The notes under the pieces are model-generated. The model was not told the origin of the DNA. It did not search any database and was given only the letters and a program-made list of their open reading frames with translations. Shown piece by piece: positions 1 through 64,000 of a DNA stretch of 64,000 nucleotides. The DNA lies in assembly GCA_021295965.1 (NCBI GenBank), contig JAGWBI010000004.1:33831-97830 (forward strand). The letters are read 5' to 3'. Source of the stretch: Dehalococcoidia bacterium (GTDB lineage: Bacteria; Chloroflexota; Dehalococcoidia; Lucifugimonadales; UBA3495). Both the position numbers and the translations under genes were made by a program. Position 1 is the first letter of the stretch. Every line of letters begins with the position of its first letter.

Positions 1-79
1 TTCGTTTGAACACCCCGTACGGACCGTTGAGAAAGCCGGTGTTCGCGAGACGAATGCGAGCCACAAATATCCTGCCCGG

Positions 80-1363
80 CTAAAGGTCGCCCGCCAGTTG
101 GTTGATCACCAACCCGGTGGGTAATTTGGGATAAAAGAACGTCGATTTGGGCGGGAGACGGTTGCCGGCGCTGACGATTTGCCGGAAGGGTTCCAGTGGG
201 AATGGCTTGAGGAAAATAGCCGCCTGCTTTTCGCCGGCGGCGACGCCCTGCGCGATGGCGTCGTGGTCGGGGCTGTAGTCGACGTGCCGGACCAAGGCTT
301 CGCCCAAAACCGGCGACAGTACGCGCTCCTGCAACAGCCAAGCCTCCGAAACGGCCAATGAACCCCAAGAACCCCAATCTACCCCCGAGCGCAACGTGTG
401 GATGGTGGGAGGGGCGTCCGCCCAAAAAACGGCGAAACAGTGGCCGCCGGCGCCGATTCTGGTGACCTCTCCCACTGCGGCCGCCGGGGTGATGTCAGGG
501 TTCATGGGTCGGGTATCAAATGTGTCCTCCATCTTGAGACGGACTGCGGACAATTGTTCCGGGGATAGCCCCTGGAGCACCCGGTGATAAGGCAGCAGCA
601 GGAGTCCAGGATCGTCAAACTCGATGAGGGTCATCATGACGTAGTTGGCAGCGGCCTGCAGGTCTGACTGAGCGCCGGCGGATTGACTGCGTCGGTAGCG
701 CAGCGCGGCTTCGTAGCGGTGGTGCCCGTCGGCCAGGAACACGGGTCGGTTGGCAAAGGCATCGTTGATTTCGGCCTGGACAGCGGGGTCAACGATGCGC
801 CACAGCCGGGCGTGGCCGCCGGCTGGAGTTTCGGCGGCAGCGTCCGGAGGATTGGAACTGATGCCATCAAAAATGTTTCGCAAGGCGCCTTCCGAATCAC
901 GATACAGCGACATTATCGGGCTGAATTGAGCCTGGCAGGCATCGAGCAACGCCACCCGGTCCAAGACAGCCGGTTCCCTGGTGAACTCGTGGGGGAAAAC
1001 GGCCCTAGCGTCGTAATCCTCAACCAACACGTCGGCAAACAAACCCAGGTGTTGGTAATGCCGTCCTCCGAAATCATAGGTGTGGCTCATCAGGTAGAAG
1101 GAGGGATTTTCGTCCCTGGTGAGAATGCCATCGACGAGCCAACCGCTGAATAATGCTGCCGCCTGTCGGTAACCGGTTTGGGGGTCAACCGGGTCGGGTT
1201 GCTCGCCACCTTCGAGGTGCACCGCGTTGTACGGACTGCGCTGCTGCAGGTCCGCCTTGAGATCGGGCCCGATCATGTCGTACGGCGGGCAGATTACCGA
1301 GGACAGGCTGCCCACGGAATTGGGGTCGAAACGGCAGCCGCGGAAGGGTTTGATGGTGGCCAT
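80..1363 (-). CDS. DUF1015 family protein
   Basis: 427 aa ORF; N-terminus 'IKPFRGCRFDPNSVGSLSSVICPPYDMI' and 'FLADGHHRYEAALRYRR' are typical of DUF1015 proteins. Confidence 0.85.
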   Translation of the reverse strand: MATIKPFRGCRFDPNSVGSLSSVICPPYDMIGPDLKADLQQRSPYNAVHLEGGEQPDPVDPQTGYRQAAALFSGWLVDGILTRDENPSFYLMSHTYDFGGRHYQHLGLFADVLVEDYDARAVFPHEFTREPAVLDRVALLDACQAQFSPIMSLYRDSEGALRNIFDGISSNPPDAAAETPAGGHARLWRIVDPAVQAEINDAFANRPVFLADGHHRYEAALRYRRSQSAGAQSDLQAAANYVMMTLIEFDDPGLLLLPYHRVLQGLSPEQLSAVRLKMEDTFDTRPMNPDITPAAAVGEVTRIGAGGHCFAVFWADAPPTIHTLRSGVDWGSWGSLAVSEAWLLQERVLSPVLGEALVRHVDYSPDHDAIAQGVAAGEKQAAIFLKPFPLEPFRQIVSAGNRLPPKSTFFYPKLPTGLVINQLAGDL

Positions 1364-1448
1364 GGGTATCGGAGCTCCGGGAGGTTGGTTGGTTTCATTA
1401 TACGGCGACCCGGCGACGAATTACCGCGTCGCCCGATATCATCGCCGC

Positions 1449-2666
1449 TTATCCCAGGGTCTGGTTTACCAAAGTTAGACCGGCTCCCAGTTTGTCCCGC
1501 CAGTCGAGTTGGGGATGACGGATCGTGTTCGTGCATATCCTAAACAAACAGACTGCTTCGCGCAAAGCAAGCTCTCGCTCATTCCAGCCGAACCGTTCCA
1601 ACGCGGCGCACCGAAACAGGTCATAGTATGAGCCGCTCGCGTCTTTGCGGCGCATACGTCCCAGCGAAGACCTCCACCGCAGGTGCGCCAGGAAGTTGCC
1701 AACGTCCAGCATCGGGTCCCCCGGACCCGCTTCTTCAAAGTCCACCAAGGCCATCCTGCCGTCGGGCAAGACCAGCATCTGGTCATCATAAAAGTCGTTA
1801 TGCGCCAAGCCCGTGGGCTCCCACGATTTGACGAACGGGTCCAGCGTCTTGGTGGCCTCTTGGAGGCTCCGGAACGCCGCGTCGCCGGGGTCAACTTTGT
1901 GCCTGATTGTGCGCTTGGCCCGGCCGTATGCCGCCGACAGGTTGAATGGTTGTGGCGACCGGATTGCCGGCCCTTGTACCCATAGAGTTTCCAGTCCTTC
2001 CAACAACGGCGCCGGATCGGGCATATTTCCCCGGCGGATGTGGCGGCGCAGGTTCTTGCCGGGAATTTCCGGGGTCCAGATGACGCCGCCCTCGGCCCAA
2101 TATCCGGCAAGCCTCGGCAGAACGAAGCTCGAGCGCCCTATTGGTTGCCGGGCAGCCAGCAGAGGCTCGGCCGCGTCGAGCTGCATCACTCGCGCGTAGA
2201 ATCTGACCCGGCCCACGCTGTGGCGCAACACGGCTCTACTGCCCGGCCTGTAGCGAACCACTTCGACCAGCGCACGTCGCGACCCGACTGCCAGGACGTG
2301 TCTGTTGAGCAGCCGAAGGGCGGCCTCGGGGTGGGCCACTTCGCTTAGCCCCGGCAGTAGAGGGTCATCTGGGAAATGAAATACCGCAGCAGGTTTGCCG
2401 TGATCAATCTTGACGGTGAAGTGCTCTGTCGGGAGGTAATCGTCGGGACGCCATTCCACCTCATAGCTGATGATGGCGCTCCTGCCCTGACTGTGGCTGA
2501 ATTGGCGGATACGGATCTGGTGCGGGTCGTTCTCCGGTCTTTCAAACTGTTGACAAAAGGTTTCCCAGACCCAGTTCGCGTCGAAGAGATTGGGCAATTC
2601 GATCAAGCCCGGGTCTTCTGGAAAATCGACCTGCGGGTACAGCGGTGCGGCAGTTGGTGTGGGCAT
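1449..2666 (-). CDS. Aminoglycoside phosphotransferase/kinase-like (APH fold) protein
   Basis: 405 aa ORF; 'LAHNDFYDDQMLVLPDGRMALVDFEEAGPGDPMLDVGNFLAHL' matches the APH catalytic HxDxxxxN and DFE motifs. Confidence 0.75.
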   Translation of the reverse strand: MPTPTAAPLYPQVDFPEDPGLIELPNLFDANWVWETFCQQFERPENDPHQIRIRQFSHSQGRSAIISYEVEWRPDDYLPTEHFTVKIDHGKPAAVFHFPDDPLLPGLSEVAHPEAALRLLNRHVLAVGSRRALVEVVRYRPGSRAVLRHSVGRVRFYARVMQLDAAEPLLAARQPIGRSSFVLPRLAGYWAEGGVIWTPEIPGKNLRRHIRRGNMPDPAPLLEGLETLWVQGPAIRSPQPFNLSAAYGRAKRTIRHKVDPGDAAFRSLQEATKTLDPFVKSWEPTGLAHNDFYDDQMLVLPDGRMALVDFEEAGPGDPMLDVGNFLAHLRWRSSLGRMRRKDASGSYYDLFRCAALERFGWNERELALREAVCLFRICTNTIRHPQLDWRDKLGAGLTLVNQTLG

Positions 2667-2675
2667 CTTGATCAG

Positions 2676-4427
2676 CTAACTACTGGCTCCGCTGTCATCG
2701 CTGTCCGGAGTGTCCGGCGTTTCGGGGGTGTCCGGGGTCGGGGTGCCGGGAGTTTCAGGCGTATCGATGCCGTCGGAGTCGGTGCCGTCGTTGTCGGTGG
2801 GAGTGGGGGTGTCCACCCCATCACTGTCTGTCCCGTCGTTGTCTGTGGTGTCCAATCCGTCGTTATCCGTAGTGTCAACTCCGTCGCCATCGGTATAGGG
2901 AGTGGCAACGCCGTCGTGGTCGGTGGTGTCCACGCCATCGTTGTCGGTGTACGGAGTATCTACGCCGTCGTTATCGGTGGTGTCCGCTCCGTCGTTGTCA
3001 GTGTACGGAGTATTCACGCCATCATTGTCCGAGGTATCAACCCCGTCGTCGTCCGTGTACGGCGTGTTCACTCCGTCGTTGTCAGTGGTGTCCACCCCGT
3101 CGCCGTCGGTGTAGGGAGTATCGATGCCATCGTCGTCGGTGACAGGAGTGTCGATTCCGTCGTTATCGGTGGTATCTACGCCATCGTTGTCCGTGGCGGT
3201 GGGCGTATCAACACCATCGTTGTCCGTGGTATCGATGTTGTCGTTGTCAGTGGTGTCCACTCCATCGTCATCGGTGTGGGGAGTCGCAACGCCATCGCCG
3301 TCGGTCCCAGCGGTGTTGATTCCATCGTTGTCGGAGGTATCCACGCCGTCATTATCGGTTCGAGGGGTGTCGACGCCGTCGTCATCAGTGTCATCGGTGT
3401 TGATACCGTCATTGTCGGTCTCTGGGGTATCCACGCCGTCATTGTCGGTCGCCGGGGTACTGATGCCGTCGTTATCCGAAGTGTCGGTCCCGTCCTCATC
3501 GGTGTAGGGCGTCTCGACGCCGTCATCATCGGTAGCAGGGGTGTTGATCCCGTCGTTGTCGGTGGTGTCGATGCCGTCGTTGTCCGTGGGTGTGGGAGTA
3601 TTTATGCCGTCGCCGTCAGTGGTATCAATGTTGTCGTTATCGGTGGTGTCGATCCCGTCATCGTCGGTGTAGGGGGTGTTGATCCCATCATCGTCAGTCT
3701 CGTGGGTGTCCACACCGTCACGGTCGGTAGCAGGAGTGTTGATGCCGTCGTTATCCGAGGTATCCACGCCGTCATCGTCGGTGTAAGGAGTGTTCACGCC
3801 ATCATTGTCGGTGGTATCCACTCCGTCACCGTCGGTATAAGGCGTATCCACCCCATCGTCGTCGGTGGCTGGGGTGTCGATGCCGTCATTATCGGTGGTA
3901 TCTACGCCGTCGTTGTCGGTAGCCGTTGGGGTGTCGACACCGTCGTTGTCGGTGGTATCGATGTTGTCGTTATCGGTCGTGTCCACACCGTCATTGTCGG
4001 TGCGAGGTGTATCGGCGCCGTCGTTGTCGGTGTCGTCCGTATTTATGCCGTCGTTGTCCGTCGTATCGACACCGTCGTCGTCAGTGTAGGGAGTGTCGAT
4101 GCCGTCGTTGTCCGTGGTGTCCACTCCATCGTCATCCGTGTAAGGAGTGTCCACGCCATCGTTGTCAGTCTCGGGAGCGTCGCCGGCGCTGTCGTCCGCC
4201 TCGTCCTCTTCTTCTGCTACCGGGACGGAAACCCGAGAGACTATGGCGGCGGTTACGGTCACGTCGGAGCCCGCCGCCTTTACCGCGGAGGCTACGCCTC
4301 CCCACAACAACGACAGGGACATCAAGAGCGATACGAAGATCAAACCGATTGACGTGCTCACGGCAATCCACCCGTTAACAACGCTGCCCGTCGGCCTGCC
4401 TTCGACGGGACTGGCGATTGAGTACAC
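2676..4427 (-). CDS. Acidic Asp-repeat surface protein, N-terminal TM/signal anchor plus ~60 DxDxDG-type repeats
   Basis: 583 aa ORF; hydrophobic N-terminus 'GWIAVSTSIGLIFVSLLMSLSLLWGGVASAV' followed by (T/S)D-N/D-DG(V/I)(D/N)T(P) repeats. Confidence 0.8.
   Translation of the reverse strand: MYSIASPVEGRPTGSVVNGWIAVSTSIGLIFVSLLMSLSLLWGGVASAVKAAGSDVTVTAAIVSRVSVPVAEEEDEADDSAGDAPETDNDGVDTPYTDDDGVDTTDNDGIDTPYTDDDGVDTTDNDGINTDDTDNDGADTPRTDNDGVDTTDNDNIDTTDNDGVDTPTATDNDGVDTTDNDGIDTPATDDDGVDTPYTDGDGVDTTDNDGVNTPYTDDDGVDTSDNDGINTPATDRDGVDTHETDDDGINTPYTDDDGIDTTDNDNIDTTDGDGINTPTPTDNDGIDTTDNDGINTPATDDDGVETPYTDEDGTDTSDNDGISTPATDNDGVDTPETDNDGINTDDTDDDGVDTPRTDNDGVDTSDNDGINTAGTDGDGVATPHTDDDGVDTTDNDNIDTTDNDGVDTPTATDNDGVDTTDNDGIDTPVTDDDGIDTPYTDGDGVDTTDNDGVNTPYTDDDGVDTSDNDGVNTPYTDNDGADTTDNDGVDTPYTDNDGVDTTDHDGVATPYTDGDGVDTTDNDGLDTTDNDGTDSDGVDTPTPTDNDGTDSDGIDTPETPGTPTPDTPETPDTPDSDDSGASS
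2690..4180 (-). repeat. Coding tandem repeat (alternating 24/30 nt units) encoding TDNDGVDT / TDDDGIDTPY
   Basis: Read directly from the translation; a longer block starting DNDNIDTTDNDGVDTPTATDNDG occurs twice. Confidence 0.9.
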
Positions 4428-4521
4428 GCAAGGGAGCGCTATCTGTCTGTAAGTCTAACGATATTCGTCGCGACCATGCAACAAGTTCTGCAGAAAATGA
4501 TCACCTTCCGAGAGACGCTAA

Positions 4522-5769
4522 TCAATAAACCACCTGCTCATCCACCAATCGGGCCAGCTCATCGTCTTCGATGCCGAGCAATTCGCTGAGAATATACCTG
4601 TTGTGCTGGCCCAGGAGTGGAGCGGGAGTGCGGACGCCGCCGGGAGTGTCGCTGAAACGCCACGGCACGCCGTAGAGCATTTCGGCCCCGATATGAGGGT
4701 GGTCGATTTCGGCGTAGGTTTCGCGGGCGTTCAGGTGCGGGTCCGCGAACTGGTCAGCAATGTTCATCACTGGCATGGCGGCCACGCCGACGGCTTGCAG
4801 ACGTTCCATCACCTGCCGGGGCGTCAGCGTGCGTGTCCACGAGGAAATGATTTCGTCCAGGGCGCGGCGGTTGTCCCAACGGGACGCTGAGTTCGCGAAC
4901 CGGCGATCTTTGGATAGAACGTCGTCTTCGATGACTCCGGCAAGGGCTCCCCATTCAGCATCAGTACGCACGGCAATGGCTACCCAGGCGTCTTCGCCGG
5001 AGCATGGATAGTTGTTGTGGGGAGCGAACCCGGGATCATCGTTGCCCGGGGGCTTGGGTACGATGCCAGTCATTTGGTATTCGAGCATGGGAACGCCCAA
5101 AAGCGCGGTTGTCCCCTCCAGATGCGCCGCTTCGACGTATTGACCCGCGCCGGTGCGGTTGCGGTGCCGGAGGGCGGCTACCACCCCCAAGGCCGCGCAC
5201 AAGGCAGCCACGGTGTCGCTCCACGCGGCCTGCAATTCGCCGACCAACGGCTCGCCCTCCTCGGGCGGGTACCCAACCAGGCTCATCATGCCGGACATGG
5301 CCTGGATTATCGGGGCGTAGGCGACCATATCCCGCAGGGGTCCAGCGTCTCCAAAGGCCGGCATGGCGGCGACGATGATGTCGGGTTTGACGGCGCGAAG
5401 CGTCTCGTGATCCATGCCCAGACGTTGCAAAACGCCGGGCGAGAAATTGGACAGCACCACGTCGCTTGTCGCAGCCAGCCTCTTGAGGATGTCGCGCCCA
5501 GCGTCGGTACGCAGGTTGAGCGACACGCTCAACTTGTTGCGGTTGAGGCCGTGGAACACGGGCTGCAACTCAGGCCACAAGCCTCGGTCGCCGCCGGCGA
5601 GGTCTTCACCCACCATGGGCCGTCCCAAGCGCATACCGTCCATGCGGGCGCGGCTTTCCACCTTGATTACCTGCGCGCCCATGTCGGCGAGCAACTGTCC
5701 GGCCATTGGGCCGGCCCAGGCGCTGCCCAAGTCAACGACGCGGACGTTGTGCAACGGCGCGCGAGTCAT
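4522..5769 (-). CDS. CaiB/BaiF family III CoA-transferase
   Basis: 'VRVVDLGSAWAGPMAGQLLADMGAQVIKVES' family III N-terminus; internal start MTRAPLHN at 5769 overlaps the upstream gene's stop (ATGA). Confidence 0.9.
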   Translation of the reverse strand: MTRAPLHNVRVVDLGSAWAGPMAGQLLADMGAQVIKVESRARMDGMRLGRPMVGEDLAGGDRGLWPELQPVFHGLNRNKLSVSLNLRTDAGRDILKRLAATSDVVLSNFSPGVLQRLGMDHETLRAVKPDIIVAAMPAFGDAGPLRDMVAYAPIIQAMSGMMSLVGYPPEEGEPLVGELQAAWSDTVAALCAALGVVAALRHRNRTGAGQYVEAAHLEGTTALLGVPMLEYQMTGIVPKPPGNDDPGFAPHNNYPCSGEDAWVAIAVRTDAEWGALAGVIEDDVLSKDRRFANSASRWDNRRALDEIISSWTRTLTPRQVMERLQAVGVAAMPVMNIADQFADPHLNARETYAEIDHPHIGAEMLYGVPWRFSDTPGGVRTPAPLLGQHNRYILSELLGIEDDELARLVDEQVVY

Positions 5770-6959
5770 AGGCGGGTTTCGGTAGGAGAAGACGCCGCGC
5801 CCAGCAACTCGTCGTTGTGCTGTCCCAGCAACGGCGCCGGGCGCACGATACGACAGGGCGAGCCGTACAGTCGCACTGGCGCCCCAGGATAACGAAACGC
5901 ACCGGCTTCGGCATGGTCGTGGTCGCGGAACCACGCCCGTTCACGCAATTGCGGGGTTTCCAACATCTCGTCAACAGTGAGCACGGGGGCACACGGGATG
6001 CGGTTTTCTAGGCACAATTGCAGGATCTCGGCTTTATCGTGGTCCATGAACCAGGGCGCGATTAGATTTTCGGCCTCTTCAGGATACCGGTCGCTCATCG
6101 CCCGGCGGTCGCGATAGCGGGGATTGTCGATCCAATCCGGATCACCCAGCAGGTTCAGGAAGCGTTGGTACTGTTCCATCTGCGGCGCGTCGATGCAGAC
6201 GTATCCATCTCGGCAGGGCAGGACGCAGTTGGGAAACAGCCCGAGCCGCATTCGGTTGCCGGAGCGGGAACCGGCGACGCCCCGATATATGAACGTAGGC
6301 AGATGGTAGCCCGTGAGCAGCGTGGCGATGATCCCTGAATCGGCGACGTCGATGTACTGACCCTCCGCCGCGCCCTCCGCCGATTCTCGCGCCAGCAACC
6401 CTACCATGGCTGCAAATGCCCCTCCCAAGCCGGCCAGGTACGACGCCTGCTGACCGGGTGTGGTCAATGGTTCCCGGTGGGTATGACCGGTGCCGAAGCT
6501 CATGCCGCTCAGCGCGTTGACTTGCAAGTCGTAGCCGGCGTATTCACGGTAATCCCCGGTTCGTCCGTACGGCGAAATCGAAACGGTGATCAGGTGAGGA
6601 TGCCGCCAACGCAATTCCGCTTCCGTGATTCCGGCATCGGAAAGCCCGCCGTAGGGTTGATTCTCAACGAAAATATCCACGCTTCCCAACAGACGATGGA
6701 GCTGTTCAATGCCGGCGTCGGCTGCGGTATCCAGCATGACCCCGCGTTTCCCCAGGTTGGCGAAGAGGAACAGACCGCTCCGCTCAGGATGTGGCACATC
6801 TCCGGGGAAAGGGCCGGCGGCACGCGCGCGATCGCCCCCTGAGGACTCGACCTTTATTACGTCGGCGCCAAGTTCAGCCAGTACTTTGGCGCAGAAAGGG
6901 GCGGAAATCACTTCACCCCATTCAATCACACGGATGCCCTCCAATGGAGCGGAGGGCAT
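5766..6959 (-). CDS. CaiB/BaiF family III CoA-transferase
   Basis: 'IRVIEWGEVISAPFCAKVLAELGADVIKVES'; start MPSAPLEG at 6959. Confidence 0.9.
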   Translation of the reverse strand: MPSAPLEGIRVIEWGEVISAPFCAKVLAELGADVIKVESSGGDRARAAGPFPGDVPHPERSGLFLFANLGKRGVMLDTAADAGIEQLHRLLGSVDIFVENQPYGGLSDAGITEAELRWRHPHLITVSISPYGRTGDYREYAGYDLQVNALSGMSFGTGHTHREPLTTPGQQASYLAGLGGAFAAMVGLLARESAEGAAEGQYIDVADSGIIATLLTGYHLPTFIYRGVAGSRSGNRMRLGLFPNCVLPCRDGYVCIDAPQMEQYQRFLNLLGDPDWIDNPRYRDRRAMSDRYPEEAENLIAPWFMDHDKAEILQLCLENRIPCAPVLTVDEMLETPQLRERAWFRDHDHAEAGAFRYPGAPVRLYGSPCRIVRPAPLLGQHNDELLGAASSPTETRL

Positions 6960-7114
6960 GGTACCGGGGAGCGGCGTTGATGGCTTTGGCTGCGACACGG
7001 GCCGGGGATCTTCGGCGGATATGGTTGGGAATAGCCCGGCGGCAGTATAGAGCCGGGATCGTCGTGGGCGCAAGGCGGAGCGGGTGCGCTCATGCGTACC
7101 CACTTTGCACAACC

Positions 7115-7217
7115 TGCCATTGCGAGCGAAGGGTGGCAATCTCGACGGGGCAACGGACATCGCTACAGAAGCGAGATCGCCATCCGCCTGCGGCGGACTA
7201 CGCACCTCGCGATGACA
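7115..7217. repeat. MITE/REP-like intergenic element with terminal inverted repeats
   Basis: TGCCATTGCGAG ... CTCGCGATGACA inverted ends; resembles the element at 59623-59720; contains TCCGCC-TGC-GGCGGA at 7183-7197. Confidence 0.6.
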
Positions 7218-7266
7218 AACTAAGTACGCTTAACGGAGCGGATGCAGCGACGGGCTGCGGCGCTTG

Positions 7267-7295
7267 TTGACAATCATGTGGCCGCAGAATATTTT
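7267..7295 (+). promoter_or_regulatory. Putative sigma70-like promoter for the histidine kinase
   Basis: TTGACA, 17 nt spacer, TATTTT. Confidence 0.45.
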
Positions 7296-7367
7296 GTATC
7301 ATCAAAGACTACGTTGGCTCGCATACAAGCTTGGCACCAGGGTTAGCCGATAGGGGGACAAAAGGCA

Positions 7368-8753
7368 ATGAGCACCCAGCAAGACCTGCAGCAGGAAGTT
7401 GACCACCTCACCGCTGAGCTGGCAGAGCGCGATAAAGAGTTGGCCGCGCTGCGCGACCAGGACCATCTGGACGTGAGCGCCGATCGCCTGCCCATTATCC
7501 GCCTCGAAAACCAGGAAGTTTTCAACACCTATGCGGCGGAATCGTTCGAGGATACCTTGCGGGTCATGGCCTTTCGAGCGCGCCAAATGTTGGGGGCCCA
7601 CCAGTCGGCCATCAGTTACGTTCCCGATGGCGACTTCAAGGCGGCCGTTCATGCCGTATCTCTATCGGACAAGTACGCCCGCTATCGGGCCTACGACGTG
7701 ATGCCCACGGGAGAGGGGATTTGGGGGCTAATCGTCATGCATCACAGGCCGGTTCGGATGACCGAGGAGGCCCTCTATTCGCACCCGCAATTCAAGAATT
7801 TCAGCGGCCTCAAAACCGTCGAGGGCCTTGAACACCCTCCCATGCCGGGGTGGCTTGCGGTGCCCGTCCTGCGCAAGGGAGGCGGGCTCATCGGGGTGAT
7901 CCAGCTCAGCGATAAGTTCGAAGGAGAATTCACGGACGATGACCAAGAGCAACTGACCAAGCTGGCCACTTTGTACACGCCAATCTTTGAGCTGCAATAT
8001 GTCAACGATGGCTTGCAACGGCAAGCGGCCTCGCTGACGCAAGCCACGCTGGAATTGCAGCGTTCCAACGCCGAGCTGGAGCAGTTCGCCTACGTGGCGT
8101 CCCATGACCTCCAGGAGCCGTTGCGGATGGTGACCAGCTATCTGCAGCTCCTGGAACGACGCTACAAAGATAAGCTGGATCAAGATGCCGAAGAGTTCAT
8201 CGGGTTTGCCGTTGACGGCGCGTCCCGGATGCAGACGCTGATCCAGGATTTGTTGACCTATTCGCGCGTGGGGACCCGCGGGGCCGCCTTTGAGCCCACG
8301 GATTGCGACGAGGTGCTGAGCCGGGTATTGACGAATCTGGAGGTGGCAATCGAAGAAAGCGGGACGGAGATAACCTGCGGGACACTGCCCAACATCGCGG
8401 TTGACGCTTCCCAGTTGTCCCAATTGCTGCAGAATCTGATTGGCAACGCGATCAAGTTCAGGGGAGACAACCCCCCGCGCATCCAGATTGAAGCACAACG
8501 GCGGGACGAGGATTGGTTATTTTCAGTTAGCGACAACGGTATAGGCATTGACCCACGTCATGGCGAGCGCATATTCCAGGTGTTCCAACGTCTGCACGGG
8601 ATCGGTCGATACCAGGGTACCGGCATCGGCCTCGCGGTTTGCAAGAAAATTGCGGAACGGCACCAGGGACAGATCTGGGTAGAGTCTGAGGAAGGCGCCG
8701 GGGCGACCTTTTACTTCACTATCCCAAATCATCTCGCCGCGGTTTCCGCGTAG
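7368..8753 (+). CDS. GAF-domain sensor histidine kinase (phytochrome-type HisKA/HATPase)
   Basis: 'FAYVASHDLQEPLRMVTSYLQLLERRY' H-box; 'NLIGNAIKF', 'DNGIGIDPRHGERIFQVFQRLH', 'GTGIGLAVCKKI' ATPase boxes; N-terminal GAF. Confidence 0.9.
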   Translation: MSTQQDLQQEVDHLTAELAERDKELAALRDQDHLDVSADRLPIIRLENQEVFNTYAAESFEDTLRVMAFRARQMLGAHQSAISYVPDGDFKAAVHAVSLSDKYARYRAYDVMPTGEGIWGLIVMHHRPVRMTEEALYSHPQFKNFSGLKTVEGLEHPPMPGWLAVPVLRKGGGLIGVIQLSDKFEGEFTDDDQEQLTKLATLYTPIFELQYVNDGLQRQAASLTQATLELQRSNAELEQFAYVASHDLQEPLRMVTSYLQLLERRYKDKLDQDAEEFIGFAVDGASRMQTLIQDLLTYSRVGTRGAAFEPTDCDEVLSRVLTNLEVAIEESGTEITCGTLPNIAVDASQLSQLLQNLIGNAIKFRGDNPPRIQIEAQRRDEDWLFSVSDNGIGIDPRHGERIFQVFQRLHGIGRYQGTGIGLAVCKKIAERHQGQIWVESEEGAGATFYFTIPNHLAAVSA

Positions 8754-8848
8754 AGTCAGGTCACCAAACCGAGGGAAATTGCGCCAGCGCTCAATTGCCT
8801 GATTACATCGCAACCAAGCCTCAACAGCGCGGATCAGGAGGTGAAAAT

Positions 8849-9298
8849 ATGACGACAACACCCCCACGACGCCGGCCGGTGGAGATCCTCCTGGTCGAGG
8901 ATAACCCGGGAGACGTGCGGCTTACGCGCGAAGCTTTTGCGGACACCCGGATCACCAACAACCTGTCGGTGGTTGGAGACGGGGAAGAGGCCATGGCGTT
9001 CCTCAGGCGGGAGGGCAATTACTCCGCCGCGCCGCGTCCCGACATCATTTTGCTGGACCTCAATCTGCCCCGCAAGAGCGGGCGCGAAGTGCTGGAAGAG
9101 GTGAAAACCGATCCGAATCTGCTTGCCATACCCATTGTGGTGATGACCACCTCGGAGGCCGAAGGGGATATCCTGAATTCGTACTACCACCACGCCAACG
9201 CTTACGTCACCAAGCCGGTGGACCTGGATTGCTTCATAGACGTCGTCACCAAGATTGAGGGGTTTTGGCTCACCATCGTAAAGCTTCCGCCGGAGTGA
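8849..9298 (+). CDS. Response regulator (Rcp1-like single REC domain)
   Basis: 'EILLVEDNPGDVRLTREAF', 'DIILLDLNLPRKSGREVL', 'KPVDLDCF'; AGGAGGTG ribosome-binding site just upstream. Confidence 0.92.
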   Translation: MTTTPPRRRPVEILLVEDNPGDVRLTREAFADTRITNNLSVVGDGEEAMAFLRREGNYSAAPRPDIILLDLNLPRKSGREVLEEVKTDPNLLAIPIVVMTTSEAEGDILNSYYHHANAYVTKPVDLDCFIDVVTKIEGFWLTIVKLPPE

Positions 9299-9393
9299 GA
9301 TCACGATGACCGTCCGTTCTTACTGACCCGTTCGGCTCCGGGCGGCGTCTCCGTAGCGCAGGTTCCGAGCTACCACAAAGGAGGTAGAGTGCC

Positions 9394-9903
9394 ATGACCA
9401 CACGCTCTTCGGAAAACCCCATCGAGGTACTGCTGGTTGAGGACAACCCCGCCGACGCGAGATTGACGGAAGAGATCCTAAAAGACTCGGAGTACGCCGT
9501 GAACTTTTCGGTCGTGGAAGACGGAGAGGCTGCCATGACGTATCTCCGTCGTCAGGGCGAACATGCGTACACCGCCCGGCCGGATCTGGTCCTGTTGGAC
9601 CTGAACCTGCCCAGAAAGAGCGGTCAGGAAGTCCTGGCGGAAATGAACGAGGACTCCAATCTGAGGAACATTCCGGTGATGATCCTGACCGGAACAGCCG
9701 CGGAGCAGAGCCTGCTCTTTTCGTACAACATCCCGCCGTCGCGGTTCTGTCGCAAGCCAATCGACGTGCCTCGCTTCGACGCGGTGGTCGGTCAACTCGA
9801 CGCGCTCAGCGAACGGCCCCTGGTGATGGGAACCCCTCCGGCGGCGCGGCAGGCGGCCAGCAGCGGAGGCGGGCGCAAATGGTGGTGGCCCTTCGGGCGT
9901 TAG
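9394..9903 (+). CDS. Response regulator (Rcp1-like single REC domain)
   Basis: 'VLLVEDNPADARLTEEIL', 'DLVLLDLNLPRKSGQEVL'; AAAGGAGGT ribosome-binding site. Confidence 0.92.
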   Translation: MTTRSSENPIEVLLVEDNPADARLTEEILKDSEYAVNFSVVEDGEAAMTYLRRQGEHAYTARPDLVLLDLNLPRKSGQEVLAEMNEDSNLRNIPVMILTGTAAEQSLLFSYNIPPSRFCRKPIDVPRFDAVVGQLDALSERPLVMGTPPAARQAASSGGGRKWWWPFGR

Positions 9904-10001
9904 CCGGCGGGGCCGGCCGGGCTCGGCGTCCGGCGCATCTTCGCTGGCGCGGTTGACAATTGACAAGCGGCGCGAATGCGCATACCATTATAAGTGACTC
10001 C

Positions 10002-10051
10002 CCCACCCCTCTTCGTCGGGTGGGCAGCGAACCGCCCGCAAATGGGCGGTT
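10002..10051 (+). promoter_or_regulatory. Two tandem hairpins in the leader of the NYN gene
   Basis: CCCACCC-N9-GGGTGGG (10002-10024) and ACCGCCC-GCAAAT-GGGCGGT (10031-10050), downstream of TTGACA-N17-TACCAT. Confidence 0.5.
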
Positions 10052-10070
10052 ACGCATTTAAGGATTTCCT

Positions 10071-10709
10071 ATGCCGGAAGCGGTTGCATACATCGACGGA
10101 TGGAATTTTTACTACGGAGCTGTCAGGAACCGGCCGGGCTTGAAGTGGGTGAATCCGAGGGCAATGCTGGAGAGGTTATTGCCGCACGAGAGCATTACCA
10201 CTATCCGGTACTTTTCAGCTCCGCTGGTTAAAAGTGTCGCTGATCCGGGCGCATTGGCCCGGAGGTCAGTTTATTTCCGGGCGTTGGCTACTATATCTGG
10301 TCTGGTTATCCACGAGGGGCGGATGGCGATCAGGACAAAAAGGGGCGTGGTGTTGCCAAAATCGACGCCGCCTCAATTGGCGACGATTGAAGTATTTGAG
10401 GAAAAGCGCACCGATGTTAATATTGCATCGCACTTGTTGGTGGACGCTTTTGGAGGCCGGTACGATACTGCCGTGGTAGTATCCAACGACTCGGATTTGA
10501 CTACGCCTATTGATATGGGGGTGAACCAGCTGGGCAAAGGAGTGATTGTAGTCAATCCTTACCCGGTCAGAAGGCAGAGCAGCGAGTTGCGGAGGGCCGC
10601 ATCACGGACGATACCGGCAATCAATGCTTCGGTGTTGAGGGCCAGCCAGTTCCCGGACAGGCTCACCGACGCACGGGGCAGTTTCACACGGCCCGGTTCG
10701 TGGGTGTAA
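10071..10709 (+). CDS. NYN-domain (LabA/DUF88-like) putative ribonuclease
   Basis: 'AYIDGWNFYYGA', 'KRTDVNIASHLLVDA', 'AVVVSNDSDLTTPI' conserved acidic NYN motifs. Confidence 0.88.
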   Translation: MPEAVAYIDGWNFYYGAVRNRPGLKWVNPRAMLERLLPHESITTIRYFSAPLVKSVADPGALARRSVYFRALATISGLVIHEGRMAIRTKRGVVLPKSTPPQLATIEVFEEKRTDVNIASHLLVDAFGGRYDTAVVVSNDSDLTTPIDMGVNQLGKGVIVVNPYPVRRQSSELRRAASRTIPAINASVLRASQFPDRLTDARGSFTRPGSWV

Positions 10710-10729
10710 CTGCCGCGAAAAGTAGCTCA

Positions 10730-11233
10730 TCAGGAAGTTTCGAAACTATTGTAGCCTCCTTGCTCCAGAGTAGTTCCTAACTCTAGCGCGGCATATAACT
10801 CAAACGAGTACTGCTCATAGTCATCGTTTACCTTTACGATGCGAAACTGCATCTTGCTGACACGTTCTCTTGCCTCACTGAGAGTATTGGGATAATTTTT
10901 AACATCTGCATTGGTTATTCGTGAAGAAGGCTTACCGGGTATTCTCATAGGCTCAATATCTAGATCTGTCAAACATTTTTTTGCCAACAGGTAAGCAAAA
11001 GTGGCCGATTTGGTGTTGCTTACGTGTTGATCGATCCGACTAGGCAGATTTTTTGACCGCCCGACATAAATGGGCTTGCCGTTTTCGTAGAGCACGTAAC
11101 AGCCCTTACGGGGAAGGTCGCCCTGATTATCGGGGGTGCGAAAGTTGTCCAAGTTCAGGGTTTGCAGTAGTTCGGGCATTTTGTCGATAACATTTTTCCA
11201 AGCCTGTAGTTTCTGGTTTGTCATCGTTACCAT
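10730..11233 (-). CDS. GIY-YIG nuclease-fold protein
   Basis: 'GCYVLYENGKPIYVGRSKNLPSRIDQH'. Confidence 0.8.
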   Translation of the reverse strand: MVTMTNQKLQAWKNVIDKMPELLQTLNLDNFRTPDNQGDLPRKGCYVLYENGKPIYVGRSKNLPSRIDQHVSNTKSATFAYLLAKKCLTDLDIEPMRIPGKPSSRITNADVKNYPNTLSEARERVSKMQFRIVKVNDDYEQYSFELYAALELGTTLEQGGYNSFETS

Positions 11234-11271
11234 CCTTATCTAACTGGGTGTGGCCGACGTGTAGGTGAAGA

Positions 11272-11296
11272 CGGGGCGAATGTTAAATTCGCCCCG
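11272..11296. repeat. Palindromic element CGGGGCGAATGTTAAATTCGCCCCG
   Basis: 9-nt perfect arms (GGGGCGAAT/ATTCGCCCC) in intergenic DNA. Confidence 0.6.
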
Positions 11297-11322
11297 ACGT
11301 TTTTGCGAGATGCGACTGTCTG

Positions 11323-12747
11323 TTACCCAATCGGCCGGCTGGTCACCTCCCGGTCCACCTTGCGGGGGAGCCACTGGCCGAAGCCGGCCGGCGCGGTTAG
11401 TTGGCCGTTCTCCACGGCCACCGTGCCGCGCATGATGGTCATCACGGGCCAGCCCTCGATTTCGAACCCTTCCCAGATGCTGTAGTCGCTGATGTGGAAA
11501 TCGTCCATGGTGAGGCGCTTCTTGATGGACGGGTCGATGAGGGTGATGTCGGCGTCGCTGCCGGGGGCCAGGGCGCCCTTGCGCGGGTACAGGCCCATGA
11601 TGCGGGCGCAGTTGGCCGAGGTCACGTCCACGAAGCGTTGCAGGGACATTCCGCGCTTGGACACGCCCTCGCTGTAGGTGATGCCCACGCGGGTCTCGGC
11701 TCCATTGTGGCCGCCGGTGACGTCCCGCACCGTCTTGCCCTGGATCTTGAGGTTCCAGTCGGTGCAGTATTCGTCGGTGGCCATGGTATGCAGGCCGCCC
11801 CAGGCGATGCCTTTCCACAACATGGCGGCGTCTTCCGGTGATTTCAATGACGGGTAGGTGTGGTACTTCATCCCGTCTTCTTCTTTGTAGTTGTTGGCGT
11901 TGAAGCAGGCGTAGTTGTGCAACGTTTCGCCGTAGGCCGGCACCCCCCGGTTGCGGGCCTCGCCGATGGCGTTGATGCCTTCGCGGGCGCTGACGTGGAC
12001 GAAGTACACCGGAGCGCCGGTCCATTCGGCGACGCGGAGCACGCGGCGGAAGGACACGTCCTCGGACTCGTTGCTGTGGACGAGGGGCATGTTCCACCAC
12101 TCGTTTTGCTCCTCCCGCTGGAGCTTTTCGTACATGTACTGCACCATGTCGTCGTCCTCGGAATGGACGAGGAGCATGGCATCGTTGCGCTGGATGACCT
12201 CCATCAGGTCGTGAAGGTGGCCCATGCCCACCTTGCGCGGTTCGCCGGACATCTCGGGCGGTCGGATGTTGGTGGTGAAGATCTTCACGCTGGACCAACC
12301 TCCCTCAATGTACTCATGCAGCGATTCCAGGGTGCGCTGGGGTATCTCGCCCAAGAGCATCAGGTGGTGGGCGTAGTCGGCGTATGAGTTGCCGCGCCAA
12401 GAGTTGTTGCGCTCCTGGATGGCCTCTTCGATGGTGTTGCCGGGATGGTGGATTGCGAAGTCCAGCAGGGTGGTGGTGCCGCCGAACAAGGCGGCCCGGC
12501 TGACCTGCTCCGGCGGTGCGGTGCGCAGGTTGCCCGGCCCCATGATGGGCGCGTCGATGTGGGCATGGGGTTCGATGCCGCCGGGAACGACGATCTTGCC
12601 CGTAGCGTCGATGACACGGCTTACGTCGTCAGTCATGGTGTTGGGCGCGGTGATGGCGACGATCTTGTCGCCCTGAATACATACGTCCCAGTCGCCCACG
12701 CCCCAGGGCGTGACGACCTGTCCGCCGCGTATTATCAAGTCCAGCAT
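11323..12747 (-). CDS. Dihydropyrimidinase / hydantoinase-like amidohydrolase
   Basis: 'MLDLIIRGGQVVTPWGVGDWDVCIQGDKIVAI', 'VVPGGIEPHAHI', 'LLVHSED' typical of cyclic amidohydrolases. Confidence 0.85.
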   Translation of the reverse strand: MLDLIIRGGQVVTPWGVGDWDVCIQGDKIVAITAPNTMTDDVSRVIDATGKIVVPGGIEPHAHIDAPIMGPGNLRTAPPEQVSRAALFGGTTTLLDFAIHHPGNTIEEAIQERNNSWRGNSYADYAHHLMLLGEIPQRTLESLHEYIEGGWSSVKIFTTNIRPPEMSGEPRKVGMGHLHDLMEVIQRNDAMLLVHSEDDDMVQYMYEKLQREEQNEWWNMPLVHSNESEDVSFRRVLRVAEWTGAPVYFVHVSAREGINAIGEARNRGVPAYGETLHNYACFNANNYKEEDGMKYHTYPSLKSPEDAAMLWKGIAWGGLHTMATDEYCTDWNLKIQGKTVRDVTGGHNGAETRVGITYSEGVSKRGMSLQRFVDVTSANCARIMGLYPRKGALAPGSDADITLIDPSIKKRLTMDDFHISDYSIWEGFEIEGWPVMTIMRGTVAVENGQLTAPAGFGQWLPRKVDREVTSRPIG

Positions 12748-12915
12748 TTTTGTCCCTCCGGGTACGACGCGAGCCGACGGCAGATCGGCTCAAGCCGATT
12801 TGGATGGGCGCAGTATAGCGCAAAACCACGGAGGCGACTGAGGCTAACCTTTCGGGAGATATGGGATTACAATGCACACCGAAAACGCCGGACAGACAAA
12901 ATGGAGGTTAGCCCC

Positions 12916-13869
12916 ATGGCATTCAAGCTGGTGATCTGTCCGCCCAACTACCAGGAGCATTGGGAAGGGCGGCTGCGCGAAGAGATTCCCGACATCGACG
13001 TTCACGTTTGCCCCACCGTTGGGGAGGCGATGGAGGTGATCGGAGACGCTGACGCGGCCTTCGGCGACATTGTGCCGGAACTGTTGGAGCGGGCACAAAA
13101 CCTGAAGTGGATAGCGTGTCCGCAGGCCGGACCTCGGGCCGGGTATTATCACCAATCGCTGGTCGAAAGCGACGTGGTTGTCACCAACACCAGGGAGATC
13201 TACAACGACCATATCAGCGCCCACATCATGTCGCTGCTGCTGGCGTTCGCCCGGGGGTTGCAGGTGTACATACCCCAGCAGGTGGCCGGAGTGTGGCGTC
13301 AGGGATACCAGACCATCTACCTGCCCGAGGCTACTGTCGTAGTTGTAGGCGTGGGAGGCATCGGCGGCGAAACGGCGAGGCTCTGCGCGGAGTTCGGGAT
13401 GACGGTGTTGGGGGTTGATCCGCGGTTGCCGGAACCGACTTATGGAGTAGCAGAGCTGCTCCGGCCCGATGATCTGTTGACGGTCCTGCCCCGTGGAGAC
13501 TTCGTCATCGCAACCGTACCGGAAACCCCTGAGACGCAAGGGATGTTTGGGGCGGCGCAGTTCCGAGCCATGAAGAACAGCGGCTTCTTCATCAACATCG
13601 GGCGTGGCGCTACCGTAATTCTCGACGATCTGGTGGGTGCGCTCCGGTCGGGTGAGATTGCCGGCGCCGGGCTGGATGTGTTCCAGATTGAGCCTTTACC
13701 GGCGGGCCATCCGCTATGGAGTATGCCCAACACGCTCATCACGCCTCATGTGGCCGGCAACGGGCCGTATCTCGACGACCGGCGCACGGAGCTCTTTATC
13801 GACAACTGCAAACGCTTCAACGAAGGGCGGGAACTGCGCAACGTCGTGGATAAGGCAAACTGGTTCTGA
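12916..13869 (+). CDS. D-isomer-specific 2-hydroxyacid dehydrogenase
   Basis: 'VVVVGVGGIGGETARLCAEFGMTVLGVD' Rossmann motif; 'FINIGRGATVILDDLVGALRSGEIAGAGLDVFQIEPLP'. Confidence 0.92.
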   Translation: MAFKLVICPPNYQEHWEGRLREEIPDIDVHVCPTVGEAMEVIGDADAAFGDIVPELLERAQNLKWIACPQAGPRAGYYHQSLVESDVVVTNTREIYNDHISAHIMSLLLAFARGLQVYIPQQVAGVWRQGYQTIYLPEATVVVVGVGGIGGETARLCAEFGMTVLGVDPRLPEPTYGVAELLRPDDLLTVLPRGDFVIATVPETPETQGMFGAAQFRAMKNSGFFINIGRGATVILDDLVGALRSGEIAGAGLDVFQIEPLPAGHPLWSMPNTLITPHVAGNGPYLDDRRTELFIDNCKRFNEGRELRNVVDKANWF

Positions 13870-13875
13870 TCCAAC

Positions 13876-13903
13876 GTAGGGGCGAATAATTATTCGCCCC
13901 TAC
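13876..13903. repeat. Perfect 28-bp palindrome GTAGGGGCGAATAATTATTCGCCCCTAC between convergent genes
   Basis: Perfect self-complementarity; lies between gene ends at 13869(+) and 13952(-). Confidence 0.7.
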
Positions 13904-13910
13904 TCCGTTT

Positions 13911-13937
13911 CTGGATTCCCGTGAAAGCGGGAATGAC
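13911..13937. repeat. dRS3/REP-like element CTGGATTCCCGTGAAAGCGGGAATGAC
   Basis: ATTCCCG/CGGGAAT arms; related copy at 36503-36529. Confidence 0.6.
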
Positions 13938-13951
13938 AGTGTTGCTACGCG

Positions 13952-14941
13952 CTAGTTGGGGAACCACATTACCGAGGAAATTTCGCTGAACTCCCGGTCA
14001 AACTTGTTCCATGACGCGCCGGCGTCGTCGGACCGGTACAGGTAGCCGTAGCGGCTTCCAGCCAGCAGGAAGTCCGGGTTCTGGGGCTGAGAGTTCACCA
14101 CCCACATAGCGGTGTTGGGCTCCACCGGCAGGGACAGGCTGTTCCAGGTCGCGCCGGCGTCGGTGGAGCGCATCACGACGCCGGTGGAGCCGGGCGTGGT
14201 GTCGCCGAAGGTGGTGAAGATGGTCTGGGGGTCGTCGGCCTTCACCTTGATGCCGCGCGGGTAGCCCAGGGGGAAATTCTGCCGCACGTCGAGGTTGCGC
14301 CAGGTCCCGCCGTCGTCCTCGGTCAGGAACACGTCATCGTTGACCATCACCACTACCCGGTGGGGAGGGCCGGAGGTCACGGTGACGTTGTGGATATCCA
14401 GGTTGGGGATGTCCTGGTGGGGGACGGTTTCCCAAGTGTCGCCGCCGTCGGAACTGTGGCGCAGGCCGTCCACCTCGATGCCAACCCACACGCTGTTGCC
14501 GTTGGTGGGATCGATGGCAATGCCGGTGACGCGCGGCACGCCCACGGCGGGGCACTCGGCGGCAACCTCGCAGGGGCGCAGTTCCCACGTCGCGCCACCG
14601 TCGCGGGTGCGATAGATCTGGCACGGATCAGGGGTTCCGGTTCCGGCAAAGCCGACCTGTGGGTTGTTAGGGTCGAAGGCGACGGCCCAGACGGCAGTGC
14701 CGTTCATGGGTGTGTCGATGGAACGCCAGGTGTCGCCGTTGTCATCACTTCGGATGATGCCCCGGTCACAGCCGGCCAGGACGCCGGACTCGCTGCCCGG
14801 GATGGGGGTGAGGCATCGCACGACCGCATCGGAGTGGATGCCCTGGGTGATGCCGACGCGCCGCCAGGACTGGCCGCTGTCGGTGCTGCGCATCACGCCC
14901 TGCCCGGCGGTGCCGACGAGTATGGTGATTCCGTTTGCCAT
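13952..14941 (-). CDS. BNR/sialidase-like beta-propeller (WD40/YVTN/sortilin-type) protein
   Basis: Repeated 'S.D.G.TW' motifs: STDSGQSWRRV, SDDNGDTWRSI, TRDGGATWEL, SSDGGDTWETV, TEDDGGTWRNL, STDAGATWNSL, SDDAGASWNKF. Confidence 0.85.
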   Translation of the reverse strand: MANGITILVGTAGQGVMRSTDSGQSWRRVGITQGIHSDAVVRCLTPIPGSESGVLAGCDRGIIRSDDNGDTWRSIDTPMNGTAVWAVAFDPNNPQVGFAGTGTPDPCQIYRTRDGGATWELRPCEVAAECPAVGVPRVTGIAIDPTNGNSVWVGIEVDGLRHSSDGGDTWETVPHQDIPNLDIHNVTVTSGPPHRVVVMVNDDVFLTEDDGGTWRNLDVRQNFPLGYPRGIKVKADDPQTIFTTFGDTTPGSTGVVMRSTDAGATWNSLSLPVEPNTAMWVVNSQPQNPDFLLAGSRYGYLYRSDDAGASWNKFDREFSEISSVMWFPN

Positions 14942-15048
14942 GGTGAAGCCTCCTTACTCGCGTCCTCTCCGCAGTTTAGGGAAGGGACGCACGTTGCGGA
15001 TACAGTGTATTTGGCGACATAATAACGCCGGCGACACGAAAAATGCTA

Positions 15049-15077
15049 GCGGGGACGGCCGAATGAACCGTCCCCGC
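15049..15077. terminator. Hairpin GCGGGGACGG...CCGTCCCCGC downstream of the MFS gene (terminator or REP element)
   Basis: 10-nt perfect arms, 9-nt loop, 28 nt beyond the MFS stop. Confidence 0.5.
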
Positions 15078-15104
15078 CGGCGCTCTGTTGTTGATGACGC
15101 CTTG

Positions 15105-16643
15105 TCAGTTGCCGTCGCCCGAACCGGGGGCCGGTGCTGGGGAACCGCCGGCCGGAGCAGGTGCGGTATTCGCCGGAGCCGCCGGCTCCGCGCCGGTGCG
15201 GTACTCTGGGGGCAGCTGCTCCTCCCAGTCGGGCAGTTGATGCTGGTGAGTGTTAGGCAGGCACAAGATGGCGATGACCCCGCCCAGGCTCATCAAGAAG
15301 GACAGCAGGATAGTCCAGCAGTAGGGGTTGTCCAAGATAACCGGGAAACCCAGCTCGGTGACGCCGATGTATAGTCCGCTGCCCAACAGCGCTCCACTGG
15401 CCATGCCCGCGCCGGCTCCCATCATCTGGAAACCGTAGGCGCTGCCAATGGGAGCCCTGCCGTAGTATTGGCGGTTGATGATGGGGAAGGCGGACATCTC
15501 ACCGCCGAAGCCGATGCCAAACAATACGGCGAAGAGGTAGAACATCCACAGTTCGTTGGCGAACAAGAGGATCAGCACCGGCGCGAACTGGAGGGTGAAG
15601 CAGGCGGCCATCACCCACTTGCTGCCCAGCAGGTCCGCTGCTATGGGAGCGCCAAACCGGGTTATGGTGCTGGTCAGGTGCATGGTGCCCGCGATGGTGA
15701 TGCCGATTCCCGTGGCGCCAAGCAGGGCCTTGTCCACCCCCTGATAGCCGCCTTCCGGCGCCAGCAGGTCCACCACCATGACCTGGAGAAACATGATGAT
15801 GATGGCGTGGCCGGCGCATCCCCAGTAGTGAATTCCGACCAGGTTCCAGAAGGTACCGGTTTTACGCGCCTGGCGGAGGAAAATCCGAGCCCGCTCTTTG
15901 GCGCCTCTTCCGGTGGTAGGCGCGGACCGTATCGGCTCGTTGGGGTCGGCGCCCAACTGTCGCATCCCCACGTCTTCCGGGGAATTGTGAAAGAGGCGAG
16001 TCAGCAGCAGGAGGACGACGCCGCCCACGATACCGGGGATCCAGAAGGCCATCCTGATGCCAATGCTGTCGGCGCTGAATACCGGGAAGGCTTCTGCCCA
16101 TTGCCCGCCTGGCCCGAGCGAGAAGAAGGCGACCAAACCCAGCATTATGCCCGGGACCATCACCGGCCCGACTCCCTGGGAGGACTGAAGCAATCCCATG
16201 CCCAATCCCAGGTGGCGGCGGAACCAGGACGTCACGGACACCGTGAGCGGCACCTGGAATATCCCCATGGAGGCGCTGAGCATCACGCCAAAGAAAAGGT
16301 AGAGATGCCACAGTTCGGTCATGAACCCCGCGAGGATCATGCTGACGATATACAGAGACGCGCCCAACGTCAGCGTAAACCGGGCGCCGTATCGATCGCC
16401 AAGCCATCCGGAGGGCGGGCCGAACATGCCAGACACTACCCATTGCAGGGAGAACGCGAACAGGATGAGGCCGGGGCTCCAGCCAAACACCTCGGAAATG
16501 ATGGGAACCAGTGCCGGAAAAGACATGCGGAACGACGACGACACCAGTCTCATCAATGCCGTGATGAAGACGATCACCCAAGCATAGTGGATCTGGCGCC
16601 CAGCGAGCGCAAACTCCGCGGGTTTGAAATTTACTGCGGACAT
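15105..16643 (-). CDS. Major facilitator superfamily transporter
   Basis: ~12 TM ORF; 'GWLGDRYGARFTLTLGASLYI' MFS motif. Confidence 0.88.
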   Translation of the reverse strand: MSAVNFKPAEFALAGRQIHYAWVIVFITALMRLVSSSFRMSFPALVPIISEVFGWSPGLILFAFSLQWVVSGMFGPPSGWLGDRYGARFTLTLGASLYIVSMILAGFMTELWHLYLFFGVMLSASMGIFQVPLTVSVTSWFRRHLGLGMGLLQSSQGVGPVMVPGIMLGLVAFFSLGPGGQWAEAFPVFSADSIGIRMAFWIPGIVGGVVLLLLTRLFHNSPEDVGMRQLGADPNEPIRSAPTTGRGAKERARIFLRQARKTGTFWNLVGIHYWGCAGHAIIIMFLQVMVVDLLAPEGGYQGVDKALLGATGIGITIAGTMHLTSTITRFGAPIAADLLGSKWVMAACFTLQFAPVLILLFANELWMFYLFAVLFGIGFGGEMSAFPIINRQYYGRAPIGSAYGFQMMGAGAGMASGALLGSGLYIGVTELGFPVILDNPYCWTILLSFLMSLGGVIAILCLPNTHQHQLPDWEEQLPPEYRTGAEPAAPANTAPAPAGGSPAPAPGSGDGN

Positions 16644-16780
16644 GATCCTCTCCCTGAATTGAGGCAGTATGCTCCCGGTGTAAACGGCATGTCAAGGAAA
16701 GGGCCGCCTCATTATCATCCACTGCTATAATGCAAGAAGTTTGGTACGTAATCAGTCACTGCCCCGGTGTGCCTGCAACT

Positions 16781-19108
16781 ATGTCGCAACAGAGTTCCAA
16801 AACGTTGGTCTTTCCAGTGGCCGGGATGACCTGCGCGGCATGCGTGTACCATGTCAGCGAGGCGCTGCGCTCCGTGGAGGGGGTGTCCGATGTGAGCGTC
16901 AACCTGGCGACCGAGCGAGCCACGATCAGCCTGGCTTCGGCCGATGGTGCCCCAGTTCCAGCCGTTGAAACCCTGGCAAAAGCCGTTGGCGACGCCGGCT
17001 ATCGCATGGATACGGCCCCGGTTGCCGACAAAGGGCCCGGAGCAGTTGCTGATTCGCCACGAGCACGAGACGCCAGAACGCTACGAACACGATTGGCGGT
17101 GGCGTTGCCGGTCGGAATTGGGCTGCTCCTGATCAGTTTTCCGGCCCTGCCTTGGGTCACCGGTTTGTTCTCATTGGGTTGGTGGTATCCGGTGCTGTTG
17201 TGGGCAGCGGCTACGCCGGTACAGCTGTGGGCCGGATGGCCTTTCTACGTGGCCGGTTGGGCCGGGCTGAGACGCTTGAAACCCAACATGCACACCCTTA
17301 TTGCCCTGGGAACCTCCGTTGCCTACGGGTACAGCGTAGTAGCGACGCTGTTGATGGTGTTCGCCCCTGGAGCGATTTCAGTGGCGGGGCATCAACTGCA
17401 TTTCGACATGGCGGCGATCATCATCGCCCTGATCCTGCTGGGCAGGTGGCTGGAAGCGCGGGCGTTATCGCGGACGTCGGACGCCATCGGAAAGCTGTTG
17501 GATCTGCGTCCGCAAACTGCCCATCTTATGCGGGGGGACGGCGTCGTGGTGGATGTTCCCGTGGACAGGGTCGATGTCGGCGATACTTTGGCGGTGCGTC
17601 CTGGGGAACAGATACCGGTGGATGGGGAGGTGACCAGCGGCGTTTCGACCGTGGACCAGTCCGCTTTGACCGGCGAGAGTATGCCGGCCGAAAAGTCCCC
17701 GGGAGTTTCCGTATTCGCCGGGACGATGAACGGAACGGGCGCTTTCCTGATGCGCGCGTCCCGCGTGGGCGCGGACACAACATTGGCGCAGGTTATACGG
17801 CTGGTGGAGGAAGCCCAGGGCTCGGCGGCTCCGGTGCAACGTCTCGCCGATCGGGTCGCTGCATGGTTTGTGCCTGCGGTGGGCATGATCGCGCTGGCGG
17901 CGGCGGTGCTGTGGCTATTCCTGGGGCCCGACCCGTCGATCCGTTACGCCATGCTGACGCTGGTGGCGGTTTTCATCATCGCCTGTCCCTGTGCGCTGGG
18001 TCTCGCGACGCCGACGGCCATCATAGTTGGCGTCGGCCGATCGGCCGAGCGCGGCATATTGATTGGCAGCGCGACGGCTTTGGAAACTGCCCATCGCGTA
18101 AACGTGGTCGCGCTGGACAAGACCGGAACCCTGACCACGGGTCGACTCCAAGTTATGGACATCGTCCCAGTGGCAGGAATTACGGAGGATTTCGTTCTGG
18201 CGTCCGCAGCCTCGGTTGAGTTGTTATCCGAGCATCCCATAGGAACAGCGTTGCGCCGCCGCGTAGAGCAGGAAGGACTGACACTTGCCGGAGCCACCGG
18301 ATTCGCCGCGCACCGGGGATCCGGCGTGACCGCCGTGCTCGACGGTGAGCCAATCGCAGTAGGCAACGCGGCTCTGATGGGAGATATGGGAATCCCGGTG
18401 TGCGAAGAGATGTCTGCTACGGCAAATGAGTTGGCGCGACAAGGAAACACCCCCATGTTCGTCGCCCATGGGGGCAGCTTGCTCGGCGTCATTGCTGTAG
18501 CGGACACCGTGAAACCGGGAGCGCAGCAGGCGGTGGCCGCGTTGCGCGGCATGGGTGTTCGCACGATCATGCTTTCCGGAGACCGACCCGAAGTGGCTTC
18601 CGCTGTAGCCTCCGTTTGCGGCGTGGATGAATGGCAGGCGGAAATGCTGCCGGGAGACAAATCGGATGCCATAATCAGGATGCAGGCTGACGGGAACGTG
18701 GTTGCCATGGTGGGCGACGGGATCAACGACGCCCCGGCTCTGGCTTTAGCTGACGTGGGCATCGCGATGGGCGCCGGTTCGGACATAGCAAGGGAATCGG
18801 CCGACATTACGCTGATGCGCGACGACTTGGCGGGCGTTACTACCTCCCTGCAAATGTCGCGGGCGACGATGCGGACCATCCGGCAAAATCTCTTCTGGGC
18901 GTTCTTTTACAACACCATGCTGATCCCAGTGGCAGCAGGCGTTCTTTACCCAGTGTTTGCCGCTTTGGGCGGCGTGCCGAGTGGCCTGACCTTTTTCTTC
19001 GGTGACGCGGGTTTTCTGAACCCGATCCTGGCGGCGTTGGCCATGGCCTTCAGCTCGGTAAGCGTGGTGAGCAACTCATTACGATTGCGTCGCGCCAACG
19101 TGGGCTGA
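16781..19108 (+). CDS. copA: Copper-translocating P1B-type ATPase
   Basis: 'GMTCAACVYHVSEAL' HMA, 'IIACPCALGLATPTAI' CPC motif, 'DKTGTLTTG', 'GDGINDAPALALADVGIAMG'. Confidence 0.95.
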   Translation: MSQQSSKTLVFPVAGMTCAACVYHVSEALRSVEGVSDVSVNLATERATISLASADGAPVPAVETLAKAVGDAGYRMDTAPVADKGPGAVADSPRARDARTLRTRLAVALPVGIGLLLISFPALPWVTGLFSLGWWYPVLLWAAATPVQLWAGWPFYVAGWAGLRRLKPNMHTLIALGTSVAYGYSVVATLLMVFAPGAISVAGHQLHFDMAAIIIALILLGRWLEARALSRTSDAIGKLLDLRPQTAHLMRGDGVVVDVPVDRVDVGDTLAVRPGEQIPVDGEVTSGVSTVDQSALTGESMPAEKSPGVSVFAGTMNGTGAFLMRASRVGADTTLAQVIRLVEEAQGSAAPVQRLADRVAAWFVPAVGMIALAAAVLWLFLGPDPSIRYAMLTLVAVFIIACPCALGLATPTAIIVGVGRSAERGILIGSATALETAHRVNVVALDKTGTLTTGRLQVMDIVPVAGITEDFVLASAASVELLSEHPIGTALRRRVEQEGLTLAGATGFAAHRGSGVTAVLDGEPIAVGNAALMGDMGIPVCEEMSATANELARQGNTPMFVAHGGSLLGVIAVADTVKPGAQQAVAALRGMGVRTIMLSGDRPEVASAVASVCGVDEWQAEMLPGDKSDAIIRMQADGNVVAMVGDGINDAPALALADVGIAMGAGSDIARESADITLMRDDLAGVTTSLQMSRATMRTIRQNLFWAFFYNTMLIPVAAGVLYPVFAALGGVPSGLTFFFGDAGFLNPILAALAMAFSSVSVVSNSLRLRRANVG

Positions 19109-19193
19109 CCGGCAACGGGCAATTTGATAGCCCAAACCCACTCCGGCTCTGTTACAATCGCCGTACACCATTGCTACAGGCTGGGAAACTATC

Positions 19194-19427
19194 ATGGCAA
19201 CTGCAACGGACCCGATCTGCTCGATGCAAGTGGACATTGACAACCCCAACGGCGGTACCAGTGAATACGAAGGGCAGACCTACTACTTCTGTGCGCCGGG
19301 CTGCCGGATCGCGTTTGAGCGTGACCCGGAAGGATGGGCGTCCGGACGCAACAAACCCATAGCTATGGAGGAACCTCAGCCCCAACCACTGACAATCGTG
19401 CGGCGACTGTTCCGGCGAGGGAAATAG
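19194..19427 (+). CDS. YHS-domain protein
   Basis: 'DPICSMQVD...SEYEGQTYYFCAPGCRIAFERDPEGW'; adjacent to copA. Confidence 0.88.
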   Translation: MATATDPICSMQVDIDNPNGGTSEYEGQTYYFCAPGCRIAFERDPEGWASGRNKPIAMEEPQPQPLTIVRRLFRRGK

Positions 19428-19450
19428 GCAGTGGTTATACAGCGCAACGG

Positions 19451-19479
19451 GTAGGGGCGGGTTTCAAACCCGCCCCTAC
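19451..19479. repeat. Perfect palindrome GTAGGGGCGGGTTT-C-AAACCCGCCCCTAC between convergent genes
   Basis: 14-nt perfect arms; between the YHS stop (19427,+) and secA stop (19508,-). Confidence 0.7.
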
Positions 19480-19507
19480 GATTTGCGCTTTGTTCCCAAG
19501 CCGAGAA

Positions 19508-22183
19508 TCAGGCCGCGGCGCCGCAGCAGCGCTTGTACTTCTTGTCGCTCCCGCAAGGGCATTTGGAATTGCGCCCAATCTTGCGGCCGGCCCGTGGAGC
19601 GGCGGCGTTTCGCGCCGGCGAAACTGCCTCCATGGGACTGACGGGGGCTCGGGAGTTGCGCCGACTCCCGGACGTAGATGCGTCGTCGTTCGGCGAAGAA
19701 CGGGCCGGTGGCGCTTCCGGCGCGAGAGTTACGTGGAACAGGGTGTGCGTGACGTCCCGCTGCATCTGTCGCGTCAACTCGGTAAAAGCCCGTTGACCCT
19801 CGGACCGGTACACGGTGAGCGGGTCCCGCTGCCCGACCGCCTGCAGGCCGACGCCAGTGCGCAGGTTTTCCATGTGGGTGAGGTGGTTGACCCAATGGGT
19901 GTCGATGGATTTCAGAAGCAGCAACCGAACCAGGGTCTCCATGTTTTCTGCGCCCATGGACTGCTCTTTGGATTGGTAAAGGGTTTCGGAGTACGCCTCC
20001 AGGATGTCCTCAATGTGGTCGCGACGGAGTTGCGACACCTTGTCGGCATTGTCCAATTCGGTAGGGGGTGGGCAGATTTGTCGCAATCCGGACAAGAATC
20101 CATCTATGTCCCAGTCATCGGCGTGGCGTGACTGCAGGTGAGCGTCCATCAGCCGGTCGAACTCCGCGCCCAGCATGTCCACAACCCGCTCTCTAAGTCC
20201 CTGGTTGGTCAGGATATTGGAACGCTGGTCGTAGATGACTGACCTTTGTTGATTGAGCACGTCGTCAAAATTGAGGAGGTGCTTCCGCATGTCGAAGTGA
20301 TGACCTTCTACCTTCACCTGCGCGCTGGTGATGGACTTGGTGATCAGCTTGTTCTCCAGCGGCTCATCGTCGTTGAGACCGGTCCAGTTCATCACGTTTT
20401 TGATCCGGTCGCCGCCGAAGCGCTGCATCAGTTCGTCTTCAAGGGCGATAAAAAACTGGCTGCTGCCGGGGTCTCCCTGGCGTCCAGCGCGGCCCCGGAG
20501 CTGGTTATCCACACGACGCGCTTCGTGATGCTCGGTGCCGATGACATGGAGGCCGCCCAGGGAGATAACTTGGTCGTGCTCCTGCCGCCAATCGTCGCGG
20601 TCGGTGTCTGCGCCGCCCAGCACGATGTCGGTTCCGCGGCCGGCCATGTTGGTGGAGACGGTAACAGCTCCGGAGCGTCCCGCCTGGGCTACGATCGACG
20701 CTTCCTGTTCGTGGTTGCGTGCGTTGAGTACTTGGTGCTCGACGCCGCGCTTGCGGAGCCGGTCGCTCAGGACTTCGGACGTTTCTATGGAAGTGGTTCC
20801 CACCAGCACGGGTTGTCCGGCAGTCGAACGGTCAATGATGGCGTCTATCACCGCCCGCCACTTACCCTCTTCGGTGGGGAAAATCAGATCGCTGCTGTCG
20901 TCGCGTATCATTGGTAGGTTGGTAGGTACGGCGACGACCTCGAGGCCGTAGATTTTGTAGAATTCGTCGGCCTCGGTGACTGCGGTTCCGGTCATACCGG
21001 CCAATTTCCGGTACATTCGGAAGTAGTTTTGCAGAGTGATGGTGGCGTAAGTGACGCTCTCGCGCTGGACCCTCAGGCCTTCTTTCGCCTCCACTGCCTG
21101 GTGGAGACCGTCGGCCCAGCGTCGCCCGTACTGCAGGCGACCGGTGAACTCGTCAACGATGACGACTTCTCCGTCGGCGACGACATAGTCCTTGTCCTTG
21201 ACCTTCTGCACCTGGGCGACGACAGCATTTTCAACGTACTGGACCAGATGGAAATTTTCCGGATCGTACAGATTGTCCACGCGCAGGTGTCGTTCGGCTT
21301 TTCCGATGCCCTCTTCGGTCAGTGAAATTGCCTGAGTGCGCTCGTCAATTGTGTAATCCTCGTATTCGCGCAGACGAGGAGCCAACCGGGCGCAATTGGC
21401 GTAGTGTTCCACCGGTTGTTGTGCCGGGCCGCTGATGATCAGAGGTGTGCGGGCCTCGTCGATGAGGATGTTGTCAACCTCGTCCACGATGGCGAAATTG
21501 TGGCAGGGCCGGCCCGCGTCACGAGACTGGACCTGCAGGTCGGAGGTTACAGCCATGTTGTCGCGGAGATAGTCGAATCCGAACTCGTTGTTGGTGCCGT
21601 ATAGCACGTCGGCACGATAGGCTTCGGCGCGAGAAACCGGAGTCAGGTGGCGATAACCGCCCCGGCCCGGGTCGTCCATGGTGGGGTCGTAGATGTGGGC
21701 CGCGTCATGCTGGAGGCAACCGACCGTGAGGCCCAGGAGGTCGTACACCGGTCCCATCCAAACCGGGTCGCGGCGGGCCAGGTAATCGTTGACGGTAACG
21801 ATGTGCACGCCACCGCCGGTGAGCGCGTTCAAATATGCGGGAAGGGTGGCGACCAGAGTTTTTCCTTCGCCGGTTTTCATTTCGGCGATTTTCCCCTGAT
21901 GCAGGACTGCGCCGCCAATGATCTGAACGTCGTAGTGGCGCTGGCCGAGGGTGCGGCGCGCTGCCTCCCGTACGACGGCAAAGGCTTCGGGCAACAGGTC
22001 GTTTAAAGATGCCCCATCATCCAGGCGGCGGCGGAACTCACCGGTCTTGGCTCTGAGGCCATCATCGCTGAGGTTTTGAATGGTGCTTTCTAGTCGGTTG
22101 ATTTGGGGTACCAACTGACTGCGAAGTTTTTCGGCGGCCCGTTCGGGCGTATCTCCGACAATTTTTTTCAGGAACGAAACCAT
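19508..22183 (-). CDS. secA: Preprotein translocase ATPase SecA (housekeeping)
   Basis: 'AEMKTGEGKTLVATLPAYLNAL', 'VDEVDNILIDEARTPLIISG', 'STNMAGRGTDIVLGG', C-terminal SEC-C 'GRNSKCPCGSDKKYKRCCG'. Confidence 0.97.
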   Translation of the reverse strand: MVSFLKKIVGDTPERAAEKLRSQLVPQINRLESTIQNLSDDGLRAKTGEFRRRLDDGASLNDLLPEAFAVVREAARRTLGQRHYDVQIIGGAVLHQGKIAEMKTGEGKTLVATLPAYLNALTGGGVHIVTVNDYLARRDPVWMGPVYDLLGLTVGCLQHDAAHIYDPTMDDPGRGGYRHLTPVSRAEAYRADVLYGTNNEFGFDYLRDNMAVTSDLQVQSRDAGRPCHNFAIVDEVDNILIDEARTPLIISGPAQQPVEHYANCARLAPRLREYEDYTIDERTQAISLTEEGIGKAERHLRVDNLYDPENFHLVQYVENAVVAQVQKVKDKDYVVADGEVVIVDEFTGRLQYGRRWADGLHQAVEAKEGLRVQRESVTYATITLQNYFRMYRKLAGMTGTAVTEADEFYKIYGLEVVAVPTNLPMIRDDSSDLIFPTEEGKWRAVIDAIIDRSTAGQPVLVGTTSIETSEVLSDRLRKRGVEHQVLNARNHEQEASIVAQAGRSGAVTVSTNMAGRGTDIVLGGADTDRDDWRQEHDQVISLGGLHVIGTEHHEARRVDNQLRGRAGRQGDPGSSQFFIALEDELMQRFGGDRIKNVMNWTGLNDDEPLENKLITKSITSAQVKVEGHHFDMRKHLLNFDDVLNQQRSVIYDQRSNILTNQGLRERVVDMLGAEFDRLMDAHLQSRHADDWDIDGFLSGLRQICPPPTELDNADKVSQLRRDHIEDILEAYSETLYQSKEQSMGAENMETLVRLLLLKSIDTHWVNHLTHMENLRTGVGLQAVGQRDPLTVYRSEGQRAFTELTRQMQRDVTHTLFHVTLAPEAPPARSSPNDDASTSGSRRNSRAPVSPMEAVSPARNAAAPRAGRKIGRNSKCPCGSDKKYKRCCGAAA

Positions 22184-22341
22184 GACAATGCCTCACCCGG
22201 CCCCTTCGCTACGGAAGCGGGCTACACTGTACCAGTATAGCAAGTATGCCACCGATACGTCGGTGAGCCCAAATCGGATTGCCCGACGTTTTCGCCGGCA
22301 TGGTCTTTTTGTCAGTGCGCCGATCCGGAGGCAGCTCGCAG

Positions 22342-24879
22342 CTAGCCACGTTCCAAGCGCGCCAGGCCCACCAATAACCGTTTCAGGCCGGCGCCCGCAA
22401 AGTTCACGGTAGCCTGTTCGGTGTCGCCGGCGCCGTCGACTTCCTGAACCACGCCTTCCCCGAAAGTGGGATGGCGGACGATTTCGCCCACCGCCAGGGG
22501 TACACGCTCCGGTGTGTCGACAGAAGCGCCTGGCCGGCTGGAAGTCCATTCGGTAAGACGCTCATCGATATTGCCTCGGAGGCGGCCTCCCGTCGCCTCG
22601 CCTCCGGCGTCGGTACCTTCACCCGGCCGCGTGCGCGAGGCTCGCCTGGACTGTCCGTAGGAACCGCCTATCACCGCGTCGGCGTTCCGCGACGGGCGGG
22701 ATGCGTTCAATCCATGAGATTCGGCGCGGGAACCAGGCGGTCGATCAATAGCCGCGGAGGCCAGCGCTTCCTCCGGGAGGTCTTCGAGAAAACGCGACGG
22801 CAGCGACACTCCACCCGAAGACGGATAACGCCTCCTGAAAGCTCGCAGCAGATAAAGGCGTTCTTTAGCCCTGGTCATGCCCACGTAGCACAAGCGACGT
22901 TCCTCTTCGATCTCGGCCAGTGTATCCATGGAACGACTGTGGGGCAGCAGCCCTTCCTCCATTCCGGCCATCATCACAACCGGGAACTCCAGCCCTTTGG
23001 CCTGATGTAGGGTGATCAAGGTGAGCGAATCATCGGACTGTTCGTAAGCGTCCACGTCGGAGACCAGGGAAACCCGCTCCAGAAACGCGCTCAACCCGTC
23101 GGCGGAACCGTCGCCCGGTGGACCGTAGTCTTCAGCCAAAGCGCGCAACTCCAGGATGTTTTCCCATCGCTCGTCGCCGTCATCCTGGGCATTGATGTGT
23201 TTGGCCAACCCGGTCATGTCCAATGTGCGATCAAGGAGGTCCGGGACACCCAGCTCGCGGGAGGCGTCAGCGAGGCGATCCAGGGTAACGGACAAATCGG
23301 CGATTGACCGTGCCGCGCGGGCCGTTACTGGAATGGGACATGGCGCCCCGTCCGTCCGGGCCGCGGCGATTTCCCGCATCGCCTGTCTGGTCGTGGCTTC
23401 GCGCTGGGTCGCGAAGTTTGTCAGTTGCTGAACGGATTTGGCGCCGATGCCCCGAGGAGGCTGATTAATGATGCGTCGCAGGCTGACTTCGTCATCAGGG
23501 TTGAAAATCACCCGAAGGTAGCCCACTGCATCCTTGATCTCCTTGCGGTGGTAGAAACGCACACCGCCCACCAGCCGGTAGGGTATTCCCTGGCGCATGC
23601 ACTGATCTTCAAAGGCGCGGCTTTGGGCGTTGATGCGGTACATGATGGCGCAGTCGCCGGACCGGTATTCGCCGGTTCGGGTGAGGCGGCCCACCTCATC
23701 CACAGCCCAGAGGGCTTCATCTTCCTCGCTGAAAGCTTCGTGCAGCGTGACGGGTCGCCCCGTTGGATTTTGCGTAAATAGCGGGCGTTCAATCCGCTCC
23801 GTGTTGATGGCGATGACACCGGCGGCGGCGTTGAGGATGTTTTTGGTGGAGCGATAGTTTTCGCCCAGGCTGATAACCGTGGCGTCGGGGAAATCGGTCT
23901 GAAAGCTCAGGATGTTCCGGATGTCGGCGTTACGCCACGAGTAGATGCTCTGGTCCGGGTCTCCGACGACGCACAGGTTCCGATGTTGTCCGGTGAGCAG
24001 CCGGGCCAGACGGTACTGCGCGACATTGGTGTCCTGAAACTCGTCGATGAGCAGGTAGCGGTATCGGGTGTGGTACTGTTCCTGAACGTCGGAGACATCC
24101 TCCAACAGTTGGGCAGTCCGCATCAGGAGGTCGTCGAAATCCAAAGCGTTTTGTCGCGTCAGCGCCTCCTCGTAATAGCGATAGACGCGGGAGCAGGTCT
24201 CCACCCAATGAGCGCCATATTCGTCCTCGGCGTCATAGGCTGTTTGAGCCATACGGCGGGCGTCCTGGAGGTTGCTTTTGGCGGCGGAAATCCGCGAGAG
24301 AATAGCTCTGGGGATATATCGTTTACTATCCACGTCGGCCAGCTGCATCGCGGACTTGAGCGCGTCCAACTGATCGTCCTGATCGTAAATGGTGAAGTTA
24401 CGATCGAGGCCGATACGTTCGCCGTGTCGGCGAAGTATGCGGGCACAGACAGCGTGGAAGGTGCCCATGGTGACGGCCTCGCTGCGGCCGAGGAGCAAAC
24501 GATCGAGGCGGTCCCGCATTTCCCGGGCAGCCTTGTTCGTGAACGTAACGGCCAATATCTGCCAAGGGTTAACGCCACGTTCTCCAACCAGATAAGCGAT
24601 ACGGTGCGTGATAACGCGGGTTTTGCCGGAACCGGGACCGGCGACTATGAGGAGAGGTCCCTCGGTAGTGACGACCGCCTGCTCCTGGGCCTCGTTGAGC
24701 CCTTGCAGGACAGCGGCGCTGGAAATTGAGGGATCGTCGGACTTACGCCCGTCCCCGTCGTAGTCTGCCAATTCGGGCGCGTCCCAAAATGGAGAGGAGG
24801 GCGGTTCTTCCCAGTATGGAGCAGACGGTGGAGCATCTTCGGATGGTATATGCTCCGAAAATTGGGACTGCAACGCCAT
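22342..24879 (-). CDS. pcrA: UvrD/PcrA-type superfamily 1 DNA helicase
   Basis: 'NEAQEQAVVTTEGPLLIVAGPGSGKTRVITHRIAYLV', 'LLIDEFQDTNVAQ', 'VVGDPDQSIYSWRNAD', 'LITLHQAKGLEFPVV'. Confidence 0.95.
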   Translation of the reverse strand: MALQSQFSEHIPSEDAPPSAPYWEEPPSSPFWDAPELADYDGDGRKSDDPSISSAAVLQGLNEAQEQAVVTTEGPLLIVAGPGSGKTRVITHRIAYLVGERGVNPWQILAVTFTNKAAREMRDRLDRLLLGRSEAVTMGTFHAVCARILRRHGERIGLDRNFTIYDQDDQLDALKSAMQLADVDSKRYIPRAILSRISAAKSNLQDARRMAQTAYDAEDEYGAHWVETCSRVYRYYEEALTRQNALDFDDLLMRTAQLLEDVSDVQEQYHTRYRYLLIDEFQDTNVAQYRLARLLTGQHRNLCVVGDPDQSIYSWRNADIRNILSFQTDFPDATVISLGENYRSTKNILNAAAGVIAINTERIERPLFTQNPTGRPVTLHEAFSEEDEALWAVDEVGRLTRTGEYRSGDCAIMYRINAQSRAFEDQCMRQGIPYRLVGGVRFYHRKEIKDAVGYLRVIFNPDDEVSLRRIINQPPRGIGAKSVQQLTNFATQREATTRQAMREIAAARTDGAPCPIPVTARAARSIADLSVTLDRLADASRELGVPDLLDRTLDMTGLAKHINAQDDGDERWENILELRALAEDYGPPGDGSADGLSAFLERVSLVSDVDAYEQSDDSLTLITLHQAKGLEFPVVMMAGMEEGLLPHSRSMDTLAEIEEERRLCYVGMTRAKERLYLLRAFRRRYPSSGGVSLPSRFLEDLPEEALASAAIDRPPGSRAESHGLNASRPSRNADAVIGGSYGQSRRASRTRPGEGTDAGGEATGGRLRGNIDERLTEWTSSRPGASVDTPERVPLAVGEIVRHPTFGEGVVQEVDGAGDTEQATVNFAGAGLKRLLVGLARLERG

Positions 24880-25413
24880 GATGGGGGATTATAGCATGGC
24901 GACCTATGAGCCAATAAGAAGCTCGTCCTATAAGCGGTGGCTGCGAGTATATGGACGGGGCTAGCGTTGGGCGGGGACTTGGACGCGCGCTTGCTTACTG
25001 ACCTTCGGGCGCTGTCTGAACGCCCACGGCCGCAGCGACGGGGATTGGTAGTCCGGGACTTCATGTGCCATCGACATGGCGTTCAGCGATCCCGGCCGGC
25101 GGCGCAATCGCGCCAACCACATAACCAACTCGCTCCTTCGAGCGGACCCAACCCTGTGTCGCTATCAGGGCCCGCTCCGTCTTCCATCAACTCACGTCGG
25201 GAACAAGCCGCGCCCAAGTTGGCCGCGAGACGGCACAACGCGGGAAACGCTTTCCCCAAGTGATCCAGACGATGAGTAAGCTATGGAGTGTCCGGCGATT
25301 CGGCCCGACCGCATCACCGCGTATGCGGATGTGATTGGTGCCCCGGCTCGGCTGATGCCACCCCGGGCCTACCAACCTACATCCGCTCGGCCGACTGTCC
25401 CAGAGTTCACCCT

Positions 25414-26514
25414 TTAGAAATCGGGTTGCTGCGGGGCGCCCCAACCCTGGGGGATATTGACCAAGTTTGTCTCCATGTCCTTCACAGAGGTCTGGCCGCA
25501 GTATGCCATGGCCCGGTCGATTTCTTCCCGGAGCAGTTCCAGGACGCCGTGGACGCCCTCGGCGCCGTTGACGGCCAGTCCCCAGAAGAGGGGACGCCCG
25601 ATGCCAACGGCCTTGGCTCCCAGGGCCAGCGCCTTGACGACGTCGCTGCCGCGGCGGACACCGGAGTCAACGTACACTTCGCAATTCCCTTTGACCGCAT
25701 CGACGACCTCGGGCACCATCTCGATTGCGCCCATGGTCATGTCCAGTTGGCGTCCACCGTGGGTCGATACCAGGACGCCGTCGACGCCGCTCTCGGCGGC
25801 GATGTGGGCATCCTCGGCGGTGCGGATGCCCTTGAGTACCAAGGGCAGGCCGGTGAGACCGCGGAGCCATTCAAGCTCGTGCCAGGTGAGGGGAACGGTG
25901 CGGTTGACGTTCCAGCCTACAGACTCGTCGGTGCCGCGCAACACGTTCTCCGGCTGATTCACGCCCCGGAAGTTGCCCTGCTCGAAATTCCGGTTGTACC
26001 GGTTGCGCAGGTCACGCTCCTTGGGGCTGGGAGTCGGAGTGTCCACCGTCAGAGTGATGGCCTTGAACCCGGCCTCTTCGGCGCGACGAACCAGCATTTC
26101 GGTGAGGTCGTAACCCCGGTGGTAGAGCTGGAAGAAAAGGGGGCTGGTAGCTTCCTCGGCGACCTCTTCCATGCTGCAGTTGGAACCGGTGCTGAGCATC
26201 ATCAGGGTGTTGGACATGCTTGCACCGCGGGCGGTGGCCACCTCTCCCTCGGGATGGGCCCGGTGATGGGAGCCAGCGGGGCAGACGAACACGGGCATGC
26301 TGAGTTCATTGCCCAGCATGGTGGTCGAAAGGTCACGCTCCCCGATGTCACGGAGGAACCTGGGACGTAGCGTCAGTTCCTCGAAGGCGGTGCGGTTGCG
26401 CCGGGTGGTGAACATGTCCATGGCCCCGGCGTCGATGGTGTCCCAATCGTCGTGGGGCAGGACCAGCCTGGCACGTTCCTCGTAATCGTAGAGGTTGATG
26501 GGGTCGAGTCGCAT
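25414..26514 (-). CDS. FMN-dependent alpha-hydroxy-acid oxidase/dehydrogenase family
   Basis: 'INLYDYEERARLVLPHDDWDTIDAGAMD', 'GVLVSTHGGRQLD', 'VYVDSGVRRGSDVVKALALGAKAVGIGRP'. Confidence 0.9.
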   Translation of the reverse strand: MRLDPINLYDYEERARLVLPHDDWDTIDAGAMDMFTTRRNRTAFEELTLRPRFLRDIGERDLSTTMLGNELSMPVFVCPAGSHHRAHPEGEVATARGASMSNTLMMLSTGSNCSMEEVAEEATSPLFFQLYHRGYDLTEMLVRRAEEAGFKAITLTVDTPTPSPKERDLRNRYNRNFEQGNFRGVNQPENVLRGTDESVGWNVNRTVPLTWHELEWLRGLTGLPLVLKGIRTAEDAHIAAESGVDGVLVSTHGGRQLDMTMGAIEMVPEVVDAVKGNCEVYVDSGVRRGSDVVKALALGAKAVGIGRPLFWGLAVNGAEGVHGVLELLREEIDRAMAYCGQTSVKDMETNLVNIPQGWGAPQQPDF

Positions 26515-26914
26515 CTTGACCTCCCTTTGGAGACGGATCATGCACGCCGCACCCCGCCCTGCATCAGGGTATGGAGCAGCGTTCTCAGTGAGTAGAGTTG
26601 ACTGCGCCCACACTTTACGGCCTGGAGCGGCTGCGGGCAAGTCCCAACGGGATGACGCCAACGGGCCCAATCCCGTCAGTAGGTGCAATCGGCGTCATCC
26701 CCGTTGATGATCTCCTCAGTTGTTTGTTTCCGATTGGGCATGTGTCGGTCCCTTTTTGTCCGGGATGCTGACACTGATGCCGCATCTATGTTTGGGAGTC
26801 GGGTCATCCCGGGTGACCATGTGCGAGCCTACTACTCGTGCAGTGTGGTATGGTGCAATCCACTTTCGTCAGCCGACACGTGCCGAAGATGGTGGGAATG
26901 ACCTCCCGTTTGCC

Positions 26915-28348
26915 ATGCCGCCATCCCTGATCCTGCGTATTACAGATAGCGTCTCCGGCCGAACTGCGGCTCTGCGGCTGGACTGCCCCGCTGACCAGGC
27001 GGCCCCGTTGGGTCGTTTGCTGGAACGCTACTTGAGAGACGCGCCCAACGATGACCGCCTGATCCGGACCGGGGCGGTTACGACTGACGGTTTGCTATCC
27101 TTGCGGAACCTGCAGGATTTGGTGTATCGCTCCGACGACTCCGGCCGGCTAACCGAGATTTTCGCGGGCTTGAAGTTTCTCCAGGAGGGTAGGACAGCCT
27201 GCCTTGCCCAGCCGGCGTCGATACAGTCGGCGGCGGCCGGCGAAGTTCCTCTGGAATTGATCGATGTGACGGTGGAACGCACTGACGCCGGTTACGACCG
27301 CAACTGGACCGGTTTTCACCGGCGCCGTTGGAACCACGATGCGCATTTTTATGAAGACTTCGTCCGCGACGCTGTGGCTAAGGCATACGGTCCGAAAGAA
27401 AGTGAACGGGTTTTGCGTATGGACACGCCCGGCCGGCAACGAAAGTTGATTCGCGCGCTGGCGTTGCGCATCTGGAACAGTGATTTCGAAAACTACTCGC
27501 GTTTCTCAAACGAAGGCTTGCGGTTCAAGGCCGGCGACGAGACGGTGCGGAACATTGCCGCGGACGCCGGCGGTATCTGCACCGAGAAGGTGCAAGCGTT
27601 GAAGTTCCTTACCGACCACGACCGGCTGGAGTCGGAATACCTGCTGGGCGGTCCAAATGCGCCAGGGCCGTTTCCGGCCGACCGGTTGCGGGAAATGCTT
27701 AACACCTTCGATTTCCGCTTCGCGCAGCGCCACATGCGCTACTGGCAACACGCCGCCCTGCTGTACTGGGTGGATGGCGAGCCTCTGTTGGTGGACGCCA
27801 CCAACGGCAACATCCCCTTTCTTTTTCTCCAAGGCGATGCGGCCCAGCGGCTGTTGCGCGACGACGCGGCAGGAAATCGCCCCAGCGTGCCGGTGCAGAT
27901 GGTGGCGGAAACGGAAGACTATTACTATCACCGGGTCGAACAGGACATTCCGCAAAACCTGTTTTTCGCCCTTGAAGGCTGGCTGGACGACGCTGACCTG
28001 GTGCAAGTGTTCGAGAACGAACTCGGTCTCTACCTGTCGGAGCGGCACTACGTGATGCCGCTGCTCTATCGTAGCGACAGAGAATTCCGGCGTTCTCAAC
28101 AAAGGTACGAGGAACTCTGCCTAAACGCCGGTTTTCGCGTTGACGTGAGCGCGGACTGGAACCTGGATGGACCAGTGGGGCAGGAACTTGCCGCCGTAAA
28201 TCCGGCATTGGCGGCGCGCCTGCTGGCGGCAGAAGACAGACTGGTTGCCCGCTACGACTGGTGGGATTGTCCGGGACACCGGTCCGGCTTGGCCGTAATC
28301 GCGCTGAAACCGTCCGCCGGCACCTCACTTGAAGGGCGATCGCCATGA
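26915..28348 (+). CDS. Transglutaminase-like fold protein (putative Cys-His-Asp triad)
   Basis: 478 aa; 'AGGICTEKVQALKFL' (Cys) and 'YWQHAALLYWVDGEPLLVDATNG' (His, Asp) in transglutaminase-core order; stop overlaps the next start (ATGA). Confidence 0.6.
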   Translation: MPPSLILRITDSVSGRTAALRLDCPADQAAPLGRLLERYLRDAPNDDRLIRTGAVTTDGLLSLRNLQDLVYRSDDSGRLTEIFAGLKFLQEGRTACLAQPASIQSAAAGEVPLELIDVTVERTDAGYDRNWTGFHRRRWNHDAHFYEDFVRDAVAKAYGPKESERVLRMDTPGRQRKLIRALALRIWNSDFENYSRFSNEGLRFKAGDETVRNIAADAGGICTEKVQALKFLTDHDRLESEYLLGGPNAPGPFPADRLREMLNTFDFRFAQRHMRYWQHAALLYWVDGEPLLVDATNGNIPFLFLQGDAAQRLLRDDAAGNRPSVPVQMVAETEDYYYHRVEQDIPQNLFFALEGWLDDADLVQVFENELGLYLSERHYVMPLLYRSDREFRRSQQRYEELCLNAGFRVDVSADWNLDGPVGQELAAVNPALAARLLAAEDRLVARYDWWDCPGHRSGLAVIALKPSAGTSLEGRSP

Positions 28349-31300
28349 GCGCAATGCCAGCCATGCCCAGGCTCCGCCGGACCGGGATGCGGCGCCCGCG
28401 CTCGCAGGAAGACCGGATCCTGCGAAGCATTCGGGCGACCCGGCGCGACTGGCGTATCGCCGATTGGTCAGACCGAGAGTTGCGGAAGGCCGTCGGCGAT
28501 CTGAGGGATGAGTCTGCGTCCTCTGATTCAATACCGGAGGATACGCTGGTCCGTGTGTTCGCGGTGGTTGACGAGACGATCCGACGCCGCCTGGGGTTGT
28601 GGCGAGTCTTCGACCTACCGGATGCCGACGAGCCAAGCATCGCAGACGCCCGCCGCAAGCTGGCCGCCGCCGGTCGAGGCCGCTACCCAGGAAGCGACTT
28701 GCTCCTTCCGGCGGAGTTTTACCAGACAGCTCGCCGCCGGCAAGCCTGCGACGCCGAGGTACTGCGCTTTCGCCCCACCGACGAGCAATTGCTGGCCGGC
28801 CTGCACCTGTGCCACGGCCGGGTCGTGGAAATGGCGGCCGGCGAGGGCAAGACCGTTGCTGCCGCCTTCCCGGCGGCGTTGTACGGTCTATTGGGTCGCA
28901 CCGTCCGCGTCATTACCGCCAACGATTACCTTGCCGCCAGGGACGCCGAACTGCTGGCGCCCGTGTACCGAGCATTGGGGCTTACCGTCGGATCAGTGCT
29001 GGACCACATGGCCGGACCCGAGCGTCGGGAGTCCTACACCCACCGGATCATATACGGCACGCTACGCGAGTTCGCCTTCGACTACCTGCGGGACCGGATG
29101 GTGATGTCGCCGGACGAGCAAATCCAGGGGCCGCTGGACGTTGCTATCATCGACGAGGCGGACCAGACGCTGTTGGATGAGGCGGTCACTCCGATGGTCA
29201 TTGCCGGCGCGCCTATCCTCAGCCGGCGTATGATTATTCGCGCCAATCGGGCGGTGCGGGAGCTCGCGGTGGAGCAGGCCCGGTTCGCGGAGGAATGCCG
29301 GAGCGAGCTGGAACAACGCGTTGCAAGCGGCTCGGCCGACGACGCGTCGGCGATGCTGCTGGCCCGGGCGTTGCTGGCCCAACCCGACGCTGGAGAGACA
29401 CTTCGCTTGGCTGCTGACCATCCACGCCTCCGGCGCCGGGCCCGGTCCTTCATTGATACGGATGGATCCGGCAAACCCCGCCCGGAGGTTGAAGCAGGTC
29501 TGTATTGCGCGGTGGATGCCGAGAGAGGCAGCTTGAGCCTGCTGCCCGAGGGCGTAGCATTCCTGGAGGCTCGTCTGGGCGATTTGTACTCCACCAACAC
29601 CGAAGACCTTAATCCAGGTTCGCGGCGAGCCGCCCAACGAATCGATCTGGTCAACCAAGTGCATCAGCTGCTGCGGGCCCACCTGCTGCTGCGCCGCGGC
29701 GTCGAGTACGTGGTGGACGATGACCGGGTGGTGCTGGTGGATCGGGATACGGGCCGTCCCCGGCCCGACACTCACTACCAGGATGGGCTGCACCCAGCGG
29801 TGGAAGCCAAAGAAGGCGTGACAATTCACCCCGACCACCGGAACCTCGGGGAGATCAGTGTCCCGGGTTTCCTCCGCCGCTACCGGAGCCTGTCCGGTTT
29901 GACCGGTACGGCTGAGGCGGCAACCGACGAATTCCGCCGCCTTTATCAATTGGAAGTGGCCGTGGTTGCAGAGACCCGCCAAACGCATCGCCGGGATCTG
30001 CCCACTCGCGTGTACGCTAACTCCGAGGACCAACTGAGCGCAGTCGTGGACGAGGTACGAAACTGCCACCGGTCAGGGCGCCCGGTCTTGGTGGCCGCAA
30101 GGACAGTGGACCAGTCGGAGATCATCAGCCAACGGTTAAGCGATGCGCGTATCGGGCACCGTCTGCTCAATGCGGCAACCACTCCGGAGGAAGCGGACAT
30201 CGTTCGTCAGGCCGGACAGCCGGGCGCGATCACCGTGGCGACTAACATGGCCGGTCGCGGTACCGATGTCGTCATGCCCGGTGGCCTGGATCAGCGTTTA
30301 CTTGAGCGTTTCGTCTCCATACTGGAACAGACCATCGCCGCTGACCCGGACCGCGCGGCGGTGGAAGTTCGGGCCAATACCTCCGCCGAAGCCGACCTGC
30401 TGGCGCAATCACTTGAGGCGAACCCACTGCTGTCCGCCCGGCCCGCCGGCGGCGACCGATTGACGATCCGTTCCAGCGCGGCGAAGCGGCCGCCGCCACC
30501 AGCCATCGCGCTGGAATTCGGGCTGGGCTTCCACCTGGTCAGCGCCGAGTTCAACGACGCGCCTCGAGTTGCGCTTCAACTGCAGGGACGCAGCGGCCGG
30601 CAAGGCGCGTTCGGCTCCACCCGGAGCTTGCTCGTGAGGTCGGATCGATGGCTGGCCGGCCTCGAGTACGGGTCAGCCACGGTGGATCAAGCCGGCCGCG
30701 TTTGCTGGGAAGGGCCGGAGCTGGAACGGCAGTTGCGGCGGCGGCGCGAGGAAGCCCAGCAAGAAGATGCCAGCGCGCGCGCCCATTTGCTGGAATATGC
30801 CGCAGTGTTGGATAACCACGCCGATGTTTACTACAAAATCCGGGAGGAGACCCTCGTCGCCCGGCCCGATCGTTTAGTACGGTGGGCCGACGACGCGGCG
30901 CAGGCCACAGCCGAGGATCTGGCCCGCAAGCATTTTCCCAGTCTCGTCGGGGACGACTATGCCCGGCGCTTCGATTGCCTGGCGGCAGAAATGCGGGTCC
31001 GGTACAACGTCGCTGCTGATCCAGCCCGGGGCCATCCCCTGGATGACCTGGGAAGCGCGTTGGCTGAATTATTGCGGCAACGGCTTGCGGAACGACGGGA
31101 ACAACTGGGCGCGGCCCGGTTCAGCGAGTTGTCCCGAATGCTCCTTTTGCAAGTCGGCGATGAACTGTGGGAAAATCACCGGGCCAACTTGAGGAACACG
31201 GCCGCCGCGTCCCGGTTGGATGCGCGGGCGCCGAAAACAGCCATAGCCGAGTACATAATCGCCGCCGACGATGCCTGGCAACACTTCCGTGACGAAGTGT

Positions 31301-31419
31301 CCCATCGTTTCGTGTACCAAATGTTGACATTTCCCATCACCGGATTGACTGGCGCATCGGATAGCGACCACACCCCGCCGTTGGCGGTGGATCCGCGGCT
31401 TGCCGAACTCGTACCCTGA
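28345..31419 (+). CDS. Divergent second SecA (SecA2-like) ATPase lacking a SEC-C zinc tail
   Basis: 'EMAAGEGKTVAAAFPAALYGL', 'NDYLAARDAELLAPVYRALGLTVG', 'IIDEADQTLLDEAVTPMVIAG', 'VEAKEGVTI', 'ATNMAGRGTDVVMPGG'; ends DPRLAELVP without CxC motif. Confidence 0.9.
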   Translation: MSAMPAMPRLRRTGMRRPRSQEDRILRSIRATRRDWRIADWSDRELRKAVGDLRDESASSDSIPEDTLVRVFAVVDETIRRRLGLWRVFDLPDADEPSIADARRKLAAAGRGRYPGSDLLLPAEFYQTARRRQACDAEVLRFRPTDEQLLAGLHLCHGRVVEMAAGEGKTVAAAFPAALYGLLGRTVRVITANDYLAARDAELLAPVYRALGLTVGSVLDHMAGPERRESYTHRIIYGTLREFAFDYLRDRMVMSPDEQIQGPLDVAIIDEADQTLLDEAVTPMVIAGAPILSRRMIIRANRAVRELAVEQARFAEECRSELEQRVASGSADDASAMLLARALLAQPDAGETLRLAADHPRLRRRARSFIDTDGSGKPRPEVEAGLYCAVDAERGSLSLLPEGVAFLEARLGDLYSTNTEDLNPGSRRAAQRIDLVNQVHQLLRAHLLLRRGVEYVVDDDRVVLVDRDTGRPRPDTHYQDGLHPAVEAKEGVTIHPDHRNLGEISVPGFLRRYRSLSGLTGTAEAATDEFRRLYQLEVAVVAETRQTHRRDLPTRVYANSEDQLSAVVDEVRNCHRSGRPVLVAARTVDQSEIISQRLSDARIGHRLLNAATTPEEADIVRQAGQPGAITVATNMAGRGTDVVMPGGLDQRLLERFVSILEQTIAADPDRAAVEVRANTSAEADLLAQSLEANPLLSARPAGGDRLTIRSSAAKRPPPPAIALEFGLGFHLVSAEFNDAPRVALQLQGRSGRQGAFGSTRSLLVRSDRWLAGLEYGSATVDQAGRVCWEGPELERQLRRRREEAQQEDASARAHLLEYAAVLDNHADVYYKIREETLVARPDRLVRWADDAAQATAEDLARKHFPSLVGDDYARRFDCLAAEMRVRYNVAADPARGHPLDDLGSALAELLRQRLAERREQLGAARFSELSRMLLLQVGDELWENHRANLRNTAAASRLDARAPKTAIAEYIIAADDAWQHFRDEVSHRFVYQMLTFPITGLTGASDSDHTPPLAVDPRLAELVP

Positions 31420-31462
31420 TTCCCGCCTTCCGACCCTTTTCCGACCCAAGGAGTTGACCGAT

Positions 31463-32338
31463 ATGTCGCCACGAATCAGCCGAATGGCCCTGGCGATGTC
31501 CGCCGGCAGCGTGTTGGCAGGCGCGCCCCTGTTGGTTGCCTGCGGAGATTCTTCCAGCGGCCCCACCTACGACCAGTGGGCCGCTACCGACGGGGCTGCC
31601 GGCCGCATCAACCTGGACGACGTGCAGCTGGCATTCCAGGAGTCCAGCAGCGCCACCGAGTTTGAACGCCGGGTAAACGAGATCTATGAAGGCGACGGCA
31701 TCATCCTGATCCGAGCCTCCCAGGACGGCAACCGTCTGACCCTGGAGGGTTGGGAAGACCTGGACGCCAACAACCAAATCGACGACGCGGCGGACGATCG
31801 GCTCTTTGCCATCATCAAAGAGGACGAACAGCACCAACTGCAGGGCTATCACGCCAATTCGTACTATCAAAGTCACTTCGGCGCTGGCGACTTTCTCTTC
31901 ACCTACTTGCTGATCAGCAGCCTGAACCGGGGTCCCTACTTCTACCAGACGATTCCCGACCGCGCGACCGACATCCGCCGGGACCGGGGTTCGTATCGCG
32001 GCTCCAGTCGCTACGACACCCAGTTGAACCGCAACCGGCAGTACACCTCCCGGCAGCAGACTTTCGCCGGCTCCCGATACCAGGAGGCCGGGCGGGGCGT
32101 CAGTTCCAGCCGGCAGACTTACCAGCAGACCCAGAGATCCTCCGGCGCCTTCCGCACCAGCAGCTCCGTGACGCGCAGCAGTTCGTCCATCTCGCGCAGT
32201 TCCACCATCGGCGGCGGAAGCGGATCGACCATATCCCGGAGCAGCAGCCTGGGCGGTTTCAGCGGCGGTGGCGGCCGGGTTCATTTCCGCAACCGCTCGT
32301 ATGGAGACGGTGGAACTCGCCCCGCCTGGCTGGCCTGA
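31463..32338 (+). CDS. Lipoprotein with Gln/Ser/Arg/Gly-rich low-complexity C-terminus
   Basis: Signal peptide with lipobox 'LLVAC'; AAGGAG RBS; tail 'RNRQYTSRQQTFAGSRYQEAGRGVSSSRQTYQQTQRSSGAFRTSSSVTRSSSS'. Confidence 0.75.
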   Translation: MSPRISRMALAMSAGSVLAGAPLLVACGDSSSGPTYDQWAATDGAAGRINLDDVQLAFQESSSATEFERRVNEIYEGDGIILIRASQDGNRLTLEGWEDLDANNQIDDAADDRLFAIIKEDEQHQLQGYHANSYYQSHFGAGDFLFTYLLISSLNRGPYFYQTIPDRATDIRRDRGSYRGSSRYDTQLNRNRQYTSRQQTFAGSRYQEAGRGVSSSRQTYQQTQRSSGAFRTSSSVTRSSSSISRSSTIGGGSGSTISRSSSLGGFSGGGGRVHFRNRSYGDGGTRPAWLA

Positions 32339-32342
32339 GCCA

Positions 32343-33416
32343 ATGGGAGCCTCCGATGCCGGCGGTCTTACCGTATCGGCATGGACTGACCAGCTGCCGG
32401 CCGACACGACGCTGTACGTCGAATTGCCGGGCGAAACCCGTCGCCTGACCCTGCGCCAGTTATTGGGCCGGCTGTTTCCTGGGGATGCCGGCAGGCAAGC
32501 CGAGGTCGAAGCCCGGTTGGACCGAAACGCCAATCCCGACCTGCCGGCCTGTTACGCCGTGTTGCTTGCGCTGGTGGAGCAGTGGCGGTCCGGTCTTTGC
32601 CGGCTGTCGCTGACGACGGGGCGCGGTTGGGGCCGGCCGGCCCATCCCGACGACCCGGTATCCGCCCACCTGCAACTGCCGCCCTTGTGTCGTCGGGTCG
32701 GCCAGTGCGACGGCGCTGACCTGACGCTGACGATGCTGCCCGCCTATCGGCCCCTGGAATGGGTAGTAGCCCGGGGATATGCGGAAGATCGTCAACAACT
32801 TCTGGATTGGATGCAGTCGTGCGCCCTGCTCTACTTTGTGGACAAGCATGGCTGCGCTGTACCGCCGCCCGCCGACCCGTCCCTGTCCGAACCATGCCGG
32901 CCGGTGGTGTCCGGTCTGTACCGTCGCCGTTGCCTGCGGGCGGCAGCAGACGGGAACCATTCCGAGGTGGCGGCGACGGGCCGTAGGCTGATCGGCGCAA
33001 TGCTCGAGGAAACCGAGGCGTTGATCGACGGTTTCGATCTATTCAAGGACGCCCGCTGGAACGAGGACGAAGGGGCGGCGGAGTTCGACACCGGCCGCGG
33101 CGCCGACTTGCGGGTGGTGGCCATCATCGCCGAGGGTCTGGACCCGGTTCGCTCCGTGTTCCTGCTGCGACTCTACGACGGCAGCCTTGACCCTTTTGCC
33201 GACCAATGGCAGCGGTTGGTGGGCGACCCGGCGTTTTTTGACCGTCTCCTGGAGCCGGTGGTTAACCGCGACATGCCACCACCTCCCGAGGAGATCCTCA
33301 CCGCAATCATGGAGGACGGCTACGCCCTGCTGGACGCTCGGGCCGAAGCGGCTGCCGCCAGCGTGGCCCAAGCCGAAATTCAGCGTCGTCTGTTGGATCT
33401 GGAGGAGGGTATCTAG
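32343..33416 (+). CDS. Hypothetical protein, no family recognised
   Basis: 357 aa ORF following the lipoprotein by 4 nt; consistent high-GC codon usage; start approximate. Confidence 0.65.
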   Translation: MGASDAGGLTVSAWTDQLPADTTLYVELPGETRRLTLRQLLGRLFPGDAGRQAEVEARLDRNANPDLPACYAVLLALVEQWRSGLCRLSLTTGRGWGRPAHPDDPVSAHLQLPPLCRRVGQCDGADLTLTMLPAYRPLEWVVARGYAEDRQQLLDWMQSCALLYFVDKHGCAVPPPADPSLSEPCRPVVSGLYRRRCLRAAADGNHSEVAATGRRLIGAMLEETEALIDGFDLFKDARWNEDEGAAEFDTGRGADLRVVAIIAEGLDPVRSVFLLRLYDGSLDPFADQWQRLVGDPAFFDRLLEPVVNRDMPPPPEEILTAIMEDGYALLDARAEAAAASVAQAEIQRRLLDLEEGI

Positions 33417-33435
33417 GGCGTGATGTCAACACGGC

Positions 33436-34317
33436 TTAGATCACCAGGAGCAATATCAGCGCCGAGCTGACCACTACCGCAGTCTCCACGAAAGCCACGC
33501 CTACGTTGCGCCCCGCCGCCACCTGCTCCGAAACCCGGGTGCGAGGCAACAACACCAGGTCCACCGCCAGCCGCAATACGTACAGCAATACGAAGCCCAC
33601 AACGGAGTAAATGACGAACTCCAGGATGCCTTCCCGCCAGCCCACGAAATCTCCGAATGTCGCCTTGAAGGTGACCAGGCCAATTGCGACCAGGTTGCCA
33701 CCCAGGGCGATGCCCACCGCCGGGTTGTCTTGTTCAATCTCGTCGTGGATGTTGAAGGGAGTGGTCCATTCGTAGAACAGGGCGAACAAGACGAGGACGA
33801 CGAGGCCAAGTCCAAAGAACGCCAGCGCATTCAACGGACCGCCCTGGCCGGCGATAGCTCCCGCGATAACCAGACCGGACGCGACGTTCACGCCGAATTC
33901 CGCCGCTGCCGCCCCAACGTTCTGGTCCTCGATTATCTCGCGTTCCAGCTCAAACCGGTACAGCACCAGGCGGTCGGTAACCAAACGCATCAGGTTCAGT
34001 GCGACGATTCCGGCCAGTGAGTACAGGAAGACCCACAGCACTTCCAACCCGAATGCGCGGTCAATTCCCAATCCCCTGTAAACTCCAACGCCCAAAGGTT
34101 GGTACACGGCTCCGAGGAAAACCAGGATAACGCCGGCCAGGTATCCCGAAAGCCGCAGCGCCACCGCGAGGTTGCTTTTGGCTACGATCTCCTCCTCAAT
34201 GCGGTGGCGAGTCACCGCGTCCCGCGCCAATTTAGCGATGGTCAATACCACAAACCCCAGCGCCACGTAAATCAGCCCTCGGGGGAGGTAGATCAGTATG
34301 TCAATCAGCAAGTCCAC
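33436..34317 (-). CDS. Duplicated DUF350 (YjfL-like) membrane protein
   Basis: 293 aa; four internal repeats ('KSNLAVALRLSGYLAGV', 'DQNVGAAAAEFGVNVASGLVIAG', 'QDNPAVGIALGGNLVAIGLV', 'GRNVGVAFVETAVVVSSALIL'), ~8 TM. Confidence 0.8.
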   Translation of the reverse strand: MDLLIDILIYLPRGLIYVALGFVVLTIAKLARDAVTRHRIEEEIVAKSNLAVALRLSGYLAGVILVFLGAVYQPLGVGVYRGLGIDRAFGLEVLWVFLYSLAGIVALNLMRLVTDRLVLYRFELEREIIEDQNVGAAAAEFGVNVASGLVIAGAIAGQGGPLNALAFFGLGLVVLVLFALFYEWTTPFNIHDEIEQDNPAVGIALGGNLVAIGLVTFKATFGDFVGWREGILEFVIYSVVGFVLLYVLRLAVDLVLLPRTRVSEQVAAGRNVGVAFVETAVVVSSALILLLVI

Positions 34318-34348
34318 TTGGCATGCTCTCCATTCAGTCGTATCGCCG

Positions 34349-34975
34349 TTACGTCTCTGACCGCTGCCCCGGATACACCAGCACGTTGTCAGGATCTATG
34401 ATTTCGCTGAAGTGGGCTTCAAAAGGGATGCCCTCGAACTTGGTGATGGCCAGCATATCGCGCCCATCATCTGCCACGAACTCCCACACGTAGAAGCCCT
34501 CTCCTTCCTCGTCCTGGTCGTTCGGGTAATGGAAGGCCTCGAAACTGTTGCGGTATGCGTAGCGTCGCTCTTCAATCTCCACACCGTTGTCGATTGAGTG
34601 CGCCTCGTCCAACGTGATCAGGTCGTCCTCGGTCAGCCCGATGGCGTCCAACCCCACGGCTCGGCGGTCGGTGGAGGCGGTGACGAAAAGGTCCCGACCT
34701 TCCCCGGAACATTCCAGCCGGACCTGCCGGCGGGCATCGGTCGCCACAATTTCACGCCATTCCAAGCCGTTGCCGGCGTAGCGGTGGACCTGCTCGATCA
34801 CCAGGTAGGCTTCGTCCAGGTCCAGGCTCAGACCTTGCACGACCACCACGTCTCCGACCTGCGCGGCGCGGATGCTGTTGTCCACAACCAGGCGGTCGGC
34901 CATTCCCGACGGCCGGTTATTGCCGCGGCCCATGAGTCGACCGAACAGCCGGCCCAACGATGATTGCTTGCTCAT
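34349..34975 (-). CDS. DUF4178-like protein
   Basis: 209-codon ORF; 'QVGDVVVVQG...YLVIEQVHRYAGNGLEWREI' resembles DUF4178; adjacent to DUF350. Confidence 0.6.
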   Translation of the reverse strand: MSKQSSLGRLFGRLMGRGNNRPSGMADRLVVDNSIRAAQVGDVVVVQGLSLDLDEAYLVIEQVHRYAGNGLEWREIVATDARRQVRLECSGEGRDLFVTASTDRRAVGLDAIGLTEDDLITLDEAHSIDNGVEIEERRYAYRNSFEAFHYPNDQDEEGEGFYVWEFVADDGRDMLAITKFEGIPFEAHFSEIIDPDNVLVYPGQRSET

Positions 34976-35151
34976 TGTGGACTCCCCAACCAAGGAAAAC
35001 GGGAACGTACGAATCTCGACAGCGGCGCGACCGCCGGATGCGCCATTATAGCCCAGGACCGCACCGTTCAGAGAAAGGCCCGGCTTGACCGCCGCCGGCA
35101 GCGACTATTATCCTCTATTCACACCTACCGCCAATGAATGGAGGAAGCCCG

Positions 35152-35328
35152 ATGGGGGGATTTAACAAAACCGCCGGCATCTTGCTGGGATTGGCCCTGC
35201 TGGCCGTGGGCATACTGATGGTCCTTGGCGTGTTGGATTTCCTGCTCAGGATCGCCGGCGTGCTTTGTATCCTTGCCGCGGTCGTGTTGTTGGGCATGGC
35301 CTTCTTTGGTTCCAGACGCGGCTATTGA
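35152..35328 (+). CDS. Small two-TM membrane protein
   Basis: 58 aa, GGAGG RBS upstream of ATG at 35152; 'AGILLGLALLAVGILMVLGVLDFLLRIAGVLCILAAVVLLGMAFFG'. Confidence 0.6.
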   Translation: MGGFNKTAGILLGLALLAVGILMVLGVLDFLLRIAGVLCILAAVVLLGMAFFGSRRGY

Positions 35329-35399
35329 CCCGCCAGCCAATCGGCTGAACGTATCCGGCGCACGTAGTACCGGATGATTGACGAAAGGAGAGTGAGAGC

Positions 35400-36122
35400 A
35401 TGGGAATGTTTTCCCGAATGTCCACCATTGTGAAATCAAAAATGAACCGCATATTGGACTCCGCTGAGGATCCGCGGGAGACCCTGGACTACTCCTACGA
35501 GAAACAGCTGGAAATGCTGCAGAACGTCAAGCGCGGCGTGGTAGAAATGGTCACCGCCAAGCGACGTATCCAGCAGCAGGCCGACCGGGTTAAGGAGAAC
35601 ATCACCCGCCTGGACCGACAGGCTCGCCAGGCGGTAGAAGCCGACCGGGACGACCTCGCCCGATTGGCCCTGGAGCGCAAGCAGGCTGCCCTGGCCGAGC
35701 TGGAGGGGCTGGACGAACAGATCGCCGGCATGGAGCGGGAGCAGGAGAAGTTGACCGAGGCCGAAAAGCGCCTCCAGGCCAAGGTGGATGCCTTCCGCAA
35801 CAAGAAGGAAATCATCAAGGCGCAGTATTCGGCGGCCCAGGCACAGGTCCGCATCGGCGCCGCGCTGGGTGGCATTTCCGAAGAAATGGGCGACGTTTCG
35901 CTGGCCGTGCAGCGCGCCGAGAACAAGACTGACCAGATGAGGGCCAAGGCCGGCGCCATCGACGAGTTGGTGGAATCCGGCGTGCTGGACGACATCACCG
36001 GCCCCCAGGACGACATCGAGCGGGAATTGGCGAAGATTTCGGCTTCCAGCACTGTTGAAGCCGAATTGGCCGCGCTGAAAAACCCCAACGGGACAACTCC
36101 CTCCAGCGGCGGAAGCGCCTGA
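35400..36122 (+). CDS. pspA: PspA/IM30 (ESCRT-III-like) family protein
   Basis: 'MGMFSRMSTIVKSKMNRILDSAEDPRETLDYSYEKQLEMLQNVKRGVVEMVTAKRRI'; long coiled coil. Confidence 0.92.
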   Translation: MGMFSRMSTIVKSKMNRILDSAEDPRETLDYSYEKQLEMLQNVKRGVVEMVTAKRRIQQQADRVKENITRLDRQARQAVEADRDDLARLALERKQAALAELEGLDEQIAGMEREQEKLTEAEKRLQAKVDAFRNKKEIIKAQYSAAQAQVRIGAALGGISEEMGDVSLAVQRAENKTDQMRAKAGAIDELVESGVLDDITGPQDDIERELAKISASSTVEAELAALKNPNGTTPSSGGSA

Positions 36123-36202
36123 CCGATGACTCGCTACGGCGGATCCCGCCAAAAACCACTGGTCGCCGTCTGACCTTTTTCTGTGATACCGGAGCGCTGA
36201 AC

Positions 36203-36481
36203 GTGATTGTACGGATACTTGGCGAGGGACAATTCAACCTGCCCGGGTCGGCCATCGACGACCTCAACGACATTGACAACCGCATGGTGGAGGCGGTGGC
36301 CGCTGAAGACGGCGCCCAATTCCAATCGCTGCTCGATGAGATGTTCCAGCTGGTGCGGGACCGGGGTGAACCTCTGCCCCTTGACGAATTGGTGGAATCA
36401 GACCTGATCCTGCCGGAAACGGACCTCACGCTGGACGAAGCGGAGCATATTTTCATTGGGGACGGCCTGTTGCCCGGGTAG
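36203..36481 (+). CDS. pspAA: PspA-associated protein PspAA
   Basis: GTG start; 'MIVRILGEGQFNLPGSAIDDLNDIDNRMVEAVAAEDGAQFQSLLDEMFQLVRDRGEPLPLDELVESDLILP' typical PspAA; directly after pspA. Confidence 0.85.
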   Translation: MIVRILGEGQFNLPGSAIDDLNDIDNRMVEAVAAEDGAQFQSLLDEMFQLVRDRGEPLPLDELVESDLILPETDLTLDEAEHIFIGDGLLPG

Positions 36482-36502
36482 CGGGCGGTCGCCCCGCAAT
36501 CC

Positions 36503-36529
36503 GTCATTCGCGCGAAAGCGGGAATCCAG
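36503..36529. repeat. dRS3/REP-like element, second copy, overlapping the DUF3326 stop codon
   Basis: GTCATTCGCGCGAAAGCGGGAATCCAG; compare reverse complement of 13911-13937. Confidence 0.6.
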
Positions 36530-37865
36530 TAACCTCCGCCCCGGTCAGCGGCCGGCGCACCGCTGCCGGGTCCACGCCGGCGCGCAGCGCCGCCATCACG
36601 CCGGCGGCCTCCCAGTAGTTCTCCACAATATGTAGCTGGCCAGCAGCCCAGGGAAGTTCCGTCAGGTCATTGCTCATCAGGTTGCGATTCTCTCGCACGG
36701 CGATGGTGGAGATACCCTGCTCCAGGGCGGCCAGGGTCGGCAACCCCACGCATCCGTCGGGGATCACCAGGCACGACACGTCGGCCGCGTTGAGAACGCT
36801 GTGATGCACCCGGGCTTCCGGATCGGTGACCAGACGAGGGCTGCGCTGTAACCCTTTCAGGATGCACTGGATCATGGCCAACGATACGGCCTCCGCTGCC
36901 ATGCGCGGATCGACCACGCCAGGGTCGGCGTTGGCAATCTCTCGGCTGTCCAGCATGGGAGCATGAGCCGAGGGCACGTCGTACAGGGATGAAATCGCAT
37001 GGGTCAGCATCGCCTCGACGCCGCCCCAGGGGTTGACCATATCGCCCATGCGGTCAAAGTACTCGAAATGATAGCCGGCCGGCACTCCGATCAGGGATGT
37101 GATGGCCACGGCGTCATATTGGTCTCGGCGCCGATCCAATTCCGTAAACAGCGGTTCCAACCCCCGTACCCGGCCGGCAGCCCGCCCGGACCGGGCGTAG
37201 GTGGAGTACATCTCCAGGCCACTCTCCAGCCGCAGCACCTGCGGCTGGACCAAGCCATAGGACGTCCGGGCCGCGTTGATCGAATTGATGGCCGCATGGA
37301 CGAAGAGTTCGTCGTCATGGGGGCCGATCACCACCAGCAAACGATTGTTGCGGATCCGCTGCAGCCCCAGTTGACCCTGCATCAGCCGGGCGATCACGCT
37401 GCCCTCCACATAAAGAGAGTTAGCCGGCATCTCAATGACGTCCGATGCGTTCACCACGTTGGGATGGGTGATCAGCGTGTCGCAGACCGAGGCCAGCAGG
37501 GCGGCCACCGGCATGGCATCCCCGGCGTGACCGCCGATCTCCGCTCCCACCCCGGTGGGAACCAGTAGGACCGAGTTGAACTGCTCGGCGTTCTCCACCG
37601 GTCGCCGGTCCAGGCGGAATATGGATGCCGCCGGTCGGTGGTCCTCCAACCCGCGCACCAGGCCAACTTCGCAATGATGGCCTTCCTGACCGGAATTTGG
37701 GATCCGCACCTTGCCCGTGACCGCCAGCCGGATGGGAACCTCGCCCGGCTGCAGTTGACGCATCACGGCCTCGCAAAGGCTCTGCCGCAGGTTCGTTATC
37801 GACCCGGTGGTGGGGAGAACCAGCTCGCGTTCGTACAGTTCGGCAGTCGCCATGACGTTGCTCAT
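36504..37865 (-). CDS. DUF3326 family protein
   Basis: 'SVLLVPTGVGAEIGGHAGDAMPVAALLASVCDTLITHPNVVNASDVIEMPANSLYVEGSVI'; ATGA overlap with the upstream decarboxylase gene. Confidence 0.8.
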   Translation of the reverse strand: MSNVMATAELYERELVLPTTGSITNLRQSLCEAVMRQLQPGEVPIRLAVTGKVRIPNSGQEGHHCEVGLVRGLEDHRPAASIFRLDRRPVENAEQFNSVLLVPTGVGAEIGGHAGDAMPVAALLASVCDTLITHPNVVNASDVIEMPANSLYVEGSVIARLMQGQLGLQRIRNNRLLVVIGPHDDELFVHAAINSINAARTSYGLVQPQVLRLESGLEMYSTYARSGRAAGRVRGLEPLFTELDRRRDQYDAVAITSLIGVPAGYHFEYFDRMGDMVNPWGGVEAMLTHAISSLYDVPSAHAPMLDSREIANADPGVVDPRMAAEAVSLAMIQCILKGLQRSPRLVTDPEARVHHSVLNAADVSCLVIPDGCVGLPTLAALEQGISTIAVRENRNLMSNDLTELPWAAGQLHIVENYWEAAGVMAALRAGVDPAAVRRPLTGAEVTGFPLSRE

Positions 37866-39058
37866 GCTCCCCATCGCGCTGCGAAATCGTCGTACGTGTA
37901 GCGTCGTTTCATCAGCAGTTCACCACCCGAAGTGAGGGCATAAATCGTCGGAAGGTTGACGCCGTTAAACGTATGGGCCTTGACGAGGGTGTAGGCGCCC
38001 ATGTTGAGAAACATTACCCGGTCACCCACCGCCAATGGATGGTCAAAGCTGTACTCCCCAAAGACGTCCCCGGCGAGGCAGGTGCATCCGGCCAGAGTAC
38101 AGGCCCAATCGGCGTCGTCCCGATGGCCCAGAACGTCCGGTTCATACTGGTACTCGAACGCCTCCGGCATATGGTTCACCGTCGTATCCAGGATCGCGGT
38201 TTTTCCGCCGCTCCGCGTTTGGATCTCCAACACGGTGGATACCAGGTAGCACGCTGTCCGTATCAGCGCGGCGCCCGGTTCTATGATCGTCTCCAGGCTA
38301 CAGCCTCGCTGCAGAAAATCTATCGTGCGGTACAGGGGCGTCATGTCGAGGGCGTCGTCGCCGTATTCGTCTTCAAACAGATATCCGCCGCCCAAGTTGA
38401 TCCACCGCAGCCGGCCGTCTTCCAACCGGGGACCCAAACCACGACGGATTTTATTCACGGTGGTTTCAAGCTGGCCGAAGTCGGTGGCGTCGCAGTTGGT
38501 GTGGAGCAACAGACCGGATACGGAATCGCCCTCGTCCAAAATTTGTGCCACCGTTGACAGCGGCTCACCTAACCGGGATGCCGGCCGGCATGGGTCATAC
38601 CGCGCATCACCGATGAAAGACAGTTCCGGGTTCACCCGCAGGCCGACCTGGACCGCCGGATGCAATACGTCTCGATGGGATCGCAATTGGTTGACGGAGT
38701 TGAAGGCGAAGTAGTCGCAGAGCACGCCCGAATCAGCCGCATCCTGGGGCCGCAGCCCCGCGGTGGTGAAATGCAACGTGCCCCGGTCGCGCAGGACCGA
38801 CCGCGCCAGCTTCGCCTCAAAGAGCGAACTGACAGCGAATCCATCCAAATGGGGCGCCATCAGCTCCAGCGCGTCGCGGAAGCAGAAGGACTTTACCGCA
38901 AAAAGGAGCCGGCAGCCGCTGCTTTCCCGGATCTCTGCGCCCTTCCCCAGCAGCCGGAGGATGCCCGCCTCGTCGTAGATAAATGCGGGAGTTTCCAACG
39001 GCACGTCGCCGAAGAGAACGGATCCCAGTCGTTCAGGCCACTCTGTGACAACGTTCAT
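37862..39058 (-). CDS. nspC: Carboxynorspermidine decarboxylase-like PLP enzyme (fold type III)
   Basis: 'CRLLFAVKSFCFRDALELMAPHLDGFAVSSLFEAKLARSVL...LHFTTAGLRP' typical of NspC; 'LRWINLGGGYLFE'. Confidence 0.8.
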   Translation of the reverse strand: MNVVTEWPERLGSVLFGDVPLETPAFIYDEAGILRLLGKGAEIRESSGCRLLFAVKSFCFRDALELMAPHLDGFAVSSLFEAKLARSVLRDRGTLHFTTAGLRPQDAADSGVLCDYFAFNSVNQLRSHRDVLHPAVQVGLRVNPELSFIGDARYDPCRPASRLGEPLSTVAQILDEGDSVSGLLLHTNCDATDFGQLETTVNKIRRGLGPRLEDGRLRWINLGGGYLFEDEYGDDALDMTPLYRTIDFLQRGCSLETIIEPGAALIRTACYLVSTVLEIQTRSGGKTAILDTTVNHMPEAFEYQYEPDVLGHRDDADWACTLAGCTCLAGDVFGEYSFDHPLAVGDRVMFLNMGAYTLVKAHTFNGVNLPTIYALTSGGELLMKRRYTYDDFAARWGA

Positions 39059-39246
39059 GTGTCGCCAGCTCTGCTAATTGTGTTGGTCGCCAGTAAAAGT
39101 AAATGGAGTGCTCGTACACCGGCGTTGCTGGTTGCCACGGCGGCATCACGATGGAATTGCCGCATCAAGGGCCGCAATTGTACAGTGGCCGCACCGACCC
39201 AAATCAACACGCTAACCCGGTTAGCCCAGTAAAGGATGGTAACAGA

Positions 39247-40173
39247 ATGGACCCGGCCACGAGTTCCGACGTTGGCGCCGGCCGCCTTGCCGGCCTGCGC
39301 AGTCGAGTGTACGCCTTGTTGGAAGCCCCGGACCTCCTTCGGCGGGGTGGCGCTGGCGATGGCCCGTATCTGCGCGGCTCCGTCATACCGGAGATATTCC
39401 TGGTATGCGTAATCCTGGTCAACACTGTCTCGCTGATCCTCTGGACCGTGCCCACTCTGAAAGTCGCTTATTCCCTCTGGTTCCACGTGGTGGAGTACTG
39501 CACCGTGTCGGTGTTCGTAGTGGAATACGGATTGCGGTTTTGGGCGGTCGCTGAAGCCAACCCAAATGGAAATACATGGCGACAGCGTTTGCGGTTCGTG
39601 CTTTCGCCGACTGGCCTGATTGACGCGGCGGCCATCCTCCCGTCGTTGGTGGCAATCGCGGTGCTAGCAATCTCCGGAGACAGCCTCAGTCTCTCGTTTC
39701 TGCTGGCGATACGCCTGCTGACCCGCTCGGCCAAGTTGGCGCGTTACTTCCCCGGCGGGCGTCGGCTGGGGATGGCGCTCCGGCTGAAAGCAGGCCAACT
39801 GCTCACTGCGGTGGCAGGTCTGCTGGTGGTGTTGGTCATCGCCGCCGCGCTGATGTATTTTGCGGAAGCAGCAGCCCAGCCCGAGGTTTTCAATAGCATT
39901 CCGGCGGCGATGTGGTGGAGCGTAGTAACCCTCACCACGGTCGGCTACGGCGACACCGTACCGGTGACCGGCATTGGGCGGATGCTGGCCGCGGTGATTG
40001 CGGTGTTGGGCATCGGCCTGTTTGCTCTTCCGGCAGGCATACTAAGCGCCGCCATGATGGAGGCGAACGCAGCCGATGAGGACCAAGGCGAAGCAAACCA
40101 GCCAGCCGGCGTTTGCCCTCACTGTGGCGGAGAACTGGGAACCGACGCGGCAGTTGCTGGCGCCAGGGTTTGA
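39247..40173 (+). CDS. Voltage-gated-type potassium channel
   Basis: Six TM; selectivity filter 'MWWSVVTLTTVGYGDTVPVT'; S4-like 'SLSFLLAIRLLTRSAKLARYF'. Confidence 0.88.
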   Translation: MDPATSSDVGAGRLAGLRSRVYALLEAPDLLRRGGAGDGPYLRGSVIPEIFLVCVILVNTVSLILWTVPTLKVAYSLWFHVVEYCTVSVFVVEYGLRFWAVAEANPNGNTWRQRLRFVLSPTGLIDAAAILPSLVAIAVLAISGDSLSLSFLLAIRLLTRSAKLARYFPGGRRLGMALRLKAGQLLTAVAGLLVVLVIAAALMYFAEAAAQPEVFNSIPAAMWWSVVTLTTVGYGDTVPVTGIGRMLAAVIAVLGIGLFALPAGILSAAMMEANAADEDQGEANQPAGVCPHCGGELGTDAAVAGARV

Positions 40174-40455
40174 CGCTCCATCACTACTGTGACCTGCCGC
40201 AGTCGCTGTGTTACTTTGAACATCGCCGAAACAATGTTCTCGGCGTGGATGGTTGCTGGCGTTAGGACCTGGTAGCCCAAGGAACGAAATAACTTGACGC
40301 GGTTATAGGTCTGCCCAGACCATTTAGGGCGCACGGGCGCCTCAATCAAGGCGTAAAAAACTCCCAATCTAACGGTTGGTCCCTCAACTTGCCGTCGCGG
40401 CCCTCCACGTAGCTTTTGTCCCGCAGAGACGAAGGCTCGATGTAAAGTGTTCTCG

Positions 40456-41563
40456 GTCCGACCCGCCCGAGCCATTCCCCGCCTACGTCAGCCCGCAGGG
40501 TCGGGCGTTGGTGGACAAGCGGCTGTACCTGCCGGAGGTTTGGACCTCGGATGATGCCCGGTGCCGGGCAGCGGGGGTGCCGGAGGAGCGACGCGCCTAC
40601 CGGTCGAAGACGGAGTTGGCCCTGGAGATGGTGGAGCAGGCCCTGGCGCGGGGCCACCTGCAGGCCGGATGGGTGGCTGGGGATGACGCTTTCGGGACGT
40701 CGCCGTCCTTCCGGGAAGGAGTGTCCGCCTTGGGGATGCGTTACGTCCTGGACGTTCCAACAAACTTCACGGTGTGGCCTGAGGCGCTGGAATGGACCAG
40801 TCCCGCATACCAGGACGCTGGGCGTCCCCGCCAGCCCAGGCTGCGGAGCGGGCAACAGCAGACCCTGGGGGAGCGTGCCGCCGACATTCCGGAGGAAGAC
40901 TGGCAGACGATAACGGTGGCTCAGGGGAGCCAGGGGCTGCGGGTTTACCAGTTCAGCGCCCAGCGGGTGCGGCCCACCGCCAGGCGGAGGCCCGGCGAGG
41001 TCTATTGGGCAGTCCGTCGCCGGAACTTGGACGGCAGCGAGCCGCGCTACTACCTGTCCAATGCTCCTGACGACACGCCCCTGGAAACCCTGGCTTATGT
41101 GGGTGGCTCCAGATGGCGCATCGAAACCGAATTCGAGACTGAGAAGAGCGACGTGGGTCTCGACGAGTACGAGACCCGCACCTGGGCCGGTTGGCATCAC
41201 CACATCACCATGTGCCTGTTGGGCGGAGCGTTCCTGCTGACTTTGCAGCAGGATTGGGGGGAAAAGATGCCCCAGATCACCCGGCCCCAGGTGTACCGGG
41301 TAGTGCGTGAGCTTTTGCCCAAAGAACGGTTCGGGCCAGAGGAACTGCTGGGATGGCTGGCAGATGTCCAGGCGCGCAATGAACGGGCCAGACGTTCCCA
41401 CCAGAAACGCCGCGCCGCCCTCAATCCACACGCTTCCGGCCTACCTCCCTGCCTGTTCGCCGAGGCCAACCCTTTGAGAACAAATCCCCTTGGGCATGCC
41501 CGCACCGCCTCAATCCCAGCAAGAGACAGTGCCGTCGGGCCTCACCCCGCAGGTGAGATCTGA
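40456..41563 (+). pseudogene. IS701-family transposase, N-terminally truncated
   Basis: 'LVDKRLYLPEVWTSDDARCRAAGVPEERRAYRSKTELALEMVEQALARGHLQAGWVAGDDAFG', 'GGSRWRIETEFETEKSDVGLDEYETRTWAGWHHHITMCLL'; catalytic N-terminal third absent; homologous to 60853-61955. Confidence 0.8.
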
Positions 41564-42203
41564 CCCAGCGCTAACAGAGCTGAATTCCCCCTTGAGAGGT
41601 ATAGCAGTGCCGTGGCCTTCAAACCCCCAGCAGGCCACCTTGCGGTCTGCCTTTACCCCACAGGAATGTTCCTCTCCGACACTAACGGAAACGAACTGGC
41701 CGCTGGGCGCCATAGTTGCGGGGTGACCATCTTCGCCCCAGCAGACGACGGCGCCATCAACGGTAACGCCGCAGGAGTGGCCAGCGCCGGCGCTGACCGC
41801 CTCGAACAGCCCTACCGGGGGCGTAGCCTGGCCAAGTTGGTTATTGCCCCAGCAGGTTGCGGTGGCATCGGTTTTCATCCCACAGGTGTGGAGAAGTCCG
41901 GCACTGACCGAGGTGAATTTCCCCTCCGGGGGCGTGGCCTGGCCGTATTCATTGCTACCCCAGCAGGAGACGGTGCCATCGGTCCTGACCCCGCAGGTGT
42001 GGTTGCTTTCGGCGCTGACCGAAGTGAATTTTCCGCCTGGCGGAGAGGCTTGGCCATGCCAATCTTCACCCCAGCAGACGACAAATCCCTTTCGTGTCAG
42101 CCCGCAGGCGTGCTCCCATCCCGTGCTGACTGAGGTGAACTGCCGCTGCTCCCTGGGGGGAGTGGCCTGACCGAATTCATCCGAGCCCCAACAGGAGACG
42201 GTG

Positions 42204-42281
42204 CCATCGGTCTTGACTCCGCAGGAATGAAATGCCCCGACGCTGACCGATTTGAACTGCCCTTCCGGCGGAGAGGACAGG
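42204..42281. repeat. 78-bp exact duplicate (copy 1) inside the RCC1 gene
   Basis: Identical to 42741-42818. Confidence 0.85.
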
Positions 42282-42740
42282 CAGGTCACAGTGTTGTCGA
42301 GTCTCAACCCACAACTGTGCTGGAAGCCGACACTCACCGAAGCCAGCTGCTCACCTAACGGCGGTGAGGCTTGACCATAATCATCTAGGCCCCAGCAGGT
42401 CACGGTGTGGTCGAGCCTCAATCCGCAATTGTGCTGAAACCCTACACTCACCGAGGCAAACTGCCCGTCCGGCGGGGTAGACTGTCCGTCTTCATCGAGC
42501 CCCCAGCAGGTCACGGTGTGGTCGAGCCTCAATCCGCAATTATGCTGAAATCCGACACCCACCGAGGCAAACTGCCCGTCCGGCGGGGTAGACTGTCCGT
42601 CTTCATCGAGCCCCCAGCAAGCCACAGTGCCGTTCTCCCTCAAGCCACAGGTGTGGCCCCACCCGGCGCCCACTGAGGTGAACTTTCCGTCGGGGGGCGT
42701 GGCTTGACCCAGTTCATCGGAACCCCAACAGGCCACGGCG

Positions 42741-42818
42741 CCATCGGTCTTGACTCCGCAGGAATGAAATGCCCCGACGCTGACCGATTTGAACTGCCCT
42801 TCCGGCGGAGAGGACAGG
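42741..42818. repeat. 78-bp exact duplicate (copy 2) ending at the frameshift
   Basis: Identical to 42204-42281. Confidence 0.85.
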
Positions 42819-43717
42819 AACAGCGCTGTCCGTTCTCAGCGCACAGGTGTGGAACCCTCCAGCGCTTACGGCGGAAAAATGGCCTTCGGACCCAGCGGAC
42901 TCAGCATGACCCGGATTTGAAGCAGGAACTGCCGTGGCCGAAGGCGCAGCGTTGGCAACCGGTTTCGCCGGAGGATTCTGCGTCGGTGAAGGGCTTGGAG
43001 TAGTTGTCGATGCAAGCGGTCGGGTTGCCCGTAAAGCGGGAGCGAGGGTTGTGTCAGCGGGACGGTGGCCCAGAGTTGGAGACCTGGAAGTGGGAGTTGG
43101 AGTGAGGATGTCGCCAGATGCGATTATGGTCGCGGGAGCCTTGGTCGGAGGCGGCTCATTCGAGTGCGTCCCACACGCCAGAACGGCAAGGAGGATCGCG
43201 GCGCAAAGGGCCAGCTTCCAAAGGCCTCTGATTCCAATATAAGAGGCGGCTGCACCCAACTCCGAGGAACTCAGTTCGGACATTGGGCACGTCTCTTTTC
43301 GTGGATCCTCGGACGGCCTCCATATATTTCCTGAACCATGGATGTCCTCTCGGCTATTTGGCTTCCATCCAAAAGTCAGCGTCCAGGGTCGGGCTATGCA
43401 ATAAACACGGTACGTCTTTGGCTCGGTACCTGGTCGCCTGTTGCCTCCACAACCGCGTTGCCAACCTCCCAGGCCTGACCCGCCGTTGATACGGCTCATG
43501 ATTCCCAATGCTTGCGCTATTACCACGGCAGAATGCTCCTGTACTTCAGTGATGGGCGCGGTTACGGGTCCAAGTGCCTGGTTTTCACCAGTGAACTTTC
43601 ATCCCACGGGTGTGGACAATACAGATGGATCCTTTTTCCAAGCTAGGCTTTGCGCATTTTTAGAAAAGTAAAAGGACAGAGTAAGCTGGCCTGACCCCAC
43701 TTCAAAATGGCCAGCCC

Positions 43718-45068
43718 ATGCTCACCCTGCCCAATGCCATTGTAGCCGTTCTCCTTCCCTTCGCAACGCTGTTCACCAACCCGACCTGGCAGAAGGCCCA
43801 ACTGCTGCTGGTGGGCGCGATCCTGACCCCGGGTCAACGCACCGTGGCAGCAGCGCTCCGCGTCATGGGTCGCAGCGACCAGGGCGACTACGCCCGCTAC
43901 CATGAGGTGCTGAATCGGGCGGTGTAGTCATCTCGGGAGGCCGCCCGCGTCCTGTTGGCGCTGCTGCTCCAGCACCTGGACCGTGGCGACGGTCCGTTGA
44001 TCTGCGGCGTGCGATCATTGACCAATCAGGAAACTCTGGAACGACGTCGTGGTGGCAGGATCGGGGCGCGGGCCATCTACCGTGATCCGGTGCGGTCCAG
44101 CCGCAATCAACTGGTCAAAGCCAGTCCGCCAGAGGCGGACGCGGGATCTCCTTGATGTGGCTGGGCCAGGTCCCCTGGGCCGGTCGCCATTGGGCGTTGC
44201 CGGTACTCACGGTGCTGGCGCCCTCGTCTCGGTATCACGCGCAACAAGGACGCCGGCACAATCCGCCATAGGCGGAACCGACTGGGCGAGGCAGATGGTC
44301 ATGTCCGCCTTTGGCCGACGCCGCTGGCTGCCCCAGCGTCCCCTGGTGTTGGTGGGGGACAACAGCTACGCCGTGCTGGATTTGCTCCACTGCTGCCAGT
44401 CCCTCCGTGAACCGGTTACTCTCATTGCCAGATTGCGCCTGGACGCCGCCCGGTACGCGCCAGCTCAGTCTCGTCAGCCGGGTCAGAACGGCCGGACACC
44501 ACTGAAAGGCCCGCGGCGACCCGCGCTGAAAACGCTCCTCGAACAGTCCGACGTAACTTGGTCCAGCGCCGAGGTAGCCTGGTACGACGGCACCATCCGC
44601 ATCGTGGAACTCACCTCCCAGACGGCGGTGTGGTACCGCTCCGGGAAGCCGCCGGTACTCCTGCGCTGGGTGTTGGTCCGCGACCCCCAGGGTATCTTCG
44701 ACCCCCAGGCTCTGCTCTGCACCGACCCCACGGCAGACTCGACCCAGATCCTGGAATGGTTTCTCCTGCGCTGGTCCGCCTCTGGCGGAGAGGTCACCCC
44801 GTATCAAGTACGAGGCAGGCTCTTTCAGGAAGTGCGCACCCACCTGGGTGTCGAGACCCAGCGCCAGTGGTCCGACCTGGCCATCGCCCGCACCACGCCC
44901 GTCCTGCTGGGCCTTTTCTCCTGGACCACACTGGCCGCCCACGCCTTGCAAAAACAACACTCCATGACCCAGCGCAGAGCCGCCTGGTACGATCCGCCAC
45001 AGGCGGATCGCCGACTTTCGTGGACGCCATCGCTCTGGTGCGACGGTCCGCTCATTCCTTTCCCCCGA
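43718..45068 (+). pseudogene. DDE transposase (IS701/IS4-like) with internal stop and several small palindromic insertions
   Basis: 'TPGQRTVAAALRVMGRSDQGDYARYHEVLNRAV*SSREAARVLLALLLQHLDRGDG' (in-frame TAG at 43925-43927); continues in ORF 44049-45086. Confidence 0.75.
44775..44821. repeat. 15-nt palindrome (44775-44789) next to 24-nt palindromic element (44798-44821) inside a transposase
   Basis: TCCGCCTCTGGCGGA and CCCGTATCAAGTACGAGGCAGGCT. Confidence 0.8.
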
Positions 45069-45069
45069 C

Positions 45070-45348
45070 TTGCTCATCCTGGATGACCTCGGTCTGCACC
45101 GGCTCACCGCCCAACAGTCTGCCGATCTCTACGGACTGATCCTCAATCGCCACCGGGCGTCCAGCTTCGTCATCACCAGCAATCAGGCCGTGGACGAATG
45201 GCTCAGTCTCTTCGACGACCCCATCCTAGGCAACAGTGCCTTGGACGGCCTGGCCAACGCCAGCTACCAGATCGTCATCGAGGGAACCAGCTACCGGGAA
45301 CGGCTGTCCCCACACCGCGCTTTGCTGGGCGCCCAAGGAGGTGATTGA
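45070..45348 (+). pseudogene. IstB-like (IS21 helper ATPase) C-terminal fragment
   Basis: 'MLILDDLGLHRLTAQQSADLYGLILNRHRASSFVITSNQAVDEWLSLFDDPILGNSALDGLANASYQIVIEG'; Walker A half missing. Confidence 0.75.
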
Positions 45349-45429
45349 CCAGACAACCACAACCTGACAATAGTCAAAATCGCCACGCGCCCAGGGTGGT
45401 ACATAGTCCTTGGCGATCACTGGCTCAAT

Positions 45430-45822
45430 GTCCGCGGCGTTTCCCACCAATTGGCCGCCGCTAGGCCGGCTTGGCGTGGTAGTGCTGGGGCCGGGAGCCT
45501 GCTATCAGCCGGGAGGGAACTACCAGCGGCTCCTGCGTCAAGCGTTGGCCGTTATCGCGGTGCTGGTTTCCGTGTCCACTGCGCTGGTGAGACCGGTGGC
45601 TTTCCTGGGATTGCTGGTTGCCCTCCTGGCCACCAACTCACGGGGACGTTCCGGCACCGAAACACGGCGTTGGCGGCGGGCATCATCGCGATCATCGCGC
45701 TGGTGGGCGGGCAGTTCCTTCATGAGGAACTGCCCGGTTCCGCCACCCGGTTGAGCGTGATAATCAGTTTCGTGGGTGGCGGATACCTGATCCTGCTGCT
45801 CCTCAGGGAATCAAGGCGATGA
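45430..45822 (+). pseudogene. FecCD-type siderophore ABC permease fragment, frameshifted
   Basis: 'RPVAFLGLLVA' in one frame, 'LTGTFRHRNTALAAGIIAIIALVGGQFLHEELPGSATRLSVIISFVGGGYLILLLL' in another. Confidence 0.7.
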
Positions 45823-46567
45823 TTGAACTCAGCGGGATCGCCAAACGATACCGCGCCGTCACAGTGGCAGACAACGTTTCCGTTGCCTTCAAGCAGGGCG
45901 GCAATACCGTCCTGGCCGGACCTAACGGCGCCGGAAAATCGAAGCTGGTGTCCATCTTCGAACACCCTCCTCGCCCTGGACGCCGGAACGGTGCATATTG
46001 ATGGCCTGGATGTGGCGCGGACCAGGGGCGGGGAGTTGGTGCGGGGGTTGTCCATCCTAAGTCAGGAGAAATCAGATCACGCTGCGGGAGTTGGTAGAAT
46101 TTGGCAGGTTCCCCTATCCCAAGGAACGCCTGAACGCCGAAGACCGAGAGCATGTTGAGCAGGCGATAGTCTATCTGGCGTTTCGGGAATTCGCTGGCAG
46201 GCCAATCGAACAACTGTCCGGCGGTCAACGATAGCGTGCGTTCACCGCTATGGTGCTGTGCCAGGACACCGACTACGTGCTGCTGGACGAACCCCTCAAC
46301 AACCTGGACATGCGCCATGCTCCCCATACCATGGCGTTGATACGGCGCCCATCAACGGAATTCGACAAGACCGTCGTGGTCGTCCTGCACGATGTTAATT
46401 TCGCCGGTCGTCACGCTGATCGCAGCGCTGCGATCAAAAACGGCAGGGTGTTGGCCGACGGCGTCCCCGCAAACATTCTCACGGCGACAACGATCGAGGA
46501 GATTTTCGACCTGGAAGCCCGGTGCTTTGCGTTGATTCAACGCCGGTGGCGGCGCATTTTGCGGTGA
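45819..46567 (+). pseudogene. Siderophore ABC ATP-binding protein, frameshifted and with amber stop
   Basis: 'MIELSGIAKRYRAVTVADNVSV...GPNGAGKS', then other frames; 'IEQLSGGQR*RAFTAMVLCQDTDYVLLDEPLNNLDM' with TAG at 46232-46234. Confidence 0.8.
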
Positions 46568-46639
46568 GGAATTCGACTGCCGCTGAAGGTTCGGTCTCGT
46601 CTGATTAGCCCTGACTCTGCGGGGTCGGGTCCGCGCCGG

Positions 46640-47542
46640 TCAGCCTCCCGACCGCACGGTGCGGGGATCGAGCAGATCCCGGAGCCCGTCCCCCAGCAGG
46701 TTGAACCCCAGCACCGCGATGAATATGGCCGTCCCCGGGAGCAGCAACAGGCGGGGCGCGGTTTGCAGGTGCGGCCGGGCGTCATTGAGCATGGCGCCCC
46801 ATTCCGGCGTGGGCGGCTGCGCCCCCAACCCCAGGAAGTTTAGGCCGGCGATTCCCAGGATAATCCAGCCGATATCCAAGGACGCGATGACAATGATCGG
46901 GCCGAGGATGTTGGGCGCAATGTGGTGAAGGATGATGCGCAGGTTGCTGGCGCCGGCGGCCCGCGCCGCTGTCACGTACTCCATCTGTCGCGCACCCAGG
47001 GTAACTCCGCGAATGATGCGGGCATGACCCACCCACCAGACCGCGCCGGCTGCCAGCAGCACGTTGAGCAGGCCGGGTCCAAGCGCACCCGCCACCGCCA
47101 GCGCCAGGATCAGGGAAGGGAATGCCAGCAGCAGATCGACTACTCCCATCAGGGCCGTGTCCGCCCAACCGCCGTGGTATCCGGACAGGATCCCCACTGT
47201 CAGGGCGATGGTCATGCTGAGAGCCAGGGTTGCAGCGGCGGCCAGCAGGGTCACGCGGGCCCCGTGAACGACCCGACTGAACGTGTCCCGACCAAGGTGG
47301 TCGGTGCCCAGCAGGTGCTGTGTTGACGGCGTGAGCAATCGTTCGGGCAGATTGATCTCGGTGGGATCGTCCAGGGGAAGCCAGGGGGCCAACAACCCCG
47401 CCAGCAGCAGCGACGCCACCAGGAACAGCCCCAACGCGGTTCCCGGCTCCCGCAGCAACGCCGCCCACCGCCGCCGCCGCCGCGCGCCACTGGCCGCCGG
47501 GATGGAAACCGGGTCCCCAACGTGTCCGGTATCAATCGCCAT
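46640..47542 (-). CDS. ABC transporter permease (Dpp/Opp/Nik C-type)
   Basis: 'HLLGTDHLGRDTFSRVVHGARVTLLAA', 'EYVTAARAAGASNLRIILHHIAPNILGPIIV'. Confidence 0.92.
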   Translation of the reverse strand: MAIDTGHVGDPVSIPAASGARRRRRWAALLREPGTALGLFLVASLLLAGLLAPWLPLDDPTEINLPERLLTPSTQHLLGTDHLGRDTFSRVVHGARVTLLAAAATLALSMTIALTVGILSGYHGGWADTALMGVVDLLLAFPSLILALAVAGALGPGLLNVLLAAGAVWWVGHARIIRGVTLGARQMEYVTAARAAGASNLRIILHHIAPNILGPIIVIASLDIGWIILGIAGLNFLGLGAQPPTPEWGAMLNDARPHLQTAPRLLLLPGTAIFIAVLGFNLLGDGLRDLLDPRTVRSGG

Positions 47543-47548
47543 CGACCG

Positions 47549-48496
47549 CTACACCGCGTCCCGTCCGAAGCGCAGGCGCGGGTCGGCGACGCGCAGAGCA
47601 ACGTCAGCGGCCAGGTTGACCAGCAGGACGACCACGGCGATGTAGGTGACGAACCCTTGCACCACTGGGTAGTCCCGGGTCAGCGCCGCCCCTACCATCA
47701 ACTGGCCCAAACCGGGCCAACTGAATATGGTCTCCACGATGACAGCGCCGCTGAGCAGATAGCCAAGGTTGACCCCCGTGGCCCCGATGGCCGGCAACAG
47801 CGCGTTACGGAGGGCGTGCCGGAAAGCGACGGTTTGTTCAGACAGTCCCTTGGCCCGCGCCGTCCGGATGTAGTCCTGCCCCAGTGTTTCCAGCATACTG
47901 GCGCGTATCAGCCGCATCAGCTGGGCCATGGGAGCAAGAGACAGCGCGACGGCCGGCAGCACGACCTGCGCAGCCGAACCGTAGCCCAGGGCCGGCAACC
48001 ACGACAGTTTCACCGCAAAGAGGATGATCAACCCGTAGGCTAGGGCGTAGGATGGAGCCGCCGCCCCCACCAGCGCCGCAAGGCGCGCAAGGGCATCAAC
48101 TGGAGTGCCGCGCCGGCGGGCCGACAGTATGCCCATGGGCACGGCGACCAGCAACGCCAGGGCCAAGGAGGCCGCCGTGAGCAGCGCCGTGGGGACGGTC
48201 CGGCGGGCAAGCTGACCAGCAACGGGCTGTTCGGTGACGTAGGATCGCCCCATGTCGCCCGCCAGGGCTTGCGACACCCAGCGAACGTATCGCACCGGCA
48301 AAGAAGCGTCCAGGCCCAGCTCGATGCGCATGGCCGCGACGGCCGCGGGGCTGGGCAGCTGGCCGGGGTTGCGCTGACGCAGCACAATCTCGGCCGGGTC
48401 TCCCGGCGCCAGGTTCAACAATACAAAGCTGACCGCCGAGATGCCCAGCAGCAGCAACGGCAGCGTGGCCAGCCGGCGGGCCAGGTATGCTCCCAT
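47549..48496 (-). CDS. ABC transporter permease (Dpp/Opp/Nik B-type)
   Basis: 'MGAYLARRLATLPLLLLGISAVSFVLLNLAPGDPAE', 'DYIRTARAKGLSEQTVAFRHALRNALLPAI'. Confidence 0.92.
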   Translation of the reverse strand: MGAYLARRLATLPLLLLGISAVSFVLLNLAPGDPAEIVLRQRNPGQLPSPAAVAAMRIELGLDASLPVRYVRWVSQALAGDMGRSYVTEQPVAGQLARRTVPTALLTAASLALALLVAVPMGILSARRRGTPVDALARLAALVGAAAPSYALAYGLIILFAVKLSWLPALGYGSAAQVVLPAVALSLAPMAQLMRLIRASMLETLGQDYIRTARAKGLSEQTVAFRHALRNALLPAIGATGVNLGYLLSGAVIVETIFSWPGLGQLMVGAALTRDYPVVQGFVTYIAVVVLLVNLAADVALRVADPRLRFGRDAV

Positions 48497-48534
48497 CCTG
48501 GTGGTCTAAATCCACCCGGAAGAACCGCAACACG

Positions 48535-50268
48535 TCACTTGCTCAGCCCAATGCGGTGGTCGAAGAAATAGAGGCTGGATGGATGGGGTTCGAAACCGGT
48601 GACCCGTTCACTGACGCCATACACCATATACACATGCGCCACCGGCAGAAATGCGCTTTCTTCCGTAACCACCGCCAGGGCATCGCAGGCTATCTGCTTC
48701 CGATCCTCCAGGTCCGGCAAGGAGCCGGCCCGGGCCACGATGTCCGCCAATCCGGAATTGTCGTAATGTCCGTAGTTGTTGGCCCCGCTGCCGCTGGCGT
48801 CGGCCCGGAGGCCGGCGTACTTGCTGACGTTGAGCACCGGGTCTCCGGCTTCGACCACGCTGTTATACCACCCGAAGAGATCCCAGGCGGGGTCCTTGAC
48901 CACGGACCATTCGGTGATGATCACCTCGGCCTTGATGCCAACGTCAGCAAGCATCGCTTGCGCGGCTTCGGCCATGATGGGGAGCTGGAACCGCTGGGGG
49001 TAGCCGCCGATGACTATCTCCAGAGGTTGACCGTCCTTGTCAACGATGCCGTCGCCGTCGGTGTCGGCGTAGCCAGCTTCGGCCAACAGGGCGCGAGCCT
49101 GCCCAGGATCATAGCCCGGGGCGTTGACGCCCGGGCAGGATACCAGCGCTTCCGGCAGCAGGAGTTCCGCATACGAACCCGTGCCTTCGGGAGCGACCAA
49201 CCCGGCGATGCTTTCCCGATCGATGGCTTGATCCACGGCCCGGCGCACCAGCGGATCGGCCAGCGTACCTCGCTCGAAATTCACCCACCACATGACCACG
49301 GAGGTACCGATGCCCGCAGTCCGACTGTGCAACCCCGGCTGGGCGTTGATGGTCTGGGCTCCTTCCGGTGATATGTTGATGGCTACGTCAACGTCCCCGG
49401 CCTGCAGCGCCAGTTCCCGGCTGTTGGTGTCCGGAATGGCGATGTGTTCGATGCCGGCCAACGGAGGAGCGCCGCCCCAGTAATTGTCGTTGGCCACGCT
49501 GATGAGGCGTTCTTTCTGGATGTACTCGGTGGGAACATAGGGGCCGGTCAGGGCGCCGGCGGCGATGAAATTGCCCTCTCCGGCGGCGTCGGCGGCTGTA
49601 GCATCGGTGATGGCGACGGCGGGGCTCGTCAACAGACCCGGCAGCGTGGGTTGCGGCTCTGTGGTGGTAATGATGATAGTGTGCTCACCATGGACGGTCA
49701 CGGTGTCGATGGTCAATGTTTCAGCCGACGCCGGCGACAATCGGATGGTCCTCTCCAGGGAAGCCTTGACCGCTTGAGCGTCCATCACGCTTCCATTGTG
49801 GAAGTTGACATCCGACCGAAGCTCGATTTCCCAGGTCAATGGGTCCACTTGCGTGGCTGCCGTCGCCAGCCATGGTTCGGGACTGAGGGTGGTCGCTGAC
49901 AGTCGGAACAGGTTCTCCGACATCCCCGATTGGTTGGCTACCCAACCGCTCTCCACCGGGTCCAGCGGACTGTCCAGCCAAATGACGCCCGCCGTCAGTG
50001 TGGGTCGGTCCACACGGGTCGCAGCCGCCGGCTCGGCCGTTTGTTGCGTGGGAGACGATGACTCCGCAGGCTGAACCGGAGTGGCGGTAGCGACCGCCTG
50101 CTGAGGAATGGCTGCCGCCGGGGCGGTTGCGTCGGGCGCGCTGCCAGCCGCCGGCGGGGCCGTCTCGCTGGTCGCGGCGGGAGACCCGCAGGCCACCGCC
50201 AACAGGAACATCAAGGCCAGGCCGATAGACAATGCAATTCTGAAACTGTTCGACGTTATGTAAGGCAT
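48535..50268 (-). CDS. ABC transporter substrate-binding lipoprotein (family 5: peptide/nickel)
   Basis: Lipobox 'LLAVACG'; 'WEIELRSDVNFHNGSVMDAQAVKASLERTI'; upstream of two permeases. Confidence 0.88.
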   Translation of the reverse strand: MPYITSNSFRIALSIGLALMFLLAVACGSPAATSETAPPAAGSAPDATAPAAAIPQQAVATATPVQPAESSSPTQQTAEPAAATRVDRPTLTAGVIWLDSPLDPVESGWVANQSGMSENLFRLSATTLSPEPWLATAATQVDPLTWEIELRSDVNFHNGSVMDAQAVKASLERTIRLSPASAETLTIDTVTVHGEHTIIITTTEPQPTLPGLLTSPAVAITDATAADAAGEGNFIAAGALTGPYVPTEYIQKERLISVANDNYWGGAPPLAGIEHIAIPDTNSRELALQAGDVDVAINISPEGAQTINAQPGLHSRTAGIGTSVVMWWVNFERGTLADPLVRRAVDQAIDRESIAGLVAPEGTGSYAELLLPEALVSCPGVNAPGYDPGQARALLAEAGYADTDGDGIVDKDGQPLEIVIGGYPQRFQLPIMAEAAQAMLADVGIKAEVIITEWSVVKDPAWDLFGWYNSVVEAGDPVLNVSKYAGLRADASGSGANNYGHYDNSGLADIVARAGSLPDLEDRKQIACDALAVVTEESAFLPVAHVYMVYGVSERVTGFEPHPSSLYFFDHRIGLSK

Positions 50269-51742
50269 CTTTGTCCTCCAGGACGTCCCATGGTTTTCCG
50301 ATGAACACCACCGCTCAGGCGAGTTCCAACTTCGCGGGATCAACAGCGCGGGAAATCTGGCGCCGGCGGCGCGGGGATGCTGTCCGCGTTAGGGCAGCAA
50401 AAGACCCCGTCCGCACTAGGTGAACGGGGCTCGTTTTCGGGCGTCCTGTTGGACTGTTGCAGATTCGCAACCTGCCAACAGATCTGCTTCACTCGTTCCG
50501 CGAAGTGCAGCTAGAGTACCCCTGATGGCAGGCTTCCTGGCTGATGGCTTATAGCGACGCGTCTTCACCTTCCCATCCGCTGGAGCGGACAGTGGTTTAA
50601 ATCGACATCCTTTCTGACAGAATGCCGCGAGAAGCGCGTCTCGCCAATTACAGTGGCGCGACCGCACCGGATTTGCACCGGATTTCCTTTTGTCCCGCGT
50701 TTTCCGACCCAGTACCATCTGGCGTCAGCAAAAGGTCGGAGCGACGGGCCACCAACAGGAATTGGTTGGGATGTTCAGTTGTTAACAACCGTAAATTAGC
50801 ACGACGGTCTCGGGCGGTCAACCTTGCGGATCCAATTCCTTGTCGGCCTCGGCGCGGGTTCGCGCCGATTCGGACACGTCACCGTGCAGGTCGATGATGT
50901 CGTCGGCGACTCCGGCGACCCAGGGGTAGTCGCTCCATTCCGCCACGAAGCCGTCGGCATCCGCCAGCAGTCGGGCTATCGCGACGAACGGATCAATATC
51001 AGTCTGTATGGCGGCGATGCGGTTCTCCATCTCCACCACCCCTGGCGGAAACTCTACAATGGAGAAAGGCCCCGCAGAGCTGTGGGAAACCAGACCCTCG
51101 AGGAGTTCGCCGTGCTAGCGAAAATAGGAGATTGATCTGTAGATTAGAGCGACTGCTGACACAGAAAATGAGGCGAGAGCAGAACGGGCTGGAGCAGAAT
51201 AGGGAGTGGTACAACCGCCGGGGCAGTTCAAGCGATGTGAGATAAAAATTGAGCGGTCCGACTGCGGACTGCTTCGCCCCCGAGACGCCAAGTGCTGACC
51301 AGACTAAGAAAGATGAAATACCGGGACAGTGGTCAGCAGATTTGAGGGGGTAGTTGGGTATGCCGGAGCTGGGAGCTTGGCTGGAGAGGTGGCGCATGGA
51401 CGGGGCTGGGGTACGGCGACGGATGTACCGAGCGCCGACGCCTCGGGAACGAGAACGTTGGTCCGCCTCTGGCGGATGGCTGCTGGCGCAGGGGTGGACG
51501 GCGGCGGCGGTGGGCCGAGCCTTGGAGCGGGATGCCCACACCATAGGTCAATGGGCGGTCCCAAGGGGCTGGTTTTTGAGCAGAGTGGTGGTTCCCCCCG
51601 CGGTGGACGTGGAGCAACGAGCCGAGTTGAAGGCGGTGGTGCAGCAATTACCGTCGCCGGCGGGTATCAAGCTGTCCAACTGGAACTGGCAGGCGGTGCG
51701 CCGATATGTGAAAGACTGCTTCGGCTTGGCGCTGAGCCGGCG

Positions 51743-51791
51743 TCCGCCTGTGGCGGATCTGAACTATCCCGTATCGAGTAGGGGACAGGCT
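51743..51791. repeat. 15-nt palindrome (51743-51757) next to 24-nt element (51768-51791) inside an IS630-type transposase
   Basis: TCCGCCTGTGGCGGA and CCCGTATCGAGTAGGGGACAGGCT. Confidence 0.8.
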
Positions 51792-52245
51792 CTGCACCGG
51801 TTGGGGTTGGTGCTGAAGCGGCCCGAGAAGCGGTTGCTGAAAGCAGACCCAGCGCGGCGAGAGGCTTTCGTGGGAGAGTATGCGGCGCTGACGGTGGCGG
51901 CCGCACAGACGGGAACCAAGATATTCTGCGCCGACGAGGCCCACTTTCAGGTGGATGCCGATCTACGGGGCAAGTGGGCGCTGCAGGGCGAACCGGCGCT
52001 GGTGGACGCCACCAGCCCGCGCCGCGGTGAGAAGGTCAGCTACTACTCGGCGGTGTGTCTGGAGACCGGGGAGGTGGAGGTGATGGAACTGGAGGGCAAC
52101 AGCAACTCCGCCACCTGCCAGTGGCGGACGGGCGCAACACACCGAACCGCTCACAGTGATTTGGGCCAGCAACTCCCCGGCCCATCGGGGCGACGCGATC
52201 CGGGCTTATCTCACCACGCCCAACCTGAAGCTGCGCCTGGTGAAC

Positions 52246-52269
52246 CCCGTATCAAGTACGGGGCAGGCT
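52246..52269. repeat. 24-nt palindromic element CCCGTATCAAGTACGGGGCAGGCT
   Basis: Hairpin CCCGTA-TCAAG-TACGGG; encodes PVSSTGQA in frame. Confidence 0.8.
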
Positions 52270-52962
52270 CTGCCCAGCTACGGTCCAGACTTCAACGCGC
52301 CGATCCTTGACCAATTGCGCCGTCTGGGGATGGGCGGGTCAGGAAGCAACCGCCAACAAGCAACCGCCAACCAGCGCCTGGGAACCCGTGCCGCGGTACG
52401 GGAGAAGGTGGGCGGCTTTTTCACCGATCTGACCCACCGACGGGAAGAAGTCAAACGCCGCCGCCGAAGCGTGCTGCAAGCAAAAGCCGACGAATCAATT
52501 GGCGGCACCCAAGCCATCCCTCTCCGCCCGGCAAATGTAGTTTTCACCCTGGCTTCGGTTTTGGGGCGGCTTGGGGGACTTGGCCGCAGATCCTCCGTCT
52601 GCTGAGGGAATCGAAAGTGGGTCCCGATCCGATTGCATGGCTACACAAGATGCTCCAAGAGCAGTCCCCTTCCCCGAGGACGCCTATAACCGTGGAGGAA
52701 TACGAAATGTGAATTGGCGGATACCAAATCAAATACGGTCCTGCATCAACGTGATGCGATTCGAGACTGGCAGTCTCTTTCCCTCCGACCATTGGTAGTT
52801 CACGGGCACTGGCGCAGAAGGCCGCGATTTCGAGGCAGTGCCGGAACATGCGGTGCGACTGTACGTCGAATGCAAGACCGGCGAGAAGGTACAGCCCGCC
52901 GCGATTGCTCATTTCCGAACCAGATTGGAGCGCAACCGTCGTCTCTACAAGTTACTGGCTCA

Positions 52963-53349
52963 GTGACGCGGTGGTTCCTCACCGTAGAGACCGTCCTGGC
53001 GATACATGGGATTTTGATCGAAGAGACTGGCGGTGCATCGGGGGTTCGCGACCTCGGCTCCTTGGAGTCGGCCGTGATGCGGCCTCAGATAGGCTACTAC
53101 GACGGGATAAGCGAAGAGGACGCCGTTCTAATGGAGAGTCTCACGATCAACCATCCTTTTGTGGACGGAAACAAACGGATCGCCTTCGCCACCGCCGGCA
53201 CCTTCCTGTTAACGAACGGTTACTATATCGATTGCGATAGCATCGAGGCACATAGGCACTTAATGCACTTGTTCGATACTCAGTCGTTCACGTTCGTAGA
53301 ATTGGTCGCTTGGCAGTCCAACAAAGTCAAACCATTGCCGCCAGTGTGA
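52963..53349 (+). CDS. Doc-type (Fic fold) toxin
   Basis: GTG start overlapping upstream TGA; Fic/Doc motif 'NHPFVDGNKRIAFATAGTFL'. Confidence 0.82.
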   Translation: MTRWFLTVETVLAIHGILIEETGGASGVRDLGSLESAVMRPQIGYYDGISEEDAVLMESLTINHPFVDGNKRIAFATAGTFLLTNGYYIDCDSIEAHRHLMHLFDTQSFTFVELVAWQSNKVKPLPPV

Positions 53350-53449
53350 TCACAACGGAGCACACTCAGGCTCGAGCGCGTCCCACTCACTTCGCACCCA
53401 TTCGTTTCCTTTCCCGTAAAAGGCGCCACTCATTGGGCGGTGTCCACGC

Positions 53450-53828
53450 ATCGTAGGCGGCCGGACTGATCCCGGACGGGGGCGGTCGGTGATCACCAAC
53501 TGGTGGCCGTTCATTGCGGTGGCGACAATGATTCGGTCAGCCCGGTAGGCGCGAGAATTGATCAACTCGTTGGCGCGGATACCGATTTCGCCGTCCACGG
53601 GGACCGGATCAGGCCCTGGCCCAACTGCTCCAACCGCCATAGGCTCACGTCGTCGGCGTATTCGATACGCCCCTTCTCCCTGAGCATCGGCATCTCCCAG
53701 AATGAGATGGCCGACATCGCCAGTTCCTCGGCCTGCCAGGCCCGCTCAATTTCGGCGCGAGCCACGGGTCCCAGTTTGGCGTCGCCAGCCCGTAATCAGA
53801 GGGCGGCGTGGGTGTCGAGCAAGATCAC
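53450..53828 (-). pseudogene. PIN-domain (VapC-like) toxin, inactivated
   Basis: From GTG at 53828: VILLDTHAAL*LRAGDAKLGPVARAEIERAWQAEELAMSAISFWE...; TGA at 53798-53796 where Trp expected; C-terminal part 'GEIGIRANELINSRAYRADRIIVATAMNGHQLVITDRP' in another frame. Confidence 0.75.
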
Positions 53829-54067
53829 GGGTTGATCGACCGATCAGCGTCGGACTGGGCTCCCCATTCGACGTCGATGGGCGAGATGATGTCGCAAGTG
53901 ATTTTCAGGCGTCCCTTGTCGATGCCGAACAGCGTCCTGGAACGCCCGTGGAAGGCGGTCAGCTTGGCCACCGGCTTGCCGTTCTGGGTGATGACTATCT
54001 CGCCGCCGGTCTCGGCCACTTCGTCCATCAGCGCCAGGTATCTGGCCTTGAACTCGGATGCTTTCAT
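53825..54067 (-). CDS. Phd/YefM-family antitoxin
   Basis: 'MKASEFKARYLALMDEVAETGGEIVITQNGKPVAKLTAF'. Confidence 0.85.
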   Translation of the reverse strand: MKASEFKARYLALMDEVAETGGEIVITQNGKPVAKLTAFHGRSRTLFGIDKGRLKITCDIISPIDVEWGAQSDADRSINP

Positions 54068-54526
54068 GGTCCGGCTCTGACCGGCGTGTCCCCGGTGGGT
54101 AATCATGGTCAATGCTCCGGCTGGTTGGACCGCCCCAGTCTGACTCCGTTATATTGTGGTCATGACCATCGTCACCAACGCCCGGCCGGGATCGCATCGC
54201 CAACGTGATCTGATCGTCGCGATAGATCCTAGACCCATGTTGGCATCTGCTGCTCAGAACGGCCATTTGCGCCCTCCTTGCGCAGGGGAGGGAATGTGGT
54301 TGGCAACCGTCCTACCAGCTTGCGATATCAGCCCCGCGACCCGCTTGTCCGTTCACTTTCAACGGTTGTGCTTGAGATTGAGCGATGCCTGACCTCCCAC
54401 GGCACCACCCGGTGTTTCCCAATTCCGCCCAATGATGGATGAAGCGCACCACACTGTCCGGCGTCAACTAGATTTGCCGACTTGTATGGCACACGCACGC
54501 TACGAATGATGGCCAAGGTTGTTCCT

Positions 54527-55396
54527 ATGAATAATCTGATGCAAGGCAAAATCTGTCTCATAACCGGAGGCAGCGATGGAATCGGCTACGCGGCATCCCG
54601 CGAACTGGCCCGTCTGGGCGCCAGGGTAGTGATCGTGGGCCGCAACTCCGCCAAGACCGAGGCCGCGGTGCGGCGAATCATCGCTGATACGAACAACCCG
54701 GCAGTGGGGCATCTGTTGGCCGACCTTTCATCCCAACGTGAGGTGCGCCGCGTCGCCGCCGAGGCGATGGAACTGTTGCCCCATCTGGATGTGCTGTTGA
54801 ACAATGCCGGGGCCATCTTCCTGTCCGGCAAGCGCAGCGCCGATGGCATCGAGATGACTTTCGCACTAAACCACCTGAGCTACTTCCTGCTGACCGGCCT
54901 GCTGCTCGAACATCTACGGAAAGCGCCACGAGCACGGATTATCAACGTATCCTCCTGTGCGCATGAATCTATGAGCAAGTTACGGCTGGAAGACCTGCCA
55001 AGTCCTTCCAGCAATGGGCGATATCCGGCCTACAAACGCTCCAAGCTCTGCAACATCCTGTTCACCTACGAGCTCGCGCGGCGTCTGGAAGGCGAGAATA
55101 TCACCGTAAATGCCCTGCATCCCGGCCTGGTGCGGACCAACATCGCCCGCAACAATGGGTTGCTGGGTCGTGTGGTCAATTTCTTCATCGGAGTTCGCGG
55201 CATTGCCCCGGACAAGGGAGCGGAAACGCCGGTGTACCTGGCCGCATCGCCCGAAGTGGAGGGTGTGACGGGCAGGTATTTCGTGGACTGCCGCCCAGTG
55301 CCGTCTTCCAGCATCAGCTACGATGCAGAACTGGCCGCCAGGCTATGGGATACAAGCGTGTCCCTTACCAACGCGGGCCATCCACCGGCCCGCTGA
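54527..55396 (+). CDS. Short-chain dehydrogenase/reductase (retinol-dehydrogenase-like)
   Basis: 'KICLITGGSDGIGYAASRELARLGARVVIVGRN', 'LNNAGAI', 'YKRSKLCNILFTYEL'. Confidence 0.88.
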   Translation: MNNLMQGKICLITGGSDGIGYAASRELARLGARVVIVGRNSAKTEAAVRRIIADTNNPAVGHLLADLSSQREVRRVAAEAMELLPHLDVLLNNAGAIFLSGKRSADGIEMTFALNHLSYFLLTGLLLEHLRKAPRARIINVSSCAHESMSKLRLEDLPSPSSNGRYPAYKRSKLCNILFTYELARRLEGENITVNALHPGLVRTNIARNNGLLGRVVNFFIGVRGIAPDKGAETPVYLAASPEVEGVTGRYFVDCRPVPSSSISYDAELAARLWDTSVSLTNAGHPPAR

Positions 55397-55631
55397 AAGG
55401 TTAGGTCTGGCCCTAAACCCGCTGGCGACGCGCCCGGACCGGGGACCGACCTTCCCAGCCAAGTCAATCGGTCCCCCGCCCCACTACCCGACGCCCCTGG
55501 CTCGACCTGTCGTGTGGGTGACGCCTGAGCTCTCCGGCTATTTTCCGTCGTCAGCGGTCAAGCAGGCCCGCCGGTTGGCGCCTGAGCGGGCAGGAACGCG
55601 GAGCCTATCGTGCCGTCAGATCGTCCAGGGG

Positions 55632-56297
55632 TTACTGCGGCTGCAGATCCCGCGACTGGAACTGGAACCACTGGACGTGTCCGTCTTCTACCAGTTGCTG
55701 TACGGCGTGGTCGTTCTCGAGGCTTGCGATTACGGGCACGGCGGTCATGCCCGTGAACCGGCTGATGAGTTCGGCGTTACGGACAGCCCGCTGGGTATCG
55801 CGTTCGTCGGCGGTGTAGGATGCCTCGACGGCCATGAAAAGTTGGTTGCCGTCCTGGTCTTGAACCTTCGCGACCAGGTCGGCCACGTAGAAGCTGCGCC
55901 GGACGCCGGCCGGAATGTCGTTGGCCGTGGACCCGCGCAGCATGTTTCGCAGGTCGTTACTGCTGAGCTGCTGTGCGATTTCGTAGCCCAGCTGCTCGGC
56001 GATATCGTCGGCCATCTCGCGGGCGATGCGGCCGGCCACATGGCCCTTGAGGTCGCCCAGGTCGTCGGTGATCCGCTGTAGGCGGGCCTCCACGCTGGCG
56101 TTGGTGTCCGCCTGCCGGGCGTTGAACTCTTCCTGCCGGTCGATGAAGCCCGTCACGTAGGTGGCGAATTGGGCGAAACGTTCCGGCAACTGCACCAGTT
56201 CAGCGGGAAGGATCAGGCTGCGGACTTGGGCGAGGAATACGGGGTCGTCCTGCAGAGTCCGGAGCAGGCGTTCTTTGTCCTGTTGGCTCATCGTCAT
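55632..56297 (-). CDS. DUF3782-like protein, coiled coil plus putative nuclease-like C-terminus
   Basis: 'FIDRQEEFNARQADTNASVEARLQRITDDLGDLKGHVAGRIAREMADDIAEQLG...FMAVEASYTADERDTQRAVRNAELISRFTG'. Confidence 0.65.
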   Translation of the reverse strand: MTMSQQDKERLLRTLQDDPVFLAQVRSLILPAELVQLPERFAQFATYVTGFIDRQEEFNARQADTNASVEARLQRITDDLGDLKGHVAGRIAREMADDIAEQLGYEIAQQLSSNDLRNMLRGSTANDIPAGVRRSFYVADLVAKVQDQDGNQLFMAVEASYTADERDTQRAVRNAELISRFTGMTAVPVIASLENDHAVQQLVEDGHVQWFQFQSRDLQPQ

Positions 56298-56516
56298 GGT
56301 TCTGCTCCGCGCCGGCTTTGATTTTATCACTCTTCCCGGCCGGGCACAGAGAGCGACGGTGCGGCGTCATGCTATCGTTCATTTTTGGGTCAAGGCGGTC
56401 CGGCCTGCGACGACTTCTTCTGGGGGCACGCCGGGGCGGTTCCGAGGTGCTAAACTGCCGGTGTCACGGTCCTGGCCCAACCTGTGCCGCCGTATCCAAA
56501 CAGAAAGGAGTGAGCA

Positions 56517-57404
56517 GTGCCTTACGCCAACATAGACGGAGTCAACCTGTATTACGAGGAATATGGCGCCGGCCCCACGGTCATGCTGACGCCGGGCGGA
56601 CGGGTGGACCACAACGGCCTGCGTCCCATGGCTGCCCTGCTGTCGACCCATTGCCGCGTCATCATCCACGACCGCCGCAACTGCGGCAAATCCGATGTGG
56701 TGATCGGTGGTGAGCTTTCCGAGCAGCACCTTTGGGCTGAGGAGATGGCAGCTCTGCTGGAATACCTGGGCGCTGCCCCGGCTTACCTGGCCGGAGGGTC
56801 CGCCGGTTCGCGCACTTCCCTGACGGTGGCGGTGCGGCACCCGGAGGTCGTCAAGGGTGTATTTGTCTGGGAAGTCTCCGGCGGGCCGAGGAGCGCCGAA
56901 CTGATGTCCCCCGGCTACTACGGACAGTACATCGAGGCCGCCGAGCGAGGCGGGATGGCGGCCGTGGCCGCTACCGAGTTTTTCGAGCAGCGCATCCGGG
57001 ACAACGCCGACAACCGGGAACGGATCCTTGCCATGGACCCCGAGGAGTTCTGTTCCGTCATGCACCGCTGGCGGGACCAGTTCTCCCAACCCAACCCGGT
57101 GGGAGACCTTACTGAGGAACAGCTGGAGTCCATCACATGCCCAGTGCTGGCCTTCGAGGGCAACACGCCGGACGACGTTCACCACAAGTCTGCGGCGGAG
57201 AACGTGAAGCGGCTGGTACACAACGCCGAGCTGCTCCCGTCGGCGTGGACCCACGCGGAATGGGCGGTCATCGGTCAGCACGACAACACCTTCCCAGGCA
57301 TCGCCGCCACCAACCGCTACCACATGAAGTCCACTTTCTACGCCGCGCGACTCCTGGAGTTCATCGCCAGGGTCGAATCCCTGCAGACTTCAGCCGCGGC
57401 CTGA
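56517..57404 (+). CDS. Alpha/beta hydrolase
   Basis: 'YANIDGVNLYYEEYGAGPTVMLTPGG', 'RNCGKSD', 'LAGGSAGSRTSL'. Confidence 0.85.
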   Translation: MPYANIDGVNLYYEEYGAGPTVMLTPGGRVDHNGLRPMAALLSTHCRVIIHDRRNCGKSDVVIGGELSEQHLWAEEMAALLEYLGAAPAYLAGGSAGSRTSLTVAVRHPEVVKGVFVWEVSGGPRSAELMSPGYYGQYIEAAERGGMAAVAATEFFEQRIRDNADNRERILAMDPEEFCSVMHRWRDQFSQPNPVGDLTEEQLESITCPVLAFEGNTPDDVHHKSAAENVKRLVHNAELLPSAWTHAEWAVIGQHDNTFPGIAATNRYHMKSTFYAARLLEFIARVESLQTSAAA

Positions 57405-57439
57405 CCCGTATCCTTTACAGACCAAAACGGAGGAACAGG

Positions 57440-57755
57440 ATGGGAACCTTCAGACTTTACTCTGGCGATGACGGCCAGTCCCACATTGAGACCAAAGAGC
57501 GCGCAGGATGTCACCACCATCAGCTTCAGTGAAGCCCCGGCCGGTCGCTTCTCCGACTGGCACCCGGCGCCGCGCCGCCAGTTTGTCATCATCCTGTCCG
57601 GGCAACTGGAGATCGGCCTTGGCGACGGCTCCAAGCACGTCTTCGGCCCCGGCGACGCCCGCCTGGTGGAGGATACCACCGGCCAGGGTCACACAACCGC
57701 TACACACGGCGACCAGCCCTGCGTAACCTGCACCATCCCCTTGGCCAACCAGTAA
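57440..57755 (+). pseudogene. Cupin-domain protein with frameshift
   Basis: 'MGTFRLYSGDDGQSHIETKER' then other frame 'DVTTISFSEAPAGRFSDWHPAPRRQFVIILSGQLEIGLGDGSKHVFGPGDARLVEDTTGQGH'. Confidence 0.7.
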
Positions 57756-57922
57756 CCAACGCTGCTCTAGCAGCAGTCCTTGAGCGGGAACCCTGTCCGC
57801 ATGGCATCGGTCACCACCGCCCGACGGAATCGCCGCGGTCCCTCGCCGAACGCGCCGGCCTGGGTTTGGGATTGACGGGCGCTCGGGAATTGGAGCCAGC
57901 GCCCGCTCATTACTTGACGATG

Positions 57923-59259
57923 TCAACCGATCGGCGGCGCCTGGTTCAACCCGGCGATCCGCTCGCACCACTGCGCCGCGCCCAGGACCACGCCCTCCTG
58001 CCCCCACGGTCCGCCGAACTGCACCGCCATGGGCATCCCCAGCTCGCTCAGGCCCGTCGAGACCACCACCGTGGGCAACCCGGCGGCGGTCCACGGCACT
58101 TGGAACGCCGCATCGCCGGTGGTGTTCAAGTCGCGGGGCGCCGGCGCCGGCATCGCCGGCGTCATCACGACGTCAACCTTGGCAACCATCTCGCTGAAGT
58201 CGGCGCGGAATTGCCGCCGCAGTCGCTGGGCCTTCAGGTACGCCGATGTCGGCATGATCATGCCCATCTCCATGCCGGCGCGGATGCGCGGGCCGTAGTC
58301 GGCGGCGCGAATACGGTGATTGACCTCGTGGACTCCCGCGCACTCGACGTTCGACACGATGCGCTGGAAGCTGTGCACCACGGCGAAGCTGTCGGGCAAC
58401 GGTAATTCCTCGACTTCAGCCCCAGCCTCCGCCAGTTGGTTGGCGATTGCCTCAGTGTGCGCCCACATCTCCGGCGTGGCATAGTCCTGGTAGTACTGCC
58501 GGACCAACCCGATGCGCGGGGGCCGGTCATGCTCGACCATCTGCGCGGTGAAGTCGGGCACGGGTTCGCGCAGGCTGCCGGGGTCATTGTCGTCCGCGCC
58601 GCTCAGCACGGTCAGCATCAGCGCGCCATCAGCCACCGTTCGGGTCAGGATGCCCACGTGGTCCAGCGACCAGCTCAACGGGGCCACCCCGTACCGTGAG
58701 ATGCGCCCGTAGGTGGCCTTCACGCCGACGATGCCGTTGTAGGCCGCCGGCCGGCAGGTGGACCCGCCGGTCTGTGAGCCGAGAGCGGCCGGAACCATAC
58801 GAGCCGCCACCGCCGCAGATGACCCGCTGCTGGAGCCGCCGGGAGTGTGCTCCAGGTTCCACGGGTTGCGCGTCGGTGAGGGGTCGCCCGAGGCGAACTC
58901 GGTGGTGACCGCCTTGCCGAGGATGATGCCACCCGCCGCTTTAATTTTGGCCACCGATGTGGCGTCGAAGTCGGGCACGAAATCCGCGTTCACCTTCGAC
59001 CCGCAGGCGGTGAGCATGCCCTCGGTGTAGAAAATGTCCTTCAGGCCCACGGGCACGCCGTGGATCGGGCCGAGCGGATCGCCCCGTTGGACTTCCGCTT
59101 CCCGTTGACGCGCCGCCGACAACACGGCGTCGCGGTCGATGGTGACCCACGCCCGCAGGTCGCCGTCCAGCGCGTCGATGCGCGCCAGCACGGCGATAGG
59201 GTTCCTTCGCGGATCTGCGCGGCGGCTTCTGCCACCGAAAGCTCGTGGAGTTCAGGCAT
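57923..59259 (-). pseudogene. Amidase-signature family protein; N-terminal frameshift
   Basis: 'MPELHELSVAEAAAQIREGTLSP' (59259 frame) then 'MLARIDALDGDLRAWVTIDRDAVLSA...GVPVGLKDIFYTEGM...EHTPGGSSSGSSAAVAARMVPAALGSQTGGS' in another frame. Confidence 0.8.
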
Positions 59260-59338
59260 GGTTCAACCTCATCGGCAACGGCGCTAGCGCCGCGATTGGT
59301 TCACGGTTGGCTGCCGCGACGCTGTGGGAACGCCCCGG

Positions 59339-59518
59339 CTACACCTGGTTTAATGGCTCCAGGTTCGGGTGGACCTCGGCACTATCAACGTCGGAAATCT
59401 GCTCGGCCGAGATTCGCAGGTATGATTCCAGCTCCACGGTGCGGCGCTCGCCGAACTGGGCAACCGCCCTCCAGCGCAGCTCCTGGTATATCCGCTGCAA
59501 GTTGTTGCTCTGGGTCAT
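59339..59518 (-). CDS. Small protein (59 aa) upstream of the amidase
   Basis: MTQSNNLQRIYQELRWRAVAQFGERRTVELESYLRISAEQISDVDSAEVHPNLEPLNQV; below the ORF-track length cutoff. Confidence 0.45.
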   Translation of the reverse strand: MTQSNNLQRIYQELRWRAVAQFGERRTVELESYLRISAEQISDVDSAEVHPNLEPLNQV

Positions 59519-59622
59519 GTTGTCGAACCCTCAGCACGGGGGTACCAAGCCGCAAGATACTCCGCTGACGCGTGGCCGTCCAGAGCCGGTCACGTCTCAC
59601 GCGTACTCGCTTTCCATCAAAC

Positions 59623-59720
59623 TGTCATTGCAAGCGAAGCGCCGCAATCCTGCCGCTGGAGGGGGCCGTGTTTCCGGTAACGTGAACGCTACGGCGCAGC
59701 GAGCGTTCCACGCGATAACA
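59623..59720. repeat. MITE/REP-like element, degenerate second copy
   Basis: TGTCATTGCAAGCGAAG...GCAATC...CGCGATAACA; compare 7115-7217. Confidence 0.5.
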
Positions 59721-59774
59721 AAATGGGTACGTGTGAGGTCCATTGCCTTTCGGCGCTTTGGTTAGGCCGCTCGT

Positions 59775-60611
59775 TCAGGGTATGAGGGATGCCATCAGAT
59801 ACGTAGGTCTGTCCGTCTCGGGGAGCTTGGACGGATCGGAAATCGCGACGCCAGTTCCCATCAGCACCGACGCTATCCCCACGTGATTGGCTCCTCTGAT
59901 GTCGGTGCCCGGCGTATCTCCGATCATCACCGCATCTCGAGTCCCGGAGCGGCGGAACGCCTCTTCGAACATAGCAGGATGGGGCTTGCCCAACCGACTG
60001 AACACGAGGTCTTTCCGGGCGGGATACCGGAGCGCCATGGCGGCCTCGAACATCAACGCCACAGCGCCGCTGGCGAAGCCAAAACCTCCTCCTTCCGGAT
60101 ATATCACGTCTGGGTTCGGAAGCACGAGGTATGGCGTCTCGTCCCGGTCTATCTTCCGGAATACGTTAGTCAAAACCGTCCCGGTGGCCTCCAGAAAGGA
60201 AAAGCCTAATTGGTCGCCGATCACCAGCACATCAAAATCGTCCTCAAACGAAACCACTTCCCCGCCAGCCGCTCGCACGTAGTCGGCGCTGTCTTCCGTT
60301 CCCAACACGACGCATCTCGAACCGGCGATGCCAAGCTCTGAGAAATGGGCAGTTAGCAGGGACCCGGCGGTTATGATTCGATCGGCATCTATGTCCAACC
60401 CTAGTTCCCGGTATCGTGCAGATCGGGTCTCAGGAAGCGCGGAGGCATCGTTGGTCAAGACGAAATAGGGCTTGTTCAGCGAATTGAGTTGGTCGATGGC
60501 TTTTGGAGCTCCCGGGACCACGCCGGGCCACCGAGCCAGGACACCGTCGGAATCGAACAGGAGCGCCTCGAATTTGCCGATCAATTCATCCAGGGTGGTC
60601 GTTTGGGCCAT
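59775..60611 (-). CDS. HAD-superfamily hydrolase (NagD-like)
   Basis: 'FEALLFDSDGVLARWPGVVPGAPKAIDQLNSLNKPYFVLTNDAS', 'GKPHPAMFEEAFRRSG', 'VMIGDTPGTDIRGANHVGI'. Confidence 0.88.
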   Translation of the reverse strand: MAQTTTLDELIGKFEALLFDSDGVLARWPGVVPGAPKAIDQLNSLNKPYFVLTNDASALPETRSARYRELGLDIDADRIITAGSLLTAHFSELGIAGSRCVVLGTEDSADYVRAAGGEVVSFEDDFDVLVIGDQLGFSFLEATGTVLTNVFRKIDRDETPYLVLPNPDVIYPEGGGFGFASGAVALMFEAAMALRYPARKDLVFSRLGKPHPAMFEEAFRRSGTRDAVMIGDTPGTDIRGANHVGIASVLMGTGVAISDPSKLPETDRPTYLMASLIP

Positions 60612-60852
60612 GGTTCGTTCACCTTCGGTTCGTTTCGTCCTGACAGACCTGTCTTGGAATCTGGTCAGATCGGGAACAGCGAGCTGTACCGCGCGGGGAG
60701 GTGATCAACCGCCCCACTCTATCTCAGGTTGACCCCACTCAAACATTGACCTCAATAGCGCTGGAATGGGCGAACGAAAGATGCCCACCAGTTGCGGCGG
60801 CCGTGGTTTTGGCTGCGGTTGGGGCGGTGGTCCCTAGTATTACAACGACGGG

Positions 60853-61955
60853 TTAGGGAGGCAGGCCGGGAGCCTCACGTCCGAGGGCGGCTCGGCGTTT
60901 CTGGTGGGAGCGTCGGGATCGTTGGTTGCGCGCCTGGACATCTGCCAACCATCCCAGCAGTTCCGCGGGCCCGAAATGCTCTTTGGGCAACAGCTCACGC
61001 ACCACCCGGTACACCTGTGGTCGGGTGATCTGGGGCATCTTTTTCCCCAATCCTGCTGCAGGGTCAACAGGAAGGCTGCGGCCAACAGGCACATGGTGAT
61101 GTGGTGGTGCCAGCCCGCCCAGGTGCGGGTCTCGTATTCGTCCAATCCTACGTCGCTCTTCTCGGTCTCGATGCGCCATCTGGAGCCGCCCACGTAGGCC
61201 AGAGTTTCCAGGGGGGTGTCTTCGGGAGCGTTGGACAGGTAGTAGCGCAGCTCCCTGCCGTCCCGGTTCCGGCGATAGATTGCCCAGAGGACTTAGCCCG
61301 GTTTGCGCCGGTGGGTCACCCGCACCCGCTCGGCGCCGTAACGGTAGGTGCGTGGCCCTTGGCTGCCCTCGGCCACCGTGATCTCCCGGCAGCCGTCATC
61401 TGGGATTGCAGCGGCCCGCTCTTGCATGGTCTGTCGTTGCCCGCCGCGCAGCCTGGGTTTACGGGGACGGAGAGGGCGGATCGGTCCAGGTCGGTTCCAG
61501 CGGCCAGACTGTCGTATCCGGCCGCACGTCCAGGACGTAACACATTCCAGCCGCCGCCAACCCATCCCGCAACGGAGGCGACATCCCGAATGCAGCATCC
61601 CCAGTCACCCACTGGGCCTTGAGACTCCCCCGGGCCAACGCCCGCTCCACCATCTCCGAGGCCAACTCCGTCTTGCTCCGATACTCCCGTCGATCCTCCG
61701 GCACTCCCGCCGCCGCGCATCGCTCCACATCCCCAGTCCATTCCTGGGGCAGATACAGCCGCTTGTCCACCAGCCCGCTGCCCCTGGGTCCCACATGAGC
61801 GAAGAACACCCCAGCCTGGTCCGCCATAGGCGGAGCGATCTGCCCCAACGTCCCGCAGTACTGCCGAGACCCCCCACCGACTTCGCTCCCTGCTTGGGAA
61901 AGTCGCTGCCGTCCAGCATCCACACCGCCTCAGCCTGCTCCAACTTTGGTCCCAT
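60853..61955 (-). pseudogene. IS701-family transposase, multiple frameshifts/stops
   Basis: 'WMLDGSDFPKQGAKSVG', 'RQYCGTLGQIAPPMADQAGVFFAHVGPRGSGLVDKRLYLPQEW', 'ETEKSDVGLDEYETRTWAGWHHHITMCLL' in different frames. Confidence 0.85.
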
Positions 61956-61971
61956 TTAGATACGCTCTTAG

Positions 61972-62504
61972 CTAAACGTCCGCAGAACCAGTCGTAATCG
62001 AAACCATGATTGCCAAACCAGTAAAACAGTCGTCCAACATGTTGAGGTTGAGAAAGATTCTCCGCCAGTTCTGAGGATCCCCACCAAACGAACTCAACCT
62101 GCACATTGCGTTGTTGTGCCCAGCCAATCCACTTCTGGACGTGTTGGTTCCACCTGTCCATGGCCGACGTCTGTCCTGATATCCGGCCATCAGCCCTATC
62201 GACCGGAGCGCAAATAAAATAACGCGTCAAGTTGGGATGCTTGTCGAGGGCAGTGCTGACCGACCCCCGATTTGATTGAATTGAGGATCTCCAAACGAGC
62301 CGACAAAGTACTTTGCTTGCCAACCCCATTCGTCCCCATGGGCAGTATGCAATAGCACTCGACGCCAGCGTCGGGATTCCCGGTGCGCGTGAATCTGGCA
62401 TCGATTGGCGCCTAGACTCGCGCAAGCTGGGCACAGAGCTCTTCGAAGCCAGCGCTCTGCGACCCGTCCAACGAGCGAATGTTATTCCAATTAGTCGATA
62501 CCAT
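61972..62504 (-). pseudogene. N-terminal fragment of a putative nuclease-domain effector gene, frameshifted
   Basis: MVSTNWNNIRSLDGSQSAGFEELCAQLAR / RFTRTGNPDAGVECYCILPM / GDEWGWQAKYFVGSFGDPQFNQIGG / SVSTALDKHPNLTRYFICAPVDRADGRISGQTSAMDRWNQHVQKWIGWAQQRNVQVEFVWWGSSELAENL in successive frames. Confidence 0.55.
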
Positions 62505-62599
62505 CATGCCCAAGTATCGGCAGCTCGTGATCCGATAGCCAACGGACCAGAGTGGTCGCAGGAAGGGGACCGGCCCAAGCTCAACGAGGTCCGATTTCC

Positions 62600-64000
62600 G
62601 ACGTCGCGTCCCCTGCCCCCAAATCCCCCGCGATCTCCTCCAGCTGTTCCACATGATCTCCTCGGCGATCTGGTCGGGCGGCGGCAGGTTTTCGGAGTCC
62701 TCCAGGCTCTTGTCGCGCAGCCAGAAGATGTCCAGGTTGGCCTTGTCCCGCTGGGTCAGCTCGTCATAGGTGAAGCGGCGGAACCGCTCGGACTCCTCCC
62801 GCTGCGCCCGGTCGTCGGCGCGGTAGCAGGACACGAAATCGTCCAGGTGCGCGCGGGTCAGCGGGTTGGTTTTCAGGGTGAAGCGCTGGTTGGTGCGGAG
62901 GTCGTAGATCCACAGCTCCCGCGTCCAAGGCGTCTCGCTGGCCGGCCTGCGGTCGAAGAACAGCACGTTGGCCTTGACCCCCTGGGCGTAGAACACGCCG
63001 GTGGGCAGGACGTCGCACTCGTGGAGCAGCCGGCGGCGGATGGTCTCGCCGGCGCCGCCCTCGAACAGCACGTTGTCGGGCAGGACGATGGCCGCACTGC
63101 CGGTGGTATTCAGCAGCGTGCGGACGTGCTGCAGGAAGCTCAGCTGCCGGTTGCCGGTGGTCGCCCAGAAATCGGGACGCTCCACTGTCAGGCTCTGCCG
63201 CTCCGTCCTGCCCTCCTCGTTGACGAAGGTCAGCGTGGACGTGCGGCCGAAGGGCGGGTTGGTCAGCACCATGTCGTAGTGATCATCGGGTTGCGCGCGC
63301 AGGCTGTCGTCCACCCTGATGTTGGGCTGGTCGCCGCCGATGCCGTGGAGGTACAGGTTCATCACGCCCAGCCGCGCCGCGCTGTCCACGATCTCCCACC
63401 CGTGCAGCGCGTCGTTGCGCAGAAAGTCCGACTGCTCGCGGTTCATGGTCGGGTTGTGCTGGTGGACATACTCGTGGGCGGCCAGCAGGAACCCGCCGGT
63501 GCCGCAGGCGGGATCGCAGAGGGTGGTGTCCGGCCCGGGCCGCATCACGTCCACGATGGCCTGGATGAGCGGGCGCGGCGTGAAGTACTGGCCGGCGCCG
63601 GTCTTCACGTCCTGGGCGTTGCGCTCCAGCAACGACTCGTAGGCCTCGCCCTTCACGTCGGCGCTGAGGCCGTGCCAGTTCTCGCTGTCAATGAGTTCCT
63701 TGACCAGCCGGGTCAGCATGGCGGGTTCCTAGATGCGGCTCTGCGCCTTGCCGAAGATCACGCCCAGCGTGCCCGGCTGGTGGGACAGGGTTTCCAGGAT
63801 GTGGCGATAGTGGACGTCCAGCTCCGCGCCGTCCCGCGCCGTCAGGCTGGGCCAGTCGCAGCCCACAGGAATGGGCAGCGGCTGATGGTCGGAGAGCAGC
63901 GATAGCGGCGGCTGGGTGAGCTCGTGCATCATCTTGAGGAAGATGAGGTAGGTGAGCTGCTCCAGGTAGTCGCCGTAGGACAGGCCGGCGTTGCGTAGCA
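62600..64000 (-). pseudogene. hsdM: Type I restriction-modification N6-adenine methyltransferase HsdM (5' end beyond window), amber stop plus C-terminal frameshift
   Basis: 'AGQYFTPRPLIQAIVDVM', 'DPACGTGGFLLAAHEYV', 'NPPFGRTS'; TAG at 63731-63729 with same frame open on both sides ('GKAQSRI*EPAMLTRLVKELID'). Confidence 0.85.

Follow-up and report, generated by a model that had tools for sequence, protein, structure and literature searches.

A conserved gene module joining a second SecA, a lipoprotein and a Cys-His-Asp enzyme to DUF350 and PspA genes in Dehalococcoidia

A group of neighbouring genes in the genome of a marine, SAR202-type Dehalococcoidia bacterium, encoding among others a second SecA, a lipoprotein, an enzyme of the NAT/transglutaminase superfamily (hereafter TG-like) and a DUF350 membrane protein, is a real, nearly all-or-none module that goes beyond chance adjacency and suggests a previously undescribed way to make and maintain the cell envelope. 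The genes lie in a window of 64,000 nucleotides, the whole stretch of DNA analysed here, on one contig (C33) of a 3.23 Mb genome in 86 contigs; the whole analysis uses metagenome assemblies and prediction. A first-pass annotation of this DNA had described intact, packed genes on alternating strands, and every ORF it named was found whole at its coordinates and on its strand (Table 1). Between the lipoprotein and DUF350 genes there is an extra conserved gene, whose product we call protein X. Since the canonical SecA of the source genome is also encoded within the window (19508-22183, minus strand), the SecA of the module is a true second SecA, referred to below as SecA2. The canonical SecA gene and a UvrD helicase gene (19508-24879, minus strand) sit directly to the left of the module, an adjacency that looks incidental because in genomes of the same genus, e.g. 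G010 and G007, the module is far from secA1.

Table 1. Genes of the module, with positions counted from the first nucleotide of the window
Feature	Coordinates	Strand	Evidence
NAT/transglutaminase-superfamily (TG-like) enzyme, 477 aa	26915..28348	+	No Pfam/NCBIfam match
Second, divergent SecA (SecA2-like), 1024 aa	28345..31419	+	Pfam SecA domains (SecA_DEAD 3e-75)
Lipoprotein	31457..32338	+	27-member alignment, invariant lipobox Cys29 (alignment numbering), no family
Protein X, conserved, cytosolic, 357 aa	32343..33416	+	No Pfam/NCBIfam family
DUF350 (YjfL-like) membrane protein, two repeats	33436..34317	-	Pfam PF03994 1.5e-51
DUF4178-like cytosolic protein	34349..34993	-	Pfam PF13785 8e-5
Small membrane protein, 64 aa	35134..35328	+	BLAST/HMM matches in L014-L016, L018, L038
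PspA	35400..36122	+	Pfam PF04012 1e-23
PspAA	36203..36481	+	Pfam PF22743 4e-33
DUF3326 protein	36504..37874	-	Pfam PF11805 9e-89
NspC-like PLP decarboxylase	37862..39058	-	Pfam Orn_DAP_Arg_deC; NCBIfam nspC 9e-79, 265 bits
6-TM K+ channel	39103..40173	+	Pfam Ion_trans 3e-26

The genes from 26915 to 39058 recur jointly, with their order largely kept, in about 40 Dehalococcoidia/SAR202 genomes. The proteins of these genomes often share no more than 40-50% identity, and gene order is conserved in loci at 40-60%. A contig scan that used only two exact peptide patterns gave 44 matches, all titled Chloroflexota, Chloroflexi, SAR202 or Dehalococcoidia. The 44 loci that we fetched come from metagenome assemblies labelled Dehalococcoidia, Chloroflexota and SAR202, and 39 of them also carry SecA2 on the fetched stretch. 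The common order runs TG-like, SecA2, lipoprotein and X, then convergent DUF350 and DUF4178 genes and, in some loci, PspA and PspAA; the DUF3326 and NspC-like genes are placed either at the far end of the locus or close to the TG-like gene. Single steps of this order are tightly kept: the gene after SecA2 encodes the lipoprotein in 36 of 37 loci and the one after the lipoprotein encodes X in 32 of 35, DUF350 is convergent with X in 26 of 28, a DUF4178-like gene adjoins DUF350 in all 24, and PspA precedes PspAA in all 14. In several loci the TG-like gene and SecA2 are separated by genes for an RCK-type K+ channel, an AMP-binding ligase, a GNAT-like protein and a further protein whose family is unknown. 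L078, which is more distant and comes from a different order of the same class, keeps TG, ligase, GNAT-like, the unknown gene, SecA2, lipoprotein and X. The genes flanking the module vary between locus groups. In a set of 399 evenly drawn Chloroflexota genomes there was no occurrence outside the source genome and G181, which is of the same order, and no plasmid-borne copies of the TG-like protein or the lipoprotein were found. In L046 (3482-4297) and, as cluster u1, in other loci, a conserved protein of about 270 aa, which has no Pfam family and resembles part of an adenylating enzyme, is encoded after the TG-like gene.

Presence and absence were compared in 60 genomes, the window's own and 59 relatives, a sample weighted to one family. 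Besides the window's own genome, 20 of the 59 relatives have the TG-like protein. Fisher tests, which ignore phylogeny, gave p 1e-14 for its association with SecA2 (both 19, TG only 1, SecA2 only 0, neither 39), 5e-11 for DUF350 (both 18, TG only 2, DUF350 only 2, neither 37), 7e-11 for DUF3326 (both 17, TG only 3, DUF3326 only 1, neither 38) and 7e-10 for the NspC-like gene (both 16, TG only 4, NspC-like only 1, neither 38); the counts for PspA are both 18, TG only 2, PspA only 5 and neither 34. Within the window's genus the whole set is present in four relatives (G001, G007, G010 and G012) and absent from nine, and G003, a single-contig, 99% complete genome of this genus, is module-free. Three genomes (G040, G045, G057) retain most of the module genes at sites far from one another, with the SecA2-lipoprotein pair unbroken. 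From one module protein to another, pairwise distances are correlated (r 0.71-0.92), as is expected under joint inheritance. DUF350 occurs without TG in G051, on a 28.6% GC contig (C2, locus L085) of a Chloroflexota assembly that is probably contamination; the operon on this contig is of the canonical lipoprotein-DUF350-spermine synthase-PspA type. A contig edge interrupts protein X in G017, where the absence of TG and SecA2 may therefore reflect the assembly and not the genome. The first-pass annotation had held that SecA2 and TG-like genes unlinked to PspA, DUF350 and NspC in other genomes would speak against it; when this was examined, linkage and co-occurrence were strong and the proposal was not refuted.

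The 36 second SecAs form a single clade (support 1.0, stem 0.77), distinct from 14 SecA1 sequences of the same order, one of them truncated, and from E. coli SecA. SecA2 retains Walker A, Walker B and motifs III, V and VI and has no SEC-C zinc motif. Against the known SecA2 subfamilies it stays far below the cut-off in each case: 388 bits for TIGR03714 (cut-off 930), 366 for TIGR04221 (725), 428 for TIGR04397 (1085) and 305 for NF012136 (1100). No second SecY was found, each genome having one whether or not the module is present, and seeming additional copies are fragments at contig edges. With a single SecY per genome, SecA2 would have to share the housekeeping channel. In one genome (G040, locus L105) a truncated SecA-like ORF of 539 aa adjoins the canonical SecA.

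The lipoprotein, which likely starts at the ATG near 31463, has no Pfam or NCBIfam family. Its lipobox cysteine is invariant in the alignment, and it contains an Asp/Asn-rich DLDANNQIDD loop and a Ser/Arg/Gly/Gln-rich tail (21% Ser, 14% Gly, 14% Arg). Four glutamines, Q57, Q89, Q189 and Q200, are kept in 23-27 of 27 sequences, and the mean conservation of the whole protein is higher than that of SecA2 (median distance 0.47 vs 0.62). Compared with 19 other putative lipoproteins, picked by regular expression from the fetched neighbourhoods, its signal peptide has a lower mean peak hydropathy (1.85 vs 2.94, p 5e-9) and more glycine in the h-region (1.97 vs 0.53, p 1.5e-6); since the control set is small and the module lipoproteins are mutually homologous and therefore non-independent, this weak, glycine-rich signal peptide is suggestive and not conclusive. 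The earlier proposal that a dedicated SecA helps to export the lipoprotein thus gains independent support from the adjacency of the two genes in 36 of 37 loci and from the atypical signal peptide. Two candidate relationships of the lipoprotein were tried and rejected. For membership of DUF1190, only 1 of 27 sequences gave a match, at E 0.12, with YjfM and YgiB ranking within shuffled controls and an hhalign probability of 0.5%, and homology with the lipoprotein of the canonical operon on the G051 contig gave no signal above shuffles.

In the TG-like protein a C222-H279-D294 triad, in the order Cys-His-Asp, is invariant across 38 sequences. The His-Asp spacing is 15 residues, as in NATs and unlike in mammalian transglutaminases. 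The AlphaFold2 model (pLDDT 90.1) finds its best PDB fold matches among the arylamine N-acetyltransferases (Foldseek E 2e-4, probability 1.0, with a query TM-score of only about 0.25), and transglutaminase folds match more weakly (best E 0.11). Sequence searches gave no Transglut_core Pfam match at E<=1, no NAT family match in Pfam or NCBIfam and no sequence relatives in the PDB. The triad is like that of arylamine N-acetyltransferases and NAT-like amide synthases, and the predicted fold may be as well; the enzyme differs from them by additional N- and C-terminal regions and by the lack of a family match. The original label, transglutaminase-like, is borne out by the invariant triad but not by the predicted fold, which appears nearer to NAT, nor by Transglut_core, and we prefer to speak of a NAT/transglutaminase-superfamily enzyme. 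No signal peptide was seen, so any action on the lipoprotein would take place before or during export, and the enzyme could also act on another target. For protein X, the AlphaFold2 model (pLDDT 91.9) has no significant PDB match (E at least 0.03), and PDB sequence relatives appear only at E>=0.25; weak suggestions from the model are that it may have a ubiquitin-like N-domain and a winged-helix-like middle. A common N-terminal domain in X and the TG-like protein was considered and discarded (hhalign probability 3%).

The NspC-like enzyme conserves the PLP lysine and a CLAGD motif and is confined to genomes carrying module genes; its full-length copies score 232-305 bits, all 18 under the nspC equivalog cut-off of 409. 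Matches to carboxynorspermidine (saccharopine-like) dehydrogenase are weak and partial in the source genome (G000; 28 bits), and strong ones in other genomes do not correlate with the module. Nearly all the genomes examined have a spermidine synthase, with or without the module, which makes a supply of polyamines likely in either case. Neither a spermine-synthase-like gene nor an ATP-grasp polyamine enzyme is in the window locus, which has the NspC-like decarboxylase instead; the spermine synthase of the source genome sits on a separate contig. The genomes with DUF3326 are almost identical to those with the TG-like gene.

Several known systems resemble parts of the module. Ravi et al. 2024 (PMC11237479) described PspA operons of more than one make-up: some contain DUF350 and DUF4178 along with genes for a lipoprotein and a spermine-synthase-like protein, and in others an ATP-grasp ligase and a K+ channel occur. 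Their text names neither SecA nor transglutaminase nor DUF3326. PspA, two-repeat DUF350, DUF4178, a lipoprotein and an amine/polyamine-type enzyme are common to those operons and to the module neighbourhood, whereas the CesT/Tir-like YjfI and the spermine synthase of the former are replaced here by PspAA and the NspC-like enzyme; no Pfam match to a CesT/Tir-like partner (YjfI/DUF2170) was seen among the window genes scanned. The E. coli yjfIJKLMC and ygiBC genes likewise combine PspA, DUF350, a lipoprotein and an amide-forming enzyme, but with an ATP-grasp ligase and no SecA where the module has a Cys-His-Asp enzyme and SecA2. The analogy with yjfJ/yjfL/yjfM drawn in the first-pass annotation holds for gene content and fails, on direct test, for homology of the lipoprotein with YjfM or YgiB. 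Overall, the earlier interpretation is partly supported. The streptococcal accessory Sec system (SecA2/SecY2/Asp/GspB) also has a second SecA adjoining one Ser-rich surface substrate, a Gly-rich signal peptide and a possible substrate-modifying enzyme at the locus. In Streptococcus gordonii, GspB is directed into the accessory Sec pathway by glycines in the core of its signal sequence, and its modification by Asp2 is coupled to export by this route (PMC5578698 and its ref. 26). The module differs in having no SecY2, no recognised Asp or glycosyltransferase genes and a small lipoprotein as substrate. A role in anti-phage defence was also considered and dropped, PADLOC giving no match, and in the open-access literature no relevant paper names SAR202 with SecA2 or transglutaminase. 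Our best reading is that the module is a Chloroflexota variant of the known PspA/DUF350/lipoprotein/amine-enzyme operons, to which a dedicated SecA, a cytosolic NAT/TG-fold (acyl/amide-transfer) enzyme, X and DUF3326 have been added.

For this variant we infer an export route, a chemistry, an adaptor role and an envelope-stress function. The second SecA motor would work with the ordinary SecY channel to export a single, specific lipoprotein, which its weak, Gly-rich signal peptide would withhold from the housekeeping SecA. A cytosolic thioester-type Cys-His-Asp enzyme would, before or during export, act on the lipoprotein itself or on a small molecule associated with it, using an amine or acyl group that may come from the NspC-like decarboxylase and DUF3326 and, in related loci, also from the AMP-forming ligase and GNAT-like protein. 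Protein X would be the likely adaptor between substrate and motor, and the exported lipoprotein, together with DUF350, DUF4178, PspA/PspAA and the K+ channel, would serve membrane integrity. We regard this explanation as a whole, i.e. dedicated export, cytosolic modification and membrane upkeep by PspA/DUF350, as having about an even chance of being right. Its strongest form, a new accessory secretion pathway in which a specialised SecA on an ordinary SecY reads a Gly-rich signal, exports a single lipoprotein modified in the cytosol by a NAT/TG-fold enzyme and feeds a PspA/DUF350 membrane-maintenance complex, is put forward only tentatively.

Chance adjacency, or vertically inherited synteny devoid of functional link, seems very improbable. 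All loci do come from one bacterial class and share ancestry, but gene order survives large divergence while the flanks change, the module is all-or-none inside one genus (G001, G007, G010 and G012 vs G003), and dispersed genes are still co-retained; the order kept across divergent loci and the near-matching presence and absence in 59 relatives argue for more than chance. Two other readings accept the module and concern its chemistry. The NspC-like enzyme could make a polyamine that a true transglutaminase joins to the conserved lipoprotein glutamines, the transglutaminase being a non-orthologous replacement of YjfC/YgiC. The gene content parallels that of E. coli yjfIJKLMC. In E. coli, YgiC/YjfC, adjoining DUF1190 lipoproteins, are annotated as peptide-spermidine ligases, and in the module Q57, Q89, Q189 and Q200 are conserved and the triad invariant; polyamine enzymes are recurrent in PspA/DUF350 operons (PMC11237479), and on an Ensifer plasmid an AdoMet decarboxylase and a spermine-synthase-domain protein adjoin DUF350. 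We nevertheless consider polyamination unlikely, as the predicted fold appears nearer to N-acetyltransferases, Transglut_core is not matched, the nspC equivalog score is missed and a clear carboxynorspermidine dehydrogenase was not found. Alternatively, the decarboxylase, DUF3326, AMP-forming ligase, GNAT-like and NAT-like proteins could make an amide metabolite, for which SecA2 and the lipoprotein would supply a surface receptor or binding protein. NAT/amide-synthase folds are indeed the best structural matches, and AMP-binding ligase and GNAT-like genes separate the TG-like gene from SecA2 in many loci, the most divergent one (L078) among them, but both are missing from the window locus and many others, and no conserved transporter or carrier protein was found, so that a small-molecule pathway appears equally doubtful. 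Under the export account favoured above, the module would represent, in a marine lineage most of which is uncultivated, a second design of substrate-dedicated SecA export that goes through the housekeeping channel. It would bear on the idea that PspA/DUF350 systems act by covalently modifying surface lipoproteins with amines or acyl groups. With a single lipoprotein, a single SecA and a single catalytic triad linked to DUF350, it provides concrete, testable partners.

The remaining genes are linked to the module with differing tightness. We know of no established mechanism for DUF350, DUF4178 or DUF3326, and the DUF4178 match is weak (23.2 bits, cut-off 25). The small 64-aa membrane protein is conserved within the genus, and some relatives have it in weakly conserved form. 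PspA is linked to the module in some loci and lies elsewhere in the genome in several others, so PspA and PspAA, earlier listed as module members, are present at the locus but only loosely linked. Similarly, the K+ channel, also counted as a member before, is present here, but the 6-TM type is found at such a position only within the genus (L014-L017), while many other loci have the different, RCK-type channel between the TG-like gene and SecA2. A partial second PspA-like ORF follows PspA in one locus (15911-16489 in L017, genome G007), and a zinc-ribbon-type and a thiolase-like protein are encoded side by side downstream of PspAA in two others (19678-21364 in L054 and 19699-21380 in L057).
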